DNA of 64,000 nucleotides, taken from an uncultured Armatimonadota bacterium (GTDB lineage Bacteria > Armatimonadota > Fimbriimonadia > Fimbriimonadales > Fimbriimonadaceae). How positions within the stretch are numbered: the first letter of the stretch is position 1; each line of letters opens with the position of its first letter. Below, in pieces: positions 1-64,000 of the stretch. A model generated the notes under the pieces. It did not search any database, had not been told where the DNA came from, and saw only the letters and a list, made by a program, of their open reading frames with translations. The translations under genes were made by a program, and so were the position numbers. The DNA lies in contig CAILEM010000099.1 of the NCBI GenBank assembly GCA_903833215.1, forward strand, positions 1 to 64,000, in the 5' to 3' direction.

Positions 1-63
1 CATGCCGCGGCTACAGAACAAGACCATTCTGCCAAAACTGTTTGACTTTAAGGCGTGCCTCGC
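1..63. repeat. Dispersed repeat, copy 1 (cut by window start)
   Basis: These 63 bases recur at 9588-9650 with two mismatches by eye (61 of 63). The window begins inside the copy, so its left part is not visible. In the second copy this stretch is the right arm of an inverted-repeat element, which suggests a small non-autonomous mobile element. Bases 64-136 hold no gene; 79-110 contains the reverse complement of a TGTAGGGGC-like motif also found beside the second copy. Confidence 0.75.
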
Positions 64-136
64 ATCCGCTGCAACCAACCAAGAGTCGGGTTAGCCCCTA
101 CAGCAGATTTGGCAATCGTTGTCGTAAGTCGCGAAA

Positions 137-427
137 TTACTCCGACGGAGTCGCGGCTGCAGGCGGTGCGCATGTCGCACAGGACGCTGGTTCGCCGCTG
201 CAGGCAGGAGCATCGGCCTTGACTGGCTCGGTCGTTGGAGAACCCTTGGATGAGTAGTCGTTGATATGGAAACCAGAACCCTTGAACAAGACGGCGATCG
301 GCTGGATGATGCGTTTGACCGTTCCCTCAGATCCACATTGGCAACTGGTTAGGGCGTTCTCGGTGATTCGCTGCTCGACCTCGAATTGGCTGTCGCAGCT
401 ACTGCATTCATAAACATAAGTCGGCAT
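137..427 (-). CDS. FmdB-family zinc ribbon protein
   Basis: A 96-residue protein starting MPTYVYEC, the hallmark of the FmdB/CxxC_CxxC_SSSS regulatory zinc ribbon family. Two Cys pairs (CSSC near residues 8-11 and a CQCG pair about 20 residues on) would bind one zinc ion. The Cys/Ala/Pro-rich tail is low in complexity, with a second group of cysteines. The ATG at 427 is preferred over an upstream in-frame start because the family begins exactly at MPTY. The precise role of the family is unknown; a nucleic-acid-linked or regulatory role is usually assumed. It is divergent from the oxidoreductase at 559. Confidence 0.85.
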   Translation of the reverse strand: MPTYVYECSSCDSQFEVEQRITENALTSCQCGSEGTVKRIIQPIAVLFKGSGFHINDYSSKGSPTTEPVKADAPACSGEPASCATCAPPAAATPSE

Positions 428-558
428 AGTTACCTGGTATTTTGGCAGACTCCGACGCCGAGTGCTAGGGAACGCGGTTCCTTGCGCTGAAAACAACAGC
501 CGGACGCCTTCATTGAGTAATCTCTCAAGGGCTCAGTTAGGGTGAGCTGCGGGCAAAA

Positions 559-1635
559 ATGGCTAATAAACTGAAGATTGGAATTATTGGAAGCGGCGGA
601 ATCGCGCAGGGATGCCACATGAAGGGCTACCAAAGCATTCCCGAGCTTTGCGAGATGGTCGCGGTATGCGACGTAAATCCGGAAATCGCAAAAACTGCGG
701 CGGATAAGTTTGGAATCACGAAGGTCTACACCGACTACAAAGAGATGTTTGCGAACGAGGAGATCGACGCCGTATCGGTCGCGACTCCAAACAAATATCA
801 CATGCAACCGACGGTCGACGCGCTGACCGCTGGCAAACACGTCATTTGCGAAAAGCCGCTCGGAATTAACGCGGAAGAGTGCCGGGCGATGTGCCGTGCA
901 GCCAAAGATTCGGGCAAGATCCTCCAGGTTGGCCTTCAGTCTCGATTCTCGGGCCCAGCTCGATTCATGAAGGAATATGTGGATGCAGGCAAGATGGGCC
1001 ACGTCTACTTCGCGAGAGCCCAGGCGCTACGTCGCCGCGGTGTTCCTGCATGGGGAGTGTTTATTGACAAAGAGAAGCAGGGCGGCGGTCCGCTGATCGA
1101 CATCGGCGTGCACATCCTTGATCTCACGCTGTTCCTCATGGGCTATCCGAAGCCAGTCAGCGCATCGGGTAAGACTTGGGACACACTCGGAAAAAATCCA
1201 GAGTTGTTTAATTATTGGGGATCTTATGATCGCGAGAAATTCACAGTCGAAGATTTCGCCGTCGGCATGATCAAATTCGAAGATGGCTCCGTGGTTTCGC
1301 TTGAAAGCTCGTTCATGGCAAATTTAGACGGCGATCCGTTCCAGACTCAGTTGTTTGGAACCAAAGCGGGTGCAACCGTCAAGCCGTACGGTGGCGACGA
1401 TGCGATCCAGATCTACACAGAAGAAGATCAGCAACTGTTCAACCTCAAACCAGCGAATGTGCCCCACGTAGAGTCCGCACACACGGCTGAAATTGAGGCT
1501 TTCGTTAAGGCGATCCTCGAAGAGAAGACCTCTCCGGTACCTGGCGAAAACGGTCTCATCCTCAATGCCATCTTCGATGCCCTGTACAAGAGCAGCGAAA
1601 CCGGTAAGGAAGAGCTAGTCGACGTCACTTTTTAG
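559..1635 (+). CDS. Gfo/Idh/MocA family oxidoreductase
   Basis: A 358-residue NAD(P)-dependent sugar or inositol dehydrogenase-like protein. The N-terminal Rossmann fold shows GIIGSGGIAQG at residues 8-18 and the family EKPLG motif near residue 100 (lysine in the active site). The C-terminal half carries the mixed alpha/beta substrate domain with GGGPLIDIGVHILDL, whose D and H are typical catalytic or binding residues. No signal peptide, so cytoplasmic. The substrate cannot be read from sequence. It lies upstream of a lipoprotein, separated by a GC-rich hairpin. A second, diverged family member is at 3189. Confidence 0.92.
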   Translation: MANKLKIGIIGSGGIAQGCHMKGYQSIPELCEMVAVCDVNPEIAKTAADKFGITKVYTDYKEMFANEEIDAVSVATPNKYHMQPTVDALTAGKHVICEKPLGINAEECRAMCRAAKDSGKILQVGLQSRFSGPARFMKEYVDAGKMGHVYFARAQALRRRGVPAWGVFIDKEKQGGGPLIDIGVHILDLTLFLMGYPKPVSASGKTWDTLGKNPELFNYWGSYDREKFTVEDFAVGMIKFEDGSVVSLESSFMANLDGDPFQTQLFGTKAGATVKPYGGDDAIQIYTEEDQQLFNLKPANVPHVESAHTAEIEAFVKAILEEKTSPVPGENGLILNAIFDALYKSSETGKEELVDVTF

Positions 1636-1643
1636 CAAGAAAT

Positions 1644-1668
1644 CGTCAGGCGCGAAATGCGCCTGACG
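1644..1668 (+). terminator. Intergenic hairpin after oxidoreductase
   Basis: Perfect 10-base arms CGTCAGGCGC and GCGCCTGACG around a five-base loop. There is no T-run, so it may be a processing or attenuation hairpin rather than a full terminator. It ends about ten bases before the next start codon and abuts the GGGG that could serve as ribosome binding site. Confidence 0.5.
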
Positions 1669-1678
1669 GGGTAGCTTT

Positions 1679-2035
1679 ATGCGAATGCGATCTGACTTCG
1701 TGAAATTTGCCGTCCTAGTAGGCGTCGTCATGCTTGGTGGATGTCGATTCAAAGGAATTGAGAGCTTTGAAACTGCCACCACCCCGGTAAAGGTTCAACC
1801 TGTTTCAGGTGATAAATACGGTAGCGGCGGCATTGCCTACGCGTCAGCGGGTACCCATACCGAAACGCGATACGGCATCGGTTCCGACCCAAATTCTCCT
1901 GAAAAGGTTGATCCAAAGCTAGACCGCCCAGCCAAGGGCTCCGGTCAGCAGCCGGGGGAACTCGGTGGAGACGCTGCCGCAGGATACGGCAAGTCTAACG
2001 CTCCCGCCAACCAGTCAAAAGCGTCCGTCCATTAA
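1679..2035 (+). CDS. Small hypothetical lipoprotein
   Basis: A 118-residue protein with a lipoprotein signal: charged N-terminus, hydrophobic stretch and lipobox LGGC with the cysteine near residue 22. The mature part is hydrophilic, rich in Gly, Ser, Pro and Lys, and shows no domain I recognise. An in-frame ATG two codons in is an equally possible start. It is predicted to be anchored to a membrane by lipid. A strong hairpin after the stop suggests that transcription ends here. Confidence 0.6.
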   Translation: MRMRSDFVKFAVLVGVVMLGGCRFKGIESFETATTPVKVQPVSGDKYGSGGIAYASAGTHTETRYGIGSDPNSPEKVDPKLDRPAKGSGQQPGELGGDAAAGYGKSNAPANQSKASVH

Positions 2036-2055
2036 ATAAGCGATCGCTTGTTTTT

Positions 2056-2090
2056 TCGCCTCAGTTTAAATTCGTTTGAACTGAGGCGAA
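2056..2090. terminator. Hairpin terminator after lipoprotein
   Basis: Long inverted repeat TTCGCCTCAGTT...AACTGAGGCGAA around a short AT-rich centre. On the minus strand it would be followed by a run of T residues (positions 2050-2056), on the plus strand by GCTATTTG. It separates the lipoprotein from the DUF4349 gene. Confidence 0.65.
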
Positions 2091-2133
2091 GCTATTTGTC
2101 ACTCACCACCAGACTCTCAACAGGAGCGAGGAA

Positions 2134-3123
2134 ATGAAAATGTGGTTAGTGAATCTACGCAGAGGGATGATCTCTGCGGCAACGTTAATTTCGGTCATCG
2201 GGTTCGCGGCTGGCTGCGGCTCCGGCCATATGGCAGCCAACAGTTCGCCTGAGGCGAGCGGGGCATCGGCATCGATGGAATTTGCGGATAGCGCCAAAGC
2301 GCCCGCGATGCTGATGAAATCTGAAGGGGCGAGTTCGCGCAACCAAGCAATAGCTCCTTCATCGCCGATGGCGGGAAGGCAGATCGATGGCGGTGCTGCT
2401 TTGGCAAAGGCACCCATGGCTCCACCCGCCCAGGTTCGCCAAGTTATCCGCCGAGCAGAACTCGTGGTACGCGTTGAAAACGTCGAGAAAGCGGAGAAGA
2501 CGGTCGGCTCTATCGTTCGAGGTGCCGGTGGTTACGTCGAAACAGCCTCCAGTACGGATTTGGCTTCTGCCCATCCCGTTCTCGATATCGCACTTCGCAT
2601 TCCGGTGGAGACCTTCGATGCTACGATCGCGAAGTTTGAGGCCCTAGGAGTTCGGCTTTCCAAGAAAGTCGGATCGGAAGACGTCACCGGACAACTTGTT
2701 GACATGGATGCCCGATTGAAAACTCTGCGAGCCCAGGAAGACGTTTATCGTGACATGCTCAAGAACCGAACCCAGTTGGATGATGTGTTCAACATCCAGA
2801 GCCAGCTGACCCAGGTTCGCACCCAAATCGAATCGATTTCTGGCCAGCGAAAATCGCAAGCGGGTCTTGCCGCGATGTCGACGATCTCCCTTACACTTCA
2901 GCAGAACGCGATTGCCAATGCACCAACTTCGGACCCCAACTGGATGGCACAGACATGGGCGGAAGCTTCTTCTGGCGCGAGCGGTGCCTTTCGAATCGCA
3001 TTCGCCGGCCTCGTTTGGATCCTTGCATTCTCGCCATTCTGGATTCCGGTTCTACTCATCCTTCGAAAGGCAGCGAAGCCCCTAACGGAGAAGAAGTCGG
3101 TGGCGCCACCTCATTCTTTCTAG
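2134..3123 (+). CDS. DUF4349 domain lipoprotein
   Basis: A 329-residue envelope protein. The N-terminal signal ends in AAGC, a lipobox. A linker rich in Ala, Ser and Met follows to about residue 100. The DUF4349 region then starts at RQVIRRAELVVRVENVEKA and includes the characteristic SEDVTGQLVDMDARLKTLRAQE, which is predicted coiled coil. One transmembrane helix lies near the C-terminus (about residues 285-312). DUF4349 proteins are membrane-anchored with no established biochemical role. A good GGAG-type ribosome binding site precedes the ATG (CAGGAGCGAGGAA). Confidence 0.85.
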   Translation: MKMWLVNLRRGMISAATLISVIGFAAGCGSGHMAANSSPEASGASASMEFADSAKAPAMLMKSEGASSRNQAIAPSSPMAGRQIDGGAALAKAPMAPPAQVRQVIRRAELVVRVENVEKAEKTVGSIVRGAGGYVETASSTDLASAHPVLDIALRIPVETFDATIAKFEALGVRLSKKVGSEDVTGQLVDMDARLKTLRAQEDVYRDMLKNRTQLDDVFNIQSQLTQVRTQIESISGQRKSQAGLAAMSTISLTLQQNAIANAPTSDPNWMAQTWAEASSGASGAFRIAFAGLVWILAFSPFWIPVLLILRKAAKPLTEKKSVAPPHSF

Positions 3124-3130
3124 GATCTTC

Positions 3131-3164
3131 ATGAGCGCACCTGATCAAGAGCGGGTGCGCTCAT
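3131..3164 (+). terminator. Hairpin terminator
   Basis: Eleven-base perfect arms ATGAGCGCACC and GGTGCGCTCAT around a 12-base loop, directly after the DUF4349 stop codon. There is no T-run, so termination is inferred from stem strength and position only. Confidence 0.5.
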
Positions 3165-3167
3165 CAA

Positions 3168-3185
3168 CTGACAGTAAACTGTCAG
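3168..3185. promoter_or_regulatory. Palindrome at the start of the next gene, candidate operator
   Basis: CTGACAG-TAAA-CTGTCAG is a perfect 7-base inverted repeat ending three bases before the ATG at 3189. It occupies the place where a ribosome binding site would be. It could bind a dimeric regulator or fold as a hairpin that limits translation. The regulator is unknown. Confidence 0.5.
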
Positions 3186-3188
3186 CGA

Positions 3189-4220
3189 ATGGCGAAAATT
3201 GGCGTAATGGGGTGCGGCGTCGTCGCTGACTACGGACACCTTCCAGCAATCCTCCAAACTCCTGGCCTCGAATTGGCCGCGCTCATGGACCCAGATCCTG
3301 CGCGCTTGGCCCATGTGGCAAGTAAATTCGGCAATCCCCCCGCTTTTACAAACTCACAGGATTTCTTCAATTCCAAGCTCGACGCTGTGCTCATTTGCTC
3401 CCCTGCCGGAGCCCACTTAGAGAACATCAAGGCGGCTGCCGAACACGGGGTGCACGTCCTGTGTGAAAAGCCACTCGCGATGAACGACGAGGAAGCCGAA
3501 GAGGCGATTGCCGTCATGGAAGCCACTGGGAAAATGCTGTTCACTGGTTTCGTCTACAGATTTAGCCCGGTCGCGCTTCAGATCAAAAAATGGGTTGAGG
3601 ACGGCGTTGTCGGTGACATTCGATCTCTTCGCTTGATCTACATCTGGGATCTTCACGGTCAGTACGAGCAAGATACCGCTGGCAATTGGATCGTGAGCCC
3701 ACGGTGGCAAGGTCGCATGGTGGAAGGCGGGCCTATGGTCGACTGCGGCGTGCATCAAATCGACCTCGCGAGGTGGTGGCTAGGGGAAGAGGTTGAGAAG
3801 ACGACGGTAGCCGCTGCCTGGGTTGCTGACTACGAAGCACCCGATCACGTGTATTTGCACATGGATCACGCGCGCGGAGCCCACTCAATGGTTGAGATGA
3901 GCTTCAGCTATGGCCACACCGCCAGGAACCCGATTTCTCATTTCTCCTATCATCTCATCGGAAACGGTGGAGTGATCCGCTATGACCGTGATGGTTATAT
4001 TCTCGAAGCGAGAACGGGTGGGTCGACCATAGTGGTTCCTGGGGCTAGCGAAAAGAACTTTCATGGCATGCACAGTGCCTTCTCTGAAGCGCTACGAACG
4101 GGTGCACCTGGACATTTGCCTTCGGGAAGGGACGGTTTGATTGCTACCCAAATCGCTCGAGCGGCGACGGATCGTGCCATTGCAGATCGTCTCCAAGCAC
4201 GTCTGGGAGACGTGAAGTAG
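3189..4220 (+). CDS. Gfo/Idh/MocA family oxidoreductase
   Basis: A 343-residue NAD(P)-dependent oxidoreductase. The Rossmann glycine motif GVMGCGVVADYG lies at residues 5-16 and CEKPLAM near residue 95. The substrate-domain signature GGPMVDCGVHQIDLARWW contains the expected D and H. The start is fixed by the family N-terminus (MAKIGVMGCG), although no Shine-Dalgarno sequence is visible because a palindrome sits there. The gene is 46 bases upstream of a GH95 fucosidase, so a joint role in using a plant or algal sugar is plausible but unproven. Confidence 0.92.
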   Translation: MAKIGVMGCGVVADYGHLPAILQTPGLELAALMDPDPARLAHVASKFGNPPAFTNSQDFFNSKLDAVLICSPAGAHLENIKAAAEHGVHVLCEKPLAMNDEEAEEAIAVMEATGKMLFTGFVYRFSPVALQIKKWVEDGVVGDIRSLRLIYIWDLHGQYEQDTAGNWIVSPRWQGRMVEGGPMVDCGVHQIDLARWWLGEEVEKTTVAAAWVADYEAPDHVYLHMDHARGAHSMVEMSFSYGHTARNPISHFSYHLIGNGGVIRYDRDGYILEARTGGSTIVVPGASEKNFHGMHSAFSEALRTGAPGHLPSGRDGLIATQIARAATDRAIADRLQARLGDVK

Positions 4221-4266
4221 CTATTTCATATGTCTTAGGCCAACGATCCCCGGTAGAGTAGGCAAC

Positions 4267-6702
4267 GTGGAACCGAATCACAAAGACGACGACGCCTTTC
4301 TTCCTTCGGATGCTGAGAATGTCAGCCGCCGCACCGTTATTCTCGGCGGGATTGCTGCCGGAGTATCTCTCCCCGCTACTTTGCATGCAATCGCCAAAAA
4401 CTCAAAAGATCCCATGAATTCTCTGCCGCCCCCCAACGAGACAAAACTACAGCTTTGGTATGATCGACCCGCGAAGGAGTGGGTTGAGGCCCTGCCTGTC
4501 GGCAACGGCCGTCTAGGGGCGATGGTGTATGGCGGTGTTGCAACCGAGCAAATCCAACTCAACGAATCCACCGTTTGGGCAGGCGGACCTCATGACTACG
4601 ACAATCCTGAAGGGTTGGCCGTATTGCCCGAAATTCGAAAACTCGTCTTTGAAGGCAAGTACCGTGAGGCGATTTCGCTTGCCGACTCCAAGTTCATGAG
4701 CAAGCCGTTGGGACAATTGCCGTACCAAACCGTTGGCAGCCTCTTTCTTGACTTCGGCTTTGCAACGGCAGCGGCAGACTATCGGCGAGAGTTGGACCTA
4801 GATTCGGCAATCTCGACGACAAGTTTCACCATCAACGGCGTCCGGTATCGGCGCGAAGTTTTTGCCAGCCACCCCGACCAGATCCTGGTGATTAGGATTC
4901 AAGCTGACAAACCTGGCCAAGTCTCGTTTAAGGCAAGTTTCAAGTCGCCGCAGTCGATCTCGGTTGCCGGTCGTGACGCTGATTTACTCCTTCAAGGCAT
5001 CAGCGGAGAATCGGAAGGTATTTCTGGACAAGTTAAGTTTGCCGCTCTGGTAAGGGCAAAACTTCGCGGTGGTTCGCAGAGCATAGATGGCGATACCCTC
5101 GTGGTCCGAAATGCCGACTCCGCCACGGTATTCGTCTCCATGGCGACAAGCTATTTGAGCTACAAAGACGTTTCTGCGGATGCCGTCTTCGCCGCTGCCT
5201 CTTACCTCAATCGCGTGGCACACAAGAGCGATGCCGAACTTCGGAATGCTCACTCCTCTGATCATCGCCACCTGTTTCGTCGGATGTCACTTGACCTCGG
5301 GAAGTCCGACCAAGCGGAGCCGACAGACGTCAGAATTCACAAATTTCAGGAAGGAAATGACCCTGGCCTCGCCGCCCTTTACTTCCAATATGGCCGCTAT
5401 TTGCTGATCGCAAGTTCAAGACAGGGTGGAAAGCCCGCCAACCTCCAGGGGCTATGGAACGACAGCGTGAGGCCCCCGTGGGGATCGAAATATACGGTGA
5501 ACATCAACACCGAGATGAATTATTGGCCCGCGGAAAGCTGCGCCCTGAGCGAGTGCCACGAACCGCTCTTCAGCATGCTGGAGGAAGTTGCGGAAACGGG
5601 CAAGAAGACGGCAGAGGTGCAGTACGGCGCCAAGGGCTGGGTCCTGCACCACAACACCGACGGTTGGCGCGGTGCCGCTCCCATCGACGGTGCGTCCTGG
5701 GGCCTTTGGCCAACGGGTGGAGCATGGTTGAGCACGCACATGTGGCAGCACTACCTGTATACGGGGGACAAGAAGGCCCTGAATCGCCACTACAAGACCA
5801 TGAAGGGAGCCGCCGAGTTCTTTCTGGATACGCTGCAAACGGACCCCAAGACTGGCCACTTGGTGACCTGTCCTTCCACCTCGCCCGAAAATACCCATCA
5901 CCAGGGCGTTGGACTGTGCGCGGGACCAACGATGGACATGCAAATCCTCAGGGACCTATTCGATGCATGCGCTGGCGCGGCGGTTGTACTGAATCTCGAT
6001 GAGGAGTTTCGGACCAAGCTCCATGAGGCACGTCAGAAACTCGCACCGATGCAGGTTGGAAAAGCGGGACAACTTCAAGAGTGGCTTGAAGATTGGGACC
6101 TCCAAGCACCGGAGATCCATCACCGGCACGTTTCACACCTCTACGGAGTTTTTCCTAGCCATCAGATCACGCAGGAAGAAACTCCCGCCTTGTTCGAAGC
6201 CGCCAAGAAGTCTTTGGAGATTCGAGGCGACGCAGGTACAGGCTGGAGCCTTGCCTGGAAGATCAACATTTGGGCACGCCTTCTGGATGGAGACCATGCT
6301 CACAAGCTCGTGAAGGAAGCATTACGTCCTCAAGGTACGGGTGGAGAAGGTGGTGGTGTCTACCCCAACCTCTTCGACGCTCATCCCCCCTTCCAAATCG
6401 ATGGAAACTTCGGCTTCAGTTCCGGCGTGGCCGAGATGCTGATCCAGAGCACGCTTGAGGATGTACGGTTACTCCCTGCTCTTCCATCCGCCTGGCCCGA
6501 AGGTGAAGTCCGTGGCCTGCGCGCCAGAGGCGGACATACGATCGACATCGCCTGGTCCGCCGGTGTCCCCACCAAAGTCATCATCCAGCAAGGCTGGAAG
6601 AGCAATCTCGTCGTAAAATTGGGCAACCGATCTGTCACTATCACCGGCAACCCCGGATCCAAACACGCCATTCCGACAGACTGGCTCCGCAATTCCGGTT
6701 GA
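4267..6702 (+). CDS. Glycoside hydrolase family 95 (alpha-L-fucosidase-like)
   Basis: An 811-residue secreted glycosidase starting at GTG. Near residues 20-40 there is an SRRTVILGG twin-arginine-type motif and a hydrophobic segment, so Tat export is likely. The N-terminal beta-sandwich begins with LWYDRPAKEWVEALPVGNGRLGAMVYG, split here as LWYDRPA and EALPVGNGRLGAMVYGG, the GH95 opening signature. An (alpha/alpha)6 barrel follows with LQGLWNDSVRPPWGSKYT-type segments, MNYWPAE and GTGWSLAWK. GH95 enzymes invert alpha-1,2-fucosyl or L-galactosyl linkages. Length fits the family. The next gene is convergent across a REP pair. Confidence 0.93.
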   Translation: MEPNHKDDDAFLPSDAENVSRRTVILGGIAAGVSLPATLHAIAKNSKDPMNSLPPPNETKLQLWYDRPAKEWVEALPVGNGRLGAMVYGGVATEQIQLNESTVWAGGPHDYDNPEGLAVLPEIRKLVFEGKYREAISLADSKFMSKPLGQLPYQTVGSLFLDFGFATAAADYRRELDLDSAISTTSFTINGVRYRREVFASHPDQILVIRIQADKPGQVSFKASFKSPQSISVAGRDADLLLQGISGESEGISGQVKFAALVRAKLRGGSQSIDGDTLVVRNADSATVFVSMATSYLSYKDVSADAVFAAASYLNRVAHKSDAELRNAHSSDHRHLFRRMSLDLGKSDQAEPTDVRIHKFQEGNDPGLAALYFQYGRYLLIASSRQGGKPANLQGLWNDSVRPPWGSKYTVNINTEMNYWPAESCALSECHEPLFSMLEEVAETGKKTAEVQYGAKGWVLHHNTDGWRGAAPIDGASWGLWPTGGAWLSTHMWQHYLYTGDKKALNRHYKTMKGAAEFFLDTLQTDPKTGHLVTCPSTSPENTHHQGVGLCAGPTMDMQILRDLFDACAGAAVVLNLDEEFRTKLHEARQKLAPMQVGKAGQLQEWLEDWDLQAPEIHHRHVSHLYGVFPSHQITQEETPALFEAAKKSLEIRGDAGTGWSLAWKINIWARLLDGDHAHKLVKEALRPQGTGGEGGGVYPNLFDAHPPFQIDGNFGFSSGVAEMLIQSTLEDVRLLPALPSAWPEGEVRGLRARGGHTIDIAWSAGVPTKVIIQQGWKSNLVVKLGNRSVTITGNPGSKHAIPTDWLRNSG

Positions 6703-7084
6703 TTGCAGCTTGCGAGGCGCCGAACCCTGTGCGCAATGCCTGAGTCTGCCAGCGTCGCCCTCTCTTTCCATTTATTCTGAGGAAGGAGAGGGAAGAATGA
6801 GTATGGTTTTTCGCATAAGTGCCCCTGGCACCATAGTTTCCGGAACCCCGGTCGATAGCACATCCCAGCGGTGAATTCCGTAAGCCCACGTAGTCGGCGG
6901 TGATCGTACCGACGAACAGCCTGACGAATGGCCCGCAGCCTTCGTGCGAGGCGATACCGATATTCACGCCCATTCCAGAGGCTGCAGCGTCGGTACGATC
7001 ACCGCCGACTACGTGGGCTGTTGGTGGCTTGGGTCTTCGGGTCTCTTCCGTCGGCTGATCTGTCGGTAGGATCACCGACTCACG
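6703..7084. other. Intergenic region between convergent glycosidases
   Basis: 382 bases with no credible gene. The first 180 bases show no clear terminator. The middle holds an inverted pair of REP-like repeats (6883-7019), described separately. Confidence 0.7.
6883..7019. repeat. Inverted pair of REP-like repeats (REPIN-like)
   Basis: 6890-6914 is GTAG followed by the imperfect palindrome TCGGCGGTGATCGTACCGA and CG; 6988-7012 is the exact reverse complement. The match extends outward for seven bases (AGCCCAC), giving 32-base arms around 73 bases. This is the arrangement of a REPIN: two REPs head to head with GTAG on the outside. The same unit is repeated around the transposase gene at 31483-31974, its likely source. 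Confidence 0.85.
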
Positions 7085-8728
7085 CTATGTTCCTTCGTAA
7101 TAGATCGGATTCGTGCGCCAGTCGTTGTCTATGTCGAATGCCATTTCCTTGACTCTTGGCCGACGTTCCCTAAGGCGGACGGACTCGATGATGAGGGCGT
7201 AGCCGCTGGAGAGGTGGTTCTTGCCTACGCACTCTAGTTTGAGTATGTACTCGCCGGGTTCGGGCCAGAAGTCGAGGAAGTGGTACTCGCGCGGTTTGAC
7301 CTCGGGGGCGTAGAAATCCATTCGAGTGCCAAGTTTCACACCATCCAAAGAGACCTCGTATGCTCCCAAATCGGGGCCGTGAGCGACGTTTATCAGTAAA
7401 CGTAAAGGCTCCTTCTCGTTCACTTGGATCGGAATCTCCAGGGAGTTCTTGCCATCCGCATCGGCCGGAACGAACAATACTGGGTGCTCAAATAATTCAG
7501 GGAAACGCTGAACCTCTTTCTCTTGACTTGTCTGAGTTCGCCTTCCGTCATATTCGAGGCGGGGAAGAGGATCCGTATCCAAAGTGTTCTTTTGGCCGTA
7601 GTCCAGCTCAGACACCCAAACGATCGACCTTTCGATGTTTGGTAGCTTACGCTCGCGGGCATGAGGGGCGCGGGCTTTGAAGGTTGGTGTGCCCGTTTGA
7701 TACCAGAACGCGACACTGGCGTAGTCGTCTTCCCGCGGGTTCCAACTCATTGCACGCTTGTGAACACTCTCATCAGGGGCAATCCACCCGAATGTCTCGA
7801 ACTGGACCTTGATCGACGTATTGAACAGAAAAGGATCGTTAACATGCCATCGATAGGCGCTGGTGTGTCCGCCGACAATGCCCCATTGGTCGAAATAGGG
7901 AACCCCGAAGTATGGCGTTTGAACCTGCTCCAAGCCCCAGGCACAAAGGAAGTAGTCTTCGGTGCCAGTGCCCCAGACGGATGGGATCGCCTCCCCGTCA
8001 ATCGTGACCATCTCGTCGCCTTCCCCGAACCAGTAAGGGCTGCGGGTCCGGACGCTGAACACGGTGCCGACGTAATGACCCTTGCCAGTGGTCTCAAGCA
8101 GCGTGTAGGGTTCGCCAGTTTCAAGCGGATATGATTGGGTGTATTGGGCGTAAAAATAGGGCGTATCGGCGGGGAGTGAGTCGCGCAAAATCCAGTCGAT
8201 GTTGTAGTACAACAGGCTGAGCGGCTTATCACTTTCATTCACGATTTCAACGCGTGCGGATTTGTGAAAGGGCATGTGCCAGAAGCAGTTGTATGAGTCC
8301 CCGCCTTCGACGACAACGGGCATGCTGATGAGTTCGCTCCTCTTGCCGAAGCAGCCACCAAAGAAATCGCCGACAGGTGCCTCGACACCCGGCCGCTCAT
8401 TGCCATCGTAGTAGATGCGAAGTAGCAACTCCTGGTGATTCGCCGATCCATCTTTTGCCCAAGGGTGAGCTTCTGGACCGAGGAAGGTGATCCACATGTG
8501 GGTGATGATTCCGGGCCCCTCCACGTCCATCAAGACGTGGGTTTGACCGGGAGACACGCGGAAGTTGTCGCGGTTACTCTTCTCTTCTAGGTCGCTCTTG
8601 GGGGGCGCGGATGGGTCGTAGTTGCCATCCGCACCTTCACGGAAGGTCGAGGTGGCGCGCATGCTGCGACCGTATTGGGGTCTTGCCAAACTTCCCATCG
8701 GCCCTGATAGAAGAGGGTAATCACTCAT
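7085..8728 (-). CDS. DUF2961 (GH172-like) protein
   Basis: A 547-residue protein with the DUF2961 fold: MDVEGPGIITHMWIT near residue 70, then GDFFGGCFGK, and the WGTGTEDYF motif with its TEDY acidic residue typical of the active site. A C-terminal beta-rich region follows. Characterised GH172 members cleave fructofuranosyl or arabinofuranosyl linkages; the substrate here is unknown. The ATG at 8728 is chosen because a longer start (8842) would overlap the divergent gene and adds non-conserved residues. No signal peptide is apparent, unlike the neighbouring GH95. Confidence 0.85.
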   Translation of the reverse strand: MSDYPLLSGPMGSLARPQYGRSMRATSTFREGADGNYDPSAPPKSDLEEKSNRDNFRVSPGQTHVLMDVEGPGIITHMWITFLGPEAHPWAKDGSANHQELLLRIYYDGNERPGVEAPVGDFFGGCFGKRSELISMPVVVEGGDSYNCFWHMPFHKSARVEIVNESDKPLSLLYYNIDWILRDSLPADTPYFYAQYTQSYPLETGEPYTLLETTGKGHYVGTVFSVRTRSPYWFGEGDEMVTIDGEAIPSVWGTGTEDYFLCAWGLEQVQTPYFGVPYFDQWGIVGGHTSAYRWHVNDPFLFNTSIKVQFETFGWIAPDESVHKRAMSWNPREDDYASVAFWYQTGTPTFKARAPHARERKLPNIERSIVWVSELDYGQKNTLDTDPLPRLEYDGRRTQTSQEKEVQRFPELFEHPVLFVPADADGKNSLEIPIQVNEKEPLRLLINVAHGPDLGAYEVSLDGVKLGTRMDFYAPEVKPREYHFLDFWPEPGEYILKLECVGKNHLSSGYALIIESVRLRERRPRVKEMAFDIDNDWRTNPIYYEGT

Positions 8729-8779
8729 CCCAACAATCTTAACTGGTTGTGAGTTTTTTGGCGACAGAGTTGGAGTAGG

Positions 8780-9412
8780 ATGCCAAACATGGCGCATCCA
8801 TGGATCGATATCAGCTACCCGATTGAGAATGGAATCCCCCAATGGCCGGGAGACCCACCGATTCAGATCAGTCGACTATCGGAGATCGGACCGAATTCTG
8901 TGGCCCAGGTTTCGAGGCTCGATTTCGTATCGCATTTCATGACCCATGTCGATGCTCCCGCTCATTTCATCAAGGATGGTGAGACGATTGAAAAGGTTGC
9001 CCTTGACCGATGGTCCGGTGACGCCGTAGTGGTCGAGGTCGAGGGCGATTCCATCGATGAGCAGCACGTGCCGCTCGATTGTCAGGGACTGTGTGTGCTT
9101 TTCAAGACACGCAACGGCGACCTCTGGCAGCATCGGACCTTTCAAGAGAACTTTGTTTATATCTCGGAGAGCGGAGGCAAGGCCCTCGCCGCGAGGGGCG
9201 CGAAGTTGGTCGGAGTGGACTACATGAGCGTAGATCGCTTTGGGACCCCGGATTTTCCGGCTCACTACGCGATTCTCGGCAATGGGATCACCATCCTCGA
9301 AGCCGTGGATCTCCGCCATATCGCCCCAGGGAACTACGAACTCGTTGCTTTTCCTCTCAACATCGTCGGGTGCGACGGCTCCCCCGTCCGTGCCGCCCTT
9401 CGAGCTCGCTAA
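8780..9412 (+). CDS. Cyclase family protein (kynurenine formamidase-like hydrolase)
   Basis: A 210-residue metal-dependent hydrolase of the cyclase / kynurenine formamidase family. The signature HVDAPAHF (residues about 55-63) supplies His and Asp ligands, and the N-terminal DISYPIENGIPQWPGDPP is typical of the fold. The C-terminal HYAILGNGITILEAVDL also matches. The family hydrolyses N-formylkynurenine or related amides; the substrate is not determined here. It starts 51 bases from the divergent DUF2961 gene. An alternative start is the ATG three codons in. Confidence 0.88.
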   Translation: MPNMAHPWIDISYPIENGIPQWPGDPPIQISRLSEIGPNSVAQVSRLDFVSHFMTHVDAPAHFIKDGETIEKVALDRWSGDAVVVEVEGDSIDEQHVPLDCQGLCVLFKTRNGDLWQHRTFQENFVYISESGGKALAARGAKLVGVDYMSVDRFGTPDFPAHYAILGNGITILEAVDLRHIAPGNYELVAFPLNIVGCDGSPVRAALRAR

Positions 9413-9778
9413 CGTTAAATTTCGGTGTCAACCCCAAATTGGTGTAGGGGCGAAGCGTGCCTTAATGTCAAACAGTTTTGGTATTTCAACAGCCGCCGTA
9501 GCCGCCGGTTGGGTTGTACCGGCGTTCGGACCGTTCGCCAAGACCAAAAATGGGTTCAAGCCGCGAGTTGGGTGCGCGGCCACAAACCATGCCGCGGCTA
9601 CAGAACAAGACCATTCAGCCAAAACTGTTTGACATTAAGGCGTGCCTCGCTTCTTGCTTTTGGTGTGACCTAGCCACATTGGGAAAGCAGCGCACGCGCT
9701 TCCTTTACAGGGAACTGACTGAACATCCAGTGCGGGCACCTTCCAAGTTCTGTGTTTGACCCTAACTTGGGGTAAGGT
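9413..9778. other. Intergenic region with repeat element
   Basis: No credible gene. It contains an inverted-repeat element (9450-9652). To the right, 9653-9778 holds no feature that I recognise. Confidence 0.6.
9450..9652. repeat. Inverted-repeat element containing copy 2 of dispersed repeat
   Basis: Perfect 22-base inverted arms at 9460-9481 and 9619-9640, extended imperfectly outward (GCGAAGCGTGCC against the complement of GGCGTGCCTCGC). CGTG flanks both perfect arms in direct orientation (9456-9459 and 9641-9644) and might be a target duplication, but CGTGCCTCGC is also part of copy 1, so it may belong to the element. There is no coding capacity. Size and structure suggest a MITE-like element of about 200 bases. 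Confidence 0.55.
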
Positions 9779-9803
9779 CTGACCAAATATTAAAAATGGT
9801 CAG
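9779..9803. promoter_or_regulatory. Candidate TetR operator overlapping start codon
   Basis: CTGACCA and TGGTCAG form a perfect 7-base inverted repeat with an 11-base AT-rich spacer. It overlaps the ATG of the TetR gene at 9796, so bound repressor would block its own expression. TGACCA/TGGTCA-type arms are common in operators of this family. Confidence 0.6.
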
Positions 9804-10416
9804 TCGATCTCTCGCGAAGACAAAGGAAACCGCCGACAATCACGAACTCATCTTGGATGTGGTGGGAGAGCTTCTGCGTGAGGTTGGCTACAAAAAGATG
9901 ACGATCGACGAACTGGCGAAACACGCTGGTCTTGGCAAGGGAACCGTTTATCTCTACTTTGACAGCAAGCAAGACCTCGCCCTCTCCTTCATCGACCGTC
10001 AAAACCAACGTCTTCAGGCACACCTGCACCAGATTCTTCGAAGTAGCAAGCCAGCCCGTTCGCGGCTGCACGAGATGCTGATCGAGCGTGTCATGTTTAG
10101 ATTTCAATGTGTCCAAGGACACAAAGAGGGAATTGACGACCTGCTGATTTGCCTTCGTCCCCAGCTGTTCGAGCGTCGAGCAAAATACCGCGTTGCCGAG
10201 GCACGGATCTTTGCCGAACTCTTGATAGAGGGGCGAACTCGTGGGGAGTTCGTTATAGAGGACCCTTTTCTCGTCGCCGAAGCCTTTCTTGACGCGACCA
10301 ATTCACTGCTTCCACATAGCCTGAGTCCCCAGCAATTAGGGGAGAAGTGCCAACTGCTTGAGCGAACAACGGTCTTGACCGATTTACTCGTGAGGTCTGT
10401 TGACCAGATTCGTTGA
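9796..10416 (+). CDS. TetR family transcriptional regulator
   Basis: A 206-residue repressor. The N-terminal TetR helix-turn-helix is clear: ILDVVGELLREVGYKKMTIDELA, then HAGLGKGTVYLYFDSKQDL (residues about 17-62), with the family YLYFDSK signature. The remaining ligand-binding domain is helical and not assigned. It is 85 bases upstream of an EmrA-like adaptor on the same strand and probably regulates it. A palindrome at its own start suggests autorepression. Confidence 0.93.
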   Translation: MVSRSLAKTKETADNHELILDVVGELLREVGYKKMTIDELAKHAGLGKGTVYLYFDSKQDLALSFIDRQNQRLQAHLHQILRSSKPARSRLHEMLIERVMFRFQCVQGHKEGIDDLLICLRPQLFERRAKYRVAEARIFAELLIEGRTRGEFVIEDPFLVAEAFLDATNSLLPHSLSPQQLGEKCQLLERTTVLTDLLVRSVDQIR

Positions 10417-10501
10417 TTGCTAACGAAATGTGCGCACGACTCGAATTATCAGAGTGGACTGACTCTTTTTAGAAAGCAGTCACCGGAGAACATAGAACTA
10501 G

Positions 10502-12112
10502 ATGGCAACCACTATAGACAAGGATTCCGCACCCAAAGGAAAGCCAACGGAGATGCCCGCAATCACGGAGCCATCGGTGGTTCCTTCTCCAAAAGCTAGT
10601 CGCAAGCCGTTTATTCTAGGCGTCGTGGGTGTCCTGTTGGTGTTGGCTGCAATCTACTTAACGAGGTTTATGGCATGGTCGGCCATTCACGTCAGCACGG
10701 ATGATGCGACAATTTCTACTGACGTAATCCAGATTTCTCCCCAAGTCGCAGGAACGGTTATAAAGCTGAAAGTCAGCGAAAATCAGCACGTCAAGAAAGG
10801 GGACCTCCTTGTCGAACTTGACGGAGCAACATTCCAGACCGCGTACGAGCAGGCGAAAGCAAACCTTGACCTTGCCATCGCGCAATCTCAGAGCGCGAGC
10901 GCCAACGTCGACTTGACCAAAGGAAACACTCAAGCCCAAGTCGCCCAAGCGAAGAGTGTCGTAGGGCAGTCGTCGGGTGGTATCGATAACTCGTTGGCGA
11001 TGGTCGCAAAGTCGCAGGCGTCTGTGTCTCAGGCGCGGGCTCAGGACAGTGGAGCCAAAGCGGGCATCTATGGTGCCCAGGCGAACATCGCCATCGCCAA
11101 AGCGAATCGCCAAAAGGCGCTTGATGCCGTCCAGGGTGCTCAGGCGCAACTCGACACAGCTCTGGCCGCGGTCAATACGGCTCAGGCGAACGTCGAAGCG
11201 GCTGTGGCTAACTCGAACAATGCCCAAAAGCAAGCTGAGCGAAACGAAACCTTGTTCCGGCAGGGTGCGGTGAGTGGACAGGTTGCCGAGCAAATGCGTG
11301 CGGCGGCCGATGTCGCCAAGGCTCAGGTCAATGCGATCCAACAACAACATGCCCAGGCTCAAGCGGTTGTTGTTCAGAGGCGTGCAGACCTTCGTGCCGC
11401 CAAGAACCAGATACCGGCTGCAGATGCAGCGATCTCTCAGGCCAATGCTCAACTCCGCGCAGCCCAAGAAACGGAAATGGCTGCGCGCGACACCATTCGC
11501 CAGACTCAAGCCGAAGTCACAGCAGCTCAGGCTGCGGTTGCCCAGGCCGTTCAGCGTCGAGAACAGGCGACGGGCCAGCTACAACAGGCCAACACAGCGC
11601 CGAGTCAAGTTGCGATCAGTCAGTCAGCGCAAAGTCAAGCCGATGCCAGAGTCGAACTCGCCAGAGCCGCTTTACGTGAGGCCAAGATCAACCTCGACAG
11701 AACGAAGATCTATGCTCCAGCCGATGGCAGAGTCAGCAAGAATACGGTCGAAGTGGGAAATCTTGTGCAACCAGGTGCTTCGTTGATGGCGATTCTGCCT
11801 GACGAGGATGTGTGGGTTGTCGCCAATTTTAAGGAAACTCAACTTGCCGACGTTCGACCGAACCAGCCGGTCGAAGTTGAAGTAGACGCCTACCCTGGCG
11901 TGACTTTCAAAGGGCATGTTGGCAGCATTTCGGCGGGAACAGGATCGACTTTCGCACTCTTGCCCGCAGATAATGCGACGGGCAATTTCACGAAGGTCGT
12001 CCAACGCGTTCCTGTGAAGATCATTCTCGATCATGGTCAGCCAAAGATGGACCAACTCCGAGCCGGGATATCGGTAGTCGCGACGATCACTACATCCAAA
12101 GATAAGTCCTGA
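10502..12112 (+). CDS. HlyD/EmrA-type membrane fusion protein
   Basis: A 536-residue periplasmic adaptor of a multidrug efflux pump. One transmembrane helix lies near residues 39-59. A lipoyl half-motif (IQISPQVAGTVIKLKV, VKKGDLLVELD) follows, then an unusually long Ala/Gln-rich coiled-coil hairpin (about residues 110-400). The second lipoyl half and a beta-barrel (RTKIYAPADGRVSKN, AILPDEDVWVVANFKETQL) complete the fold. EmrA homologues are usually about 390 residues, so the hairpin is expanded by some 140 residues. No inner-membrane EmrB/MFS partner or TolC is encoded next to it in this window. Confidence 0.92.
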   Translation: MATTIDKDSAPKGKPTEMPAITEPSVVPSPKASRKPFILGVVGVLLVLAAIYLTRFMAWSAIHVSTDDATISTDVIQISPQVAGTVIKLKVSENQHVKKGDLLVELDGATFQTAYEQAKANLDLAIAQSQSASANVDLTKGNTQAQVAQAKSVVGQSSGGIDNSLAMVAKSQASVSQARAQDSGAKAGIYGAQANIAIAKANRQKALDAVQGAQAQLDTALAAVNTAQANVEAAVANSNNAQKQAERNETLFRQGAVSGQVAEQMRAAADVAKAQVNAIQQQHAQAQAVVVQRRADLRAAKNQIPAADAAISQANAQLRAAQETEMAARDTIRQTQAEVTAAQAAVAQAVQRREQATGQLQQANTAPSQVAISQSAQSQADARVELARAALREAKINLDRTKIYAPADGRVSKNTVEVGNLVQPGASLMAILPDEDVWVVANFKETQLADVRPNQPVEVEVDAYPGVTFKGHVGSISAGTGSTFALLPADNATGNFTKVVQRVPVKIILDHGQPKMDQLRAGISVVATITTSKDKS

Positions 12113-12186
12113 TTGTGAAAAGACGACAATCAGGGCGTCATTTCTTGGACCAGATTGCGTAATATTTTGACGTGGAGGATACGAGA

Positions 12187-12705
12187 ATGAAGATTTCAAT
12201 GATTGCCAAGCTGAGCGCCGTTGCCTGTATGGCAGCCTGCATGTGCGCTGCCAATGCGGCAGATACACCGAGCATGACCGGGCTATCCGCTCGCATCGGC
12301 TCATTCATGCCAACGAATAGCCTTGCCAGCGACCTGGGCCATAACTGGTTCGGATTTGGTGTTGACTACAAGATTAGCAATCTCTCGCTCAAAGTTCCGA
12401 TTACGGGGACCGAGACGTTCTTCGGGATTTCAGCCGATTACTACTCCCATGGTAGTGATAGCGATATTCCCGTTGCACTCACCGCGAACGCACGACAGGG
12501 TCAATTCCTATATTCCGTTGGTGTCGGACCGGACTTCAGGAATTCCGGAGACCTGACTTCGACGGGCGTTGGCATTGGTGAGCAGGTTGCCGTGTCTTAT
12601 GAATTCGGAAACACACCTACACCGGTGTTTCTGCAGGCGAAGTACTTCCTGAGTTCAAAGCCGCAGCTGTCCGGATTCGGGATCTATCTCGGCGTTCGGT
12701 TCTAG
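12187..12705 (+). CDS. Small exported protein, possible outer-membrane barrel (copy 1)
   Basis: A 172-residue protein with a Sec signal peptide ending around MCAANA. The mature part alternates polar and hydrophobic residues, is rich in Gly and aromatic residues, and ends in GIYLGVRF; a C-terminal phenylalanine is typical of small outer-membrane barrels. ATG 12187 is chosen over a GTG at 12172 because GGAGG (12174-12178) is ideally spaced from it. A close paralogue follows at 12846. Function unknown; an OmpW/OmpA-like eight-stranded barrel is the best guess. Confidence 0.7.
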   Translation: MKISMIAKLSAVACMAACMCAANAADTPSMTGLSARIGSFMPTNSLASDLGHNWFGFGVDYKISNLSLKVPITGTETFFGISADYYSHGSDSDIPVALTANARQGQFLYSVGVGPDFRNSGDLTSTGVGIGEQVAVSYEFGNTPTPVFLQAKYFLSSKPQLSGFGIYLGVRF

Positions 12706-12726
12706 TTTCGCCCGCGCCCGTAGAAA

Positions 12727-12758
12727 GGCCACGGAGCGTACTCCGTGGCCCTTTTTTT
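12727..12758 (+). terminator. Rho-independent terminator
   Basis: Ten-base perfect arms GGCCACGGAG and CTCCGTGGCC with loop CGTA, followed by CTTTTTTT. It separates the two paralogous envelope protein genes, which are therefore probably transcribed separately. Confidence 0.92.
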
Positions 12759-12845
12759 GGCCTAACGGATAGGTTCTTTGGGATAATGCGGAACATCCAC
12801 TAGGTGGCCATCTTCTATCCAGTGTAAACGAGGGAGACACTTGAT

Positions 12846-13361
12846 ATGAGAAAAACAACAATTGCAAAGTTAAGCTTAATGGCAGGCGCCATGATGGCGA
12901 TAAGTTTTGCAGGGGCACAGACAAATGGACCACAGGGATACTCGGTTCGCCTCGGCCTGTTCATGCCCTCAAACAATCTTGCCAGCGAATTGGGTCACAC
13001 GTGGTTTGGCCTCGGCGTTGATTACAAGCTCAATTCGATGCAGACAACATCACCTTCCAAAGGTGATCAAGCCTATTTCGGAATTTCTGCCGACTATTAC
13101 TCTCACGGAAGTAACAGCGATATTCCAGTTGCGTTCACCTACAACCTCCGACAAGGTCAAATGGTTTGGTCAGCTGGTCTTGGACCTGACTTCAGAAACT
13201 CAGGCGACTTAACGTCGACTGGCATCGGTCTTGGTGAGCAGATCGGAGTAGCCTACGAATTTGGAAATACCGCGACTCCATTCTTTGTCGCCGCGAAGTA
13301 CTTCTTCAGTTCAAAGCCAGAGTTGTCGGGTCTAGGAATCTTCATCGGCGCTAGGTTCTAA
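12846..13361 (+). CDS. Small exported protein, possible outer-membrane barrel (copy 2)
   Basis: A 171-residue paralogue of the preceding protein. Shared blocks include GISADYYSHGS, GPDFRNSGDLTSTG, YEFGNT and SSKPxLSG. It has its own signal peptide (cleavage near SFAGA) and the same C-terminal GARF aromatic end. A GGGAG ribosome binding site lies about nine bases before the ATG. The pair is a tandem duplication with divergence concentrated in the N-terminal half of the mature protein. Function unknown. Confidence 0.7.
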   Translation: MRKTTIAKLSLMAGAMMAISFAGAQTNGPQGYSVRLGLFMPSNNLASELGHTWFGLGVDYKLNSMQTTSPSKGDQAYFGISADYYSHGSNSDIPVAFTYNLRQGQMVWSAGLGPDFRNSGDLTSTGIGLGEQIGVAYEFGNTATPFFVAAKYFFSSKPELSGLGIFIGARF

Positions 13362-13380
13362 TACCAACCTGATGTGGAAA

Positions 13381-13415
13381 GGGCTCCTCTCATTAGCTGA
13401 GAGGAGCCCTTTTGG
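13381..13415. terminator. Bidirectional terminator
   Basis: Thirteen-base arms AAGGGCTCCTCTC and GAGAGGAGCCCTT around ATTAGCT, with T residues on the plus-strand side. It lies between two convergent genes and can serve both. Confidence 0.88.
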
Positions 13416-13439
13416 CGTTGTTTTCGAAGAGACTAAGAA

Positions 13440-14849
13440 CTAGCCGTCAGCGTAGAGATAGAACTCATATGGATGTGGACGAAGGTCAACCGCGTCGCAC
13501 TCGTTCACGAGCTTGTAGTCAATGTAGCTCTCAATGAGATCCTTGGTGAACACGTCGCCTTTGAGGAGGAACTCGTGATCTGCGGCAAGAGCAGCCAAGG
13601 TTAATCGGAGTGAGCCAGGAGTCTGCTGAATGCCAGCTCTTTCGAGTGGTGGCAATTCGTAAAGGTCCTTGTCGAGCGGCTTCGGTGGCTCGATACGATT
13701 CTGAATACCGTCGAGGCCAGCCATCAAGAGGGCTGAGAACGCCAGGTATGGGTTTGCCATAGGATCTGGAGCTCGGAACTCAACTCGCTTAGCCTTCGGC
13801 GACTTGGAAACCATTGGAATTCGAACGCAAGCCGATCGGTTTCGTGCCGAGTACATGAGGTTGATTGGAGCCTCATAGCCTGGAACCAGTCGTCGGTAGG
13901 AGTTCGTCGTTGGAGCGCAGAATGCGAGAAGCGCTGGAGCGTGCTTCAGAAGTCCGCCGATGTACCAGCGAGCGGTGTCGCTGAGTCCAGCGTAACCGGT
14001 CTCATCATAGAACGTAGGGATACCGTTCTGCCAGATGGACTGGTGGCAGTGCATACCGCTTCCGTTGTCACCGAACAGAGGCTTCGGCATGAACGTCGCG
14101 ACATAGCCGTGCTGATAAGCGGTGTTCTTGACGATGTACTTGTACTTCATCACCTTATCGGCCATGACCTTGAGCGTGTCGAACTTCATGTCGATTTCGC
14201 ACTGGCCAGCAGCAGCGACTTCGTGGTGATGCATTTCGACGTTGATTCCGCACTCGACCATCTTGAGAACCATTTCAGTTCTCAGATCCTGGAGTTTGTC
14301 AACAGGAGCTGCAGGGAAGTATGCACCCTTGACCTTATTGGTGAAACCAGGGCTACCTTCTCGACCAGAGGTCCAAGCCGCTTCGTCGGAGTCGATCTTG
14401 TAGAACGCACCCTGTGGCTGGTTGTCGTACAACAGTTCGTCGAAAACGAAGAACTCGGCTTCTGGGCCGATGAAAATCGTGTCGCCGATGCCGGTGGATT
14501 TGAGATACTGCTCAGCCTTTTCGGCGGTGTATCGTGGATCCTTGGGATAGCGCTGACCAGTTAGAGGGTCAGTAATGTCGCACGAGATGACAGCCGTTGG
14601 CACATCCGTGAATGGATCCATGAAAATGGTATCCGGGTCTGGCATGAGGAGCATGTCCGACTCATTAATAGCCTGGAATCCTCGAATGCTCGAACCATCA
14701 AAAGCGAGACCATCTTCAAACTTGTCTTCAGTGAAGTGGTTAATGTGGATGCTGAAATGTTGCCATGTGCCAAGCAGGTCGGTAAACCGAATGTCAACGA
14801 TCTGCGCGTCATTCTCTGTCGCAAAACTGACGGCTTCCTTAGGGGTCAT
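13440..14849 (-). CDS. glnA: Type I glutamine synthetase
   Basis: A 469-residue enzyme that makes glutamine from glutamate, ammonia and ATP. Signatures seen: FDGSSIRGF, the ATP-binding NGSGMHCHQS, EAPINLMYSARNRSACVRIP and the metal-binding histidines in MHHHEVA. Length and DLYELPP near the C-terminus match the GSI-beta type, in which the tyrosine of this segment is the adenylylation site. Cytoplasmic dodecamer by family. No GlnB or GlnE gene is nearby. A stable hairpin lies in the leader (14924-14952). Confidence 0.96.
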   Translation of the reverse strand: MTPKEAVSFATENDAQIVDIRFTDLLGTWQHFSIHINHFTEDKFEDGLAFDGSSIRGFQAINESDMLLMPDPDTIFMDPFTDVPTAVISCDITDPLTGQRYPKDPRYTAEKAEQYLKSTGIGDTIFIGPEAEFFVFDELLYDNQPQGAFYKIDSDEAAWTSGREGSPGFTNKVKGAYFPAAPVDKLQDLRTEMVLKMVECGINVEMHHHEVAAAGQCEIDMKFDTLKVMADKVMKYKYIVKNTAYQHGYVATFMPKPLFGDNGSGMHCHQSIWQNGIPTFYDETGYAGLSDTARWYIGGLLKHAPALLAFCAPTTNSYRRLVPGYEAPINLMYSARNRSACVRIPMVSKSPKAKRVEFRAPDPMANPYLAFSALLMAGLDGIQNRIEPPKPLDKDLYELPPLERAGIQQTPGSLRLTLAALAADHEFLLKGDVFTKDLIESYIDYKLVNECDAVDLRPHPYEFYLYADG

Positions 14850-14923
14850 CTAATCCTCCGATCAATAGCTGAGTGTCACAGTTCGACTCGGGCATTTGCC
14901 TCTATCGGCTGCGATCTAGGAAA

Positions 14924-14952
14924 GACGAGGAGGGATAAACCCTCCATTCGTC
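14924..14952 (-). promoter_or_regulatory. Hairpin in the glnA leader
   Basis: GACGA-GGAGGG pairs with CCCTCC-AT-TCGTC around ATAAA, with a two-base bulge. It lies about 75 bases upstream of the glnA start. On the minus strand it is followed by TCTTTCC, a weak T-rich tract, so it could be an attenuator or an mRNA-stabilising stem. Confidence 0.35.
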
Positions 14953-15071
14953 CGCATAAGTTCCCGCTCGCGACATTGCAGAACGATTGATCGGATTATT
15001 GCTAATTTTCCTCGTGTTAGGGAAGTGTAAAGGTATCGAAAGTTGCGCAACATTCGTATCCCCGACAATTT

Positions 15072-16085
15072 CTAGGGCTGGAGCTTCTTTTTGAGGAACT
15101 GATTGATCTTGGCGAGGGCGACAGAATCCATTGGCCCAGTGAACGCATCATCATTTCCAGCCTTCGTCGACTTCAGGTTGTGGCTTGCATCCGGAAGGAT
15201 TAGCATCTCAACCGAGCCGCTCTTCCTTCCTTGAAGTGCCGCTTGCAGCAGAGGCGTGTCGCGCACGGGTGAAATTTGGGTGTCATGCCCCCCATTGATC
15301 AAGAGGACATCCCCTTCGAAGTTTTGGGCAAGTTTGCTCGGGTCGATCGTGCAGTAGGACCGCATGATTTTTGTGGTGGAGACGTTAAACAGCGAGGTAA
15401 ATCCCTGTGGCATATCCGCTGGGTATGTTCCGTCCTTAACAATTTGGTCGAGAATCTTCTTGAGCCCGTCCATGTATTGCTTCTTCACCGGAGCCGGTGC
15501 CTGCTGGCGAGTGAGGGCTCGATCGATCTGTTCGATGAGGATGGGGCCCATGGGTCTGCCCGCTCCACCCATGCTAATCAGGGCAGCGGGGCGGTTTGGA
15601 TCTGCCTTTAGATTGCTACCGATCTGAAAGGCGATTTCGGCGCCTTCGCTGTGGCCAATGATGGCCATGTGTTTGGGATCTACGCCAACTTGCGACCCAA
15701 GAAACCGATATGCTGCTGTTGCGTCTTCGACGAAGTTCTCCCATTTAAAGAAGTCGGGCCACAGTGCGCTATCCTTCGGGAAGCTTGAGGCGTAAATTGC
15801 AGCTGCCCGTTTGTCAAACCGAAATGAAGCGATTCCGTTTTCGGCGAGCGAATTGGAAATCTCTTTGAGAAGGTCAGTTACGAGCTGTGGCGGCTGGTTG
15901 CCATTGCGATCCGTCGGACCGCTTCCGGGGAGAAGGATAACGCCTGGAATCGCCCGCCCTGAACTGCTCGCAGGCATCGTCAACGTTCCGTAGAGTTTGA
16001 ATCCCCCCGCCCCGATAAACGACACTTGTTTTTCCAACGGTGCCGAAGCCAATGTCAACAAAGCGAATCCCAACAAAACACTCAT
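15072..16085 (-). CDS. Secreted alpha/beta hydrolase
   Basis: A 337-residue alpha/beta-hydrolase fold protein with a short Sec-type signal peptide. Motifs are the oxyanion-side LLPGSGPTDRNGNQ, the FRFDKRAA segment and the nucleophile elbow GHSEGAE (Ser near residue 145). An Asp in LLINGGHDTQISP and a His in PDASHNLK near the C-terminus complete the triad. It is similar to uncharacterised YfhR/dienelactone-type esterases; the substrate is unknown. The ATG at 16085 is preferred over an in-frame TTG two codons upstream. A palindrome at 16104-16125 lies in its promoter region. Confidence 0.88.
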   Translation of the reverse strand: MSVLLGFALLTLASAPLEKQVSFIGAGGFKLYGTLTMPASSSGRAIPGVILLPGSGPTDRNGNQPPQLVTDLLKEISNSLAENGIASFRFDKRAAAIYASSFPKDSALWPDFFKWENFVEDATAAYRFLGSQVGVDPKHMAIIGHSEGAEIAFQIGSNLKADPNRPAALISMGGAGRPMGPILIEQIDRALTRQQAPAPVKKQYMDGLKKILDQIVKDGTYPADMPQGFTSLFNVSTTKIMRSYCTIDPSKLAQNFEGDVLLINGGHDTQISPVRDTPLLQAALQGRKSGSVEMLILPDASHNLKSTKAGNDDAFTGPMDSVALAKINQFLKKKLQP

Positions 16086-16103
16086 GCTCAATTTCCTTTC
16101 CGA

Positions 16104-16125
16104 TATTTAGATAGTTGTCTAAATA
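16104..16125. promoter_or_regulatory. Palindrome upstream of hydrolase, candidate operator
   Basis: TATTTAGA and TCTAAATA flank a six-base spacer, a perfect 8-base inverted repeat, 19 bases upstream of the hydrolase start. It is probably a binding site for a dimeric repressor; no obvious regulator gene is adjacent. Confidence 0.5.
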
Positions 16126-16165
16126 TACTCCCGTGGCTCGGCTTGAGGTTTCACCCGTTATGACG

Positions 16166-16318
16166 CTAATGCCAGATTGAACCGAGGAAGAGGCAGATTG
16201 ATACGGTGAAAATAATCCCAAAGATAGCTGTCGCAATCTGCCAGAAGTAGATTATGGACCTGGATGACGACCTGTCGGTGGATTCTATGGGGTCCGTTGA
16301 CTGTTCGTTACGTACCAT
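16166..16318 (-). CDS. Possible small membrane protein
   Basis: A 50-residue open frame starting at an ATG with GGAGAG about seven bases upstream. The first half is polar and charged. The second half (about residues 22-48) is one strong hydrophobic segment rich in Ile, Phe and Ser, so a single-pass membrane protein is plausible. No family is recognised. The reading frame could be fortuitous. Confidence 0.4.
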   Translation of the reverse strand: MVRNEQSTDPIESTDRSSSRSIIYFWQIATAIFGIIFTVSICLFLGSIWH

Positions 16319-16449
16319 GAGTTCTCTCCATCGGTACATCCCATTCAACCGCAGCGTTATTAGTTATTTATGAAGGTGTTCGTCACCCAGGCAAGTTGTG
16401 ACACTCACGAAGCCATCTTTCATGCAAACTGAAGCTCGGCGAGTGCTAT

Positions 16450-18525
16450 ATGGCTGATCAACCTCAATCACCTACCCAGATTGCACATATTCTGTTTCTC
16501 GACATCGTGGGGTGGTCCCGTGAGTCGATCAATCGGCAGGGACAGCTTCTTGCCGAACTTTCAAACTTGGTGACCGAAAGCCGTACGTTTCAGTTGGCTA
16601 AGTCGGCGGGTGAGTTGCTCGCGTTTCCTAGTGGAGATGGGATGTGGATCCTATTCAAGAATGACCTCGCCGGTCCTGCGAATTGTGCGATTGAGCTGGC
16701 GCAGCGTCTCAAGAATTCGCCGGAACTGGCCGTGCGCATGGGGATCCACAGTGGTCCGGTGCGCTTTCAAACGGACATTGCGGGTACTCAAACGGTTGTT
16801 GGAGACGGCATTAATATGGCCAAGCGTGTGATGGATATGGGGGATGGTGGCCACATCCTGCTTTCAGCCCAGCATGCCGTTTGGTTAAAGCAGTCCGATG
16901 AATGGACTCCGTTCGTACGACCTTTCGGCTTCGGCGAAACCAAGCATGGGGAGCGAATCGAACTATACGCCCTTGTTTCCGAAAAATTCGGGCGCAGCGA
17001 CCCATCGACCCACATACTGCCCGTTACGCCTGCAACGCCTAGGGTGGCACCGAGTTTGGGCCTTAAGCTCGTCATTGTCTATCGCAGAAATACCCAGCCT
17101 GACGATCACGTTCTTATGCTCCTGGAAAGATCACTTTCTGAACTTGGGCATGACGTGTTCGTCGATCGACACCTCAAAATTGGTGTCGAATGGGCGAAAG
17201 CTATCGAAGACAAAATTCGGTCTGCCGATGCCGTCATCGTCATTCTTTCGAGCGCTGCGTCAGGCAGTGAGATGATCGAATTTGAACTTGAAACTGCGAA
17301 TGACGAGCGACAACAAAGAGGTAAGCCGTTTCTCCTGCCGGTCATGGTCGGTACTCAGACTGCAATTGAAGGTGCCGTAGGTGCATACGTCAAGGGCTTG
17401 AATTACGCTGCCTGGAAAGGACCGGAGGATGACCTGAAGGTACTGGCCGAGATTCAGGCTAGTTTGTATGCAGACCAGAAGGCTGACGAACCCGAACTAC
17501 AGCTTGAACCTGTGGGTGGCGCTGTTCCTCCAGATTCACCGTTTTATGAGGAAAGGGTTTCTGATGCCGAGTTTGGGAAAGCGCTGAGGGCTAATGAAAG
17601 CATTATCCTCGTCAAGGGGCCACGTCAGATGGGCAAGACCTCGCTGATTGGCCGGGGTGCGAAAGCGGCGTCGGAGCTTGGTTGGCGACAGGTATTTACC
17701 GATTTCCAGAAGTTGAGCAGTTCTCAACTCTCTTCGGATGATGGATTCTATAAAGTGCTCGCGGCGACTCTTGCTCGGCAATTGAAGTTCAAATACGATT
17801 TCGCCGAAGAGTGGATCGACATTTTTGGAGCGAACATGAACATGGATAATTTCGTCCGTGCCCTCATAGATGATTCCCAAACGCCCTTGGTGTGGTTCAT
17901 GGATGAAGCGGACAAGCTTTTCGGGGTGCCGTTTGCCAGTGATTTCTTTGGTCTTGTGCGGTCTTGGCATAACTCCCGGGCAACCGAACCCAACGGCCCC
18001 TGGTCACGCTTTACCGTTGTCATCGGTTACGCCACTGAGGCGCACCTATTTATCCAGGATCTGAATCAATCGCCGTTCAATGTCGGCAGGCAAATCGCTT
18101 TGGCACCCTTTGACTTGGACCAGATATGGGACCTAAATCTACGCTATGGCACACCGCTTAACTCCAGGGACCAAGCCGTACTATTGAGTCACCTCGTCGG
18201 AGGGCAGCCATTCCTTATTCGCAGGGCATTGGATGTTTTGGCGCGGAATCAGATGGACTTTGCGACATTGATGTCCACTGCTGACCGTGAAGACGGCCCC
18301 TTTGCGGACCATCTCAAGCGGATATTTATCTCGGTCACTCAGATTCCCTCGGTGCACGACGCCCTAAGACAATCGTTGACGCATCCATCGATGTCAACCC
18401 AGACCGACGGGCTCCAAAGACTCCTAGCTGCAGGCGTGCTCAAGCAGACCACGGATAATCGCGTCGTCTTGGCATGTGAGCTGTACCATCGGTACCTATC
18501 CACCCACATGCCGAAATCAGACTAG
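16450..18525 (+). CDS. Nucleotide cyclase - TIR - AAA-like fusion protein
   Basis: A 691-residue multidomain protein. Residues about 10-175 are a class III cyclase homology domain: LFLDIVGW with metal Asp18, SGDGMW with the second Asp (63), MGIHSGPV, and GDGINMAKR with the N and R expected for catalysis. Residues about 200-335 resemble a TIR domain (LVIVYRRN, DRHLKIGVEW, VIVILSSAASGSEMIEFELE, with a candidate catalytic Glu near 277). From about 355 an AAA-like domain begins with GGAVPPDSPFYEER, Walker A GPRQMGKTS (near 391) and Walker B WFMDEAD (near 485). The roles of cyclase and TIR are inferred from motifs. No signal or membrane segment. Confidence 0.82.
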   Translation: MADQPQSPTQIAHILFLDIVGWSRESINRQGQLLAELSNLVTESRTFQLAKSAGELLAFPSGDGMWILFKNDLAGPANCAIELAQRLKNSPELAVRMGIHSGPVRFQTDIAGTQTVVGDGINMAKRVMDMGDGGHILLSAQHAVWLKQSDEWTPFVRPFGFGETKHGERIELYALVSEKFGRSDPSTHILPVTPATPRVAPSLGLKLVIVYRRNTQPDDHVLMLLERSLSELGHDVFVDRHLKIGVEWAKAIEDKIRSADAVIVILSSAASGSEMIEFELETANDERQQRGKPFLLPVMVGTQTAIEGAVGAYVKGLNYAAWKGPEDDLKVLAEIQASLYADQKADEPELQLEPVGGAVPPDSPFYEERVSDAEFGKALRANESIILVKGPRQMGKTSLIGRGAKAASELGWRQVFTDFQKLSSSQLSSDDGFYKVLAATLARQLKFKYDFAEEWIDIFGANMNMDNFVRALIDDSQTPLVWFMDEADKLFGVPFASDFFGLVRSWHNSRATEPNGPWSRFTVVIGYATEAHLFIQDLNQSPFNVGRQIALAPFDLDQIWDLNLRYGTPLNSRDQAVLLSHLVGGQPFLIRRALDVLARNQMDFATLMSTADREDGPFADHLKRIFISVTQIPSVHDALRQSLTHPSMSTQTDGLQRLLAAGVLKQTTDNRVVLACELYHRYLSTHMPKSD

Positions 18526-18551
18526 CTTTGTTGTCCCCAAGGGCCGTTAAC

Positions 18552-19022
18552 CTACTCGGTGTAGATCCAGGGATCTGCGAGCTTGCCCTGAAGGTCTTCG
18601 ATGGCCTGCGATGCCTCTCGGAGCCTTACCGAAAGGACTCTCGACAGGTTGCTCAGCATGATAAAGCCAATATCCTTGTTCTGAACCATGAAGCGGCGAA
18701 GCGCCTTACCATCGATGACTGCATAGGTCAGGTAGTTGCGCGACACGACATAGGCTGACCGAGGAAGATTATCGAGCAATGCAATCTCTCCGATCACTGA
18801 ACCAGGTCCGCGCTCGCCGAGCAAAACGCCTCCCTGTTTGTAAACCATCGCGGTGCCATCCAAGATGATGTAAAGATCAGAATCGGTCTTGCCCAACTTG
18901 ACGATTTCCTGTCCGCCTTCGACTCCTTTAAGCTGTGCGAGTTCGGCCACTTTGGCGATATCTTCATCGCTAAGACCGGAGACCAAGTAGTTCTGCTTGA
19001 ATTGATTGAGATTGATTTCCAT
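18552..19022 (-). CDS. Cyclic nucleotide-binding domain protein
   Basis: A 156-residue protein that is almost entirely one cNMP-binding domain. The phosphate-binding cassette IGEIALLDNLPRSA keeps the Glu that contacts the ribose and the Arg that contacts the phosphate. A C-terminal helix follows, with no helix-turn-helix, so it is a sensor or partner rather than a CRP-type transcription factor. The ATG at 19022 is chosen over an upstream TTG. It ends 26 bases from the convergent cyclase-TIR-AAA gene, suggesting it reads the nucleotide made by that protein. Confidence 0.85.
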   Translation of the reverse strand: MEINLNQFKQNYLVSGLSDEDIAKVAELAQLKGVEGGQEIVKLGKTDSDLYIILDGTAMVYKQGGVLLGERGPGSVIGEIALLDNLPRSAYVVSRNYLTYAVIDGKALRRFMVQNKDIGFIMLSNLSRVLSVRLREASQAIEDLQGKLADPWIYTE

Positions 19023-19189
19023 GCGGGGCCATTGCTCCAAAAACGATGTTGATCGCTGGGTGCGTCGATTCTACCTACGGCCAGCGAGCGAGACAAACCA
19101 TTTTCGCTTCTTGTCTACAGACAGATTTTTTGAAGCGATGGTTCTCTGCACCGTGTGGTGCGTTGAATCGCCGATCAGAGTTCAGTAAG

Positions 19190-21253
19190 ATGGTGTCTGT
19201 GAGCGAGGAACCGGTCAGTTTGGCTGCAGTGTTTTTCGTCGCGGGAGGCACGGTTCCGCCCGATTCGCCCTCCTACGTCGAGCGCGCTGCCGATAACGAG
19301 CTTTTTGATGCGCTTACCGATGGGCAGTACTGCTTCGTCCTCAACGCCCGGCAAATGGGAAAGAGCTCACTGGCCGTTCGAACCATCCTTCGGTTGACTG
19401 CTAGAGGCATTCGATGCGCCTTTGTGGACCTAACAAGATTTGGTGGCGCGACGGTCACACCTGATCAGTGGTACACGGGGCTCCTTGTAGAAACCGGTCG
19501 AGCCTTGGGGTTGCGATCCGAAGCCGTCGCATTTGTGAAGGAGTTTAGAGAGCTTGGCCCCGTGGAAAGGTTTCTGAGCTTTCTGCAGGAAGTCGCCATC
19601 CAAAAGGTTGACGGACCTCTCGTATTGATGATCGACGAGATTGATGCGGTACGAAGTCTTCCGTTTCCGACCGACGAACTCTTTACTGGGATCCGTTTTC
19701 TATTCAACGGACGGGCAGCGAATCCCGAATTGGGACGCTTAACAATTTGCCTTTTAGGTTCGGCTCTGCCAACCGACCTGGTCTCAGACGCTCGGACGAC
19801 GCCATTCAACATTGGGCGCAGAATCGGCTTGCGTGATTTCACAACGGATGAAGTTCGTCCGTTGGGCCAAAGGTTGGGCCTGCAGGGAAATCTCATCATC
19901 TCTCGGGTCCTGTACTGGACGGGTGGTCATCCGTATTTGACCCAGGCTGTATGTGCTGAGTTGTCGGAACTTTCCAGCCCCACCGTATTCGACGTGGATC
20001 GAATCGTGAAGGCAAGATATCTCGACACCAGGGCACGAGAGTCCGATACCAACCTCGTCGATCTATCGAACCGTCTCTTGGGGCGAGGGGATCCTGCCGT
20101 CTCGGACGCAGATCGTGCGGATACCCTCTCGATGTACGGAATATTGCTTCGGCGAGGCGTCGCAGACAACGAGGCAAACCAAGCATCCGCCAGAATTAAG
20201 ATGAGTGGTGCTGCTCGAATAGAAAACGGGTTACTTCTGCCCAGAAACCGGATCTATTCCACAGTCTTTAATCACCGGTGGATTAAGGCGAATATGCCAG
20301 GTGAAGAGCTTCGCCGTCAGAAGCGCGCCTTTCTTGCCGGTGCGGTCCGTACAGGCATTGTTTCCGCCCTTATCATCATCATTCTCGGGGCCATGGCGCT
20401 CATCGCTTACACAGGCGCGAAAATTGCGCGGGCAGAGCAGCGCAAGAGCATGGGGCTCTTGGAGACAAGCCGCGAACTTGCCAATTCTGAAGGGCTTGCC
20501 AAAATGCAGGCCCTTCAAGCAGTAGAAGACGCGCAACGCAGCCTTCGCCGAGAAAGGGAAGCGGAAAGGCAACTTAAAATAGCCATTGCCCAAGAGCGCC
20601 AGGCACGTTTGGACGCGATCAAGTCCGCAGCGGAAGCAAAGAAAGCTGCCCAGCGGGAGCGAGCCGCGGCTCGGCTATCCGCACAATTGGAGAGGAGTGA
20701 GCGGGAACATATGAACTCTTCCAGCGCGCTGCTCAACCCCATTCTCAACTCTATACTTCGCCAGGATCGACCTCCGACCGAAGTAGAGTTGGCCACAATC
20801 GCGTGTGCGAGCCTCGGGTTGTTTCCCGAAGCGATCAAAACGAATATCGCAAATATACAGGCGGTTGAGGCTCGTTTTGGAGACGAGCTGAGTGACCCGA
20901 AGAATGGTATCTTGCGCGAACTCTTTGCTCTAGCAGTTTGTCGCTCTGGGCAGCTGGGTAGGGCTGAATTACTGATGAGAAATGCGCTATCAGCTCGAGG
21001 ACTGCAGCCGAAGGAAGAGTTGGCGAAGTTTGACTCGGGAAGGATGATCCTTGCGCTCATTCATGCAAAGAAGGGAGACCTGAAGACTGCTCGCAAGGAG
21101 CTCAACCGGTCTTACTCACTCATCGCGCAGTTGGATGACCTGCCTGGAAAACCATCCAGCAAGACAGAGATGGTTGCAAGCTGGTGGGGCCCCATCTACC
21201 AGTCGGTACAGAGTGAAGTGGAAGATCTAGTCTCGCGGAAAAATTCACATTGA
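19190..21253 (+). CDS. AAA-like (AAA_35-type) membrane protein with coiled coil
   Basis: A 687-residue protein. GGTVPPDSPSYVER near residue 20 opens the same AAA-like domain as in the gene at 16450; Walker A is NARQMGKSS (near 53) and Walker B LVLMIDEIDAV (near 144). One transmembrane helix (IVSALIIIILGAMALIAY, near 391-410) follows. A long charged coiled coil rich in Arg, Glu and Ala reaches about residue 510. The C-terminal 150 residues are helical and TPR-like. The ATG at 19190 is preferred, since upstream codons are not conserved with the domain; a GTG two codons on is also possible. Probably membrane-anchored signalling ATPase. Confidence 0.8.
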   Translation: MVSVSEEPVSLAAVFFVAGGTVPPDSPSYVERAADNELFDALTDGQYCFVLNARQMGKSSLAVRTILRLTARGIRCAFVDLTRFGGATVTPDQWYTGLLVETGRALGLRSEAVAFVKEFRELGPVERFLSFLQEVAIQKVDGPLVLMIDEIDAVRSLPFPTDELFTGIRFLFNGRAANPELGRLTICLLGSALPTDLVSDARTTPFNIGRRIGLRDFTTDEVRPLGQRLGLQGNLIISRVLYWTGGHPYLTQAVCAELSELSSPTVFDVDRIVKARYLDTRARESDTNLVDLSNRLLGRGDPAVSDADRADTLSMYGILLRRGVADNEANQASARIKMSGAARIENGLLLPRNRIYSTVFNHRWIKANMPGEELRRQKRAFLAGAVRTGIVSALIIIILGAMALIAYTGAKIARAEQRKSMGLLETSRELANSEGLAKMQALQAVEDAQRSLRREREAERQLKIAIAQERQARLDAIKSAAEAKKAAQRERAAARLSAQLERSEREHMNSSSALLNPILNSILRQDRPPTEVELATIACASLGLFPEAIKTNIANIQAVEARFGDELSDPKNGILRELFALAVCRSGQLGRAELLMRNALSARGLQPKEELAKFDSGRMILALIHAKKGDLKTARKELNRSYSLIAQLDDLPGKPSSKTEMVASWWGPIYQSVQSEVEDLVSRKNSH

Positions 21254-21314
21254 GATCGACACGAAGTGTTGAACATTTCTCATAACTGAGAAGCAATCCT
21301 GATATCCTTTGCAA

Positions 21315-21719
21315 ATGCCGGATACAGGAACCAAAGCCAACCCTTGGAAACTCAAGACACCACCGAACACATCCGAATACGAAATGTATCGCGATGAGAA
21401 GGATGGAAAGGAAGTCATTGCCTGTGTCGTCGGCAAGACAACCCTGTTGTACGACGCACGTTGTATTTCTGATTTACATCAAATGCTTGTCGCTCACGGC
21501 GACTGGATGGACCTCGGTGGTGCTGACGAGCAGAAAGAAGCCAAGGAGGGAACGGTTGAGGCCTGGGGACGTGCAGAATCGAACCCGGTGGGTGGATGGT
21601 ACGGCCTAAAGAAAGGTTTGCGAGGACGGTTTGGAGTCTATGTTCCGCCGCTTCTTGAAGCACTCGGGTTGGTAGAAATCACCCATGAAGCCAAGAACAA
21701 CAAGATGAAAGCAAAGTAG
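21315..21719 (+). CDS. Conserved hypothetical protein (DUF6855-like)
   Basis: A 134-residue soluble protein. NPWKLKTPPNTSEYEMYRD, CVVGKTTLLYD and HGDWMDLGGADEQK are strongly patterned segments. NPVGGWYGLKKGLRGRFG adds a likely surface loop. I recall this pattern from a widespread family listed as DUF6855, but I am not certain. No catalytic signature is evident. ATG 21315 is used rather than the in-frame TTG two codons earlier. Confidence 0.7.
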   Translation: MPDTGTKANPWKLKTPPNTSEYEMYRDEKDGKEVIACVVGKTTLLYDARCISDLHQMLVAHGDWMDLGGADEQKEAKEGTVEAWGRAESNPVGGWYGLKKGLRGRFGVYVPPLLEALGLVEITHEAKNNKMKAK

Positions 21720-21775
21720 ATTTTCGTCTTGTGCTAAAAAAACTGCACATTTTCCTTGCACATCGCCAAGTTACG

Positions 21776-21791
21776 TGCTAAAATTTCAGCA
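21776..21791. promoter_or_regulatory. Candidate BlaI operator
   Basis: TGCTAAAATTTCAGCA is a near-perfect palindrome 25 bases before the BlaI-like start. A looser GTGC...GCAC repeat lies at 21731-21748. Position fits autoregulation by the adjacent repressor, as is usual for BlaI/MecI systems. Confidence 0.45.
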
Positions 21792-21816
21792 TGTTGGTTT
21801 TCACAGCGGGGATCGT

Positions 21817-22212
21817 ATGCCTTTACTAGGTGGAGGACTCAGTCGTCGAGAGCGCGAGATGCTTGAGATTCTGCATCGGCTTGGGCAAGCCACCGCTGCT
21901 GAAGTTCATGAGCAGATGGAAAGCGCACCAACTTACTCAGCGGTCCGAGCAACTCTTCGCATCCTCGAAGAGAAGGGCCACGTTGTACATATTCAAGACG
22001 GTAAGCGGTTTGTCTATGAGCCGGCTGTTGAGAAGCAAGAGGCAGCGAAATCAGCTTTGAACCAACTCGTGACTACCTTCTTTGGCGGAAGCTTGGAGGG
22101 GGTCGTGCGTACGTTTCTGTCGGATGAAGAATCGGGCGTTCGGGCAGATGAGTTGGATCGTCTCTCGGCTCTGATCGAAGAAGCCAAGCTGAAGGAGAAA
22201 GCACAGAAGTGA
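21817..22212 (+). CDS. blaI: BlaI/MecI family transcriptional repressor
   Basis: A 131-residue winged-helix repressor. LSRREREMLEILHRLGQATAAEVHEQM is the first half of the DNA-binding domain (split here: LSRREREMLEILHRLGQ and ATAAEVHEQM). TYSAVRATLRILEEKGHV is the recognition helix and wing, and the C-terminal dimerisation region has LNQLVTTFFGGS. The ATG at 21817 has a GGGGA upstream and starts where the family does. The stop overlaps the GTG start of the M56 peptidase gene by four bases, so the two are cotranscribed. The peptidase is expected to inactivate this repressor on a signal. Confidence 0.9.
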   Translation: MPLLGGGLSRREREMLEILHRLGQATAAEVHEQMESAPTYSAVRATLRILEEKGHVVHIQDGKRFVYEPAVEKQEAAKSALNQLVTTFFGGSLEGVVRTFLSDEESGVRADELDRLSALIEEAKLKEKAQK

Positions 22213-23777
22213 ATTACATCGACCTCGCAATTAAATCAATTTTGGCGGCGACGATTGGGTGGTTCATCCTTTCTTTCCTCCGCCGAAGTTCGGCGTCTAC
22301 ACGACATTTCGCTCTCTTGGTGACACTTATCGGTGTGAGTCTGCTGCCGGCAGCTTCAATGCTTATGCCGAGCTGGCAGGTGCCGTTCCTCCATGTGAAT
22401 GCCGATGTAGCACAGGTTACGAAGCAGGTTGGAAGCGGTGCGACTTCTGGGATCGCCGCGAACGCTCAATTAGTCAACGCCATCGACCACTCCACTACCC
22501 TCAACCCGAACTTGCTCCTATTTATATGGGCTGCGGTGGCGGGCCTGTTGAGCTTGAGGTTGGTCACGCGACTTGTTCGACTCAAGATGGCAGAGCGACG
22601 AATGCCAATGTCGACCGATTCGGCTCTTCATACGCTCGTTGCTGCGCTCTGCCGAAGATCGAGTCGTCACGTCGTCCTTCTGGAAGGCGAGGAAGGTAGA
22701 CCTCCGATGACATGGGGATTCTCACGCCCCGTGCTGGTGTTTCCTACCGACGCCCAGACTTGGCCATCTGACCGCATCGAATCTGTCGTGTTGCACGAAT
22801 TGGCACACATCGAGCGAGGCGACTGGCTGGCCAGCATCGTCGCGCAATTCGCTTGTGCCGTCAATTGGTTCAACCCATTCGTGTGGGTCATCCGGAAGCA
22901 GATGGAGCAAGAAAGTGAGACGGCAGCAGACGATCGAGTTCTAAGCTCGGGCGTCTCAGCCACACAGTATGCGTCGCACCTGGTGAGCGTGACACGAGAG
23001 CTCTGCACTCGAAGATCGTCGACGGATGTCGCATTGGCAATGGCGAGGCCGGGCACACTTGATCGTCGTATCCGAGCCATCCTTGAAGCGCGTCGATGTC
23101 GCAGGAATGTCCGCGGCGTCGTATCGCTAGGCTTGGCAGCCGTCATCACCGGAATTGTGGTCGTGCTGGGTGCAGCTGTACCCAGTATTCGGCAACAGTT
23201 GCCTCATCAGGGGCCTAGCGTTTCCGTAGACGTCACGCCGACGCCTAGTATTGCCCGAGACCTTGAAAATCTGGATTCGCCTCGTCCTGGCTTCGATGTG
23301 AAGGACCTTTCCGACCAAAAACTAGCCGCAAAATCCGCCGAAACTAGAGAGGGTTTGGCGGAGACGGGAAGTGGCACGCTCAGGGCACGCGAGCCAAAGC
23401 CATCCAAATCAGCCCAAGGTGCGACGTCAACTTCTCACTCCGTAACAGGGACCAAGGCTGGATCCTCTTCACTCACCGTCGGCGGTGTGCCTGACCCAGC
23501 CGATATGAAGATTGACTTCAAAGAGATGGAAGCCGAGATGAAGAGAGCTGGCGTCGAGGTCGATGCTGAAACCCAAAAGGCTTTCAAGGAAGTCTCGAAC
23601 ATCTCTATCGACACCAAAGGGCTCATCGATGCTGTCACCAAGGTGACGAGTGCGTCGACAAAAGCCGCCATTGCTTCCGCGCAAAAGCTGGCGAAGAGCG
23701 AGATCAAATCTGCGCTCGAAGAACTCAAGCGACATCAACACGAGAAAAGTTCAACGCACGTGAAGCCCGCCCCGTAG
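22209..23777 (+). CDS. M56 family BlaR1-like sensor peptidase
   Basis: A 522-residue membrane metallopeptidase starting at GTG. Several transmembrane helices occupy residues 1-130 and one lies near 300-320. The zinc motif HELAH is near residues 196-200, followed by the downstream Glu region (ESETAADDRVL). The C-terminal extracellular part is not a penicillin-binding domain: it is low-complexity, charged and coiled-coil-like (KEMEAEMKRAGVEVDAETQK). So the inducer is probably not a beta-lactam. Next gene product has a related Lys/Glu/Met-rich tail. Confidence 0.88.
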   Translation: MNYIDLAIKSILAATIGWFILSFLRRSSASTRHFALLVTLIGVSLLPAASMLMPSWQVPFLHVNADVAQVTKQVGSGATSGIAANAQLVNAIDHSTTLNPNLLLFIWAAVAGLLSLRLVTRLVRLKMAERRMPMSTDSALHTLVAALCRRSSRHVVLLEGEEGRPPMTWGFSRPVLVFPTDAQTWPSDRIESVVLHELAHIERGDWLASIVAQFACAVNWFNPFVWVIRKQMEQESETAADDRVLSSGVSATQYASHLVSVTRELCTRRSSTDVALAMARPGTLDRRIRAILEARRCRRNVRGVVSLGLAAVITGIVVVLGAAVPSIRQQLPHQGPSVSVDVTPTPSIARDLENLDSPRPGFDVKDLSDQKLAAKSAETREGLAETGSGTLRAREPKPSKSAQGATSTSHSVTGTKAGSSSLTVGGVPDPADMKIDFKEMEAEMKRAGVEVDAETQKAFKEVSNISIDTKGLIDAVTKVTSASTKAAIASAQKLAKSEIKSALEELKRHQHEKSSTHVKPAP

Positions 23778-23875
23778 GGCTCCCCTCCACAAACTCCCTT
23801 TGAACCTGCCGAGACTCTTAAGTCCACGGCAACCCTCCCACACGCCTCGATTTTCAAACTTGAAGAGAAAAACAA

Positions 23876-25201
23876 ATGCTAAAAGTCAGTCTATTCCTCA
23901 TTTCAATGGGCGCCGTCGGTGCCACCCTCCTCGGATCAAAGCCACAACCAACTCCCGTCAATGATGGCGACCAGAAGACCGCAAATCTCCAAGTGAGTAC
24001 GGCCAACGCCTCCAAACTGGAAGTTTCAATTCCTCTCGGCGAGGTTCTTTTAGTCGCAGACAATTCGACGACCGTGAATGTTCATGTGGTCCGTTCAGCG
24101 AAATCTCCGCTGGACGCGGAGTCCAAGCGTTGGATGCGGGACTCTTACGTCACCGCCGAGAACCATGGCGGAGTTCTGTCCGTCAAAGAACACCCATTTG
24201 GCAAAGATTCATTGAAGGGAATCTCCTCCAGCCAGTCCAAAGGTTCGAAAGGCAAAGGCCGAAATCTGGACCTCAAAGTGGAAATCCATGTGCCCTCCAA
24301 TCTCGACGCCAAGCTCAGTATGACGGCGGGTAAAGCGACTGTTCAGGGGCATTTTCGAAAGCTCACCGCTGATGTCTCCGCAGGAGAACTCACGCTCAAT
24401 GGGGTGAAGTGCCAACTCAACCAAGAGTCCCACGTAGGCGCTGGCGAGATCAAAGTCGTCCTTCCATCTGGTGCCAATGCCGATGTATCTGCGGACGTCT
24501 CAGTCGGGGCAATATCTGGTCTGCCTTCAAGTGCAAAGCGCTCAGAAGGTGTCCACTTTGGTGATCGACGGCATGGAAAAACAGGCAACGGTGAGTCCAA
24601 GGTTCGAATTCACGTAGGTGCAGGTTCGATTAAGGTTGAGTCACGAGATCGCATTATTGCCAGCTCGCTTGCCGACGATGAACCCGCTGCGATGGAAGAG
24701 AAGGATGAAGTCAAGGAGCTATCGGACGTTGACTTCTCTGACAAGGATCTTGATCGAACCGTTCAGGAGTCCATCCGAGAGGCAATGAAGGCCGTGAAGG
24801 AGTCGCTTGGTTCGCTGCATAGCGACATGAAGATTGAACTGGGCGAGAACCAGCCAGACGTTCATATGAACCTGGACAACATCGATGAATCCCTTGAAAA
24901 GGCACTGGCGCAAATTGGCCCAGATATCGAAAAGGCCATGAAGCTCTCGAAGCCAGAGTTCGAAAAGGCGATGAAAGAATTCGACGCCGAAATGAAGAAG
25001 GCGATGAAGGCTTCAAAGCCAGATATCGACAAAGCGATGAAAGAGGCCGAAGTCGAGATCAAGAAAGCCATGAAGACGATGAAGCCCGAAATGGAAAAAG
25101 CGCTCAAATCGATCAAGCCAGAGATTGAAAAAGCACTCCGAGAGGCAATGAAAGAGCTTGAGAAGGCCAATCGCGAACTCAAGAAGCACCACGACGAGTA
25201 G
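23876..25201 (+). CDS. Secreted adhesin-like protein with 11-residue repeats
   Basis: A 441-residue protein with an N-terminal signal peptide. Residues about 40-265 are beta-rich with SAGELTLNGV, VGAGEIKVVLP and VGAGSIKVES repeats, resembling the DUF4097 / adhesin beta-helix family. From about residue 345 to 430 there are some eight repeats of 11 residues with the pattern xKPxxEKAMKx. Such hendecads form a continuous amphipathic helix or coiled coil. It follows BlaI-BlaR1 by 98 bases and is probably the regulated partner. Function unknown. Confidence 0.75.
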   Translation: MLKVSLFLISMGAVGATLLGSKPQPTPVNDGDQKTANLQVSTANASKLEVSIPLGEVLLVADNSTTVNVHVVRSAKSPLDAESKRWMRDSYVTAENHGGVLSVKEHPFGKDSLKGISSSQSKGSKGKGRNLDLKVEIHVPSNLDAKLSMTAGKATVQGHFRKLTADVSAGELTLNGVKCQLNQESHVGAGEIKVVLPSGANADVSADVSVGAISGLPSSAKRSEGVHFGDRRHGKTGNGESKVRIHVGAGSIKVESRDRIIASSLADDEPAAMEEKDEVKELSDVDFSDKDLDRTVQESIREAMKAVKESLGSLHSDMKIELGENQPDVHMNLDNIDESLEKALAQIGPDIEKAMKLSKPEFEKAMKEFDAEMKKAMKASKPDIDKAMKEAEVEIKKAMKTMKPEMEKALKSIKPEIEKALREAMKELEKANRELKKHHDE

Positions 25202-25390
25202 GGAGTCATTCCCGATTCGATAGTCAGTGGAAATTGCTTCAAGAGAACGGGAAGATCGATGCCTACATGTCATATGGGCGACGTGTTCGGCACGGAACGG
25301 ATATGTTTGTCTTGATCGGTGAACCCAATAGCCAGAGGACAAAAGGACAAGTCATCCCAAAGCTAGCGTGGCCTTTCTGATTGCAATCAC

Positions 25391-26161
25391 TTAGCGAGGT
25401 CCCAAATCCATGGGCCCTAGTTGTACATCTGGTTTGATGTTGTAGCCAGCCTTTCCAGTAATTCGCCTCGCGTCAAGGCGAAATGCTGGAAAAGCTGCCT
25501 TATTCTCGTTTAAGCCACGGAGGTCTTCGGGAATGAGGCGGCCAGGCGTACTTGAAACCTGAAAGAAATCCGTATGATGACTGGGGTTATAGGACATCAA
25601 CGAAGGATTGGCCAACATGTCGTATCCGTACACATCAACGTGGGGCGGGCCAAACGCATGACCTAGTTCGTGCTGAAGAGTCGACTCGAAATTCGGAGAG
25701 TCGTCGAGGTCTTTTGCAGAGAGGATTATGATGCCGCCGCCCTTGTTATGGCCTCCATTGATCGGCCTGCCACCACCACCCGGGAAGGAACCCGTTCCTA
25801 CGAACACAGCCACGTATACATATGGGCAACTCCATCGCGTCTTATGGTCGTGCCCTAGCAGTTCGTTTACGACGAATTCGGCGGCTCCATTTGGTTTTAG
25901 TTTCAGCGACTTGGCATCCGCCGAAGACCTGAATACTTGGCATGTAAGCTCCAACTCGAAAGTATCCATCCCCTCAAGGAGCTCGAAATATCGCGATTGG
26001 GCGATCTTAAGATATCGAACAAGCCTCTGTCGTTGAACCTCAGTGGGGATCGGGGCATCCGCCGCCAAATAAAGGACCGGCCTAACCACAACCCTTCCGC
26101 CCACGTAAGTATCCTGGCCGAGAATTCTTGAAACAGCGAAAGCGAGGAGCAGGCTTGCCAT
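25391..26161 (-). CDS. Secreted zinc metalloprotease-like protein
   Basis: A 256-residue protein with a short signal peptide (FAVSRILGQ). The motif HELGHAFGPPH, near residues 165-175, is the extended HExxHxxGxxH zinc site of metzincins, so a zinc endopeptidase is likely. A methionine follows in MLANPSLMSYNP, consistent with a Met-turn. The C-terminal part is not assigned. It is divergent from the nucleotidyltransferase gene, 19 bases apart. Confidence 0.78.
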   Translation of the reverse strand: MASLLLAFAVSRILGQDTYVGGRVVVRPVLYLAADAPIPTEVQRQRLVRYLKIAQSRYFELLEGMDTFELELTCQVFRSSADAKSLKLKPNGAAEFVVNELLGHDHKTRWSCPYVYVAVFVGTGSFPGGGGRPINGGHNKGGGIIILSAKDLDDSPNFESTLQHELGHAFGPPHVDVYGYDMLANPSLMSYNPSHHTDFFQVSSTPGRLIPEDLRGLNENKAAFPAFRLDARRITGKAGYNIKPDVQLGPMDLGPR

Positions 26162-26180
26162 TCTGTATTATGGTTGTCAA

Positions 26181-26969
26181 GTGACAGATCCACACGTGAC
26201 GAGCCTAATCTTGGACAACCTTGCCAATCTGGAAGCCCAGCACGACATTCAGGTGCTGTACGCCGTTGAATCAGGCAGTCGCGCGTGGGGGTTTGCTTCA
26301 CCAGACAGCGACTACGATATTCGGTTCATCTACCGACATCCGATAGATTGGTATCTTTCCGTGCAAAAGAGGCGCGATGTGGTCGAGGCGATGGTCGACC
26401 CCGAACTCGATTTTGCGGGCTGGGATCTGCCGAAGGCCTTGATGCTCCTTCGGAAATCAAACCCTTCACTGATCGAATGGCTTGGGTCCCCGATTGTTTA
26501 CGCTGAGGACAGCGCCTTCATGGATGAATTCAGAGAACTGGCAGGACGTTGCCTCTCTTTGAATGCGTGCCTCTACCATTACCTGCATACAGCAGAGGCC
26601 AATTGGAAGTCGTACTTTTCCTCGGACTCCGAATCGGTCAAGCTCAAGAAGTACTTCTACATCCTTAGGCCGCTGTACGCTTGTCGGTGGATCGAACGAC
26701 ACCACTCAGTCCCGCCTGTCGCGTTTGCGCGGTTGCTTGAGGGTGCGAGCGAGCCCGGACCCGTTGCCGATGAGTTGTTCAAATTGCTTGAAGCCAAAGC
26801 TATAACATCTGAGATCGGACTCGGCACTAGAAACTCTGTTCTTGATGCCTTTATAACCGTTGAACTTCAGCGGATCAATGACATCACCCTCACGACGGCA
26901 GAACCGGTGGGTGTTGAAGAACTAGACGCATTCTTTCGGAAGCATATTGGTTTTCAGGCGAACGGTTAA
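26181..26969 (+). CDS. RlaP-type nucleotidyltransferase domain protein
   Basis: A 262-residue protein starting at GTG. GSRAWGFASPDSDYDIRFIY is the Pol-beta superfamily nucleotidyltransferase motif (GS...G...SDxD; here GSRAWG then SDYDIRF), with two metal-binding Asp residues. The remaining helical region matches the PF10127 (RlaP / YcgL-like) family. Members are predicted to act on RNA or to modify a small molecule; their reaction is not established. It is separate from the nucleoside hydrolase that converges on it. Confidence 0.85.
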   Translation: MTDPHVTSLILDNLANLEAQHDIQVLYAVESGSRAWGFASPDSDYDIRFIYRHPIDWYLSVQKRRDVVEAMVDPELDFAGWDLPKALMLLRKSNPSLIEWLGSPIVYAEDSAFMDEFRELAGRCLSLNACLYHYLHTAEANWKSYFSSDSESVKLKKYFYILRPLYACRWIERHHSVPPVAFARLLEGASEPGPVADELFKLLEAKAITSEIGLGTRNSVLDAFITVELQRINDITLTTAEPVGVEELDAFFRKHIGFQANG

Positions 26970-26972
26970 GCC

Positions 26973-27851
26973 CTAAGTGGTCAGAACGACTTCGAAGTAC
27001 TCGCGGAAGAACGCATCGACGTCAACCGTCTTGGCAACTCGATCTGGGCCTTTCTCATCGACAAGAGTGGTGTGTCCAGAAGTCTTGTCGCCCTTTGCAT
27101 AGGCGACCTCAACTCGACCTGACTCGTACGTGCAGAGTTCAGGATGAAAGATCAGAGCAGCGGCTAGGGGGTCGTGAAACGTGATTTCGCCCGTGTGCTC
27201 AAACCACTTGGTGGCCATCGAAGCAACTGTTCCCAGAGGCTCACCGACAAATCGCTCGCGCACTTCACCCGCTGACATTCGGCACTTTTCGGTCACATCT
27301 AAGCCGACGGAAAGGTGATCGGGTCGATCGGCACCGTATACCATTGCGGTGGCAGCCGGGTCCACGAGGGCGTTCCATTCGCGACGATCCCCACCAAAGA
27401 AGATGCCACCCATCGAGACAATCGCGCGCAGGAGGTGAGGGATTTCGGGGTCAAGCGCGAAGAGGAGAGCGATATTTGAATACGGGCCAATACTTAGGAG
27501 TGTGATCTCTCCGGGTCGACTCCGAATCGTCTGTTGCAGAAACTCAACCGCGTCGTTCTCGTTGCGCTTCAGATTCGGATTTGTATGGGAGATCGCCTCA
27601 AACTGAGGCACGTTGGGTTGTCCGGGACCGTCGATCAACACATCACGGCGGCCACAGTGGATTGGGACGTCTCTACGTCCTACAGAGTGGCAAACCGCCT
27701 CAGCAAGCGCGGCGCGCTTTTGGACGTCACCCGATACCGTGGTGATTCCTAAGAGCTCACACTTGGGTTTCTTAAGCAAATAGGCAAGTGCGACGGCATC
27801 GTCGATGTCACTACCAATGTCGGTGTCGAGCAGGATAGGTATCCGTTCCAC
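26973..27851 (-). CDS. Inosine-uridine-preferring nucleoside hydrolase family
   Basis: A 292-residue enzyme that cleaves ribonucleosides to base and ribose. The family calcium-binding motif DTDIGSDIDDA is at residues 9-19. Other conserved parts are GITTVSGDV, the glycine-rich VSMGGIFFGG and the HDPLAA segment that supplies a catalytic or binding His and Asp. No signal peptide. Substrate preference cannot be read. It is convergent with the preceding gene, three bases apart. Confidence 0.93.
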   Translation of the reverse strand: MERIPILLDTDIGSDIDDAVALAYLLKKPKCELLGITTVSGDVQKRAALAEAVCHSVGRRDVPIHCGRRDVLIDGPGQPNVPQFEAISHTNPNLKRNENDAVEFLQQTIRSRPGEITLLSIGPYSNIALLFALDPEIPHLLRAIVSMGGIFFGGDRREWNALVDPAATAMVYGADRPDHLSVGLDVTEKCRMSAGEVRERFVGEPLGTVASMATKWFEHTGEITFHDPLAAALIFHPELCTYESGRVEVAYAKGDKTSGHTTLVDEKGPDRVAKTVDVDAFFREYFEVVLTT

Positions 27852-28064
27852 GTTTCACGACTTTACCACTGAGTTGTTCGACCGGCTGGGGCAAGAGGGC
27901 CATGGCTGTCCTCCTCACACAGGCAAAAGTTCACCATCCGAGCGATTTACGCGTTTCCCATAGGCTCTCCGCGCGCCACATTGACCTACTGATAGTGTCA
28001 GGGATACCAATGACATAGAAGCCACGGCTTTCCTGGAAACACCGCTCGGACTCACAATTAGTTA

Positions 28065-28074
28065 TTGACGTCAA
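28065..28074. promoter_or_regulatory. Perfect 10-base palindrome upstream of cytochrome operon
   Basis: TTGACGTCAA, 48 bases before the tetraheme cytochrome start, within an AT-rich stretch. It may be a regulator site or part of a promoter; the regulator is not known. Confidence 0.3.
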
Positions 28075-28121
28075 ATTATCGTTAGATTTGAACGATGCTG
28101 GCGTTAATTAAGTGAAACATT

Positions 28122-28838
28122 ATGGCACCACAAGCGACGCGTATAAGCATCGTGTTCGGCTGTTTGGTATTTGCATTTGCCGGCGTGAGAACCCTCATCG
28201 TTCCGGATTCCTTTGGTAAGACCGGACATTTTCGTCAGGCAGCCCTAGGCGCAATTGCCGCACACCCACCGAAATTCGAGGGCAAGCAGCCCTGTATCGA
28301 CTGTCACGCAAACAATACGCCTCACACTGACAAAGGTGTATCTTGCGAAACCTGCCATGGACCAGGAGCCGCTCACTCGAAAGATTTCGATAGCTCCAAG
28401 CTCGTTGTAGATAAAACTCGGAACGCTTGTGGCCGATGCCACGCGATGAATACGGCGCGAAGATCAACCTTCCCACAGGTTGACATGGCCGAGCATCATG
28501 GCAGCCAGCGTTGCGTTGAGTGTCACAACATTCATCCAGAAGTGCCAGGTAAGCCCATCGGCGATCTCAAACCTGCTGGTATTCCGAAGGATGAAGCTGA
28601 CGCCAAGCCAACTGCACCCGTCAAACCAGGTGCCCCTGCCGCCGCGACGCCGCCAGCCAAAGATGCGAAAGCTGCTGGTGATGTCAAGGCAGCACCAAGC
28701 AAAGTAGTGCCAACGGAGAAGCCCAAAGACGCTAAGCCAGCTGTAGAGGCACCAAAGCCAACGGCAACTGCACCAAAACCGACCGCTACAGCAGCAAAGC
28801 CTGATGCGACCCCCGCAAAGCAAGGGAGTAAGAAATGA
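28122..28838 (+). CDS. Tetraheme cytochrome c
   Basis: A 238-residue exported protein with an N-terminal membrane segment or signal (residues about 8-28). Four CxxCH haem sites are visible: CIDCH, CETCH, CGRCH and CVECH, between about residues 58 and 136, with extra His residues for bis-His ligation. The C-terminal 85 residues are rich in Pro, Ala and Lys, like a periplasmic tether. The stop overlaps the next start (ATGA). It is the first gene of an Fe-S / NrfD operon and probably takes electrons from that module. Confidence 0.88.
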   Translation: MAPQATRISIVFGCLVFAFAGVRTLIVPDSFGKTGHFRQAALGAIAAHPPKFEGKQPCIDCHANNTPHTDKGVSCETCHGPGAAHSKDFDSSKLVVDKTRNACGRCHAMNTARRSTFPQVDMAEHHGSQRCVECHNIHPEVPGKPIGDLKPAGIPKDEADAKPTAPVKPGAPAAATPPAKDAKAAGDVKAAPSKVVPTEKPKDAKPAVEAPKPTATAPKPTATAAKPDATPAKQGSKK

Positions 28839-29653
28839 ACCCTGAAGAGAACACACCCCTCACAGATTCAGGCGAAGATAACACGATGACCCGCAGCGAG
28901 TTTCTCGCTGCAACCGGCAAATCAGTTGCCCTCATCGGTATTGGAGCCGCTGGATACGCCTCGTGGAATAGCCTGACTTCGCGTCTCGCGAAGCGAGAGA
29001 TGACGCCCATCAAACAATATCCAAACACAACTTGGTATTCGATGGCGATCGATATTCAGGCATGTATCGGATGTGGCAAGTGCGTTGAAGCGTGCTGCGC
29101 TGAGAACGACGTTCCGCAAGACGACTTCCGAACATGGATCGAAAGGTATCGGATCAAGAAGGACGGTACGGTGCTTATCGATTCGCCGAATGGCGGCAAA
29201 GATGGTCCTGGACCAGACGACGTGCCGGAAGATCAGATTGAGAAATCATTCTTCATGCCGAAGCTATGCAACCAGTGCGACGACTCTCCTTGCACGAGAG
29301 CTTGCCCGGTCGGTGCCACGTTCCTTACTCCTGAAGGGGCAGTCATCGTGGACTACGACTACTGCATCGGCTGCGGTTACTGCATTCAAGCCTGCCCATA
29401 CGGTTCTCGATTCTGGAATGCCAAGAAGCAGACGGCAGACAAATGCACCCTTTGCTACCACCGCATCACCAAAGGCAAGTTGCCAGCTTGCGTTGAAGTT
29501 TGTCCCGTCAAAGCAAGAATCTTTGGAAACTTGGCAGACGAGAAGAGCGAGATTTCGAAGTTCTGTCGAGAGAATGCCGTCGTTACTCTCAGGCCGCACC
29601 TGAAGACAGGCGCGAAGGTCATGTACAAGGGCTTGACCAAGGATGTCGTGTAA
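28835..29653 (+). CDS. Four-cluster ferredoxin subunit (NrfC/PsrB/HybA-like)
   Basis: A 272-residue electron-transfer subunit. Cys clusters for four [4Fe-4S] centres: CIGCGKCVEAC, CNQCDDSPCTRAC, CIGCGYCIQAC and CTLCYHR...CVEVC. The N-terminus has TRSEFLAATGKSVALIGIGA, a hydrophobic export or anchor segment near residues 18-45; the twin arginines of Tat signals are not complete. In the family this subunit connects the quinone-reactive NrfD to a periplasmic acceptor or donor. The start overlaps the cytochrome stop by four bases. Confidence 0.93.
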   Translation: MNPEENTPLTDSGEDNTMTRSEFLAATGKSVALIGIGAAGYASWNSLTSRLAKREMTPIKQYPNTTWYSMAIDIQACIGCGKCVEACCAENDVPQDDFRTWIERYRIKKDGTVLIDSPNGGKDGPGPDDVPEDQIEKSFFMPKLCNQCDDSPCTRACPVGATFLTPEGAVIVDYDYCIGCGYCIQACPYGSRFWNAKKQTADKCTLCYHRITKGKLPACVEVCPVKARIFGNLADEKSEISKFCRENAVVTLRPHLKTGAKVMYKGLTKDVV

Positions 29654-29656
29654 GCC

Positions 29657-30877
29657 ATGAACCCCCTCTTAATGAATCCGATGAGCTTGCTAGCTCAAAG
29701 CAACCTGTATGCGCTACCGAATGAGCAGCATGGAATCACGTGGGGCATCCTCATCGTGCTTTATCCATATCTCACAGGTTTGGTCGCAGGAGCTTTCATC
29801 CTTGCATCACTTGTAAGAGTCTTCAACACCGAAGCTGTTCGCCCTGTTTATCGACTGGCACTGCTGACAGCGTTGGCCTTTCTGATCTGCGCGCCTATGC
29901 CACTTCTGTGCCACCTTGGCCACCCAGAGCGGGCACTGCAGATCATGATGACGCCGCACACCACGTCGGCTATGGCCATCTTCGGATTTGTGTATGCCTG
30001 GTATCTCATGGCCGTCCTCCTATTGGAGGTCTACTTTGACTTCCGTAAGGACATGGTCTTGGCTTGTGAGAAATCTGGGCCCATCATGAGACTCGTGTAC
30101 ACAGTCTTGACGCTTGGGGTCAAAGACATTTCACCCAAAGCACTGGCCTTCGACGATAAGGCGGAGCGCTTTCTCTCTGTCATCGGTATTCCATCCGCGG
30201 TCCTACTTCACGGGTACGTCGGCTTCATCTTCGGGTCGCTCGCGGGTAATCCTTGGTGGTCCAGCGTTTTGATGCCGGTCATCTTCCTTCTCTCCGCGAT
30301 TGTCTCTGGCATCGCGATGGTCTTTCTGCTTCACATGATCACTAGCTGGTTCAAGAAAATCCCGCTAGACATGATATGCATGAACGCGATCGGAAGGATT
30401 CTGATGTTTGCGCTGATCTTCGACCTTACGCTCGAGACGCTGGACATCGTTCACAGAATGTACGAAGCCGGTGAATGGGTTGATATCCTACGACTCTTGA
30501 GTTCGGGCTACTTGTACTACACCATCTTTGGAGTGCAGCTGTTCCTCGGTGGAATCGTCCCGGTCATCACCCTTGCAGTCATGCAGGCGGCAAAGATGAG
30601 CAACGTCGTGAAGATTCGCTACTACTTCGTGATGGCGATTCTGGTTCAAGTCGGTGTCTTCGCAATGCGCTGGAACGTCGTTATCGGCGGTCAGCTCTCG
30701 TCGAAGAGTTTCCGAGGCATGAATCACTTCAATCTAGAGTTGTTTGGACGCGAAGGATTCCTAATGTTCGCAACCATCCTCTCGCTACCCTTCATCATCC
30801 TCTTCGTTCTCACCAAGATGCTTCCACCCTGGAAGAGCGGTCATGGCCCCGAAGAGTTGCCAGCTACGGCAGCCTAG
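29657..30877 (+). CDS. nrfD: NrfD/PsrC family polytopic membrane subunit
   Basis: A 406-residue integral membrane protein with about eight to ten hydrophobic helices across its length. It is the quinol/quinone-binding subunit by family. Segments such as YLTGLVAGAFILASL and FGSLAGNPWW, ending in an amphipathic tail, are typical. It follows the Fe-S subunit by three bases, so the three genes form a cytochrome-Fe-S-NrfD module. In Act/Qrc complexes such modules exchange electrons between the quinone pool and cytochromes. Confidence 0.92.
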   Translation: MNPLLMNPMSLLAQSNLYALPNEQHGITWGILIVLYPYLTGLVAGAFILASLVRVFNTEAVRPVYRLALLTALAFLICAPMPLLCHLGHPERALQIMMTPHTTSAMAIFGFVYAWYLMAVLLLEVYFDFRKDMVLACEKSGPIMRLVYTVLTLGVKDISPKALAFDDKAERFLSVIGIPSAVLLHGYVGFIFGSLAGNPWWSSVLMPVIFLLSAIVSGIAMVFLLHMITSWFKKIPLDMICMNAIGRILMFALIFDLTLETLDIVHRMYEAGEWVDILRLLSSGYLYYTIFGVQLFLGGIVPVITLAVMQAAKMSNVVKIRYYFVMAILVQVGVFAMRWNVVIGGQLSSKSFRGMNHFNLELFGREGFLMFATILSLPFIILFVLTKMLPPWKSGHGPEELPATAA

Positions 30878-30898
30878 TCACACCAACATCAATCACAA

Positions 30899-30932
30899 CG
30901 GCTTCAACCTCACGATCTGAGGTTGAAGCCGT
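30899..30932. terminator. Hairpin after the NrfD operon
   Basis: CGGCTTCAACCTCA pairs perfectly with TGAGGTTGAAGCCG around a six-base loop, 21 bases after the NrfD stop. No T-run follows, so it is terminator-like by strength and place. Confidence 0.7.
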
Positions 30933-30944
30933 TAAGCATTGTCC

Positions 30945-31345
30945 AGCCCCGTCGGCGGCGATCCTACCGTCGCAGCAGCCGGTCGGATTTTTCAGGCAAA
31001 CGAGAGTCGCCCAAAGCCCCCGTAGTCGGCGGTGATCGTACCGCCGCAGCAGCCGCAGGCATTCATGAGCCAAACGACAGTCGCCCACAGCCCCTGTAGT
31101 CGGCGGTGATCGTACCGACGCAACAGACGCAGGCATTCAAGAGACGAACGACAGTCGCCCACAGCCCCCCCGTAGACGGCGGTGATCGTACCGACGCAGC
31201 AGCCGGTGGCATTCATGAGCCGACTAGGCGTCACCCGAAGCCCCCGTAGTCGGCGGTGATCGTACCGACGCAGCCTCCGCAGGCATTCGTGAGCCGAACG
31301 ATTGATAACCACAGCCCCCATAGTCGGCGGTGATCGTACCGACGT
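30945..31345 (+). repeat. Tandem REP array, about 75-base units
   Basis: Six copies of GTAG plus TCGGCGGTGATCGTACCGA, starting at 30951 (degenerate, GTAG partly lost), 31022, 31096, 31172, 31246 and 31320 (ATAG in place of GTAG). Spacing is 74-76 bases. The sequence between copies is also conserved (CGCAGGCATTCATGAGCC, ACAGTCGCCCACAGCCCC), so the whole unit is duplicated, not just the palindrome. All face the same way. It lies immediately beyond the 3' end of the RAYT gene. Confidence 0.92.
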
Positions 31346-31422
31346 CCGGAAGGGCAGGGGGAAATCCAGTGACTGTGCGTGCGCGTCAGGCCCGATAGTT
31401 CAATGGATCCGTTGAACGACTG

Positions 31423-31447
31423 CATCGGTACGATCACCGCCGACTAC
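31423..31447 (-). repeat. Inverted REP copy, left of transposase
   Basis: Reverse-complement REP ending in CTAC (GTAG on the minus strand), with one substitution in the first arm (CATCGG for CGTCGG). Together with the plus-strand copy at 31320 it forms a head-to-head pair of 128 bases. Confidence 0.88.
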
Positions 31448-31482
31448 GAGGGCACGTGCACCTAAAATTGGGCGACACCCTT

Positions 31483-31974
31483 TCACCATGCGGCATCGTG
31501 AATTAATTCATTCAAGTTGTAGCCAATAGATCCTGTGAGTGGGTATGTCCAAGGATCTTGGACAATTCCCGCACGAACAGGATTCTGAAATACGTAGAAG
31601 ACCTTTTTTCGCCATTCCTCTGAACGCCGAATAATCCGATCGTGGTAACCAGTTTGCCATCGATAATCTGCATCCGAGGTCTTGAGATATCGACCGCTCT
31701 TGGTCTTGAACGCGTCCATCGCACGCCTACCGTCTGCATGGTCCGTCATCCCCATCGAGATGACGTGGAGGTGGTCCGGCATGAAGCAGTAGATGGGAAT
31801 ACCGCACCCGAATTTCTCAAACTGCTCCCCCATTATTGAAATGAGGGCTTCAACATCCGAGTGGCAAATGAACACCTGGCGACGTTCGTCTACACATGCG
31901 GTAAAGGAGATCGCAATCTGACCCACGTAAGATGTCGGTGGCAACCGATGCGGTCTTTGTCGCATTCCTGACAT
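31483..31974 (-). CDS. REP-associated tyrosine transposase (RAYT, Y1/IS200-like)
   Basis: A 163-residue single-strand DNA transposase of the TnpA-REP branch. MPDHLHVI (His68 and His70) is the HUH metal motif, and WQTGYHD (Tyr110) holds the catalytic tyrosine in the RAYT-specific context. RQRPHRLPP near the N-terminus and FQNPVRAGIV near the C-terminus are further family hallmarks. ATG 31974 is used rather than an in-frame TTG at 31992. It is flanked on both sides by REP copies with the GTAG tetranucleotide that such enzymes recognise. Appears intact. Confidence 0.93.
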   Translation of the reverse strand: MSGMRQRPHRLPPTSYVGQIAISFTACVDERRQVFICHSDVEALISIMGEQFEKFGCGIPIYCFMPDHLHVISMGMTDHADGRRAMDAFKTKSGRYLKTSDADYRWQTGYHDRIIRRSEEWRKKVFYVFQNPVRAGIVQDPWTYPLTGSIGYNLNELIHDAAW

Positions 31975-32035
31975 GGCATCGGATGATATCAAGGAACCAC
32001 GTTCGCACGGAAGCCCCCTGCCTACACCGCACTCC

Positions 32036-32060
32036 GTAGTCGGTGGTGATGGTACCGACG
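32036..32060 (+). repeat. REP copy, right of transposase, plus orientation
   Basis: GTAG then TCGGTGGTGATGGTACCGA, a variant with a longer outer stem (TCGGT/ACCGA). It pairs head to head with the inverted copy at 32114, giving a 103-base REPIN-like unit. Confidence 0.88.
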
Positions 32061-32113
32061 CTCTAGCCCGTTATCGCGTTCAAAGCACCAAATTCATCCC
32101 CGGCCGGTCCAGA

Positions 32114-32211
32114 CGTCGGTACGATCACCGCCGACTACGGAGGCTGCGAGTGATGCCTAGTCGGCTCATGAATGCCTGCGACGGCTGCGTCGGTACGATC
32201 ACCGCGTCTAC
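32114..32211 (-). repeat. Two inverted REP copies in tandem
   Basis: Minus-orientation copies at 32114-32138 (perfect) and 32188-32211 (four-base loss next to CTAC). They are 73 bases apart and the sequence between them (minus strand GCAGGCATTCATGAGCCGAC) matches the left array unit, so the same tandem unit flanks the transposase in opposite orientation. Confidence 0.88.
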
Positions 32212-32251
32212 GGGGGCTGCGGATGATTTTGGGTTGGGTGGACACTGCCGC

Positions 32252-32283
32252 AAAAAAACACAGGCCCCGGGTGGGGCCTGTGC
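32252..32283 (-). terminator. Rho-independent terminator of the radical SAM gene
   Basis: On the minus strand CACAGGCCCC and GGGGCCTGTG form a ten-base stem followed by seven T residues. It lies 26 bases past the radical SAM stop codon. Confidence 0.93.
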
Positions 32284-32308
32284 TGGAGAGAGGAACAGAA
32301 AGAAGCTG

Positions 32309-33394
32309 TTAGGCCATCGCGGGTTCGCGGATGGGTTCGTAGGAACAGATGGGGTCACTTCCGGCGGGATTGCCGGTGTGAGCGTAGGCTCGGGCTCTGG
32401 ACCCACCGCAGATTCGACGGAATTCGCAGTAGCCGCATTTGCCTTCGAAGTTATCCACGTCTCGCACGCGCTTGAAGACTTCCGAGTTCTGATAGATCTC
32501 CTTGAGTGACTTGTGGCGGACATTGCCCGCTTCAAGGGGTAGGAATCCGGAAGGATAGACTTGGCCGAGGTGGGATACGAATACGATGCCGTTTCCATCT
32601 CGGATACCGTAACCTGCATGGACGCTGCTCTTTCGAACTTCGTCGGCATGCATTCCGAGGGATTTCATCGTTTCGGACGCGACACGTCGGTAAGACGGTG
32701 CTTCGGTTGTCTTGATCTGGAACGGAGCGCGAGGTACGAGCTTCTGAATCCAGTGCATCAACTCTTCTGCGCGTTCGGGATCCAACTCGTTGAGTTGCTG
32801 TCCTCGGCCTACCGCGATAAGGAAGAACAAACTCCATCTCATCAGGGGGAAACTGTGAACCAACTCGAAAACGGCGGGAAGATCCGAAGCCGTCTCGTCG
32901 GTAACGAGCGTGTTGATCTGGAGGGGAAGTCCAACTTCACCAGCCCACTTCGCGGCTTGAAGGGTGATATCAAATGTGCCCGGCACCTGACGGATGTCAT
33001 CGTGCAACGCAGCAGTGGATCCATCCAAGCTTAACGCGATGCTGTCGACGCCAGCAGCTTTGAGTTGCTCGAACGTTTCCTTTGTAAGAGATGGTGATGC
33101 TGCAGGAGTGACAGAGACTTTGATCCCTTTATCCCGTGCGCTCGCGATGAGGTCAAACAAACGATCTCGCTTGAGTGGATCGCCGCCCGTGAGAACCAGA
33201 TGGGGAAGGGGTGCTCCGAACGAGGCGATGTCAGATAGGAGTCGCTCTCCGGCCGCATAGCTAAGTTGGAGAGGGTGCGGCATGGGCATCGCTGAAGCTC
33301 GGCAATGTCGGCATGCCAAGGGACAGGCCTGGGTTGTCTCCCAGTAGACGAGCATGGGTCGCTCGGCAAAATCTATGTGGTCGGGGCGTACCAT
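32309..33394 (-). CDS. Radical SAM / SPASM protein (TIGR04053-like, heme-linked type)
   Basis: A 361-residue radical SAM enzyme. CPLACRHC at residues 24-31 is the CxxxCxxC cluster site. LVLTGGDPL matches the SAM-binding GGxP region, and the C-terminal SPASM-like region has CGYCEFRRICGG with another Cys close by for auxiliary Fe-S clusters. The closest families I recall are the AhbD/TIGR04053 group, linked to alternative heme synthesis. It is divergent from protoporphyrinogen oxidase (145 bases), in a cytochrome-rich island. ATG 33394 fits the domain start; a longer reading frame upstream is overlap. Confidence 0.85.
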   Translation of the reverse strand: MVRPDHIDFAERPMLVYWETTQACPLACRHCRASAMPMPHPLQLSYAAGERLLSDIASFGAPLPHLVLTGGDPLKRDRLFDLIASARDKGIKVSVTPAASPSLTKETFEQLKAAGVDSIALSLDGSTAALHDDIRQVPGTFDITLQAAKWAGEVGLPLQINTLVTDETASDLPAVFELVHSFPLMRWSLFFLIAVGRGQQLNELDPERAEELMHWIQKLVPRAPFQIKTTEAPSYRRVASETMKSLGMHADEVRKSSVHAGYGIRDGNGIVFVSHLGQVYPSGFLPLEAGNVRHKSLKEIYQNSEVFKRVRDVDNFEGKCGYCEFRRICGGSRARAYAHTGNPAGSDPICSYEPIREPAMA

Positions 33395-33539
33395 CAATGA
33401 GGATGTTATTTCCAGATGGAGTCCGCCACAAGTCGTGGGTTTTACGGACAATGATTCTTGGCGCTTGAACCGACGACTTTTGCTCCGAGGGTGCCAGGGG
33501 TACCATCCGGAGCGTAGACACGCCTTTATAAACATCGAA

Positions 33540-34910
33540 ATGGCACGAATCATTATTATCGGAGGGGGAATCGCGGGCCTCAGCGCAGCGTACGACGCAT
33601 GCCAAGATGGCAAACACCAGGTAACCCTGATCGAGAGTTCGGATCGGCTTGGTGGAAAGATCATCACTCGATACGAGAATGATCTGGTGGTCGAAGGTGG
33701 GCCTGATTCTGTGTTCACCACCAAACCGTGGGCAGTCGACTTAATGGTGGAGCTCGGCTTGGAATCGGAACTCGAAGAGCCGATCGGTGCTGGATTCTCG
33801 GTGCTTGTCGGTGGGAAACTCCACGTCGTTCCTCGCGCACTTGCCAGCCTGATGCCATCCGCCTCGACAGCCCTTGAATCGATCGGCTTTCTCGGAGCAA
33901 CGGCCCGCAAACGTATCTTGTCCGAGAAAGCGGTTGAAAAGGGATCGGGAGAAGACGAAACGATCGCTTCGTTCTTTCGCCGACGGTTTGGCAATCGATT
34001 CTCAAAGACCCTAGCCGAACCGCTTCTTGCCGGTATCCACGCCGGAAGTGCGGACAAGTTAAGCATGAAGGCGCTCTATCCTTCTTATATAGGGCTCGAG
34101 CAAAAGCACGGAAGCCTAAGCGCCGTCAGTTCAGCAGCCCCAGCCATCGGTGCCCCCTCTACATCGCACCGAAAGCCAGGATTCATCACGCTGGACGGTG
34201 GTCTTCAACGACTCGTGGACGTCCTCGTTGAAAGGCTCAAGAGTGTCGACATCCGGCTCAACACACTGGTTGAGCAGATTGAGCGAAATGAGGATGGGTC
34301 GTTTCGTGTCCACGCGAATGAAGTCTTGGAATGTGATGCACTCATCTTCGCCATCCCAGGCTATGCCGCAGCACCCATTCTGAGTGGAATCGCTCCAGGT
34401 GCCTTTGAACCGCTTATGGGTATTCGGCACGGTTCGACCGCAGTAGCGTCATTTTGCTATGCGAGCAGTTCGTTCAAAAACGAGTTGCACGGTAATGGCT
34501 TCCTGGTGCCGGCGGATGAGCCTTCCAGTATTACGGGCTGCACATTCAGTTCGTTAAAGTGGAAACATCGTGCGCCCGATGGATCCGTCCTACTCAGGGC
34601 ATTCATGGGCCAGGACGGTGGACTTAATGTGGACGATTACTCCGATGACCAACTATTGAAAATGGCGGTGGCCGATTTTGGCAAACACCTCAAGGTCAAG
34701 GCGGAGCCCTATTACACCCGGGTGGATCGGTGGACAAAGGCAATGCCTCAGTACGAGGTCGGGCACACCGATAGAATGGACGTTATCGAAAACGCGGTCG
34801 GAGAAATGCCGATTCTGTTCGCCGGTTGTTCCTATCGTGGAACTGGCATTCCGGATTGCATTCGCCAGGGCAGAGAAGCGGCAAGATCTCTCAACAAGAG
34901 ATTTGCCTAG
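33540..34910 (+). CDS. hemY: Protoporphyrinogen/coproporphyrinogen oxidase
   Basis: A 456-residue FAD enzyme of heme biosynthesis. The dinucleotide motif GGGIAGLSAAY starts at residue 8, followed by ESSDRLGGK. GGPDSVFTTKPW and the C-terminal AGCSYRGTGIPDCIRQG are HemY/HemG-type FAD contacts. The enzyme oxidises protoporphyrinogen IX or coproporphyrinogen III; which one cannot be told from sequence. ATG 33540 starts exactly at the Rossmann fold. Heme made here probably feeds the many c-type cytochromes nearby. Confidence 0.9.
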   Translation: MARIIIIGGGIAGLSAAYDACQDGKHQVTLIESSDRLGGKIITRYENDLVVEGGPDSVFTTKPWAVDLMVELGLESELEEPIGAGFSVLVGGKLHVVPRALASLMPSASTALESIGFLGATARKRILSEKAVEKGSGEDETIASFFRRRFGNRFSKTLAEPLLAGIHAGSADKLSMKALYPSYIGLEQKHGSLSAVSSAAPAIGAPSTSHRKPGFITLDGGLQRLVDVLVERLKSVDIRLNTLVEQIERNEDGSFRVHANEVLECDALIFAIPGYAAAPILSGIAPGAFEPLMGIRHGSTAVASFCYASSSFKNELHGNGFLVPADEPSSITGCTFSSLKWKHRAPDGSVLLRAFMGQDGGLNVDDYSDDQLLKMAVADFGKHLKVKAEPYYTRVDRWTKAMPQYEVGHTDRMDVIENAVGEMPILFAGCSYRGTGIPDCIRQGREAARSLNKRFA

Positions 34911-34971
34911 TCAGAGGGGTGGGGACCAAACTCCACGCTTTAAACCCCTTTATACGTCACCTTGTACAAAG

Positions 34972-35029
34972 AAATCACCACAGACCTGACCTGTTTGTGG
35001 TTTCTAACCTTCGTTTTTTGTGGTGATTT
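34972..35029. promoter_or_regulatory. Long-range inverted repeat before decaheme gene
   Basis: AAATCACCACA (34972-34982) is complementary to TGTGGTGATTT (35019-35029) with 36 bases between; a partial third copy TTTGTGGTTTC lies at 34994-35004. The T-run at 35014-35019 follows no tight stem. This could be a terminator for hemY or a set of operator half-sites for the decaheme operon. Confidence 0.35.
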
Positions 35030-35170
35030 CCACTGACATCATAACCCTTGACGGATTTGATGATTACATGACAATCCTGATGCGCTATTCTCAATTTGCT
35101 GGTAAAGCCAGCGAGGAAACGACCGATTCCCTGGCAACGGAAGGCGAACGGTTCGAATGGAGACGGGGAA

Positions 35171-36184
35171 GTGAAAATACAAGCGTTAGTGCTCAGTATA
35201 GGAATCGCAAGCCTCGTTTTTGGGGCAATGCAGTCTGGCAAGAAGCCTGCCGCAAAAACAGCGCCCGATAAACCCGATCAAGCGGTTACAAATATCAACC
35301 TACGATTCGCTCAGGCCAAACCAGAGGACTACATTGGGGATCAGGCTTGTGTCGAATGTCACTCTACTAAATCACACAGGTTCGATGAATCGGCTCATTT
35401 CGCGCCGATGTCGAACCCGAAGCTTCCTCTTGCTCAAAGAGGGTGTGAAGGATGTCACGGCCCAGGAAAGGCTCACCAAGAGAACCCCGAAGTCGAAGTC
35501 ATCTCGTTCACTAAGTTAAGTCCCAAAGACTCGGCTGCGGCTTGCTTACGCTGTCACGGCCAGACGATGGACAAATCGCATTGGGCGCATACCGACCATG
35601 CGAAAGCAAAGCTCTCCTGCACCACTTGTCACCAACTGCACCCGGATACGGAGTTGGACCTGCAAGGTAACGGTTTGAAGCGTGGAAAGACTGAAGATCC
35701 GCGCAGTTTGGTTCGAATGGCAAAGCAGCCTGCGAAACAGTTATTGCTTAAAGCCGACGAAGTCACGCTGTGTGGTCAATGTCACCCGTCCCAGATTGCT
35801 GACTTTAGACAGGCGTATCACCATCCAGTGCCAGAGGGTCAATTGACATGCAGTGATTGCCATGCCCTTCATCCGACGAAATCATCGCAGGTACGCCAAG
35901 CCTCCTTCAAGAGCAAGTGCGTTACATGCCATGCGGATAAGGCTGGACCCTTTGTATACGAACACGATCCCGTAGCAGGATTCGGTGGAAGCGGCTGTGA
36001 CGAGTGCCATAAGGCACACGGATCTCAGAACCCGTCGATGCTGACCTCTCGGACTCGCGGCTTGTGTGCACAGTGCCACTCCGACAAACTCGCCACTCAC
36101 CATCCTGGCCAGACTTGCTGGTCTGCTGGATGTCACGTCGCACCGCACGGAAGCAATACCCATAAAGCTTTCCTGCGTCCCTAG
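35171..36184 (+). CDS. Decaheme c-type cytochrome (MtrA/DmsE-like)
   Basis: A 337-residue exported cytochrome starting at GTG, with GGGG upstream and a signal peptide (IQALVLSIGIASLVFG). Nine CxxCH sites are seen: CVECH, CEGCH, CLRCH, CTTCH, CGQCH, CSDCH, CVTCH, CDECH and CAQCH. A tenth site is CWSAGCH, a CX4CH variant. Length and ten haems match the MtrA/DmsE/PioA family, which fills an outer-membrane porin to move electrons across it. The next gene (six bases on) encodes a beta-barrel, matching the usual porin-cytochrome pair. Confidence 0.9.
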   Translation: MKIQALVLSIGIASLVFGAMQSGKKPAAKTAPDKPDQAVTNINLRFAQAKPEDYIGDQACVECHSTKSHRFDESAHFAPMSNPKLPLAQRGCEGCHGPGKAHQENPEVEVISFTKLSPKDSAAACLRCHGQTMDKSHWAHTDHAKAKLSCTTCHQLHPDTELDLQGNGLKRGKTEDPRSLVRMAKQPAKQLLLKADEVTLCGQCHPSQIADFRQAYHHPVPEGQLTCSDCHALHPTKSSQVRQASFKSKCVTCHADKAGPFVYEHDPVAGFGGSGCDECHKAHGSQNPSMLTSRTRGLCAQCHSDKLATHHPGQTCWSAGCHVAPHGSNTHKAFLRP

Positions 36185-36190
36185 GAGGAA

Positions 36191-37969
36191 ATGAAGATGA
36201 AGCGATGGATCACACCACTTGCGACACTGGCCGGAACGGCAGTGATGATCGCCTGTGCTAGTGCTCAACAGGCGCCCATCCCCTCCCAAGGGGACGACAA
36301 ACCACAGAGTGACAAGCAAGCTCAAAAGCAGTCAGCTGTTAAGAAGAAACCCGCAGCCGATCAGTCCAAAAAGGCAGATGCCAAAAAAGCAGATGCTAAA
36401 AAGACTGATGAGGCCAAGGGTGATGCGGCTCCCGCCGAAGCTGGCAAGGCAGATGCCCCTTACGAGGCCGAAGCCAAACCACTCTATAACTCTCTGACTG
36501 TCGGCTACAGCACTTGGAACTCGTCGGGCAACAATAGCGCGATGAACCAGCACGGGCTTGTTCAAGGCGGATTCGGCCTGGCCGATCTGTCGATCCTTAC
36601 GCCGTTCGATAAAGGAACCTATACAGCATTCGATTGGAAAGGCAATATAGGCGGCGATTTCGGTACGAGCTTGACCACAAAGTGGGGCGGAGACACCTCA
36701 CTCGTTGTCAATGCTCATCAATTCACTTCTTTTGACCCAAGTTTCGGTGTAACCGATCCAAGTCGACGGAAGGGAGTGGATGCAACGCTAGAACAGACTC
36801 TTGGTACGAATTTTGGCGCTTTCGTTTCGATGAAACTCGACCAGAATGAGCATCAATTCTCAGCTCCTATCGATCCTACCGACTATGTAACTCGAACGGT
36901 AACTCTCGGTGCTCAGAAGCAAGTAGGCGAACACACGTTTGGTGCGCTCTACTCCGAATCGAGCTTTAGCGATGTCACAGCGATCCAACCAGGAACCTTG
37001 ACGGATCGAGGGCAACTTCGATACGCCGGAAACTGGGGAAGTCGTCTATCCACAATGGGAACAATCGGACTTACTCGAATCGAGCAAGCCGGATTACCCA
37101 GCAACTGGATTCGTGACTATGCGGTCAGCGGTGTTTACGATGTCAGCGAGGATTCATCCCTCGGTGCTCACTTCGGTGAGCAAGACCTCGATCTGAACGC
37201 CGTGCAGACTGCCTACGTTCGGAAGAAGCTCGACTCAGGTCTGAACTTCAATGCCCGACTCGGAGAGTGGGGACTTGGGTTTGGATTTGCCCACCGCGAA
37301 GAAGAAAGAGTGCGAGCTGACCACAGCTTCGTAGACGTTCCTGCATGGAATACCTACGATGTAAAACTGAACGGAAAGCTGACACACACCTACCGACTCG
37401 GCGTGAAAGGCACCCTTGAGGACCTATCAAGTGCTCCGAATTTCCTAACTACCGACCCGAGGCTTTTGTATTGGAGCCGAAAGGCGAAGGTGCAGGGCAA
37501 GGTAAGTGGTGGAGGGGAAAAGAGTTCGGAGTATCTCAGCTATACATTCCAGTATCGAGAAAACTCTATGCGAGAGTTCTCGATCACGACATATGACGTC
37601 GCCATAGGTGGCAGCAGGGTCTTTACTCCGAAACTTCTCGGTTATGCCGAGTTTGCTTCTGAGCAATATACGACCGGCGGACCTAACCCGATAGCTCCTC
37701 AATTGGGAAGCTACTTGGCACCTTCCGAGACGTTCATGCTTGGATTGGACTACACGCGTAATTCGCGCGAAGACCTTTCCCTCGTCTTAACTAGCTTCTA
37801 TACCCAGGATCAGTGGGGACAACAGGTTGCCCTGACGTACCGACTGGACTTAGGCAAAGAACGCAACTTCCTGATCACCTACTCCCCTTGGCTCCAGCGT
37901 GATCGACTGTACGACGTGGATACCTTCACCGCTCCTGTTTGGACGATGAAACTAGGATTCCGCTTCTAA
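36191..37969 (+). CDS. MtrB/PioB-like outer-membrane beta-barrel
   Basis: A 592-residue outer-membrane protein. A signal peptide (ending about residue 26) precedes a Lys/Ala-rich linker up to residue 90. The rest shows alternating polar and hydrophobic residues with many aromatic ends, as in a large barrel, and ends MKLGFRF, the expected C-terminal aromatic. The call rests on its position six bases after a decaheme cytochrome and on size; the CXXC of Shewanella MtrB was not seen. AGGAGG precedes the ATG. Confidence 0.75.
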   Translation: MKMKRWITPLATLAGTAVMIACASAQQAPIPSQGDDKPQSDKQAQKQSAVKKKPAADQSKKADAKKADAKKTDEAKGDAAPAEAGKADAPYEAEAKPLYNSLTVGYSTWNSSGNNSAMNQHGLVQGGFGLADLSILTPFDKGTYTAFDWKGNIGGDFGTSLTTKWGGDTSLVVNAHQFTSFDPSFGVTDPSRRKGVDATLEQTLGTNFGAFVSMKLDQNEHQFSAPIDPTDYVTRTVTLGAQKQVGEHTFGALYSESSFSDVTAIQPGTLTDRGQLRYAGNWGSRLSTMGTIGLTRIEQAGLPSNWIRDYAVSGVYDVSEDSSLGAHFGEQDLDLNAVQTAYVRKKLDSGLNFNARLGEWGLGFGFAHREEERVRADHSFVDVPAWNTYDVKLNGKLTHTYRLGVKGTLEDLSSAPNFLTTDPRLLYWSRKAKVQGKVSGGGEKSSEYLSYTFQYRENSMREFSITTYDVAIGGSRVFTPKLLGYAEFASEQYTTGGPNPIAPQLGSYLAPSETFMLGLDYTRNSREDLSLVLTSFYTQDQWGQQVALTYRLDLGKERNFLITYSPWLQRDRLYDVDTFTAPVWTMKLGFRF

Positions 37970-38021
37970 GCAACGACAAGGAAATGAAACTGAATTCTAA
38001 GGGACAAAGAACGGAGGACTT

Positions 38022-39530
38022 ATGAAAGCGCGATGGCTCACATTGTTTGCATGTGTCCCGCTGATAGTCGGAACCATGCTGTTGCAGAGTTGCGGAGGCG
38101 TAGGCGGACCTGCTAAGGGTTCAACCTCACCTGGCTCAAATCAACCTACACAGGCGTTTCTGGCGCTCTTAACACCGGAGCAGAAAGGGGCGAAGAACAT
38201 CGGCCCAGAAGCATGTGGCACAGCCACTTGTCACGGTGGAGCGGCTGCAAAGGCTCATATAGCAATGAAGACGGCTTCCCTCAAAAAGATGGGAAGCGGT
38301 GACAACCAGTACACGACATGGAAAGATACTGCTCATGCCCAAAAAGGCGTGACATGCGAAAAGTGCCACGGACCTGGTAGTGCGCACGCCGCCATGCCAC
38401 AAAAGGCTGACGGAACTGCAAATGCAATTCTGACTTTCCCGAATATCGCTTCACCGACCGTATGCGGTCAGTGCCACGGACCAACTCACGATGAGTTCAT
38501 GGCATCCAAGCATGCAGAGTTGATTGCGAGCCCGATCTCATCGACGGTAACCGGTCCAACCACAAGTGGACAGGCAAGCCAATGCTTCGAGTGCCACGGC
38601 GGTTTGACGAGAGCGCAGTATCTCAACAACGGCATCACACCCGAGCAGATGACATCGGCTCAGATCGTTCAGGTTGCGAACGACACTCTCAACTCACTTC
38701 CTCACGTCGCTCTCTGCGCAACATGCCATAATCCGCATGCGAAGACGGGCAACCTCACAGGAAATGGAAAAGAGGTTCAACTCTATAATTCCGAAGTCCT
38801 TACAGATAGCTCTGGAATCGGCCCAGGAACGACACCTCCACAGTACACGCGCGTCAATCAAGTATGCGGCCAATGCCATAACGGTAGAGGCACCACAGCC
38901 ACTGATGCGTACCTGAACAGCAGCACTTCTCGGCCGTCCGCACACCACAGCAATCAGTTCAACTCCTTGCTAGGCGTCGGTGGTGCAGAGAACTGGAACA
39001 GCCCACCATCGAAGCGATCTGGTACTCACGCCCTTGCTCCTGGACAGTGCGCCACATGCCACATGCCAAATGCGCGACACACCTTCACGGTGAGTTACGA
39101 TGGCTGTGCACCATGCCACACAACTTCAGACGCAGCAGCGAGAGCATCGGCCCTCAAAGCAGAGGTTAGCAATGACCTCCTCGCTCTTGAGACTCGAATG
39201 TCAAGCTGGGCAGTTGCTCAGGGTTGGAACGCGGCATGTTGGGACTACACATCGAACATCCCCTCAGGCGTAACTGCTCCTAAGCAGACTTTGATTCCCA
39301 ACAGCGTCAAAGAAGCCCGCCACAACTACTACTACATCGTGATCTCGGGCGACCTCGGAATCCACAACCCTTCGTACACTCGGTACCTGTTGGACTGGTC
39401 CAACAACGCACTGACAAGCGCAGGTATTCCCAAGGTCAATATGAGCGAGATCACTAAGATCCCGACCGCTGCGAAGATCAAGCACTTCCAGCAGATCAAA
39501 GCGAAATCAGCCAACTCGTCTATGGACTGA
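38022..39530 (+). CDS. Octaheme cytochrome c lipoprotein
   Basis: A 502-residue protein with a lipobox (LLQSC, Cys near residue 24), so lipid-anchored, probably on the outer membrane. Seven CxxCH sites are visible (CEKCH, CGQCH, CFECH, CATCH, CGQCH, CATCH, CAPCH) plus one CX4CH, CGTATCH. The C-terminal part (HNYYYIVISGDLGIHNPSYT, split as HNYYYIVISGDL and GIHNPSYTR) resembles the helical tail of NrfA-type and other multihaem cytochromes. It may be the terminal or extracellular electron carrier of the porin-cytochrome set. Confidence 0.87.
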   Translation: MKARWLTLFACVPLIVGTMLLQSCGGVGGPAKGSTSPGSNQPTQAFLALLTPEQKGAKNIGPEACGTATCHGGAAAKAHIAMKTASLKKMGSGDNQYTTWKDTAHAQKGVTCEKCHGPGSAHAAMPQKADGTANAILTFPNIASPTVCGQCHGPTHDEFMASKHAELIASPISSTVTGPTTSGQASQCFECHGGLTRAQYLNNGITPEQMTSAQIVQVANDTLNSLPHVALCATCHNPHAKTGNLTGNGKEVQLYNSEVLTDSSGIGPGTTPPQYTRVNQVCGQCHNGRGTTATDAYLNSSTSRPSAHHSNQFNSLLGVGGAENWNSPPSKRSGTHALAPGQCATCHMPNARHTFTVSYDGCAPCHTTSDAAARASALKAEVSNDLLALETRMSSWAVAQGWNAACWDYTSNIPSGVTAPKQTLIPNSVKEARHNYYYIVISGDLGIHNPSYTRYLLDWSNNALTSAGIPKVNMSEITKIPTAAKIKHFQQIKAKSANSSMD

Positions 39531-39547
39531 TAACTCGTGACGTGAGA

Positions 39548-39579
39548 AATGAGGACTTGTCGAAGGACAGGTCCTCATT
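39548..39579 (+). terminator. Hairpin after octaheme cytochrome
   Basis: AATGAGGAC and GTCCTCATT form perfect nine-base arms, with further pairing inside (TGTC/GACA). No T-run. It may separate the cytochrome from the haem lyase gene. Confidence 0.55.
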
Positions 39580-39618
39580 CACACTTTAAGTGACTGAGAT
39601 CCGTCAACGGAGCAGACG

Positions 39619-42015
39619 ATGAACCTTCCTACCCCTCCAGATTGGTCACTTACGACCGGAGAATGCGGGCGCTTAGCCGTATATCTTTCCACCTTCCTGT
39701 TCACTCTAAGCGTAATCTGTTGGTTCCTTGTGCCAAAGGCGCCTCAATTAAAGAGCTTTGCTCGCAATTCCCTAAACATAGGCGTCTTTAGCCTTTTCGG
39801 AGCGTTTGTTGCCTTGGGCGCGCTCTTTGTCGCGAGTCGATTCGAATACTCCTATGTCTATGAACACGGAGACCGAGCCAATGCAATTCAATACCGCGTT
39901 GCTGGTATCTGGTCGGGGCAGCAAGGAAGTTTTCTTCTCTGGGCTGTCTGCGCTGGCATCTTTGCCCTCTTAACGGTTAAGGGGACGGGGAATCTACGCC
40001 GCTGGTATTCCATCGTGTACGGCCTGTTTCTGGCCTCCCTTTCAGGAATTCTCGCTTTTGAATCACCGTTCAACCTGAACATGGTCGATGGCAAACCCGT
40101 CGTCCCACCAGATGGAGCAGGGCTTGCACCCTCTCTTCAGAATTACTGGGTAACCATCCATCCGCCGACGATCTTCCTTGGCTTTGGTGCCCTAACCGTT
40201 CTTTTTGCCTACGCATTCGCGGCGATGGTTGAGAAAGACTACACTGGCTGGCTCCCTAAAGTTCGACCTTGGGCGCTAGTCTCCTTAGCTGTGCTGGGGC
40301 TTGGGCTCTGTATGGGCGGCTTCTGGGCCTATGAAACCCTTGGTTGGGGTGGGTTCTGGATGTGGGATCCAGTTGAGAACGTCAGCTTTGTTCCCTGGTG
40401 CCTAACCGCAGCTTTTGTCCACGGAGTGATCGTTCAAACGGCTCGTGGGACAAAAAAGGCAGGAAACCTTATTCTAGGGGGACTTCCTTTCCTGTGCTTT
40501 ATCTACGGAACGTTCCTTACTCGATCCGGATTTCTTTCGGATGCAAGTGTTCACAGCTTCGCCGAAATGGATCGATCTGCTCTTCGACTCCTTATGGGAG
40601 TGATGGGTGCATCTTTCATAGCCTTTCTTGGCCTTTTCGCCTATCGAAGTTTCCAAATGAAAAAGGAAGCTCCTGTCGAGAAGAAAGAAGAGGTTAAGCA
40701 GCCAAGCCCCTATGGCCGAGAGGCACTCATCAATATTGGCATTGCCACCGTAACTTCCATCGGTGTCGCCACGCTCATAGGCATGAGCATTCCGTTTGTC
40801 CAAGCTTTGAAGCATCAGCCTTCGAAAGTCGTCGAGGAAGGACTGTACCACCAGGTGCTGACTTGGTTCTTTATCCCAACGATTCTGCTGATGGCGGTTG
40901 CACCCTTCGCTCCTTGGAAGAACGCAACCGGCAAGAATCTCCTGAGTCGCTTCTACTCTGTACTTTGCTTGGCCGTCGGTTTTACTGGACTGTTCCTGAT
41001 CGCCCTCGTCTTCACGCCGTTTGGGCAAATCATCGACAAGGCCCCGGTCGTAACGCTGGTAGGCAAGCATGACCTTCCAGGAATGGCTTGGATTCTCTTC
41101 CTCATCGGTGCCTGCAGCTTCTGCATCATCGGAAACGTTTGGCGGATTTGGGAACTACGCAAGGCAAGCCGGCTCGGCTGGTCTCCATTCCTTGCTCATA
41201 TCGGCGTCGCCATTCTTATGTTCGGCTTGATCGTTTCTCGAGGGTTCGAGCAGAAAGCACAGCTCACCGTCATGAAGGATCATCCTGACAAAGCACTCGG
41301 TTACGAGTTTCGCTATCGAAGCATGACATCGACCGAATCGGATAAGCACAACAAGGTCTTGTTCGACGTATATAGTGCTGAAGACCCCAAGAAGTTACTC
41401 TTCACGGCAGATCCTGGAATGTACAAAGTTCCCGCCGAAGACGGTAACGAGAACACAATGGTTTGGCCAGCGATTGTCCACAAGCCTCTCTACGACATTT
41501 ATGTATCACTTCGCCCACCTCAGAATGAGCAAAGCGATCCGATGTCACTAAAAGAGGGAGAGACCAAGGTCTTCGGCGGACTCGTCATCAAGTACGACAA
41601 GATGACGATGAACGGTCAGCCTGGTCAAGCGGGAACTCAGTTCCAAGCAAACCTGTCTATCGACAACGACGGTAAGAAAACGGCGGTTCAACCGTCGATT
41701 GAACTTGGGGGAGAAGGGAAGCCAGTCCATCACAAGATCGCCGTCGATAAAAACTTAAACGTGGAGGTCGCCTCGTTTAACGCAGCCGATCGATCTGTGA
41801 CCCTCCAGTTTGAACTCTCTAGTCCGATGTATCCAATTGATGTCTACCATAAGCCGATGACGTCCATGGTGTGGTTGGGTACCGGACTCATGACTGTAGC
41901 TGGCCTCTTTGCTGCATTTTATCGGAGGGTTCCTTCAACGTCGAAGGCCGCCGAGAAGGCACCTGTTGCAACAGGCAAGGAAAGAAGCGGGCGACTCGCA
42001 AAGCAATCCTCATAG
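39619..42015 (+). CDS. ccmF: CcmF/NrfE-type cytochrome c haem lyase
   Basis: A 798-residue polytopic membrane protein that attaches haem to apocytochrome c in System I. The WWD haem-handling motif is present as WGGFWMWDPVENVSFVPW near residue 240. There are some 13-15 hydrophobic helices. A large soluble region near residues 530-760 matches the periplasmic domain of CcmF. The total is longer than E. coli CcmF (647). No CcmA-E or CcmH genes accompany it here, so the set is either elsewhere or specialised for the neighbouring cytochromes. Confidence 0.92.
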   Translation: MNLPTPPDWSLTTGECGRLAVYLSTFLFTLSVICWFLVPKAPQLKSFARNSLNIGVFSLFGAFVALGALFVASRFEYSYVYEHGDRANAIQYRVAGIWSGQQGSFLLWAVCAGIFALLTVKGTGNLRRWYSIVYGLFLASLSGILAFESPFNLNMVDGKPVVPPDGAGLAPSLQNYWVTIHPPTIFLGFGALTVLFAYAFAAMVEKDYTGWLPKVRPWALVSLAVLGLGLCMGGFWAYETLGWGGFWMWDPVENVSFVPWCLTAAFVHGVIVQTARGTKKAGNLILGGLPFLCFIYGTFLTRSGFLSDASVHSFAEMDRSALRLLMGVMGASFIAFLGLFAYRSFQMKKEAPVEKKEEVKQPSPYGREALINIGIATVTSIGVATLIGMSIPFVQALKHQPSKVVEEGLYHQVLTWFFIPTILLMAVAPFAPWKNATGKNLLSRFYSVLCLAVGFTGLFLIALVFTPFGQIIDKAPVVTLVGKHDLPGMAWILFLIGACSFCIIGNVWRIWELRKASRLGWSPFLAHIGVAILMFGLIVSRGFEQKAQLTVMKDHPDKALGYEFRYRSMTSTESDKHNKVLFDVYSAEDPKKLLFTADPGMYKVPAEDGNENTMVWPAIVHKPLYDIYVSLRPPQNEQSDPMSLKEGETKVFGGLVIKYDKMTMNGQPGQAGTQFQANLSIDNDGKKTAVQPSIELGGEGKPVHHKIAVDKNLNVEVASFNAADRSVTLQFELSSPMYPIDVYHKPMTSMVWLGTGLMTVAGLFAAFYRRVPSTSKAAEKAPVATGKERSGRLAKQSS

Positions 42016-42024
42016 GAGATGAAC

Positions 42025-42351
42025 ATGAAACGAACACTATTGATTACAGCACTCATCGGCATCGGCGCAGCAGCCATGTCGACAACCGCAAACTGGAAGG
42101 TCTTCCAGGCCAAGTACAGCATTTCGAAGGAATCCAAGATTGGAACCGCCGGATGCGTTAACTGCCACGTCGGTAAGAAAGGCGGCAAGCTCAACGCATA
42201 CGGTAAGGACCTTCAGGTTGTGATGAAGGCTGCCAGCACCAAGAAACTCACCAACGAGCTTCTTGCTAAGGTCGAAGGACTCGACTCCCTGAAAGATGGC
42301 AAGACAAATATTGCCAAGATCAAGGCCGACGTCAATCCTGGCCAACCTTAA
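42025..42351 (+). CDS. Small monohaem cytochrome c
   Basis: A 108-residue exported protein with a signal peptide (LLITALIGIGAAAMS) and one CxxCH site, CVNCH, near residue 36. The remainder is Lys/Gly-rich and small, lacking an obvious distal Met motif. ATG 42025 is chosen because AGGAG (42014-42018) is six bases away; the upstream ATG at 42019 touches the ribosome binding site. Probably a periplasmic shuttle for the cytochromes of this island. The strong terminator at 42373 ends the unit. Confidence 0.82.
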   Translation: MKRTLLITALIGIGAAAMSTTANWKVFQAKYSISKESKIGTAGCVNCHVGKKGGKLNAYGKDLQVVMKAASTKKLTNELLAKVEGLDSLKDGKTNIAKIKADVNPGQP

Positions 42352-42372
42352 GCTACAAAGCTAACGCAGAAA

Positions 42373-42407
42373 AAGGCGGGGTGACTCTTTTGGAGTCACC
42401 CCGCCTT
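42373..42407. terminator. Bidirectional terminator
   Basis: AAGGCGGGGTGACTC and GAGTCACCCCGCCTT form perfect 15-base arms around TTTTG. It lies between the cytochrome gene and the convergent lipoprotein gene. Confidence 0.85.
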
Positions 42408-42418
42408 CATTTGGGTTC

Positions 42419-42685
42419 TTACTGAGTGTCGAGCTTTGCTGCCCCACTGGGTTTGCCAGGGGGAGCCGCTCCTGGAGGAGCAGACATCGCTGAGGTTACT
42501 TCCGACGGAAGCTTCTTCATCGACTTCGTCCTTTCGGCCGATCCACCCTTCTTTTGAGCCGCAGCATCTGCAAGCTGTTTCTGGAAGTCTTTATCTTCCG
42601 GAACAGACTCAGCGCCACCGCCATTGCATCCACACACAACGGCAGTAGAGATGACTAGCAGTGAGAACCAGATTCCTATTCTCAT
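42419..42685 (-). CDS. Small lipoprotein downstream of pseudopilin
   Basis: An 88-residue protein with a lipoprotein signal peptide (AVVCGC). The mature part is rich in Ala, Lys, Ser and Pro; no domain recognised. Its ATG overlaps the pseudopilin stop by four bases (ATGA), so the two are translated as a pair. It may be anchored to the membrane and help in pseudopilus assembly; this is inference from the neighbour only. Confidence 0.65.
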   Translation of the reverse strand: MRIGIWFSLLVISTAVVCGCNGGGAESVPEDKDFQKQLADAAAQKKGGSAERTKSMKKLPSEVTSAMSAPPGAAPPGKPSGAAKLDTQ

Positions 42686-43644
42686 TGATTGATCGCCCAG
42701 ATGAACTTCGAAGCGTCGGTTACGCGACCTGGGAGAGCTCCACCGGTACCGTAAGCGGAACAACCAGCAGCGATCTGGCTGATTGGGCTTGTCTTAACGT
42801 GGCCATCAGCATAACCGATGACAACCTGTCCGTTCTGTGCACCTGTGAGAGCGCTGCTTGACGTCTGAGCATAGAATGGCCAGAGACCGCCGTAGACGAT
42901 CCATGACAGAGGATTGGAGTCCCAACCTACGCCATAGGAGTAAGCCTGACCGGAACCAGCATAGTTCTGGTAGGAGCTCATAGGAGGAAGGAGGTTACCG
43001 TTGTTGTCGTTCCAGCATGGAGTTTGTACGACCCAGTTACCACCCTGAGTTGGGGCTCCACCTGAAGTACGGTTCCAGATAGAAGTACCGAACATCAATG
43101 TGTGGGCAGGTGAAGTGACGAGGCTTGCTCCAATAGAAGCAGAACCGATGTAGAAGCCGGTTGGAGTCTGTCGGTAGATCCATGGGCTGAAGAACGCGAA
43201 GTTGTATCCCATGTTGGATCGAACGCCGAGTGCATATGCCTTTTGCTCGGCTGTCGCATTGGCAGCAGTGCATCCCATGTACTGGCACTGATCAGCGATG
43301 CGCTGGGTCTCACTCTGCCAAGGATCCATTGGATCAATGACGAACTGAGTGTTCTTCGTATATGGCGACATCACCTGGAAAGGAACTGTGTCGGGAGGTC
43401 CAAAACCCCAACCAGCACCGTTGATGCTTCCGCTGTCGGACAGCATATAGGAGTCGTCATTATCGTTGGTGTACATCATTGCAGCCAACATGCCTTGCTT
43501 CATGTTGCTTACAGCAACTGACTTCTTGGCAGCCTGCTTTGCCTGGGCAAAGACTGGGAAGAGGATGGCAGCGAGAATGGCGATGATTGCAATGACAACC
43601 AGCAATTCGATAAGCGTAAAAGCTTTGGATGATCTATTTGGCAT
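42682..43644 (-). CDS. Type II secretion-like pseudopilin (prepilin N-terminal methylation domain)
   Basis: A 320-residue exported protein starting with a prepilin signal: AFTLIELLVVIAIIAILAAILFPVF at residues 8-32 (cleavage before the Phe). The remainder (SNMKQGMLAAMMYTNDND, GHVKTSPISQIAAG) resembles the DUF1559-type pseudopilins common in Armatimonadota and Planctomycetota. The hydrophobic helix anchors it in the inner membrane before assembly. Role in a pseudopilus or surface structure is inferred. Confidence 0.88.
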   Translation of the reverse strand: MPNRSSKAFTLIELLVVIAIIAILAAILFPVFAQAKQAAKKSVAVSNMKQGMLAAMMYTNDNDDSYMLSDSGSINGAGWGFGPPDTVPFQVMSPYTKNTQFVIDPMDPWQSETQRIADQCQYMGCTAANATAEQKAYALGVRSNMGYNFAFFSPWIYRQTPTGFYIGSASIGASLVTSPAHTLMFGTSIWNRTSGGAPTQGGNWVVQTPCWNDNNGNLLPPMSSYQNYAGSGQAYSYGVGWDSNPLSWIVYGGLWPFYAQTSSSALTGAQNGQVVIGYADGHVKTSPISQIAAGCSAYGTGGALPGRVTDASKFIWAINQ

Positions 43645-43893
43645 AAGGATTACTCCGGAATCAAAAAAAACAAACAGTGACGGTCAGCACCGTTGCTGTG
43701 GGCTCTATTCTAAGACAGAAATCGCGGATTTGATTAAGGAAATTGAGAATTTTCGCAATTAGTGGTAATGCAGATCTCAACTTCACTGAGCAGAATTGGC
43801 GAAGTGCAGTGCTTCTATGCTGCTAGAATCAGACGACTCTATTGAATTTCGGGCACCTTTTTGCAGGGAAATGTCCCTTTGTTTGAACCTAAA

Positions 43894-45621
43894 ATGAACA
43901 CCGATTATGATGTCGCAATTATCGGGGGCGGCCCCGCGGGCACGACCGTTGCCTCACTCCTGCGTAAGTACGATCCTCGTTTAAGCGTCGTCATCCTCGA
44001 AAGAGAGCAGTTTCCAAGAGAGCACATTGGTGAAAGCCAATTACCACTGATCTCGCGAATCCTAAATGAGATGGGGGTCTGGGACAAAGTTGAGGCGGCT
44101 GGTTTTCCAATAAAGATCGGAGGGACCTATCGGTGGGGAAAGACCGACGACCTCTGGGATTTCGATTTCCTAGCTGGGGGAAACTTAACCACGGCCCCTC
44201 GACCGGGCACATATTCGGGCCAAAGGCTGAACACTGCCTTCCAAGTCGATAGAGCTATTTACGACGAAATTCTCTTGAACCACGCTGCTGAAATGGGGTG
44301 CATCGTCCATCAATCCACCTCCGTGCGGGAGATTCTCCGAACCGAAGACAAAGTCGATGGATTTGTCTTGGGTGATGGCAAAGTTGTAACGGCTCGATAT
44401 TACATAGATGCCAGTGGAAACTCCGGGATCCTGCGCCGCACGATGGAGATTCCGCTCGATCAGCCTAGCAATCTTCAGAACATCGCGATTTGGAATTATT
44501 GGACCGATGCAGAGTGGGCAGTAACGATCGGACATGGTGGAACCCGTATTCAGGTTTTGGCCCAAGACATCGGATGGATCTGGTTCATTCCCATGGGCAA
44601 TGACCGTACATCGATTGGGCTCATTGTGCCCGCAGATTATTTCAAGCAGCAGGCAAAACGTCCCGAAGACCTTTACTACGAAGCTCTCAATTCGGACAAG
44701 ATCGTATCCAAACTCACCAAGAATGCGACGCATGACGACACGGTGAGGACAACCAAAGACTGGAGCTACGTTGCCGACCGATTGACGGGTGAGAATTGGT
44801 TCTTGGTTGGTGAATGCGCTGGATTTGCGGACCCGATTCTATCTGCGGGCATGAGTCTTGCCCACGCCGGAGCACGTGAAGTCGCGTACGCAATTCTCGC
44901 CATTGAAAAGGGTGAGTTTGATTCTGAATGGATCAAATCGCAATACAGTCGAAACCATCGGGGGCACATCCGGCAGCACATCCAGTTCGCTGACTTTTGG
45001 TACACCGCCCACGGGGCATTTCCCGACCTGAGAGAGCATGCAAAAACCATCGCAGCCGGTGCTGGACTAGACATGACTCCGGAGCAGGCGTGGCAATGGC
45101 TAGGTCAAGGTGGCTTTATCGATTCTTCCGGTGGAACAGATATCGGATTTTTCGGCTCGCTTGCGACCAAAGAGCTCATCTCATCGTTTACGGGACAAGA
45201 AGCCTTCCACGCCATTGAAGGCAAGACCCACTTCGTGCTCAATTTGGACGGCGCCGAAAAGGATTGGGTCGCCGAACTATCCAATGGCAGGATGAGCCGC
45301 TACCGGTCTTACCGACGACGGCATCAGACGCTGCCGTTTGTCGGCGCCATGGGCTGGATCGCGAGATTCATCATGTCAGAACAATCGTATTCCGGCATTC
45401 TTAGCGGCATCAAGTCTCATGCGGCATCGGGGACCATGACTCAGGAGCAGTACCACTTCTTTAGGTCGCAAGTGATCAAGAGTCTTGAGGTCCTTGTGTC
45501 GTACGGATGGGCTACGGCTAGGTCTGAGGAAGGGGCAGATGCCTGTCCGCGACTTCAGGCAGATCTCAGTCAGACACTTCACCCGAATCGGGATGTTTCG
45601 AGTCTATTAACGCAAGACTAG
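43894..45621 (+). CDS. Flavin-dependent halogenase-like oxidoreductase
   Basis: A 575-residue FAD protein. The FAD motif GGGPAGTTVASLL is at residues about 10-22 and GESQLPL follows near residue 49. WIWFIP, near residue 228, matches the WxWxIP motif that marks flavin-dependent halogenases. The C-terminal region is unique. Such enzymes install chloride or bromide on an aromatic substrate using FADH2, and need a separate flavin reductase, not seen here. ATG 43894 begins right before the Rossmann fold; a TTG start at 43861 is also in frame. Confidence 0.78.
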   Translation: MNTDYDVAIIGGGPAGTTVASLLRKYDPRLSVVILEREQFPREHIGESQLPLISRILNEMGVWDKVEAAGFPIKIGGTYRWGKTDDLWDFDFLAGGNLTTAPRPGTYSGQRLNTAFQVDRAIYDEILLNHAAEMGCIVHQSTSVREILRTEDKVDGFVLGDGKVVTARYYIDASGNSGILRRTMEIPLDQPSNLQNIAIWNYWTDAEWAVTIGHGGTRIQVLAQDIGWIWFIPMGNDRTSIGLIVPADYFKQQAKRPEDLYYEALNSDKIVSKLTKNATHDDTVRTTKDWSYVADRLTGENWFLVGECAGFADPILSAGMSLAHAGAREVAYAILAIEKGEFDSEWIKSQYSRNHRGHIRQHIQFADFWYTAHGAFPDLREHAKTIAAGAGLDMTPEQAWQWLGQGGFIDSSGGTDIGFFGSLATKELISSFTGQEAFHAIEGKTHFVLNLDGAEKDWVAELSNGRMSRYRSYRRRHQTLPFVGAMGWIARFIMSEQSYSGILSGIKSHAASGTMTQEQYHFFRSQVIKSLEVLVSYGWATARSEEGADACPRLQADLSQTLHPNRDVSSLLTQD

Positions 45622-45643
45622 TCTTTCTGAGTTTAGGCGAAGA

Positions 45644-47500
45644 ATGAGAAGAACGAGCACTCAAGTTACCACTGAAATAGCCACGGCGCGCCAAGCCCTA
45701 GCCCAAGGCGATGTTACAGCCGCCACTCAAATTATTGGTTCACTTCTAGCGTCAAATCCTGATCATTCCGAAGTCTATTTCGCCCAGGCGATGATTCTCA
45801 TGGCACAGGATCTACACTCAGAAGCGCTAGGGTCGATTGAGGGGGCACTCAAGTTCAGCCCCAATAACCCCGACTTACTTGCGTGGGGTGCCTTGACTTG
45901 CCTAACTCTCGCTATGGGAGCGAAAGCTGAGGGGTTTGCCAGCAGGCTCGTTAAGCTTCAACCTAATAACGACCGAGCAATCTATCTCTTGAGCAATTCT
46001 CAGAGCCTTCAAGGGCGACTTGAAGAAGCGCTCGCATCCATTGAGCGCGCGCTTTTGCTACAACCGATCGAAGTCGACTACATTTCGGGGAAAGCCCAGT
46101 TGCTGGGTCGGCTGCATTGGTCAAGTCAAGCTATTAAGTGGTATCGAAAGTCGCTCAGGCTTAGGTCGTCGCCTCAACTTGCAATCGAATTAGCCCAAGT
46201 TCTGATGGAAGAAGGCTATGTTCAGGAAGCCATCGAACTGCTCGAAAGTGTCCAGAATCAGATGCCTTCCAACGACTTTCCGCACCACCTGCTCGGCCAA
46301 GCCTACACTGAGGCACAGTGCTTTGATATTGCGAAAACGTATTGGCATGCCTCAACGAAGTCGGCGGTGGAACCCGCAAAGGTGCTGTTCGATCGGGCAA
46401 ATGCTGAGGTCTTCGCCGGGCGCCTTGATGTCGCCGAAGATATTCTCCTCAGCGGCATCAAGCAACAGCCGAGTGCCGCAAGTCTATATCAGCTACTCAC
46501 AAGTATTCGGAGGATGACTGCTGCGGATTCCGCTCTCATCGATGCCATGGAGCTTCAGCTAGCTAAGGGTGATATTCAAGCAGATGAATTGCGTGACCTG
46601 AGCTACGCACTGGGGAAGTCATATAGTGATCTCGGCAACTTCGCCGGTGCCATGGAGCATTACGATGAGGCCAATCAAATGGCCTACCGACTTGCACCTC
46701 ACTGTCAAAAATTCGATGCAGCCGCGTGGTCAAAGTACACAGATGACCTGATTGAATACTTCGACAGAGGCCGAATTCAGCAGTTGTCTGCTAAGGGGCT
46801 AGATTCCCGGTCACCGATCTTCATTCTAGGGATGATTCGGTCTGGAACAACCCTAACCGAGCAGATCATCAGTTCGCACTCGGAGATATCAGCGGGTGGC
46901 GAGACAACGTTTTGGCCCGATCATCGAAACGACATCTTTGATCCAGCATCGAAGTGGTTTGACGTCGAGGCAGGGAAACGGGGCGGGAAAGCATTCCTGA
47001 ATGCCCAGGCGGGAAGGGCCAAGGGTGCCCGCTATGTCACCGAGAAAAACCCATCGAACGTGACGATCGCAAGCCTCATCCATTGCGTTTTGCCCAAGGC
47101 CAAAATGCTTCACATCCAGCGGCACCCCGTCGATACTCTCCTTTCGATTTGGATGACGCCAATCAGAACGGGGCTTCCATTCGTTTACAACCGACAGCAT
47201 ATAGTGTCCGCCTATCGCGACTACCTCCGCTTGGTTTCCCACTTGGCAGATACACTGCCGCCTGGCGTCTTTGCCACATTCCAATACGAAGAAATTACGT
47301 CAAAGCCGGCAGCAACCATCGACGCCATGTTCGAGCATCTTGGGCTCCCGACCGAAGGTGCCTGCCTCCACCCTGAGCGATCCAAACGAACGGTTCGCAC
47401 GCCGAGTTCGTACCAAGTTCGACAGCCAATCAACACCAACTCGCAATCCAAATGGGTTCAATACGAGCCATGGTTAGCCGAATTCGCTGACCTGCTGTAG
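45644..47500 (+). CDS. TPR-sulfotransferase (copy 1)
   Basis: A 618-residue protein. Residues about 10-330 are tetratricopeptide-like repeats (LAQGDVTAATQIIGSLL, LGRLHWSSQAIKWYRKSL). From about residue 385 a PAPS-dependent sulfotransferase domain begins with LGMIRSGTTLTEQI, the 5'-phosphosulfate loop, and then TEKNPSN and the HIQRHPVDTLLSIW segment that contacts PAPS. It is 22 bases after the halogenase-like gene and likely cotranscribed. No signal peptide. Substrate unknown; tyrosine or small molecule are both possible. Confidence 0.87.
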   Translation: MRRTSTQVTTEIATARQALAQGDVTAATQIIGSLLASNPDHSEVYFAQAMILMAQDLHSEALGSIEGALKFSPNNPDLLAWGALTCLTLAMGAKAEGFASRLVKLQPNNDRAIYLLSNSQSLQGRLEEALASIERALLLQPIEVDYISGKAQLLGRLHWSSQAIKWYRKSLRLRSSPQLAIELAQVLMEEGYVQEAIELLESVQNQMPSNDFPHHLLGQAYTEAQCFDIAKTYWHASTKSAVEPAKVLFDRANAEVFAGRLDVAEDILLSGIKQQPSAASLYQLLTSIRRMTAADSALIDAMELQLAKGDIQADELRDLSYALGKSYSDLGNFAGAMEHYDEANQMAYRLAPHCQKFDAAAWSKYTDDLIEYFDRGRIQQLSAKGLDSRSPIFILGMIRSGTTLTEQIISSHSEISAGGETTFWPDHRNDIFDPASKWFDVEAGKRGGKAFLNAQAGRAKGARYVTEKNPSNVTIASLIHCVLPKAKMLHIQRHPVDTLLSIWMTPIRTGLPFVYNRQHIVSAYRDYLRLVSHLADTLPPGVFATFQYEEITSKPAATIDAMFEHLGLPTEGACLHPERSKRTVRTPSSYQVRQPINTNSQSKWVQYEPWLAEFADLL

Positions 47501-47902
47501 CTACCACGATCCGTTTTTCACCGGATTATTCTCACGCAGAGTGGATGGTCTCGGGCGGACCGCAAAGAGGTGACGAGGAATTGCTAATCGACCAAAAAAC
47601 GACACCGTGAACTCGCGCTTCCGCAGGAGTAGCTTGGCACCGAAGCCCTCCACCGCGTCCGAGCGGGCGGAGGGTGGGGTGGGAGAAATCCGGTCAGAAA
47701 AGCGCGTCGCAACGGAGTCGTGACTCCAAATGAATCATCTCACCATCACATCCCATAAGCCCCCGATATCACCAGAAACTCGGCAACGGACTCACGCCGA
47801 GAGCGCAAAGGGAGCCCGGGCGAAGTAATCAGACTTGGTTACACCAAAAATAGCCAGAAATGAACAAAGAACCCATCAGAATGAAATAACCGATAAGAGA
47901 CC
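47501..47902. other. Intergenic region between TPR-sulfotransferases
   Basis: 402 bases with no credible gene. A GC-rich hairpin occurs at 47646-47674 (CCCTCC-a-CCGC pairing with GCGG-gc-GGAGGG). No promoter is clear by eye. Since the two flanking genes converge, the hairpin may serve as terminator. Confidence 0.5.
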
Positions 47903-49771
47903 CTATTTAAGAAGTTCCGCAAACTCCCCTAGCCAAGGCTCATAGTTTTTCCATCGGTTCTGAGCGCCCTGATGAATGGGCTGACGAACTTGGAGAACGC
48001 TGGGGGTGAGCACGGTACGACTACTCTTTTCTGGCGAATAACAAGCTTCCTCGCTACCGAGCCCTAGAAACGCTAACATGGCATCAATCGTTTCGTGGGG
48101 TTGCGATGTCAAATCCTCATACTGAATCGTCAAGAACTGATCCTCTGGAACTGCTGATTTTAAGTGCTCAACCAAACGCTGATATTCACGATAGGCAAAC
48201 ACGAGATTTGCTTTGTCCGATGCATAACCAACATTGCCACTTATCGGCGTCATCCAAAGCGATAGTAGATTATCTACTGGATTCCTATGAGTGTGAATGA
48301 ATTTCGCATTCGGATAGATGCTGTGCAGCATCGCCACCAAGTCGATGTTGGCGGGATTTTTGTCGACGACATGTCGTATTTCGTCATTTTTGGGTTCAAT
48401 AACCTTCAAATAGTCGCCAGCAAACTGCATTGCGAGGGCGTAGTCGAAATGGATTTCATGATCGACGGGGTGAAATAGCTCGATGGCCCTTTCGGGCCAG
48501 AAGGACTGTTCACCGACTCCAATGACCTGAGAATGGGCGTCGAGAATTCCTTCGGTAAGTGTCGTGCCCGATCGCATCATTCCCACGACAAAAGTCGGCA
48601 ATGTGGAAGGATGTCCATCCTCTATGAACTCTTCGATCGCGTCCTTTGTGAAGATTCGAATCTGCGCATCGATCAAGGCGCTGTACGCCGCTCTGTCAAA
48701 ATCTTTCCGACGGGGATAGAGTTCCAGACAAAGTCGATTCGCGGCATCGAAATGCTCCATCGCTTCCTGGTATTGCTTTAGATCATCAAAGCATTTTCCT
48801 AATGCGTAATGTAGGTTGGCTAAACGAATACCGTCAACACCACCGCTGTTTCTGACTGACTTCATTTGAGCGATAAGCTCGTCATCTTCGTGAGTTATCT
48901 TCCGAGCGGTCACCAGAATGCAGAAGGCCTCATCGATGGCACTGCCAGACGCTATATCGCGCTTCAGTAATTGTTCCGCGACATCAAATCTTCCCACAGA
49001 TATTTCCGCAGTTGCCCGACTCCGAAGCACCACCGATTTGTCTTGAGCGAAGCTTTCTGCCAGCCCCCAATGCTTTTCGGCCCTGTCGAAAGCATGCAAC
49101 TCCGTCAGCGCTTGCGCAGTAAGGGCATGGGGTCGTTGCTCCAAGCGTAACGCTGGAGAAACCTGATCAAGGATATCGAGTGCCTCTTGTGGGTGACTCT
49201 CTTGGAGCAGTATTCGTGCGAGGTCGATGGCAGCAGGTGCAGAGGGACGAATGGAAAGAGCCTGACGATACAGTTCAACCGCTAACCCAGGCATCTGCCA
49301 GTCTTTGAGGAGCCTCGCTTTTGTTACAAGGCTGTCTGTGTCCTGCGGATTGATCTCAATCGACCGATCAATGGCGGTCAGTGCCTCCGGAATTCGATCT
49401 TGACCACGAAGCGCACTCGCGAGCAGGTAGTGCCCCCGTGCGTTTGTTGGGTCGCACTCAGTTAGGCTTCGAGCAAACTGCTCGGCCGCGGAAAATTGGC
49501 GGAGATTGAGAGACGTGTACGCAGCCCAACCAAGCGCCTCGCCGTTTTGAGGGTCGAGTTCAATCGCCAACGCAAGAGCATCGAGCCCGGCTTCTGGATC
49601 GCCCTTTGCGATCAGCAAAATCCCGTGAGCTAACTGAACGTCAGAACGGTTGGGATAAGTCTCAACCAACTTAAGGATCCGTGTCTCGGCCCCAACCAAG
49701 TTGCCCGATCGATAAGCTTCATTGGCGAGTCTCAGTTCAGTTTCAATAGGGCGATCGGAGGGAGCAGACAC
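47903..49771 (-). CDS. TPR-sulfotransferase (copy 2)
   Basis: A 622-residue paralogue of the gene at 45644, in opposite orientation. TPR-like repeats occupy about residues 10-330. The sulfotransferase domain begins VVGMMRSGTTLTEGI (near 395) with matching KNPAN and HTHRNPVDNLLSLW motifs. C-terminal ends are also alike: SRTVLTPSVLQVRQPI corresponds to KRTVRTPSSYQVRQPI. Both appear intact. It begins 51 bases from the end of the GH5 gene on the same strand. Confidence 0.87.
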   Translation of the reverse strand: MSAPSDRPIETELRLANEAYRSGNLVGAETRILKLVETYPNRSDVQLAHGILLIAKGDPEAGLDALALAIELDPQNGEALGWAAYTSLNLRQFSAAEQFARSLTECDPTNARGHYLLASALRGQDRIPEALTAIDRSIEINPQDTDSLVTKARLLKDWQMPGLAVELYRQALSIRPSAPAAIDLARILLQESHPQEALDILDQVSPALRLEQRPHALTAQALTELHAFDRAEKHWGLAESFAQDKSVVLRSRATAEISVGRFDVAEQLLKRDIASGSAIDEAFCILVTARKITHEDDELIAQMKSVRNSGGVDGIRLANLHYALGKCFDDLKQYQEAMEHFDAANRLCLELYPRRKDFDRAAYSALIDAQIRIFTKDAIEEFIEDGHPSTLPTFVVGMMRSGTTLTEGILDAHSQVIGVGEQSFWPERAIELFHPVDHEIHFDYALAMQFAGDYLKVIEPKNDEIRHVVDKNPANIDLVAMLHSIYPNAKFIHTHRNPVDNLLSLWMTPISGNVGYASDKANLVFAYREYQRLVEHLKSAVPEDQFLTIQYEDLTSQPHETIDAMLAFLGLGSEEACYSPEKSSRTVLTPSVLQVRQPIHQGAQNRWKNYEPWLGEFAELLK

Positions 49772-49821
49772 TTCGGATCATCTTATCATATCGGTCCTGG
49801 GCCGCTCTTCCGAGAGCGACC

Positions 49822-50796
49822 TTACTGGCGACGAGGCAAAGCAAAGAGCGCCTTCATCGCATGGATGGAGTCTGGCTTTGACGTGTTCACATCAAAAGTG
49901 TCGTCGGTGGGATTCGCTGGCTTCTTGGCCCAGCCCCAATAGCACCACGGTAGGCGGTCTTTCTCTAGAATAGTGCCGACATCGACGATCCATTTTTCAA
50001 ATCCTGGACACATGGTTGGGACTCCAAATTCTCCGCACCACACGGGGACATGAAACTGGTCGCGAAACTTGACGGCGGGTTCAATCGCTTTTGCCAACAT
50101 CGCTTGATTCCACTTCCCGGGGTACTCGAGCTTTGCCTCCCGTTTTTGTGAGGTGTATTCCCAAGGGCCGTAGGTGTGGAAAGCGTAAATGATGTTTGGA
50201 TCTGCTTGCTTGAGTCCAGACACCAAATTTTCCGGCCAACTGTAGCCGGTGCCTTCAACCACGATCGGCCGAATCGAGTCAAGTTTTCGAAAATGCTGTA
50301 CGACAACCTTGTACCAAGCGTTCACCGCGTCTGCGGGCGAATCGTGCGGCTCGTTGATGGGCTCCCATGCCGCCACCATTGGCTCATCCTTGATCTGGCT
50401 ATAAACGTAATCCCACATATCCAGGAACTCCTTATTGAGTTCTGGATCATCGTAGGGGCCCTTTCCGTTCTTGCGGAAGTCGTGAATGACAGGAATGACC
50501 CACAAACCGTGTGACGTGAAGAAGTGGACCTGTTCCTTCACCTCAGCGACTTTCTCGGGGTTGAATTTACCTTCGGGCTGGTACCCGAACATGACTCGGA
50601 CGCAGTTGCCACCGATGGAAACGATATCCTTCGCGTCCTGCTCAGTTGGAGGAACCCACCAACAAACATTGAAGCCCCTCAACTGAATCTGCTTGCCATT
50701 TGGAGTCACTATCTGTGTCCCGCGAACTCGCAATCCAGGAGACTCAGCCCTCATATCTGCGTGAATCATCGAACCAATAAGCAGCATTGCCCACAT
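49822..50796 (-). CDS. Glycoside hydrolase family 5 (cellulase-like)
   Basis: A 324-residue (beta/alpha)8-barrel glycosidase with a weak signal peptide. WEPINEPHD, near residue 147, holds the acid/base Glu, and CGEFGV, near 254, the nucleophile Glu. VRVMFGYQPE and FHTYGPWEY are further GH5 features. It hydrolyses beta-1,4-linked glucans or mannans by a retaining mechanism; the substrate is not clear from sequence. Divergent from the MBL-rhodanese gene. Confidence 0.9.
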   Translation of the reverse strand: MWAMLLIGSMIHADMRAESPGLRVRGTQIVTPNGKQIQLRGFNVCWWVPPTEQDAKDIVSIGGNCVRVMFGYQPEGKFNPEKVAEVKEQVHFFTSHGLWVIPVIHDFRKNGKGPYDDPELNKEFLDMWDYVYSQIKDEPMVAAWEPINEPHDSPADAVNAWYKVVVQHFRKLDSIRPIVVEGTGYSWPENLVSGLKQADPNIIYAFHTYGPWEYTSQKREAKLEYPGKWNQAMLAKAIEPAVKFRDQFHVPVWCGEFGVPTMCPGFEKWIVDVGTILEKDRLPWCYWGWAKKPANPTDDTFDVNTSKPDSIHAMKALFALPRRQ

Positions 50797-50907
50797 ACAA
50801 GCATTCTGGCTGAATCACAGGCAAGGCATCGAAATTGCTTCCTCCCCCTATTCAATTGGAAGCGATCATGTGACAATATCGCTGATTGATTTTTTGGGTG
50901 TTGGAAC

Positions 50908-52278
50908 ATGATCATTCGAAATCTGTATGACGACAAATTGGCTCAAGCGAGCTATCTCATTGGTTGTGGGGCGACCGGTGACGCAATGGTCATTGATCCG
51001 ACACGAGGCGCCGACCTCTACGTGAAATTGGCGGCCAGCCTTGGGCTGAAGATAATCGCTGTCACCGAGACCCACATTCACGCGGACTACCTTTCTGGCA
51101 GCCGCGAACTTGCGGCAGCAACGGGTGCGAAGATCTACCTAAGCGACGAAGGTGGATCTGATTGGATCTATGGCTACGCGAATGACCCAAACGTGGTGCT
51201 CGTTCGGGATAAAGCTCGCATTTCAATTGGGAATATCAGCTTCGAGGTTTGGCATACACCAGGGCACACGCCAGAGCATATTTCGTTACTCCTTACCGAC
51301 CATCCCGTGAGTTCAGTCCCTCATTCGCTTTTTGCGGGAGACTGCATTTTTGTCGGCGATGTCGGGCGGCCTGACTTGCTAGAAAGAGCCGCAAATATTG
51401 CAGGAACCATGGAGCTCGGAGCCCGAACCCTTTTCCGAACTCTAAGCAAATTCAAGGATCTGCCAGATTTATTGCTCGTTTGGCCGGGACATGGTTCTGG
51501 ATCCGCATGCGGGAAGTCGCTCGGGGGTAGTCCGGTGACGACACTTGGCTACGAGCGCCAAAGCAACTGGGCCTTCAAGATCTCAAGTGAAGATAAGTTC
51601 GTGGACGAGATTTTGTCTGGTCAACCAGAGCCGCCTCTCTACTTCAAAGAGATGAAGTTTCGGAATCGCCAAGGTCCGGAGATCTTGTCCGGTTTTCCGA
51701 GCATTCGCCCTTCCAAGGAGTTGGTAGGGCAGGTGATCGACATCCGGTCTGCATCGCAAATTCGTAATGGCTTCTACGTGGGATCAACCGTAGTGCCTTA
51801 TGGAAAGGCCTTCGTCAGCTGGTGCGGCTGGGTTGTGAAATACGACTCACCTGTCACATTGATCGCGGACAGCCAAGTCGCCGCCGACGTTGCCGCGCAT
51901 GACATGGCCCTTATCGGGCTAGACCATGTTGTTGGATGGGTTGCTCCGAGCGATCTCGATCAGAGCCTTCTTGAGCCGTTCCAAACTATTCACGCAACGT
52001 CGATAGAACCGACTGCTCAAGTCCTGGACGTACGTGGGACCGGCGAGTGGAACATGTCGCACGTGAAAGGTGCGATCCATATCCCTTACGGCTACTTACG
52101 GGACAGGCTTGCGAGTCTTGCCAAGGACAAAAAGACAATCGTCCATTGCGCGTCTGGAGGGCGATCACCTATCGCCTATTCGATACTCCGCAATGCAGGG
52201 TTCAACGACCTCTGGGAGTTGAGCGGCGGAATGGCTGAAATTGAGATTGAGGCACCGGAAGTCCTTCAGGCCACATAG
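50908..52278 (+). CDS. MBL-fold hydrolase with rhodanese domain (persulfide dioxygenase-like)
   Basis: A 456-residue protein. The N-terminal metallo-beta-lactamase domain shows ETHIHADYLSG (near residues 53-63), HTPGHTPEH and FAGDCIFVGDVGRPD. The HADYLSG variation (HxHxD) with those motifs is typical of ETHE1/BLH-type persulfide dioxygenases. The C-terminal rhodanese domain ends in a Cys loop, HCASGGRSPIAY (Cys near residue 415), preceded by a degenerate rhodanese region. It probably oxidises glutathione persulfide or moves sulfur during sulfide detoxification. Confidence 0.87.
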   Translation: MIIRNLYDDKLAQASYLIGCGATGDAMVIDPTRGADLYVKLAASLGLKIIAVTETHIHADYLSGSRELAAATGAKIYLSDEGGSDWIYGYANDPNVVLVRDKARISIGNISFEVWHTPGHTPEHISLLLTDHPVSSVPHSLFAGDCIFVGDVGRPDLLERAANIAGTMELGARTLFRTLSKFKDLPDLLLVWPGHGSGSACGKSLGGSPVTTLGYERQSNWAFKISSEDKFVDEILSGQPEPPLYFKEMKFRNRQGPEILSGFPSIRPSKELVGQVIDIRSASQIRNGFYVGSTVVPYGKAFVSWCGWVVKYDSPVTLIADSQVAADVAAHDMALIGLDHVVGWVAPSDLDQSLLEPFQTIHATSIEPTAQVLDVRGTGEWNMSHVKGAIHIPYGYLRDRLASLAKDKKTIVHCASGGRSPIAYSILRNAGFNDLWELSGGMAEIEIEAPEVLQAT

Positions 52279-52279
52279 G

Positions 52280-52603
52280 CTATTCGGAATTATCGGTGGC
52301 TTGGGCCGTCGAGCTTGATTGGCCAGCCGCCTTTTTTGCCTGCTCCTTTGCCATCTGACCAACTCCGCCCCCTGTCCCGCTGCCGAGATTCTCACCGCCA
52401 GCTACTGGAGTCATCGCACCAATGTTTGGCCCAATGGGTCTCACACTGTCCGAAGAACCCGCAGCTGTTGGTTGTTGCGCTCCGGAAGCAGTTGCGCTCG
52501 CTGAAGGTGCATTCGTATTGGATGAGGCTGTTGTCGAGTCAGGTTTTGGCGTACACCCGGTCGCTACGAAGACGACAATTAGGGCGGTGAGCAGCGGCTT
52601 CAT
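52280..52603 (-). CDS. Small lipoprotein
   Basis: A 107-residue protein with a lipoprotein signal (VFVATGC; Cys near residue 17). The mature part is low-complexity, rich in Ser, Thr, Ala and Gly. ATG 52603 is chosen; a longer in-frame start overlaps the SIS gene and adds no conserved residues. It is last in the minus-strand SIS/kinase cluster and adjacent to the MBL gene's stop (one base apart). Function unknown. Confidence 0.6.
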   Translation of the reverse strand: MKPLLTALIVVFVATGCTPKPDSTTASSNTNAPSASATASGAQQPTAAGSSDSVRPIGPNIGAMTPVAGGENLGSGTGGGVGQMAKEQAKKAAGQSSSTAQATDNSE

Positions 52604-52634
52604 GCTCGCTATATTACGCTCTTTTGCGTTGACC

Positions 52635-53375
52635 TCAATCCATGTAATGAATCCGATCTCTGTTTTCCCGCAGCAAGCGGGCGTTCCATTCATCGCCGCC
52701 GTCGAGATTGGCACTGACGAACACAGGGGGCTCGATCCCCTTTGCGAGAAGGTTCTGCACGACTTCTGCCACGATGGAATTCACAATCGCACAGCCGGTT
52801 ATGGATGATACGGGGCCGACTTTCTGTAGAAAGTCACCCACCTGAACCGCGGCATCACCGAACGGAGCGCAGTTGTCGATAAGGATGTCACAGAGGTCTG
52901 AAAGCTTTTTTCCGGAAGGATGTCGGCTACTGACGCCATCTGAATAGCTCAGCGAAGTGATGCCAATCGTCGTTATGGAGCGTCCTCTGGCTTCGATTGC
53001 CATGTCGATCGTTACCGCGTTTCTTCCAGAAGTCGAAGTGAGGAAGAGTACGTCTCCCTCCTTGGCCGGTGAGGCTGCAAGAAGCTCAGTACCAAGGCCA
53101 AGAACGCGCTCCATGCGAGAAGTTGCCGTCATCGGACGTACTGAGAGGTTCATTCCGTGGGGGTAGATCGGGTTGATGAGCATCAGCCCACCGGTTCGGT
53201 AGACCAACTCCTCCGTTGTTATAAACGAATGAGTCGCACCAAATGAATAGATACTTTGCTGAGAAGCGATGGCGTTAGCGACCGTGCGCGCGGCCGCAGT
53301 TATATTGGGGCCCTGAGTTTCGTTCACGCGGGCGAGCGCTTCGGTTGCAGCCTGGAGATATGCCTCGTAAGCCAA
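52635..53375 (-). CDS. SIS-domain phosphosugar-binding protein (copy 2)
   Basis: A 246-residue SIS (sugar isomerase) protein. FLTSTSGRNAVTIDMA is the phosphosugar-binding loop and HPSGKKLSDLCDI a conserved segment of the UPF0309-like group. The proposed start is a TTG at 53375, one base past the upstream gene's stop, with a GAGG eight bases before it. This matches the paralogue's start (AYLQA). A longer ORF to 53480 would overlap the upstream gene by about 100 bases. Confidence 0.75.
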   Translation of the reverse strand: MAYEAYLQAATEALARVNETQGPNITAAARTVANAIASQQSIYSFGATHSFITTEELVYRTGGLMLINPIYPHGMNLSVRPMTATSRMERVLGLGTELLAASPAKEGDVLFLTSTSGRNAVTIDMAIEARGRSITTIGITSLSYSDGVSSRHPSGKKLSDLCDILIDNCAPFGDAAVQVGDFLQKVGPVSSITGCAIVNSIVAEVVQNLLAKGIEPPVFVSANLDGGDEWNARLLRENRDRIHYMD

Positions 53376-53376
53376 A

Positions 53377-54105
53377 TCAATAACCTCGCGTGTGGTATTG
53401 GTCCCGCATCTTTTGGTAGAACTCGGGACCACCTTGTCGATTGAAGCTCTGAAAAACAGTTGGCGGTGATCCAGCAGCAATCATTTTGGCGATGGTGGAT
53501 TCCCAAATCATCCACCCAATGACCACTGCAGACACGCCGGATACCGGCAAAGCACGAACCTCCAAACCATCCAGTTCGCAGGCCGCATCTCCATACGGAG
53601 CGCCATTATCTACAACGATGTCGGCGACATCGCAGAGTTTCTTCCCAGACGGATGCAGGGACTCTACTTGCGCCGTGTAGGTTAGGGAAGTGATGGCGAC
53701 CACCGTGACGCCAATCTCGCGGCAAGCCAGAGCGATCTCAATCGGCACTCGGTTCTTGCCCGAAACTGAGCCCAACAAAAGCACATCGCCGGTCCGCATG
53801 TTGCTGGACACCACCGCCAACCGTGCGGACTCCAAATCTCGCTCGGTGGACCGTGCACCGGCCCGATCCTTGAGGCAATCCGGTGTAGGGTCTGTAACTG
53901 AGAAGCTGAACGTAAAGCTCTGAACGGCAGCAAGTCCACCTGCTCGATTGAGAAAGTCATGCTGATTCGCGTGGCCAATCTCGTAGCAATAAACGATTCC
54001 ACCGTTCAAAAGGCTCTGGGCGACAGCTTCTGCGGCACGATCAATGCTTGGTGATTGGGTCGATTCGATATGGTCGAGAATATTGCGAACAGCCTGTAGA
54101 TACAT
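53377..54105 (-). CDS. SIS-domain phosphosugar-binding protein (copy 1)
   Basis: A 242-residue SIS protein and paralogue of the following gene. LLGSVSGKNRVPIEIA is the phosphosugar loop; HPSGKKLCDVADIVVDNGAPYGDAA matches copy 2 almost completely (split here). It lies five bases after the BadF-type kinase gene, so the pair with copy 2 is one operon. Possible roles are amino-sugar phosphate isomerase, etherase or ligand-sensing subunits. Confidence 0.85.
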   Translation of the reverse strand: MYLQAVRNILDHIESTQSPSIDRAAEAVAQSLLNGGIVYCYEIGHANQHDFLNRAGGLAAVQSFTFSFSVTDPTPDCLKDRAGARSTERDLESARLAVVSSNMRTGDVLLLGSVSGKNRVPIEIALACREIGVTVVAITSLTYTAQVESLHPSGKKLCDVADIVVDNGAPYGDAACELDGLEVRALPVSGVSAVVIGWMIWESTIAKMIAAGSPPTVFQSFNRQGGPEFYQKMRDQYHTRGY

Positions 54106-54110
54106 GAGAA

Positions 54111-55091
54111 TTATTCGTGTGCGAGTTTCGGCAGCGTTTGGCGTTGGAGGAGAGGACGAAAAATCTTGGTGTCAATGTTCATTTGGGTTGCCATTGCGCG
54201 TAACAACCCCATAACCTGGGGTTCCATCACCCGCTTCGGCTCGAAGTTTGGAAGCTCCTGCCTCATCCTATCGCAAATTCTTTCCCAGTAGATGTTGGAA
54301 TGGACGATGACGCTACCTGCGCCGACAAGAGTGGATGCAGTATCCGCAAACCAAAGGCTCCGTGCGACACAAAGGATCGTTTCCACCATGTCATCGGCAG
54401 CTTCAAGAAGGATGCGATGGCTGATAAGGTCTCCAGACGACGCGAGGTTATTGACGACTTTGGCAAGCGATGCGATGACCGACCGATCGTGGGGCATCAG
54501 CATAAACTCAACCATGCTAAACGTATCAGGTTCTCCCAAAATGGCTCGGCATGCTTTCGGAATTTCGTGTTCAAGCTCTGTCTTGAATTGTGAATGCCAG
54601 TGTGACCTTCCAGATGCTCGAACACCTGCTAACCCAATCTGAAAAGCTCCCCCATGATCACCATAAAGTGGTCCAATACCGTCCAGCAGCAGTTCATCGC
54701 CAGAGGGGGCCCTACCGTACGCGAACGCCCCAGTACCGGCAAGGGCCAATATGCCGTGGGGGACGCTTGCGAGCGCCATGGGGCCGTCTTGCTCGCGAAT
54801 GGAGTGGCAGATTATCGGACAACTCCATTCGGACAGAGACTCAAGTAAGCCTGGCCGCACTCCACAAAAATGCAGTTCATCGACCCTTAAGTTGGGATTC
54901 ACCACTTTTCTTAGCGTGGCGAGTATCGTCTCGTCCGCGCGCCCAAGGCCTCGGTAGTCACTCCGGATCTCGCTTGTGGAGAGGTCGGTGCGTCCGTAAC
55001 CCAGGATTGCGCCCTGTGAAGTTGCAAGGATTGCTTCACACTTGGTTCCGCCAGAATCCACGGCCAAAAGGCATGTCATACCCTTGACCAT
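54111..55091 (-). CDS. BadF/BadG-type ATPase, N-acetylglucosamine kinase-like
   Basis: A 326-residue kinase of the ASKHA fold. LLAVDSGGTKCEA at residues 8-20 is the phosphate-1 motif, and LALAGTGAFAYGR forms the phosphate-2 loop. The size fits GlcNAc kinase of the BadF family. With two SIS proteins directly downstream it suggests amino-sugar use or recycling of cell-wall sugars. An ArsR-type regulator gene is divergent, 54 bases away. Confidence 0.87.
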   Translation of the reverse strand: MVKGMTCLLAVDSGGTKCEAILATSQGAILGYGRTDLSTSEIRSDYRGLGRADETILATLRKVVNPNLRVDELHFCGVRPGLLESLSEWSCPIICHSIREQDGPMALASVPHGILALAGTGAFAYGRAPSGDELLLDGIGPLYGDHGGAFQIGLAGVRASGRSHWHSQFKTELEHEIPKACRAILGEPDTFSMVEFMLMPHDRSVIASLAKVVNNLASSGDLISHRILLEAADDMVETILCVARSLWFADTASTLVGAGSVIVHSNIYWERICDRMRQELPNFEPKRVMEPQVMGLLRAMATQMNIDTKIFRPLLQRQTLPKLAHE

Positions 55092-55145
55092 TATGGTCGA
55101 CGGGTTATCGGCATTTTATGTGGAGCGACAGCGTATTCTTTAGTT

Positions 55146-55430
55146 GTGACTGATGAAAACGTGCTTGAGATTCTCAAGATAATCTCGCACCCGACGCGGA
55201 TCGAGATCTTGCGCCGGATCAGCGCCCGTTCTGAGGAAGATGGCGTGACGTGTTCGTGCGTGCTAGACGGAATGGAGATCTCGCAATCGACATTTTCTCA
55301 CCATGTTTCAGAACTTGTACAGGTCGGACTCGTGTCCGCGAAGGCGCAAGGTAGGTTCAACATGTTGACCATCAACCGTGAACTTTGGGATGAATTTCAG
55401 AAAAAGCTAACTTCTGCGATTTTCGGATAA
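55146..55430 (+). CDS. ArsR family transcriptional regulator
   Basis: A 94-residue winged-helix regulator, GTG start. HPTRIEILRRI (near residue 15) and QSTFSHHVSELVQVGLVSAKAQGRF (split: QSTFSHHVSEL and VQVGLVSAKAQ) are the ArsR DNA-binding signature. Cys residues (TCSCV) lie in the alpha3 position used for metal sensing in some members. Likely regulates the SDR gene 34 bases downstream and perhaps the divergent kinase operon. Confidence 0.87.
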   Translation: MTDENVLEILKIISHPTRIEILRRISARSEEDGVTCSCVLDGMEISQSTFSHHVSELVQVGLVSAKAQGRFNMLTINRELWDEFQKKLTSAIFG

Positions 55431-55464
55431 CTCGTCAACATATCGATGCGTATCGATATGTACA

Positions 55465-56214
55465 ATGTTCAATCTCGAAAACAAAGTAATCATCGTCACA
55501 GGCGCCACCTCCGGAATTGGCAAGGCATCCGCGATCGCCTTGGCCAAGCAGGGTGCAAAGGTAGTCGTGTCCGGGCGACGCGAGTCGGAAGGAAATGCTG
55601 TCGTTGAGACCATCGTCTCACTTGGCGGAGAAGCCACTTTTGTAAAAACGGACGTCACAAACGAATCCGATGTGATCTCGCTATTTGAGACAACCGCGGC
55701 GAAATACGGAAAGATCGATTCTGTATTTTTGAATTCAGGAGTGTTTAGCTTTTCCCCTCTGGGCGAGCAGACGTCTGAGGGCCTCGAGCATCAATTAGGC
55801 GTCAATGTGAAGGGTGTTTATTACGGGGTGAAAGCCGCTTCCAAGCACCTCGCCAGCGGTGGATCCATTATCATCAATTCGAGCGTGGTGGCATCGGTCG
55901 GTATGCCAGGAGCAAGTGCCTATTCGCTGACCAAAGGGGCGGTAAACACCCTTGTTCTGTCGGCTGCGATTGAACTCGCACCCTCAAACATTCGCGTCAA
56001 CGCTGTGGCCCCGGGCCCGGTTTATACAGAGGGTGCCGACGGTATGGCGGGAAGCCGAGAGGGATTCGAGGCGATGATGGCGCCCATGGTCCCACTTGGT
56101 AGAGTCGGCGAACCGAACGAAATCGCTGCTGCGGTTGTCTTCCTCGCGAGCGACGAAGCGTCGTTCGTTACGGGGCAGATTCTAGGCGTAGACGGAGGAG
56201 TTGGCGCAAAGTAA
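55465..56214 (+). CDS. SDR family oxidoreductase
   Basis: A 249-residue short-chain dehydrogenase. TGATSGIGKA (residues 12-21) is the NAD(P) motif, Asn in LNSGV, the catalytic Ser in NSSVVASV, and YSLTKGA contributes the catalytic Tyr and Lys. The C-terminal GQILGVDGGVGA is family standard. Substrate unknown. Cotranscribed with the ArsR regulator. Confidence 0.93.
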   Translation: MFNLENKVIIVTGATSGIGKASAIALAKQGAKVVVSGRRESEGNAVVETIVSLGGEATFVKTDVTNESDVISLFETTAAKYGKIDSVFLNSGVFSFSPLGEQTSEGLEHQLGVNVKGVYYGVKAASKHLASGGSIIINSSVVASVGMPGASAYSLTKGAVNTLVLSAAIELAPSNIRVNAVAPGPVYTEGADGMAGSREGFEAMMAPMVPLGRVGEPNEIAAAVVFLASDEASFVTGQILGVDGGVGAK

Positions 56215-56236
56215 ATCCCTCGATCTGAGACGCCGA

Positions 56237-57619
56237 TCAGTACTCTAGGACAAGAACCCAGTCAGGTTCTGAGCTCGGGTTTCGGTTGGGGCTCATGTAT
56301 GAGCCGGAACCTGCCGGGACACCAAGCATTTCAATATCAGAATAGGCACCCGATCGCGGATCGAACCATCGAGCCGCAATCGGGTGCCTTTCTCCAAATG
56401 CCGGGGCAAGGTCTATCGCTCGCCCAGCATCGGGGATATAGATTAGGGCGACTTGGCCAGCACGATCTTTCATAGCCCCGAGTCGAAGTCCGCCAACGCC
56501 GAGGTCTGAGGAGACGATCGAGGTATCGGGAACGAGATCATATTGGCTGTACCGATCCATGAGTGCCCTTAGGTGGCCAACATGGGATGCGCCGGGTCGG
56601 TCGATGGCCTCTTGCCACACGAACTTCGTGTAATTGATCCCCTCTCTTTTTCCATCCCAAAACTGCCACACGCTGTGGTGACCGTATACGACTCCGCATC
56701 CGCCAGCAAAGACAGATCGATAGCATTGCTTCCGGACGTCATAGTCGTCGAAGTATCCGTTTTGGGGATCGTAAGTTGGCCAAGGATTTACCGGATGGTC
56801 TTCGTAATTTGGTTCGCCGTCAAGGGTGGGCTTGAAGGGCACCAAAGCATAGTCGCGAGCAATCCAATCCCATATCGGCGCGTCATGTCCACCGCCGTGG
56901 CCCGATTGAATCATGTTTATGCCGAGCCAAGGTTCGCTGTGAATACACTGCGAGCTTGAATACGCCCCGCCTTGTGGATGGTAACTGAAGAGTGCAGTTC
57001 CGTCGGTTCCCTCGGTGATGCCACTGGCCAGTGCGGCCCAAAGTGGAGTCCAATCTGTTTCTGACGTAAAACCAGCATCCCAAGGATGACCCCAATCGCT
57101 TGAAATACCTGCCAGTTTTGCCGGCCTATCACCTCCGAGAATCCAGAGAATATTGGTTGCAGATCGATACCTCTCGCCGAGCCAGCGCCCGTAGGTTTCT
57201 ATAGCTTGAGTGTCGCCAATGTTGAAAATTCGAGGCCCTTCTCCCCACGGTGCCGTAAGTTTGTCTCCCCATGTAGGAAGGAGTCCGATATACAAACCCA
57301 AATTTGACGCCTGCTCCAAAACGTAGTCGAGAAGGTCAAAATACGCCTCATTTGGCTTCGACGGATCTTCGCTCGTCAAGGGCAATTGGCCCTCTGCGTT
57401 CGGAGTGCGCAAGCCATCAAATTCTGCCAAGGCGACCGTGCAGATGACATTAAAGCCTTTTGCTGCTCGATTGGACAAATACAGGTCGATTTCAGGCCGG
57501 GTAAGCCGGTGCAGCAGTTCCCAAGCGGTGTCACCAAGAAGGAAGAACGGTTCTCCATCGGCAGTGGCGAGTCGATGCGGGTTAGTTTGGCTGATGCGCA
57601 GACGTGGAAGTTGCTTCAA
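56237..57619 (-). CDS. DUF4038 glycosidase (GH140-like)
   Basis: A 460-residue TIM-barrel glycosidase. [23 protein letters not shown] and the WILGGDRP segment are DUF4038 signatures; the Asp of GGDRP is likely catalytic. Toward the C-terminus the collagen-binding-like beta domain of PF12904 type is present. GH140 members release apiose from plant rhamnogalacturonan II; many relatives are not characterised. No signal peptide is visible. Its stop is 22 bases from the convergent SDR gene. Confidence 0.85.
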
Positions 57620-57719
57620 AAGAGTCCTCTAGACTCCACTATATCTGCTTGATGTGTTGATCACGCCACTTGGTTTCTGTCCGCTTTGCGGTTCACGAGT
57701 ATTGGGCTCAAAACAAATC

Positions 57720-57753
57720 GGGGTCACTCCGCATCCAAAATGCGGGGTGACCC
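57720..57753 (-). terminator. Terminator of S53 peptidase gene
   Basis: On the minus strand GGGTCACCCCGCAT pairs with ATGCGGAGTGACCC (one mismatch) around TTTGG. It is followed by CGATTTGTTTTG. It is 28 bases past the S53 stop. Confidence 0.82.
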
Positions 57754-57780
57754 TCCCCTTTCAGTATCGTGGGTCTTGCC

Positions 57781-59619
57781 CTACGGGTTGATGCCGCTGG
57801 CAATGATGTAGTTGTATAGTCCACCGAAGTTCAGGGCTCCCCAACCGGTGGCAAAATCCCAGCCGATTGCTGGCGTCGCTGCGGTTGTGGTACCCGGTAG
57901 GTTGCCTATGGTGGTGCCCGCCGTGATGTCGTAAAAGATCGACGCGTTGGATCCTACTGAGTAGAAGTAGTCTTGAACTCGGCCGAATCGAACATTCGAT
58001 CTTGAAGCGTTTGGAGTTACTCCGGCAAATACACGCCCTTCAAGTGCGCCAAGGGCTCCTGCCGTAGCTGGACTTGCAATGCTGGTTCCATCGATAGAAA
58101 TGGCAGTCCCAGGAGGATAGCTCGTTCCTGTCCCCGTGTTGTAATAGATCGTTAGCGCCCAGCCCGTACTTCCCGAACCAAGTCCATTCTTTCCACCAGC
58201 AAAAGCGGCGAGGTCTGGCAGAAGTCGATAGTTGTACTTGCTGGTTTTGGATGAGATGTAAGAGGTTTGATACGCTGGCGCAACGTTAAAAGCAAAGCCT
58301 TTGGCCGCCGTGTCATAGGGGTCGAACCCGCCGGTTCCACCGTAGCCACCGGAGGTTCCCCAACTGGCTTCAGATGATCGAATACCGGTCGTGGCATCAA
58401 CCGTCGCGATTGAACCGCCAACATTGAGCACTTCTGGATCAATGTCTGGATATCCATACCGTGCACCTCTACTTGGAAATGCTGCGGTGCCGTTGTCGCC
58501 GGTAGCAGCAAGATAGGTGATCCCCTGTGCGCTCAGCGATAGGTGAACGTTATGGGCGGACGTGTAGGTCGCCCCATAGTAGGTGTTGTTGCTTGAAGTC
58601 AGCCATCCGTAACTTTCGGTGACGATGTCGACAAGGTTATCGCTTGAAATCTTACTAAGAGTCGTAATCGGGGCCGCCGAATCGTTCGTGGAATCATCGT
58701 AGATATACACCGTCGACAGTGGCGCGGCGATCAGCACTGACTGAATATCGAGATCGCCCTCACCCTGTGGCGAACCAACTCCGTAGGCCGTACCGGTGCC
58801 CACCTTTGTGACCACGATATTTGACCCAACCCCACCGGTTGGAACAGGTAAGCCATAGGCTGAAACCCAATACGGAATGTTGTTGAGGCGATATCCATCC
58901 CAGTTCGCAATGGCAATTCGAACCCCCTGTCCATAGTAGCCTGCTGTATAGCCTGCCGCGGCGTTATAGTTGGCTCGAAAAGTAGTTGGGTTGAGCGTCG
59001 TAGTCGTCGCCCTGCGAATCATCTGGATCGATGTATCGATGCCGTCGATGCTGAGGATTTTCGATGCAAGGGAAGCTGGCACCTGAAGAGGCTGTAGATT
59101 AGTTCGGAAGGTTGATGACTGATCCGTAGTTTGAGCTCTAGGCGCATATCCTAGGCTTGTGTGAAAGGCATCAGCAATCTGTTGCGCGGTTCCATCTGCC
59201 ACGATCACCATGCGATTTTTGGCGATTTCGGATACAGAAATACCGTGGGAAGTCAGGAACGCTACGGCCGCATTGACATCTACTTTCGAAGGGCCAAACC
59301 TTTCTCCGACTTGCTCTGGCGTTAAGAAGTGGCGGAAGTTAGGTGACCTAGGATTACTGACGTCGCTTACGAAAGCTTCGAGCCCGGCAACGTTGGTTGG
59401 CTGAAGACTAATCGCAAAGTGAATAGGTTCATCGGCAGAAACGGGCAGCGTAGCGGCGGCACGGATCTCGGGATGTCGAAGCGAATTCGCAACGGCTGTG
59501 AATTGTTCGCGACGTGCCGATGCCATCGTTGGAAAAATCAGCGCAGACACCGTTGCCACAGAAAATACGGCTAGGCGCAAGTAAGCAGGTTTACGATTGG
59601 GCAATTCCAAATTAATCAA
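57781..59619 (-). CDS. S53 family (sedolisin/kumamolisin) secreted peptidase
   Basis: A 612-residue secreted serine-carboxyl peptidase. A signal peptide (ATVSALIFPTMASA) and a long pro-domain (NFRHFLTPEQVGERFGPS, FLTSHGISV) precede the catalytic part. GEGDLDIQ, near residue 286, carries the Glu and Asp, and GTSIASPATAG, near 509, holds the nucleophilic Ser. A calcium site near the C-terminus is expected by family. These enzymes act at acidic pH. A well-formed promoter and a structured leader lie upstream. Confidence 0.93.
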   Translation of the reverse strand: MINLELPNRKPAYLRLAVFSVATVSALIFPTMASARREQFTAVANSLRHPEIRAAATLPVSADEPIHFAISLQPTNVAGLEAFVSDVSNPRSPNFRHFLTPEQVGERFGPSKVDVNAAVAFLTSHGISVSEIAKNRMVIVADGTAQQIADAFHTSLGYAPRAQTTDQSSTFRTNLQPLQVPASLASKILSIDGIDTSIQMIRRATTTTLNPTTFRANYNAAAGYTAGYYGQGVRIAIANWDGYRLNNIPYWVSAYGLPVPTGGVGSNIVVTKVGTGTAYGVGSPQGEGDLDIQSVLIAAPLSTVYIYDDSTNDSAAPITTLSKISSDNLVDIVTESYGWLTSSNNTYYGATYTSAHNVHLSLSAQGITYLAATGDNGTAAFPSRGARYGYPDIDPEVLNVGGSIATVDATTGIRSSEASWGTSGGYGGTGGFDPYDTAAKGFAFNVAPAYQTSYISSKTSKYNYRLLPDLAAFAGGKNGLGSGSTGWALTIYYNTGTGTSYPPGTAISIDGTSIASPATAGALGALEGRVFAGVTPNASRSNVRFGRVQDYFYSVGSNASIFYDITAGTTIGNLPGTTTAATPAIGWDFATGWGALNFGGLYNYIIASGINP

Positions 59620-59645
59620 AAGGATTTTCCTCCGTCCCAGACAGA

Positions 59646-59691
59646 GACCTTCACGCTACCCATCCAGAGGGTGGTGGTTTGCGCTTTGGTC
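59646..59691 (-). promoter_or_regulatory. Structured leader of the S53 peptidase gene
   Basis: Within the predicted 85-base leader an outer stem (GACC/GGTC at 59646-59649 and 59688-59691) encloses an inner stem ACCC/GGGT (59658-59661, 59669-59672) with a seven-base loop. It does not match a riboswitch class that I know. Confidence 0.3.
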
Positions 59692-59710
59692 CTGAAATAC
59701 TGGGATGGGT

Positions 59711-59739
59711 ATTATATGTGTAAAACTGATTCATTCCAA
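59711..59739 (-). promoter_or_regulatory. Sigma-70-type promoter of the S53 gene
   Basis: On the minus strand TTGGAA (59734-59739), a 17-base spacer and TATAAT (59711-59716). Spacing is ideal. Confidence 0.75.
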
Positions 59740-59977
59740 GGACCAAGATGGTTTTCTCATTAATCCAATGAAGAACCCGCATAAGTACTTAGGGTATTAG
59801 GTGCTAAGGAGTGGAGCGATACCATTCATTAGGCGAAACCACGCTCTCAAATTCTGCCTGCCAAGAAGTCGGCGGAATGCAGGAACGTATGCTTAGCATA
59901 CGTACGGCCAAACAGCATAAGACTTGGAGCCGAGTGGGACTATACGCCCACAGTCTTGCGGTTTTGCGCTGAAAGTT

Positions 59978-60006
59978 TTGTATTCAGCGACTTCCTGACC
60001 TACAAT
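59978..60006 (+). promoter_or_regulatory. Sigma-70-type promoter of the S8 gene
   Basis: TTGTAT (59978-59983), a 17-base spacer and TACAAT (60001-60006). A TAGGAGGG ribosome binding site follows directly, so the leader is very short. Confidence 0.7.
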
Positions 60007-60029
60007 AGGGACGCTCTTAGGAGGGCCTA

Positions 60030-62651
60030 ATGACCTATAGCCGCTCGATGCTGATTCTCGCTCTATCGACTGTGATGGCAAGCCAATCGGCGTTTGCTCA
60101 AAAACCAAAACCTAAGATCAATATTCCAGTGACTCCGATGAACGAAGTGTTCGCCGGACGGCTCATGGTAAAAGTCAACGGTGCCGATACGCAAAATGGC
60201 AAACCTGCTCGATTGACTCCCACTCAGCTTTCAAGAATTTCCTCAAAGTTATTTGGGGCGCGGCTGATCACCGGTTTGACACATGGCGGTTGGACTCTCT
60301 GGGAGATACCAGCTGGCAAGAGCCCGGCCGTCGCCCAAGCAGCCCTGCGAAATGACCCTGACGTCATTTTTGTGGAGCCTCTCAATAAGCTTTATCCAGT
60401 CTCCTTACCGGTACCAAACGATCCGGATTGGAGTGTTGTCGAGACGAGTTCCACCTATATTTTTAACCTGGGCAGCGGTGGAAGTTCCAGCGGCGGAGGA
60501 GGGGGTGGCGGCGGCGGCAATACCGGCTTTCGACGTTTGTGGAACCTCTGGGATATCAGTGCGGTAACCGACGATTCCAGTGGTGTTCTCAGTGGCGGTT
60601 GGGCTGTCTATCCTGGGACTTGGTATACGGCTTCGACGAAGCCAGCGGACTGTCCGATCATTGCCTTCATCGATACCGGTGTCGACATGGACCATCCCGA
60701 TTTCATCAACGCGGGTGGAACCGGAACGGATGTGTCCCAGGGTGGACAGTTCATGAAATCCTTAAGCACGAACTTCTCCAATGGTTCTGCTGTCGTGGGA
60801 GGCGATCCGAACGACCTTAACGGTCACGGCACGCATGTTGCGGGGATCGCCATTGCAGCCGGAAACAACGGTGGCTTAAGTGGTGGCGGAACGATCGGCG
60901 TTGGATATAACTCACGCGGCATGGTTCTACGTGTCTTCGATGACCAGGGGAACGCAAGCGATGGCGATGCTGCCGCTGCAATTCTTTACGCCGCAGACCA
61001 TGGAGCGGCAATCATCAACCTCTCGCTTGGAACCACAAACTACTCTCAAGTTTTCCAGGACGCAGTGACCTATGCGTATCAGAAGGGAAGTTTGGTTGTT
61101 GCGGCTGGCAACGAAAAGGGTTCTGGCGGCGGGGATCTTGGACCGATTTATCCCGGTGCCTGCAGTGGAGCATTGGCAGTCACTGCGAACGCACCGAACC
61201 AAGTTCCAGCGGATGACTACTATGCGGGATACGGAAACTACGTAGGTATTGCCGCACCCGGTGGAGATCTTGTCGTCTATAGCACCACTTCTTACGCGAT
61301 CCAGTACGTCTATTCCACTTCGTGCCGAACCGACTGTACTCTCAGTCAAATGAACTTGACACCGCCGTACACCTTGAACTATACGTACTTGGTTGGTACG
61401 TCCATGGCGTGTCCGCATGTGTCTGGTGCTGCTGGTTTGTACTACGGCCAGCAGAAGATGCACCAGACGGATGGGTTTGCCAACCTTAAAGCCTTTCAGG
61501 CGCTCCAACGTTGTGCCGATGGAACGGGTGGCGCGTTGAACGGAGGTTGGGAGCCGACGCAAGGTTATGGGTCGCTAGACATCCAATCGCTCATGCAACT
61601 CTCTGCGAATCCAAATCCGAGAAGCTCAACGGTTGGAGACGTGACGGGAATTGTGTATTACGGCGGAACGCCTCAGACCAATGTGCGTGTGACAGCGACC
61701 CAAGTCGATGCGCCTCACAAGGTTTATCAAACGACTACATTCGCGGATGGAACGTACCGGTTTGACCCATTTCCTGGTGGCATTTATGACATCACCGCCA
61801 CTCCGCTGGGTACGACTAAGACAAAGAGGGTACAGGTCACAAATGGATGCGATATCCCGGGTATCGACTTTTTTAACGGACCAGCCATTACCGACAATAC
61901 ACCGCCTACCATCGCTCGGTTTAACTTCAACGGTGGAACCAAGACGACCATGGATTTTGATCAGTGGGCCTATGACACTGAAACAGAAATTGATTCTGCT
62001 ACCGTTCAGATTGGGACTGCTCCGGGTTCAGGAAATGTGATGCAGCCACAACAAATCCTTCCAGGCACGACGAAAGTTCATCTGGCAGGCCTCAGGCTAC
62101 CAAATCGCTATTTTGTGACGTTCACCTACACCAACGGTGTCAACGGCATCAGCAAGGCGATTCGTGGTGTCCAACCGAATTTGGGGGACGCCTACGTGAC
62201 GGATGCACCGCCGAAATCTGGTTTTGTCCAAACTCGACTCAACGTAAAGAGTGGGGCAGCCGGAAGTAACTCTGTGGCATACCTGCAAATTGATATCTCC
62301 GGCCTACGAAAAAATGTCGCCGATGCTCGGATAACGCTTAACGGGGCAGCCAAAGGATCCGCGGTTCCGGTTGGTATCTACGCGACAAATAATCCAACGT
62401 GGACCGAAGCAAAACTCAATTGGGCCAATGCGCCGACTATTTCAGGCTCAGCCGTTGACGAACAAACGGTTGGAGTAAGCAACTCCTATACTTGGAATAT
62501 CACTTCTTTGGTCAAGGCTGCAAAGGCAGTGGGCAGCAAAACTGTGACGATCGCAGTGAAATGCGACGTTGCCTCTGCCACGGGTGCAAGCTTTGAGAGC
62601 AGGAGGGGAGCGATTGGAACGCCGACGGTTGCCGTCACTTCAAGCGACTAG
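60030..62651 (+). CDS. S8 family subtilisin-like secreted peptidase
   Basis: An 873-residue secreted serine peptidase. The signal peptide ends near residue 24 (SAFA). A pro-region precedes a glycine run of about nine residues near position 160. The triad is Asp in FIDTGVDMDHPDF (about 214), His in NGHGTHVAG (about 268) and Ser in GTSMACPHVSG (about 458). A carboxypeptidase-regulatory-like domain (GDVTGIVYYGG, TFADGTYRFDPFPGG) follows near 530-620. The C-terminal region (TRLNVKSGAAG, SYTWNITSLVKAA) resembles DNRLRE-type carbohydrate or surface-binding modules. Confidence 0.92.
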   Translation: MTYSRSMLILALSTVMASQSAFAQKPKPKINIPVTPMNEVFAGRLMVKVNGADTQNGKPARLTPTQLSRISSKLFGARLITGLTHGGWTLWEIPAGKSPAVAQAALRNDPDVIFVEPLNKLYPVSLPVPNDPDWSVVETSSTYIFNLGSGGSSSGGGGGGGGGNTGFRRLWNLWDISAVTDDSSGVLSGGWAVYPGTWYTASTKPADCPIIAFIDTGVDMDHPDFINAGGTGTDVSQGGQFMKSLSTNFSNGSAVVGGDPNDLNGHGTHVAGIAIAAGNNGGLSGGGTIGVGYNSRGMVLRVFDDQGNASDGDAAAAILYAADHGAAIINLSLGTTNYSQVFQDAVTYAYQKGSLVVAAGNEKGSGGGDLGPIYPGACSGALAVTANAPNQVPADDYYAGYGNYVGIAAPGGDLVVYSTTSYAIQYVYSTSCRTDCTLSQMNLTPPYTLNYTYLVGTSMACPHVSGAAGLYYGQQKMHQTDGFANLKAFQALQRCADGTGGALNGGWEPTQGYGSLDIQSLMQLSANPNPRSSTVGDVTGIVYYGGTPQTNVRVTATQVDAPHKVYQTTTFADGTYRFDPFPGGIYDITATPLGTTKTKRVQVTNGCDIPGIDFFNGPAITDNTPPTIARFNFNGGTKTTMDFDQWAYDTETEIDSATVQIGTAPGSGNVMQPQQILPGTTKVHLAGLRLPNRYFVTFTYTNGVNGISKAIRGVQPNLGDAYVTDAPPKSGFVQTRLNVKSGAAGSNSVAYLQIDISGLRKNVADARITLNGAAKGSAVPVGIYATNNPTWTEAKLNWANAPTISGSAVDEQTVGVSNSYTWNITSLVKAAKAVGSKTVTIAVKCDVASATGASFESRRGAIGTPTVAVTSSD

Positions 62652-62666
62652 CTGGATACCAGAAGT

Positions 62667-63056
62667 CTAGCCGCCGGTATAGCCCACAGTAAACGTCGTC
62701 GGCGTCCAGGTACCGCAATTGGTTCCTGCGGAAGCCACGACTTGGCACTGTGTGCCGGAACGGGTGATCGTATAGCCAGTATTCGTGCCTGTACACGGGT
62801 TCAGCGGGACACTGCCACCCATATCTACAGCATAGTTGGCAAGGGTCGTGTCATACGAAGCATTCAAAATTCCTTTGCTCTGAACTGTTGTTGCGAGAGC
62901 ACGGGCATTTGCGTTAGCGATTCCCATTCGAGCTGAATACACCGAACTGAGGTAGGACGGAAGAGCTATATTCATGAGAATTCCAAGAATGAGCACCACA
63001 ACGAGGACCTCGATTAAGGTGAATCCTTTTTGACGACGACGTGACTGAACTCTCAT
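62667..63056 (-). CDS. Type IV pilin-like protein
   Basis: A 129-residue pilin or pseudopilin. QKGFTLIEVLVVVLILGILMNIALPSYL (split: QKGFTLIEVLVVV and LILGILMNIALPSYL) is the prepilin cleavage and helix signature, with Glu at mature position 5. Four cysteines in the C-terminal half could make disulfides. A short, PilA-sized protein. It lies 15 bases from the convergent S8 peptidase gene stop. Confidence 0.9.
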   Translation of the reverse strand: MRVQSRRRQKGFTLIEVLVVVLILGILMNIALPSYLSSVYSARMGIANANARALATTVQSKGILNASYDTTLANYAVDMGGSVPLNPCTGTNTGYTITRSGTQCQVVASAGTNCGTWTPTTFTVGYTGG

Positions 63057-63177
63057 TGTTGAAATGTTATTCCTTTCATCTAATACGAGTTACAAACCCG
63101 ATTCGACTCGCTGTTATTGTATCAACACCCAGCCATATCAGCGATACACTTGGGGCCATGAGTTCGTGTGAATACAC

Positions 63178-63188
63178 GTAAACGTTAC
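63178..63188. promoter_or_regulatory. LacI-type palindrome 1
   Basis: GTAAACGTTAC, 145 bases upstream of the glycosidase start. It resembles the central CG operator core used by LacI/GalR-type regulators. Confidence 0.35.
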
Positions 63189-63275
63189 AGGTTTTTTCCT
63201 CAGGCGCCAAACGCCTTGTCGTTGATAATTCATGAAGGACGAGACGGTGCGGGATAAGCGCTCCGAGCCAATTAA

Positions 63276-63287
63276 TGAAACGTTTAT
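63276..63287. promoter_or_regulatory. LacI-type palindrome 2
   Basis: TGAAACGTTTAT, with a perfect AAACGTTT core, 46 bases upstream of the glycosidase start. Position and core are those of a repressor operator. Confidence 0.4.
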
Positions 63288-63332
63288 TCGCGCATCATTA
63301 GGCTCAAGTCGACGCATAAGGTCAAAAGAAAC

Positions 63333-64000
63333 ATGAACATAGGTTTGATTGCGCTCCTCGCCATTTCTGGTGGTCAATCGGTGAAGCTACAGCACGAAGG
63401 GCAGTCGTGGCACCTTTTGGTCGACGGTAAACCCTATGTCGTCAAGGGAGCGGGCGGAGATGCGTCCAAGAAGCTACTTGTTGAGATGGGTGGCAATTCG
63501 TACAGAACTTGGGGTGCCGATAACCTTGACAAGCAGCTTGCTGAAGCCCAAGCCTTGGGCTTGAAAGTCACCGTTGGAATCTGGCTAGGTCATAAGGAGC
63601 ACGGTTTTAAGTGGGACGACCCTAAGCAGGTTACTGCTCAATATGAGCAAGTGAAAGCGGTGATTCAAAAGTACAAGGATCATCCTGCCGTTCTCATGTG
63701 GGCGCTCGGAAATGAGATGGAGGGCTACGACAAGGGTGACGATCCAAATATCTGGATGTCGATCGAAGATCTTGCCCATATGGCCCACAAACTCGATCCA
63801 AACCACCCGACGATGTCGGTGATCGCTGAGATCGGAGGCAATAAGGTTGACGCCATTCACCGCATGTGTCCGAGTCTGGATATCGTTGGTATTAATTCGT
63901 ATGGTGGGGCAACGTCAATCTACGACCGTTACGTTAAGCAGGGTGGAAAGAAGCCTTACATCCTCACTGAATTTGGACCTCCCGGTGCCTGGGAGACAGG
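63333..64000 (+). CDS. TIM-barrel glycosidase, partial (GH2/GH5-like)
   Basis: An open frame from ATG 63333 that runs to the window end without a stop; 222 complete codons are visible. The start has a short signal-like segment (MNIGLIALLAISGG). Text such as GGNSYRTWGADN, VTVGIWLGHKEHG, WALGNEME (acid/base Glu) and ILTEFGPPG (nucleophile Glu) matches a retaining (beta/alpha)8 glycosidase of the GH2-C or GH5 type. The C-terminal part and the exact family lie beyond the window. Confidence 0.85.
   Translation, partial: MNIGLIALLAISGGQSVKLQHEGQSWHLLVDGKPYVVKGAGGDASKKLLVEMGGNSYRTWGADNLDKQLAEAQALGLKVTVGIWLGHKEHGFKWDDPKQVTAQYEQVKAVIQKYKDHPAVLMWALGNEMEGYDKGDDPNIWMSIEDLAHMAHKLDPNHPTMSVIAEIGGNKVDAIHRMCPSLDIVGINSYGGATSIYDRYVKQGGKKPYILTEFGPPGAWET

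Follow-up and report, generated by a model that had tools for sequence, protein, structure and literature searches.

The window, a 64,000-nucleotide stretch of DNA from an uncultured bacterium of the Fimbriimonadaceae (Armatimonadota), lay on contig 99 of a 6.2-Mb genome that was 99.97% complete. As shown in Table 1, genes for a tetrahaem cytochrome, an NrfC-type iron-sulfur protein and an NrfD-type membrane protein formed one operon-like unit (28122–30877, intergenic gaps of -4 and 3 nt), and genes for a decahaem cytochrome, an outer-membrane barrel, an octahaem lipoprotein, a CcmF-type haem lyase and a monohaem cytochrome formed a second (35171–42351, gaps of 6, 52, 88 and 3 nt), which was closed by a terminator-like stem. 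CxxCH motifs numbered 4, 9 and 7 in the tetrahaem, decahaem and octahaem proteins, as against at most 1–2 in 2000 sequence shuffles. The two transcription units were 4.3 kb apart, and a REP/RAYT element and a divergent pair of haem-synthesis genes (TIGR04053 radical SAM protein and protoporphyrinogen oxidase) lay between them. The REP/RAYT element separates the units and is no part of the conduit. The word “island”, used for this region in an earlier note on the same DNA, was dropped: a genomic island by composition was rejected, as GC was uniform (0.51–0.56 throughout), and the genes fell into two units. ORF 31973–32509 and other overlapping ORFs were judged to be spurious.

Table 1. Genes and other features of the cassette region, with positions in the window
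Feature	Position	Strand	Evidence
Tetrahaem c-type cytochrome	28122..28838	+	4 CxxCH; Cytochrom_c3_2 and Cytochrome_C7 over cut-off
NrfC-type iron-sulfur protein (4Fe-4S clusters)	28835..29653	+	Fer4_11 E 4e-24; NrfC/PsrB-type 2vpw_B E 1e-38
NrfD-type membrane quinol dehydrogenase subunit	29657..30877	+	PF03916 136.7 bits
REP repeats and REP-associated tyrosine transposase	30946..32205 (transposase 31483-31992, -)		PF01797; NF047646 78.5 bits, cut-off 80
Radical SAM/SPASM protein TIGR04053 (relative of haem b synthase AhbD)	32309..33394	-	TIGR04053 467 bits; AhbD model 289 bits
Protoporphyrinogen oxidase	33540..34910	+	TIGR00562 254 bits, cut-off 98
Periplasmic decahaem cytochrome, MtrA/DmsE-like	35171..36184	+	MtrA 6r2q_A E 2.1e-32; TIGR03508 187 bits; NF041028 180 bits
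26-stranded outer-membrane barrel, MtrB-like	36191..37969	+	AF2 model; MtrB 6r2q_B top fold match
Octahaem lipoprotein	38022..39530	+	Lipobox LQSC, 8 haem motifs; PF22113 39.9 bits; profile matches to OcwA 6qvm and 6i5b
CcmF/NrfE-type haem lyase, second in the genome	39619..42015	+	PF01578 and PF16327
Monohaem cytochrome	42019..42351	+	1 CxxCH; position conserved in loci of the window's family
Intrinsic terminator-like stem	42373..42407	+	16 pairs, 10 of them GC; closes the decahaem-to-monohaem unit

The REP-type array comprised six copies with a period of 74–76 nt, plus inverted copies, around the transposase gene. Its 22-mer GTAGTCGGCGGTGATCGTACCG occurred 167 times in the genome (up to 2 mismatches; reversed control, 0), and several of these copies were near contig ends. 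Elsewhere in the window, a flavin-dependent halogenase-like protein was encoded beside TPR-sulfotransferase proteins (43861–47500 and 47903–49771), and similar FAD proteins recurred further along the contig (L147); a TIR and AAA_35 protein with a weak nucleotide-cyclase match was followed by a second AAA_35 protein (16450–21253).

The NrfD/Fe-S quinone module with a tetrahaem cytochrome, as described in the earlier note, was found in the upstream unit. The tetrahaem protein had a membrane anchor or signal at its N terminus and a tail rich in Pro, Ala and Lys, and is presumed to be the electron exit of the module.

The decahaem gene began with a GTG codon inside ORF 35096. Its product contained nine CxxCH motifs and one CX4CH motif (CWSAGCH), with 33.7 residues per haem. 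Besides MtrA of the Mtr complex, it matched the DmsE model TIGR03508 with E 3.9e-55, its score being just below the cut-off of 192 bits, and the GSU2203 model NF041028, for which the curated cut-off of 325 bits was not reached. Judged by this match and by the ten haem motifs, the protein is a predicted member of the MtrA/DmsE decahaem family, and the earlier note had rightly placed such a protein beside a large barrel, the gene of which started 6 nt downstream. In an alignment of 30 rows the ten haem-motif His and 11 other His, as candidate haem ligands, were invariant. The tenth haem motif was CX4CH, nearly always CW-x-x-G-CH, in 32/32 Armatimonadota and in three Verrucomicrobia decahaem-type homologues, and CxxCH in Shewanella MtrA and two Acidobacteria homologues; the CX4CH form is possibly a clade marker or a sign of altered haem-site geometry.

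Sequence comparison of the barrel with Pfam and NCBIfam, and a profile search of the PDB, revealed no more than generic porin similarity. The window barrel did not match TIGR03509 (MtrB/PioB) or reach its cut-off, nor did it match any Pfam MtrB/PioB family or the GSU2204 model; among 26 barrel homologues TIGR03509 matched one weakly (E 0.003), and the GSU2204 model matched four (best E 1.8e-6). Since sequence models did not recognise the barrel, its assignment needed a structure, and comparison with the MtrB fold had been set beforehand as a test of the conduit interpretation. An AlphaFold2 model built from five sequences (pLDDT 73.5, residues 1–97 of low confidence) had 26 strands, which is the strand number of MtrB (6r2q) as well. 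Shewanella MtrB (6r2q_B) came first in a Foldseek search of the PDB (E 1e-13; next barrel, 9e-9) and in VIA-align (Z 24.4, rmsd 3.8, 486 residues aligned; next, Z 16.9), so that in the predicted model MtrB is by far the best solved fold match of the barrel. A C-terminal Phe, the usual signature of outer-membrane barrels, was present in 27/32 homologues. The first ~97 residues of the barrel (36191–36480) and the last ~100 of the tetrahaem cytochrome (28540–28838) were of Lys/Ala/Pro-rich low complexity; these stretches perhaps span the periplasm or the peptidoglycan.

The octahaem protein had seven CxxCH motifs and one CX4CH motif (CGTATCH), and its relatives were lipoproteins in nearly all cases. 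It carried the MtrC/MtrF domain PF22113 (cut-off 30 bits) and was not among the matches of TIGR03507, the OmcA/MtrC decahaem family, having eight haems, not ten. In a profile search of solved structures the best matches were 6i5b and OcwA (6qvm), followed by c554, octahaem nitrite reductase, MccA and NrfA. With 6i5b and OcwA as its best solved relatives despite PF22113, the protein was not an MtrC by the tests made, and it appears to resemble OcwA and the NrfA superfamily. It is presumed to be an outer-surface cytochrome. An AF2 model from 11 sequences was poor (pLDDT 49) except for a block of C-terminal helices (pLDDT about 57–88). In one congener two octahaem genes were in tandem (L042, 21–3182); mtrC duplications are known in proteobacteria.

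Its matches to OcwA, octahaem nitrite reductase, MccA and NrfA raise an alternative in which the octahaem protein would be an enzyme of the NrfA/OcwA/MccA superfamily that reduces some soluble nitrogen or sulfur compound on or close to the outer membrane, the barrel and decahaem protein merely supplying electrons. We regard this as improbable. No CxxCK motif was found in the protein, all eight haem motifs ending in His, and identity with NrfA nitrite reductase was rejected, because the CxxCK catalytic haem was absent and there were eight motifs as against a pentahaem core. Eight motif His and eight other His were invariant in 32/32 aligned sequences and were kept in distant Verrucomicrobia and Planctomycetes homologues, so that the extra His equalled the haems in number. 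This count would suffice for bis-His ligation of every haem but does not prove six-coordination, since OcwA, which reduces soluble oxyanions besides solid acceptors, has two five-coordinate haems although its histidines suffice (PMC6703420).

The octahaem lipoprotein, the monohaem cytochrome and CcmF named in the earlier note were thus all present. The monohaem cytochrome is presumed to be a periplasmic shuttle. Another CcmF was encoded at C50:35012. The idea that the CcmF of the cassette is a lyase specific for CX4CH received no support from co-distribution, because this motif was kept in families without a CcmF neighbour. The TIGR04053 protein and protoporphyrinogen oxidase are candidates for accessory haem supply; the pair adjoined the cassette also in two congeners (L033 and L034). 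Other multihaem proteins of the genome were encoded on contigs C116, C50, C97 and C154, and none of these was recognised as an NrfA-type reductase by the models applied. A 7-haem lipoprotein-like cytochrome was encoded away from the conduit (L182, 6982–8274), and a ~1050-residue fusion of a multihaem part with several class I cytochrome c/FixO-like domains was found in this genome (L183, 6052–9210) and in a congener (L032, 12491–15613).

A soluble reductase elsewhere that might explain the cytochromes had also been looked for in the genome, and none was found. NuoG was the only molybdopterin-family protein found, so that a molybdopterin terminal reductase, noted earlier as lacking in the region, did not turn up elsewhere in the genome either. 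The second NrfD of the genome belonged to an alternative complex III, which was followed by a caa3-type oxidase, and was rejected as a mark of another conduit. As neither the barrel fold nor a soluble reductase spoke against it, the conduit interpretation stands. The absence of a Mo-dependent terminal reductase among the genes found also argues against a DmsEFAB-like extracellular DMSO or iodate reductase. Such a system was rejected for want of a DmsA-type molybdoenzyme, and even with the decahaem score so near the DmsE cut-off its probability is negligible. Since an alternative complex III and a caa3-type oxidase are encoded, the host probably respires oxygen, and the conduit may play a subordinate part.

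The octahaem protein was present in 61/291 Armatimonadota genomes. At the 39 loci with more than 4.5 kb upstream of its gene, it was adjoined by the decahaem gene in all 39, by the barrel gene in 38 and by the CcmF gene in 20; CcmF and monohaem genes were found mainly in the window's family and its near kin. Of 101 genomes searched, 29 had a single member of the barrel family, and these included 6 of the 20 genomes of the window's own genus, indicating a patchy distribution. The decahaem-barrel-octahaem triad is thus conserved across Armatimonadota, over many families, and the conservation in relatives that the earlier note had proposed to look for was borne out. In three Verrucomicrobia loci (L066, L068 and L081), a nine-haem homologue of the octahaem family adjoined an eight-haem MtrA-like protein (CWTxGCH) and a 727–747-residue protein ending in YRF, which matched no family and is presumed to be a barrel. 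If the parts were unconnected, an ordinary nutrient porin would stand beside cytochromes of periplasmic respiration. The failure of MtrB family sequence models on the barrel would fit this, but its clear best fold match to MtrB, the presence of the whole triad at 38 of 39 loci from many families and the recurrence beside the Verrucomicrobia genes of an MtrA-like cytochrome and a Phe-ending protein of ~730 residues make it very improbable. The MtrB fold, the MtrA homology and the conserved triad together support the earlier reading of the gene order as the layout of trans-outer-membrane electron systems.

In many relatives a CbcL-like protein (seven haem motifs and a C-terminal cytochrome b561, PF01292) or an ImcH-like protein (NapC, PF03264, and seven haem motifs) was encoded beside the cassette, both being named by domain make-up as a likeness to the Geobacter proteins and not as established orthologues. 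Cytochromes of the CbcL and ImcH kinds sit in the inner membrane and act on quinones in extracellular electron transfer (PMC6295460). CbcL-like proteins were found in 16/29 cassette carriers and 7/72 other genomes, ImcH-like proteins in 9/29 and 2/72, NrfD in 9/29 and 3/72, and any of the three in 21/29 and 10/72; the Fisher tests of this co-occurrence treat genomes as independent and ignore shared ancestry. The tetrahaem-NrfC-NrfD module lay near the conduit in the window and at L033, partly at L045, and adjoined an ImcH-like gene in G060, which belongs to the window's family, and in G028. The window's genome had a CbcL-like gene on another contig, and no match to ImcH was found in it. We read the CbcL-like, ImcH-like and tetrahaem-NrfC-NrfD modules as alternative, interchangeable feeders of one conduit.

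We therefore propose, with good confidence, that the cassette is a porin-cytochrome electron conduit passing quinol electrons to an extracellular acceptor. NrfD would oxidise quinol at the inner membrane, and the NrfC clusters would relay the electrons to the tetrahaem cytochrome, from which they would reach the decahaem protein directly or via the monohaem shuttle. The decahaem protein, seated in the 26-stranded barrel, would form the path through the outer membrane to the octahaem lipoprotein, and the latter would discharge the electrons to an acceptor, for instance ferric oxide, humics or another cell. The high haem demand would be served by CcmF together with the haem-synthesis pair. Extracellular reduction is the likeliest function, its direction and substrate being inferred.

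The opposite direction, in which electrons taken from extracellular Fe(II) or some other solid donor would enter through the conduit and feed the quinone pool or the aerobic chain, much as in MtoAB- and PioAB-like systems, seems somewhat unlikely. NrfCD and ImcH-type modules normally stand on the quinol-oxidising side, which argues against it. Outward flow is favoured also because the conserved triad includes a surface-type multihaem cytochrome, unlike MtoAB and PioAB (PMC6344600), and because no fitting internal terminal reductase was found. Inward flow would suit a host with a caa3-type oxidase and an alternative complex III; CbcL/MtoC and Mtr homologues work in both directions (PMC6295460), and an MtoA-like gene of another Armatimonadota class was interpreted in terms of Fe(II) oxidation (PMC9671151). 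With outward flow preferred, the window's bacterium very probably passes respiratory electrons outside the cell via a haem-protein wire through an outer-membrane barrel.

The earlier note knew of no such system in this phylum. That stood for the present cassette: no description of it, or of “porin-cytochrome” paired with Armatimonadota, was found in a search that most subscription papers and preprints lay outside. It did not stand more broadly, since one c__UBA5829 Armatimonadota genome was reported to carry MtoAB-like genes (PMC9671151) and a Fimbriimonadales genome to have automatic (FeGenie) iron-reduction matches (PMC13055281). Cytochromes with at least six haems were found only in c__HRBIN16 and c__UBA5829 genomes and not in the Fimbriimonadia of that study (PMC9671151), and multihaem cytochromes of unknown function were reported in a hot-spring Armatimonadota population (PMC11788075). 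A broad survey found strict MtrCAB clusters in only three phyla, Armatimonadota being unmentioned (PMC8805035). In the present analysis an MtrAB-homologous core with a different terminal cytochrome was found in about a fifth of the Armatimonadota genomes sampled, some of them closely related to ordinary aerobic heterotrophs, and the cassette provides the phylum with a concrete set of candidate genes for electron transfer to minerals, to humics or between species.

Because its outer cytochrome appears OcwA/NrfA-like and not MtrC, the conduit is of MtrAB type with another cytochrome at the surface and an inner-membrane module that can be swapped. This suggests a conserved MtrAB core to which outer cytochromes and quinone modules are attached as replaceable parts. 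We lean, with some reserve, towards a separate conduit lineage across Armatimonadota that recurs in its broad form in Verrucomicrobia and perhaps in Planctomycetes. Its MtrAB-type core, marked by an almost invariant CX4CH motif at the tenth haem site, would be joined to an OcwA-type octahaem surface lipoprotein in place of MtrC and to an inner donor swapped among the CbcL-like, ImcH-like and NrfCD-tetrahaem kinds.

Among known systems, Geobacter Pcc (OmbB-OmaB-OmcB) and PCC3 and PCC4 of iron oxidisers likewise combine a porin with a periplasmic multihaem cytochrome, and Pcc and PCC3 have an outer multihaem cytochrome as well; they were not recognised as homologous to the present cassette, and PCC3 cytochromes carry far more haems (PMC5566968). 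MtoAB and PioAB share with it the MtrA-like cytochrome and barrel, and DmsEFAB the DmsE-like decahaem protein and barrel. The cassette resembled Geobacter GSU2203 (OmcK)/GSU2204 in the match of its decahaem protein to the GSU2203 model and of 4/26 barrels to GSU2204, and differed from it in that the decahaem score was under the cut-off (180 vs 325 bits) and the window barrel had no match. We know of no octahaem protein of the present family beside GSU2203/GSU2204. OcwA of Thermincola, which together with 6i5b gave the best profile matches to the octahaem protein, is a terminal reductase at the cell surface; unlike the octahaem protein, it has nine haems and a Gram-positive host without a porin conduit. 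The Verrucomicrobia triads, in which a cytochrome of the octahaem family likewise stands beside an MtrA-like cytochrome and a protein of ~730 residues, differ from the window in their haem numbers (eight and nine in place of ten and eight). MtrCAB of Shewanella (6r2q) has in common with the cassette an MtrA-like decahaem protein beside a 26-stranded MtrB-like barrel and a gene for a multihaem lipoprotein. Unlike MtrCAB, with its decahaem MtrC/OmcA, the cassette has an octahaem outer cytochrome, a barrel below the MtrB family cut-offs and a CX4CH tenth haem motif in its MtrA-type protein, and its inner-membrane donor is NrfCD with a tetrahaem cytochrome where Shewanella uses CymA.
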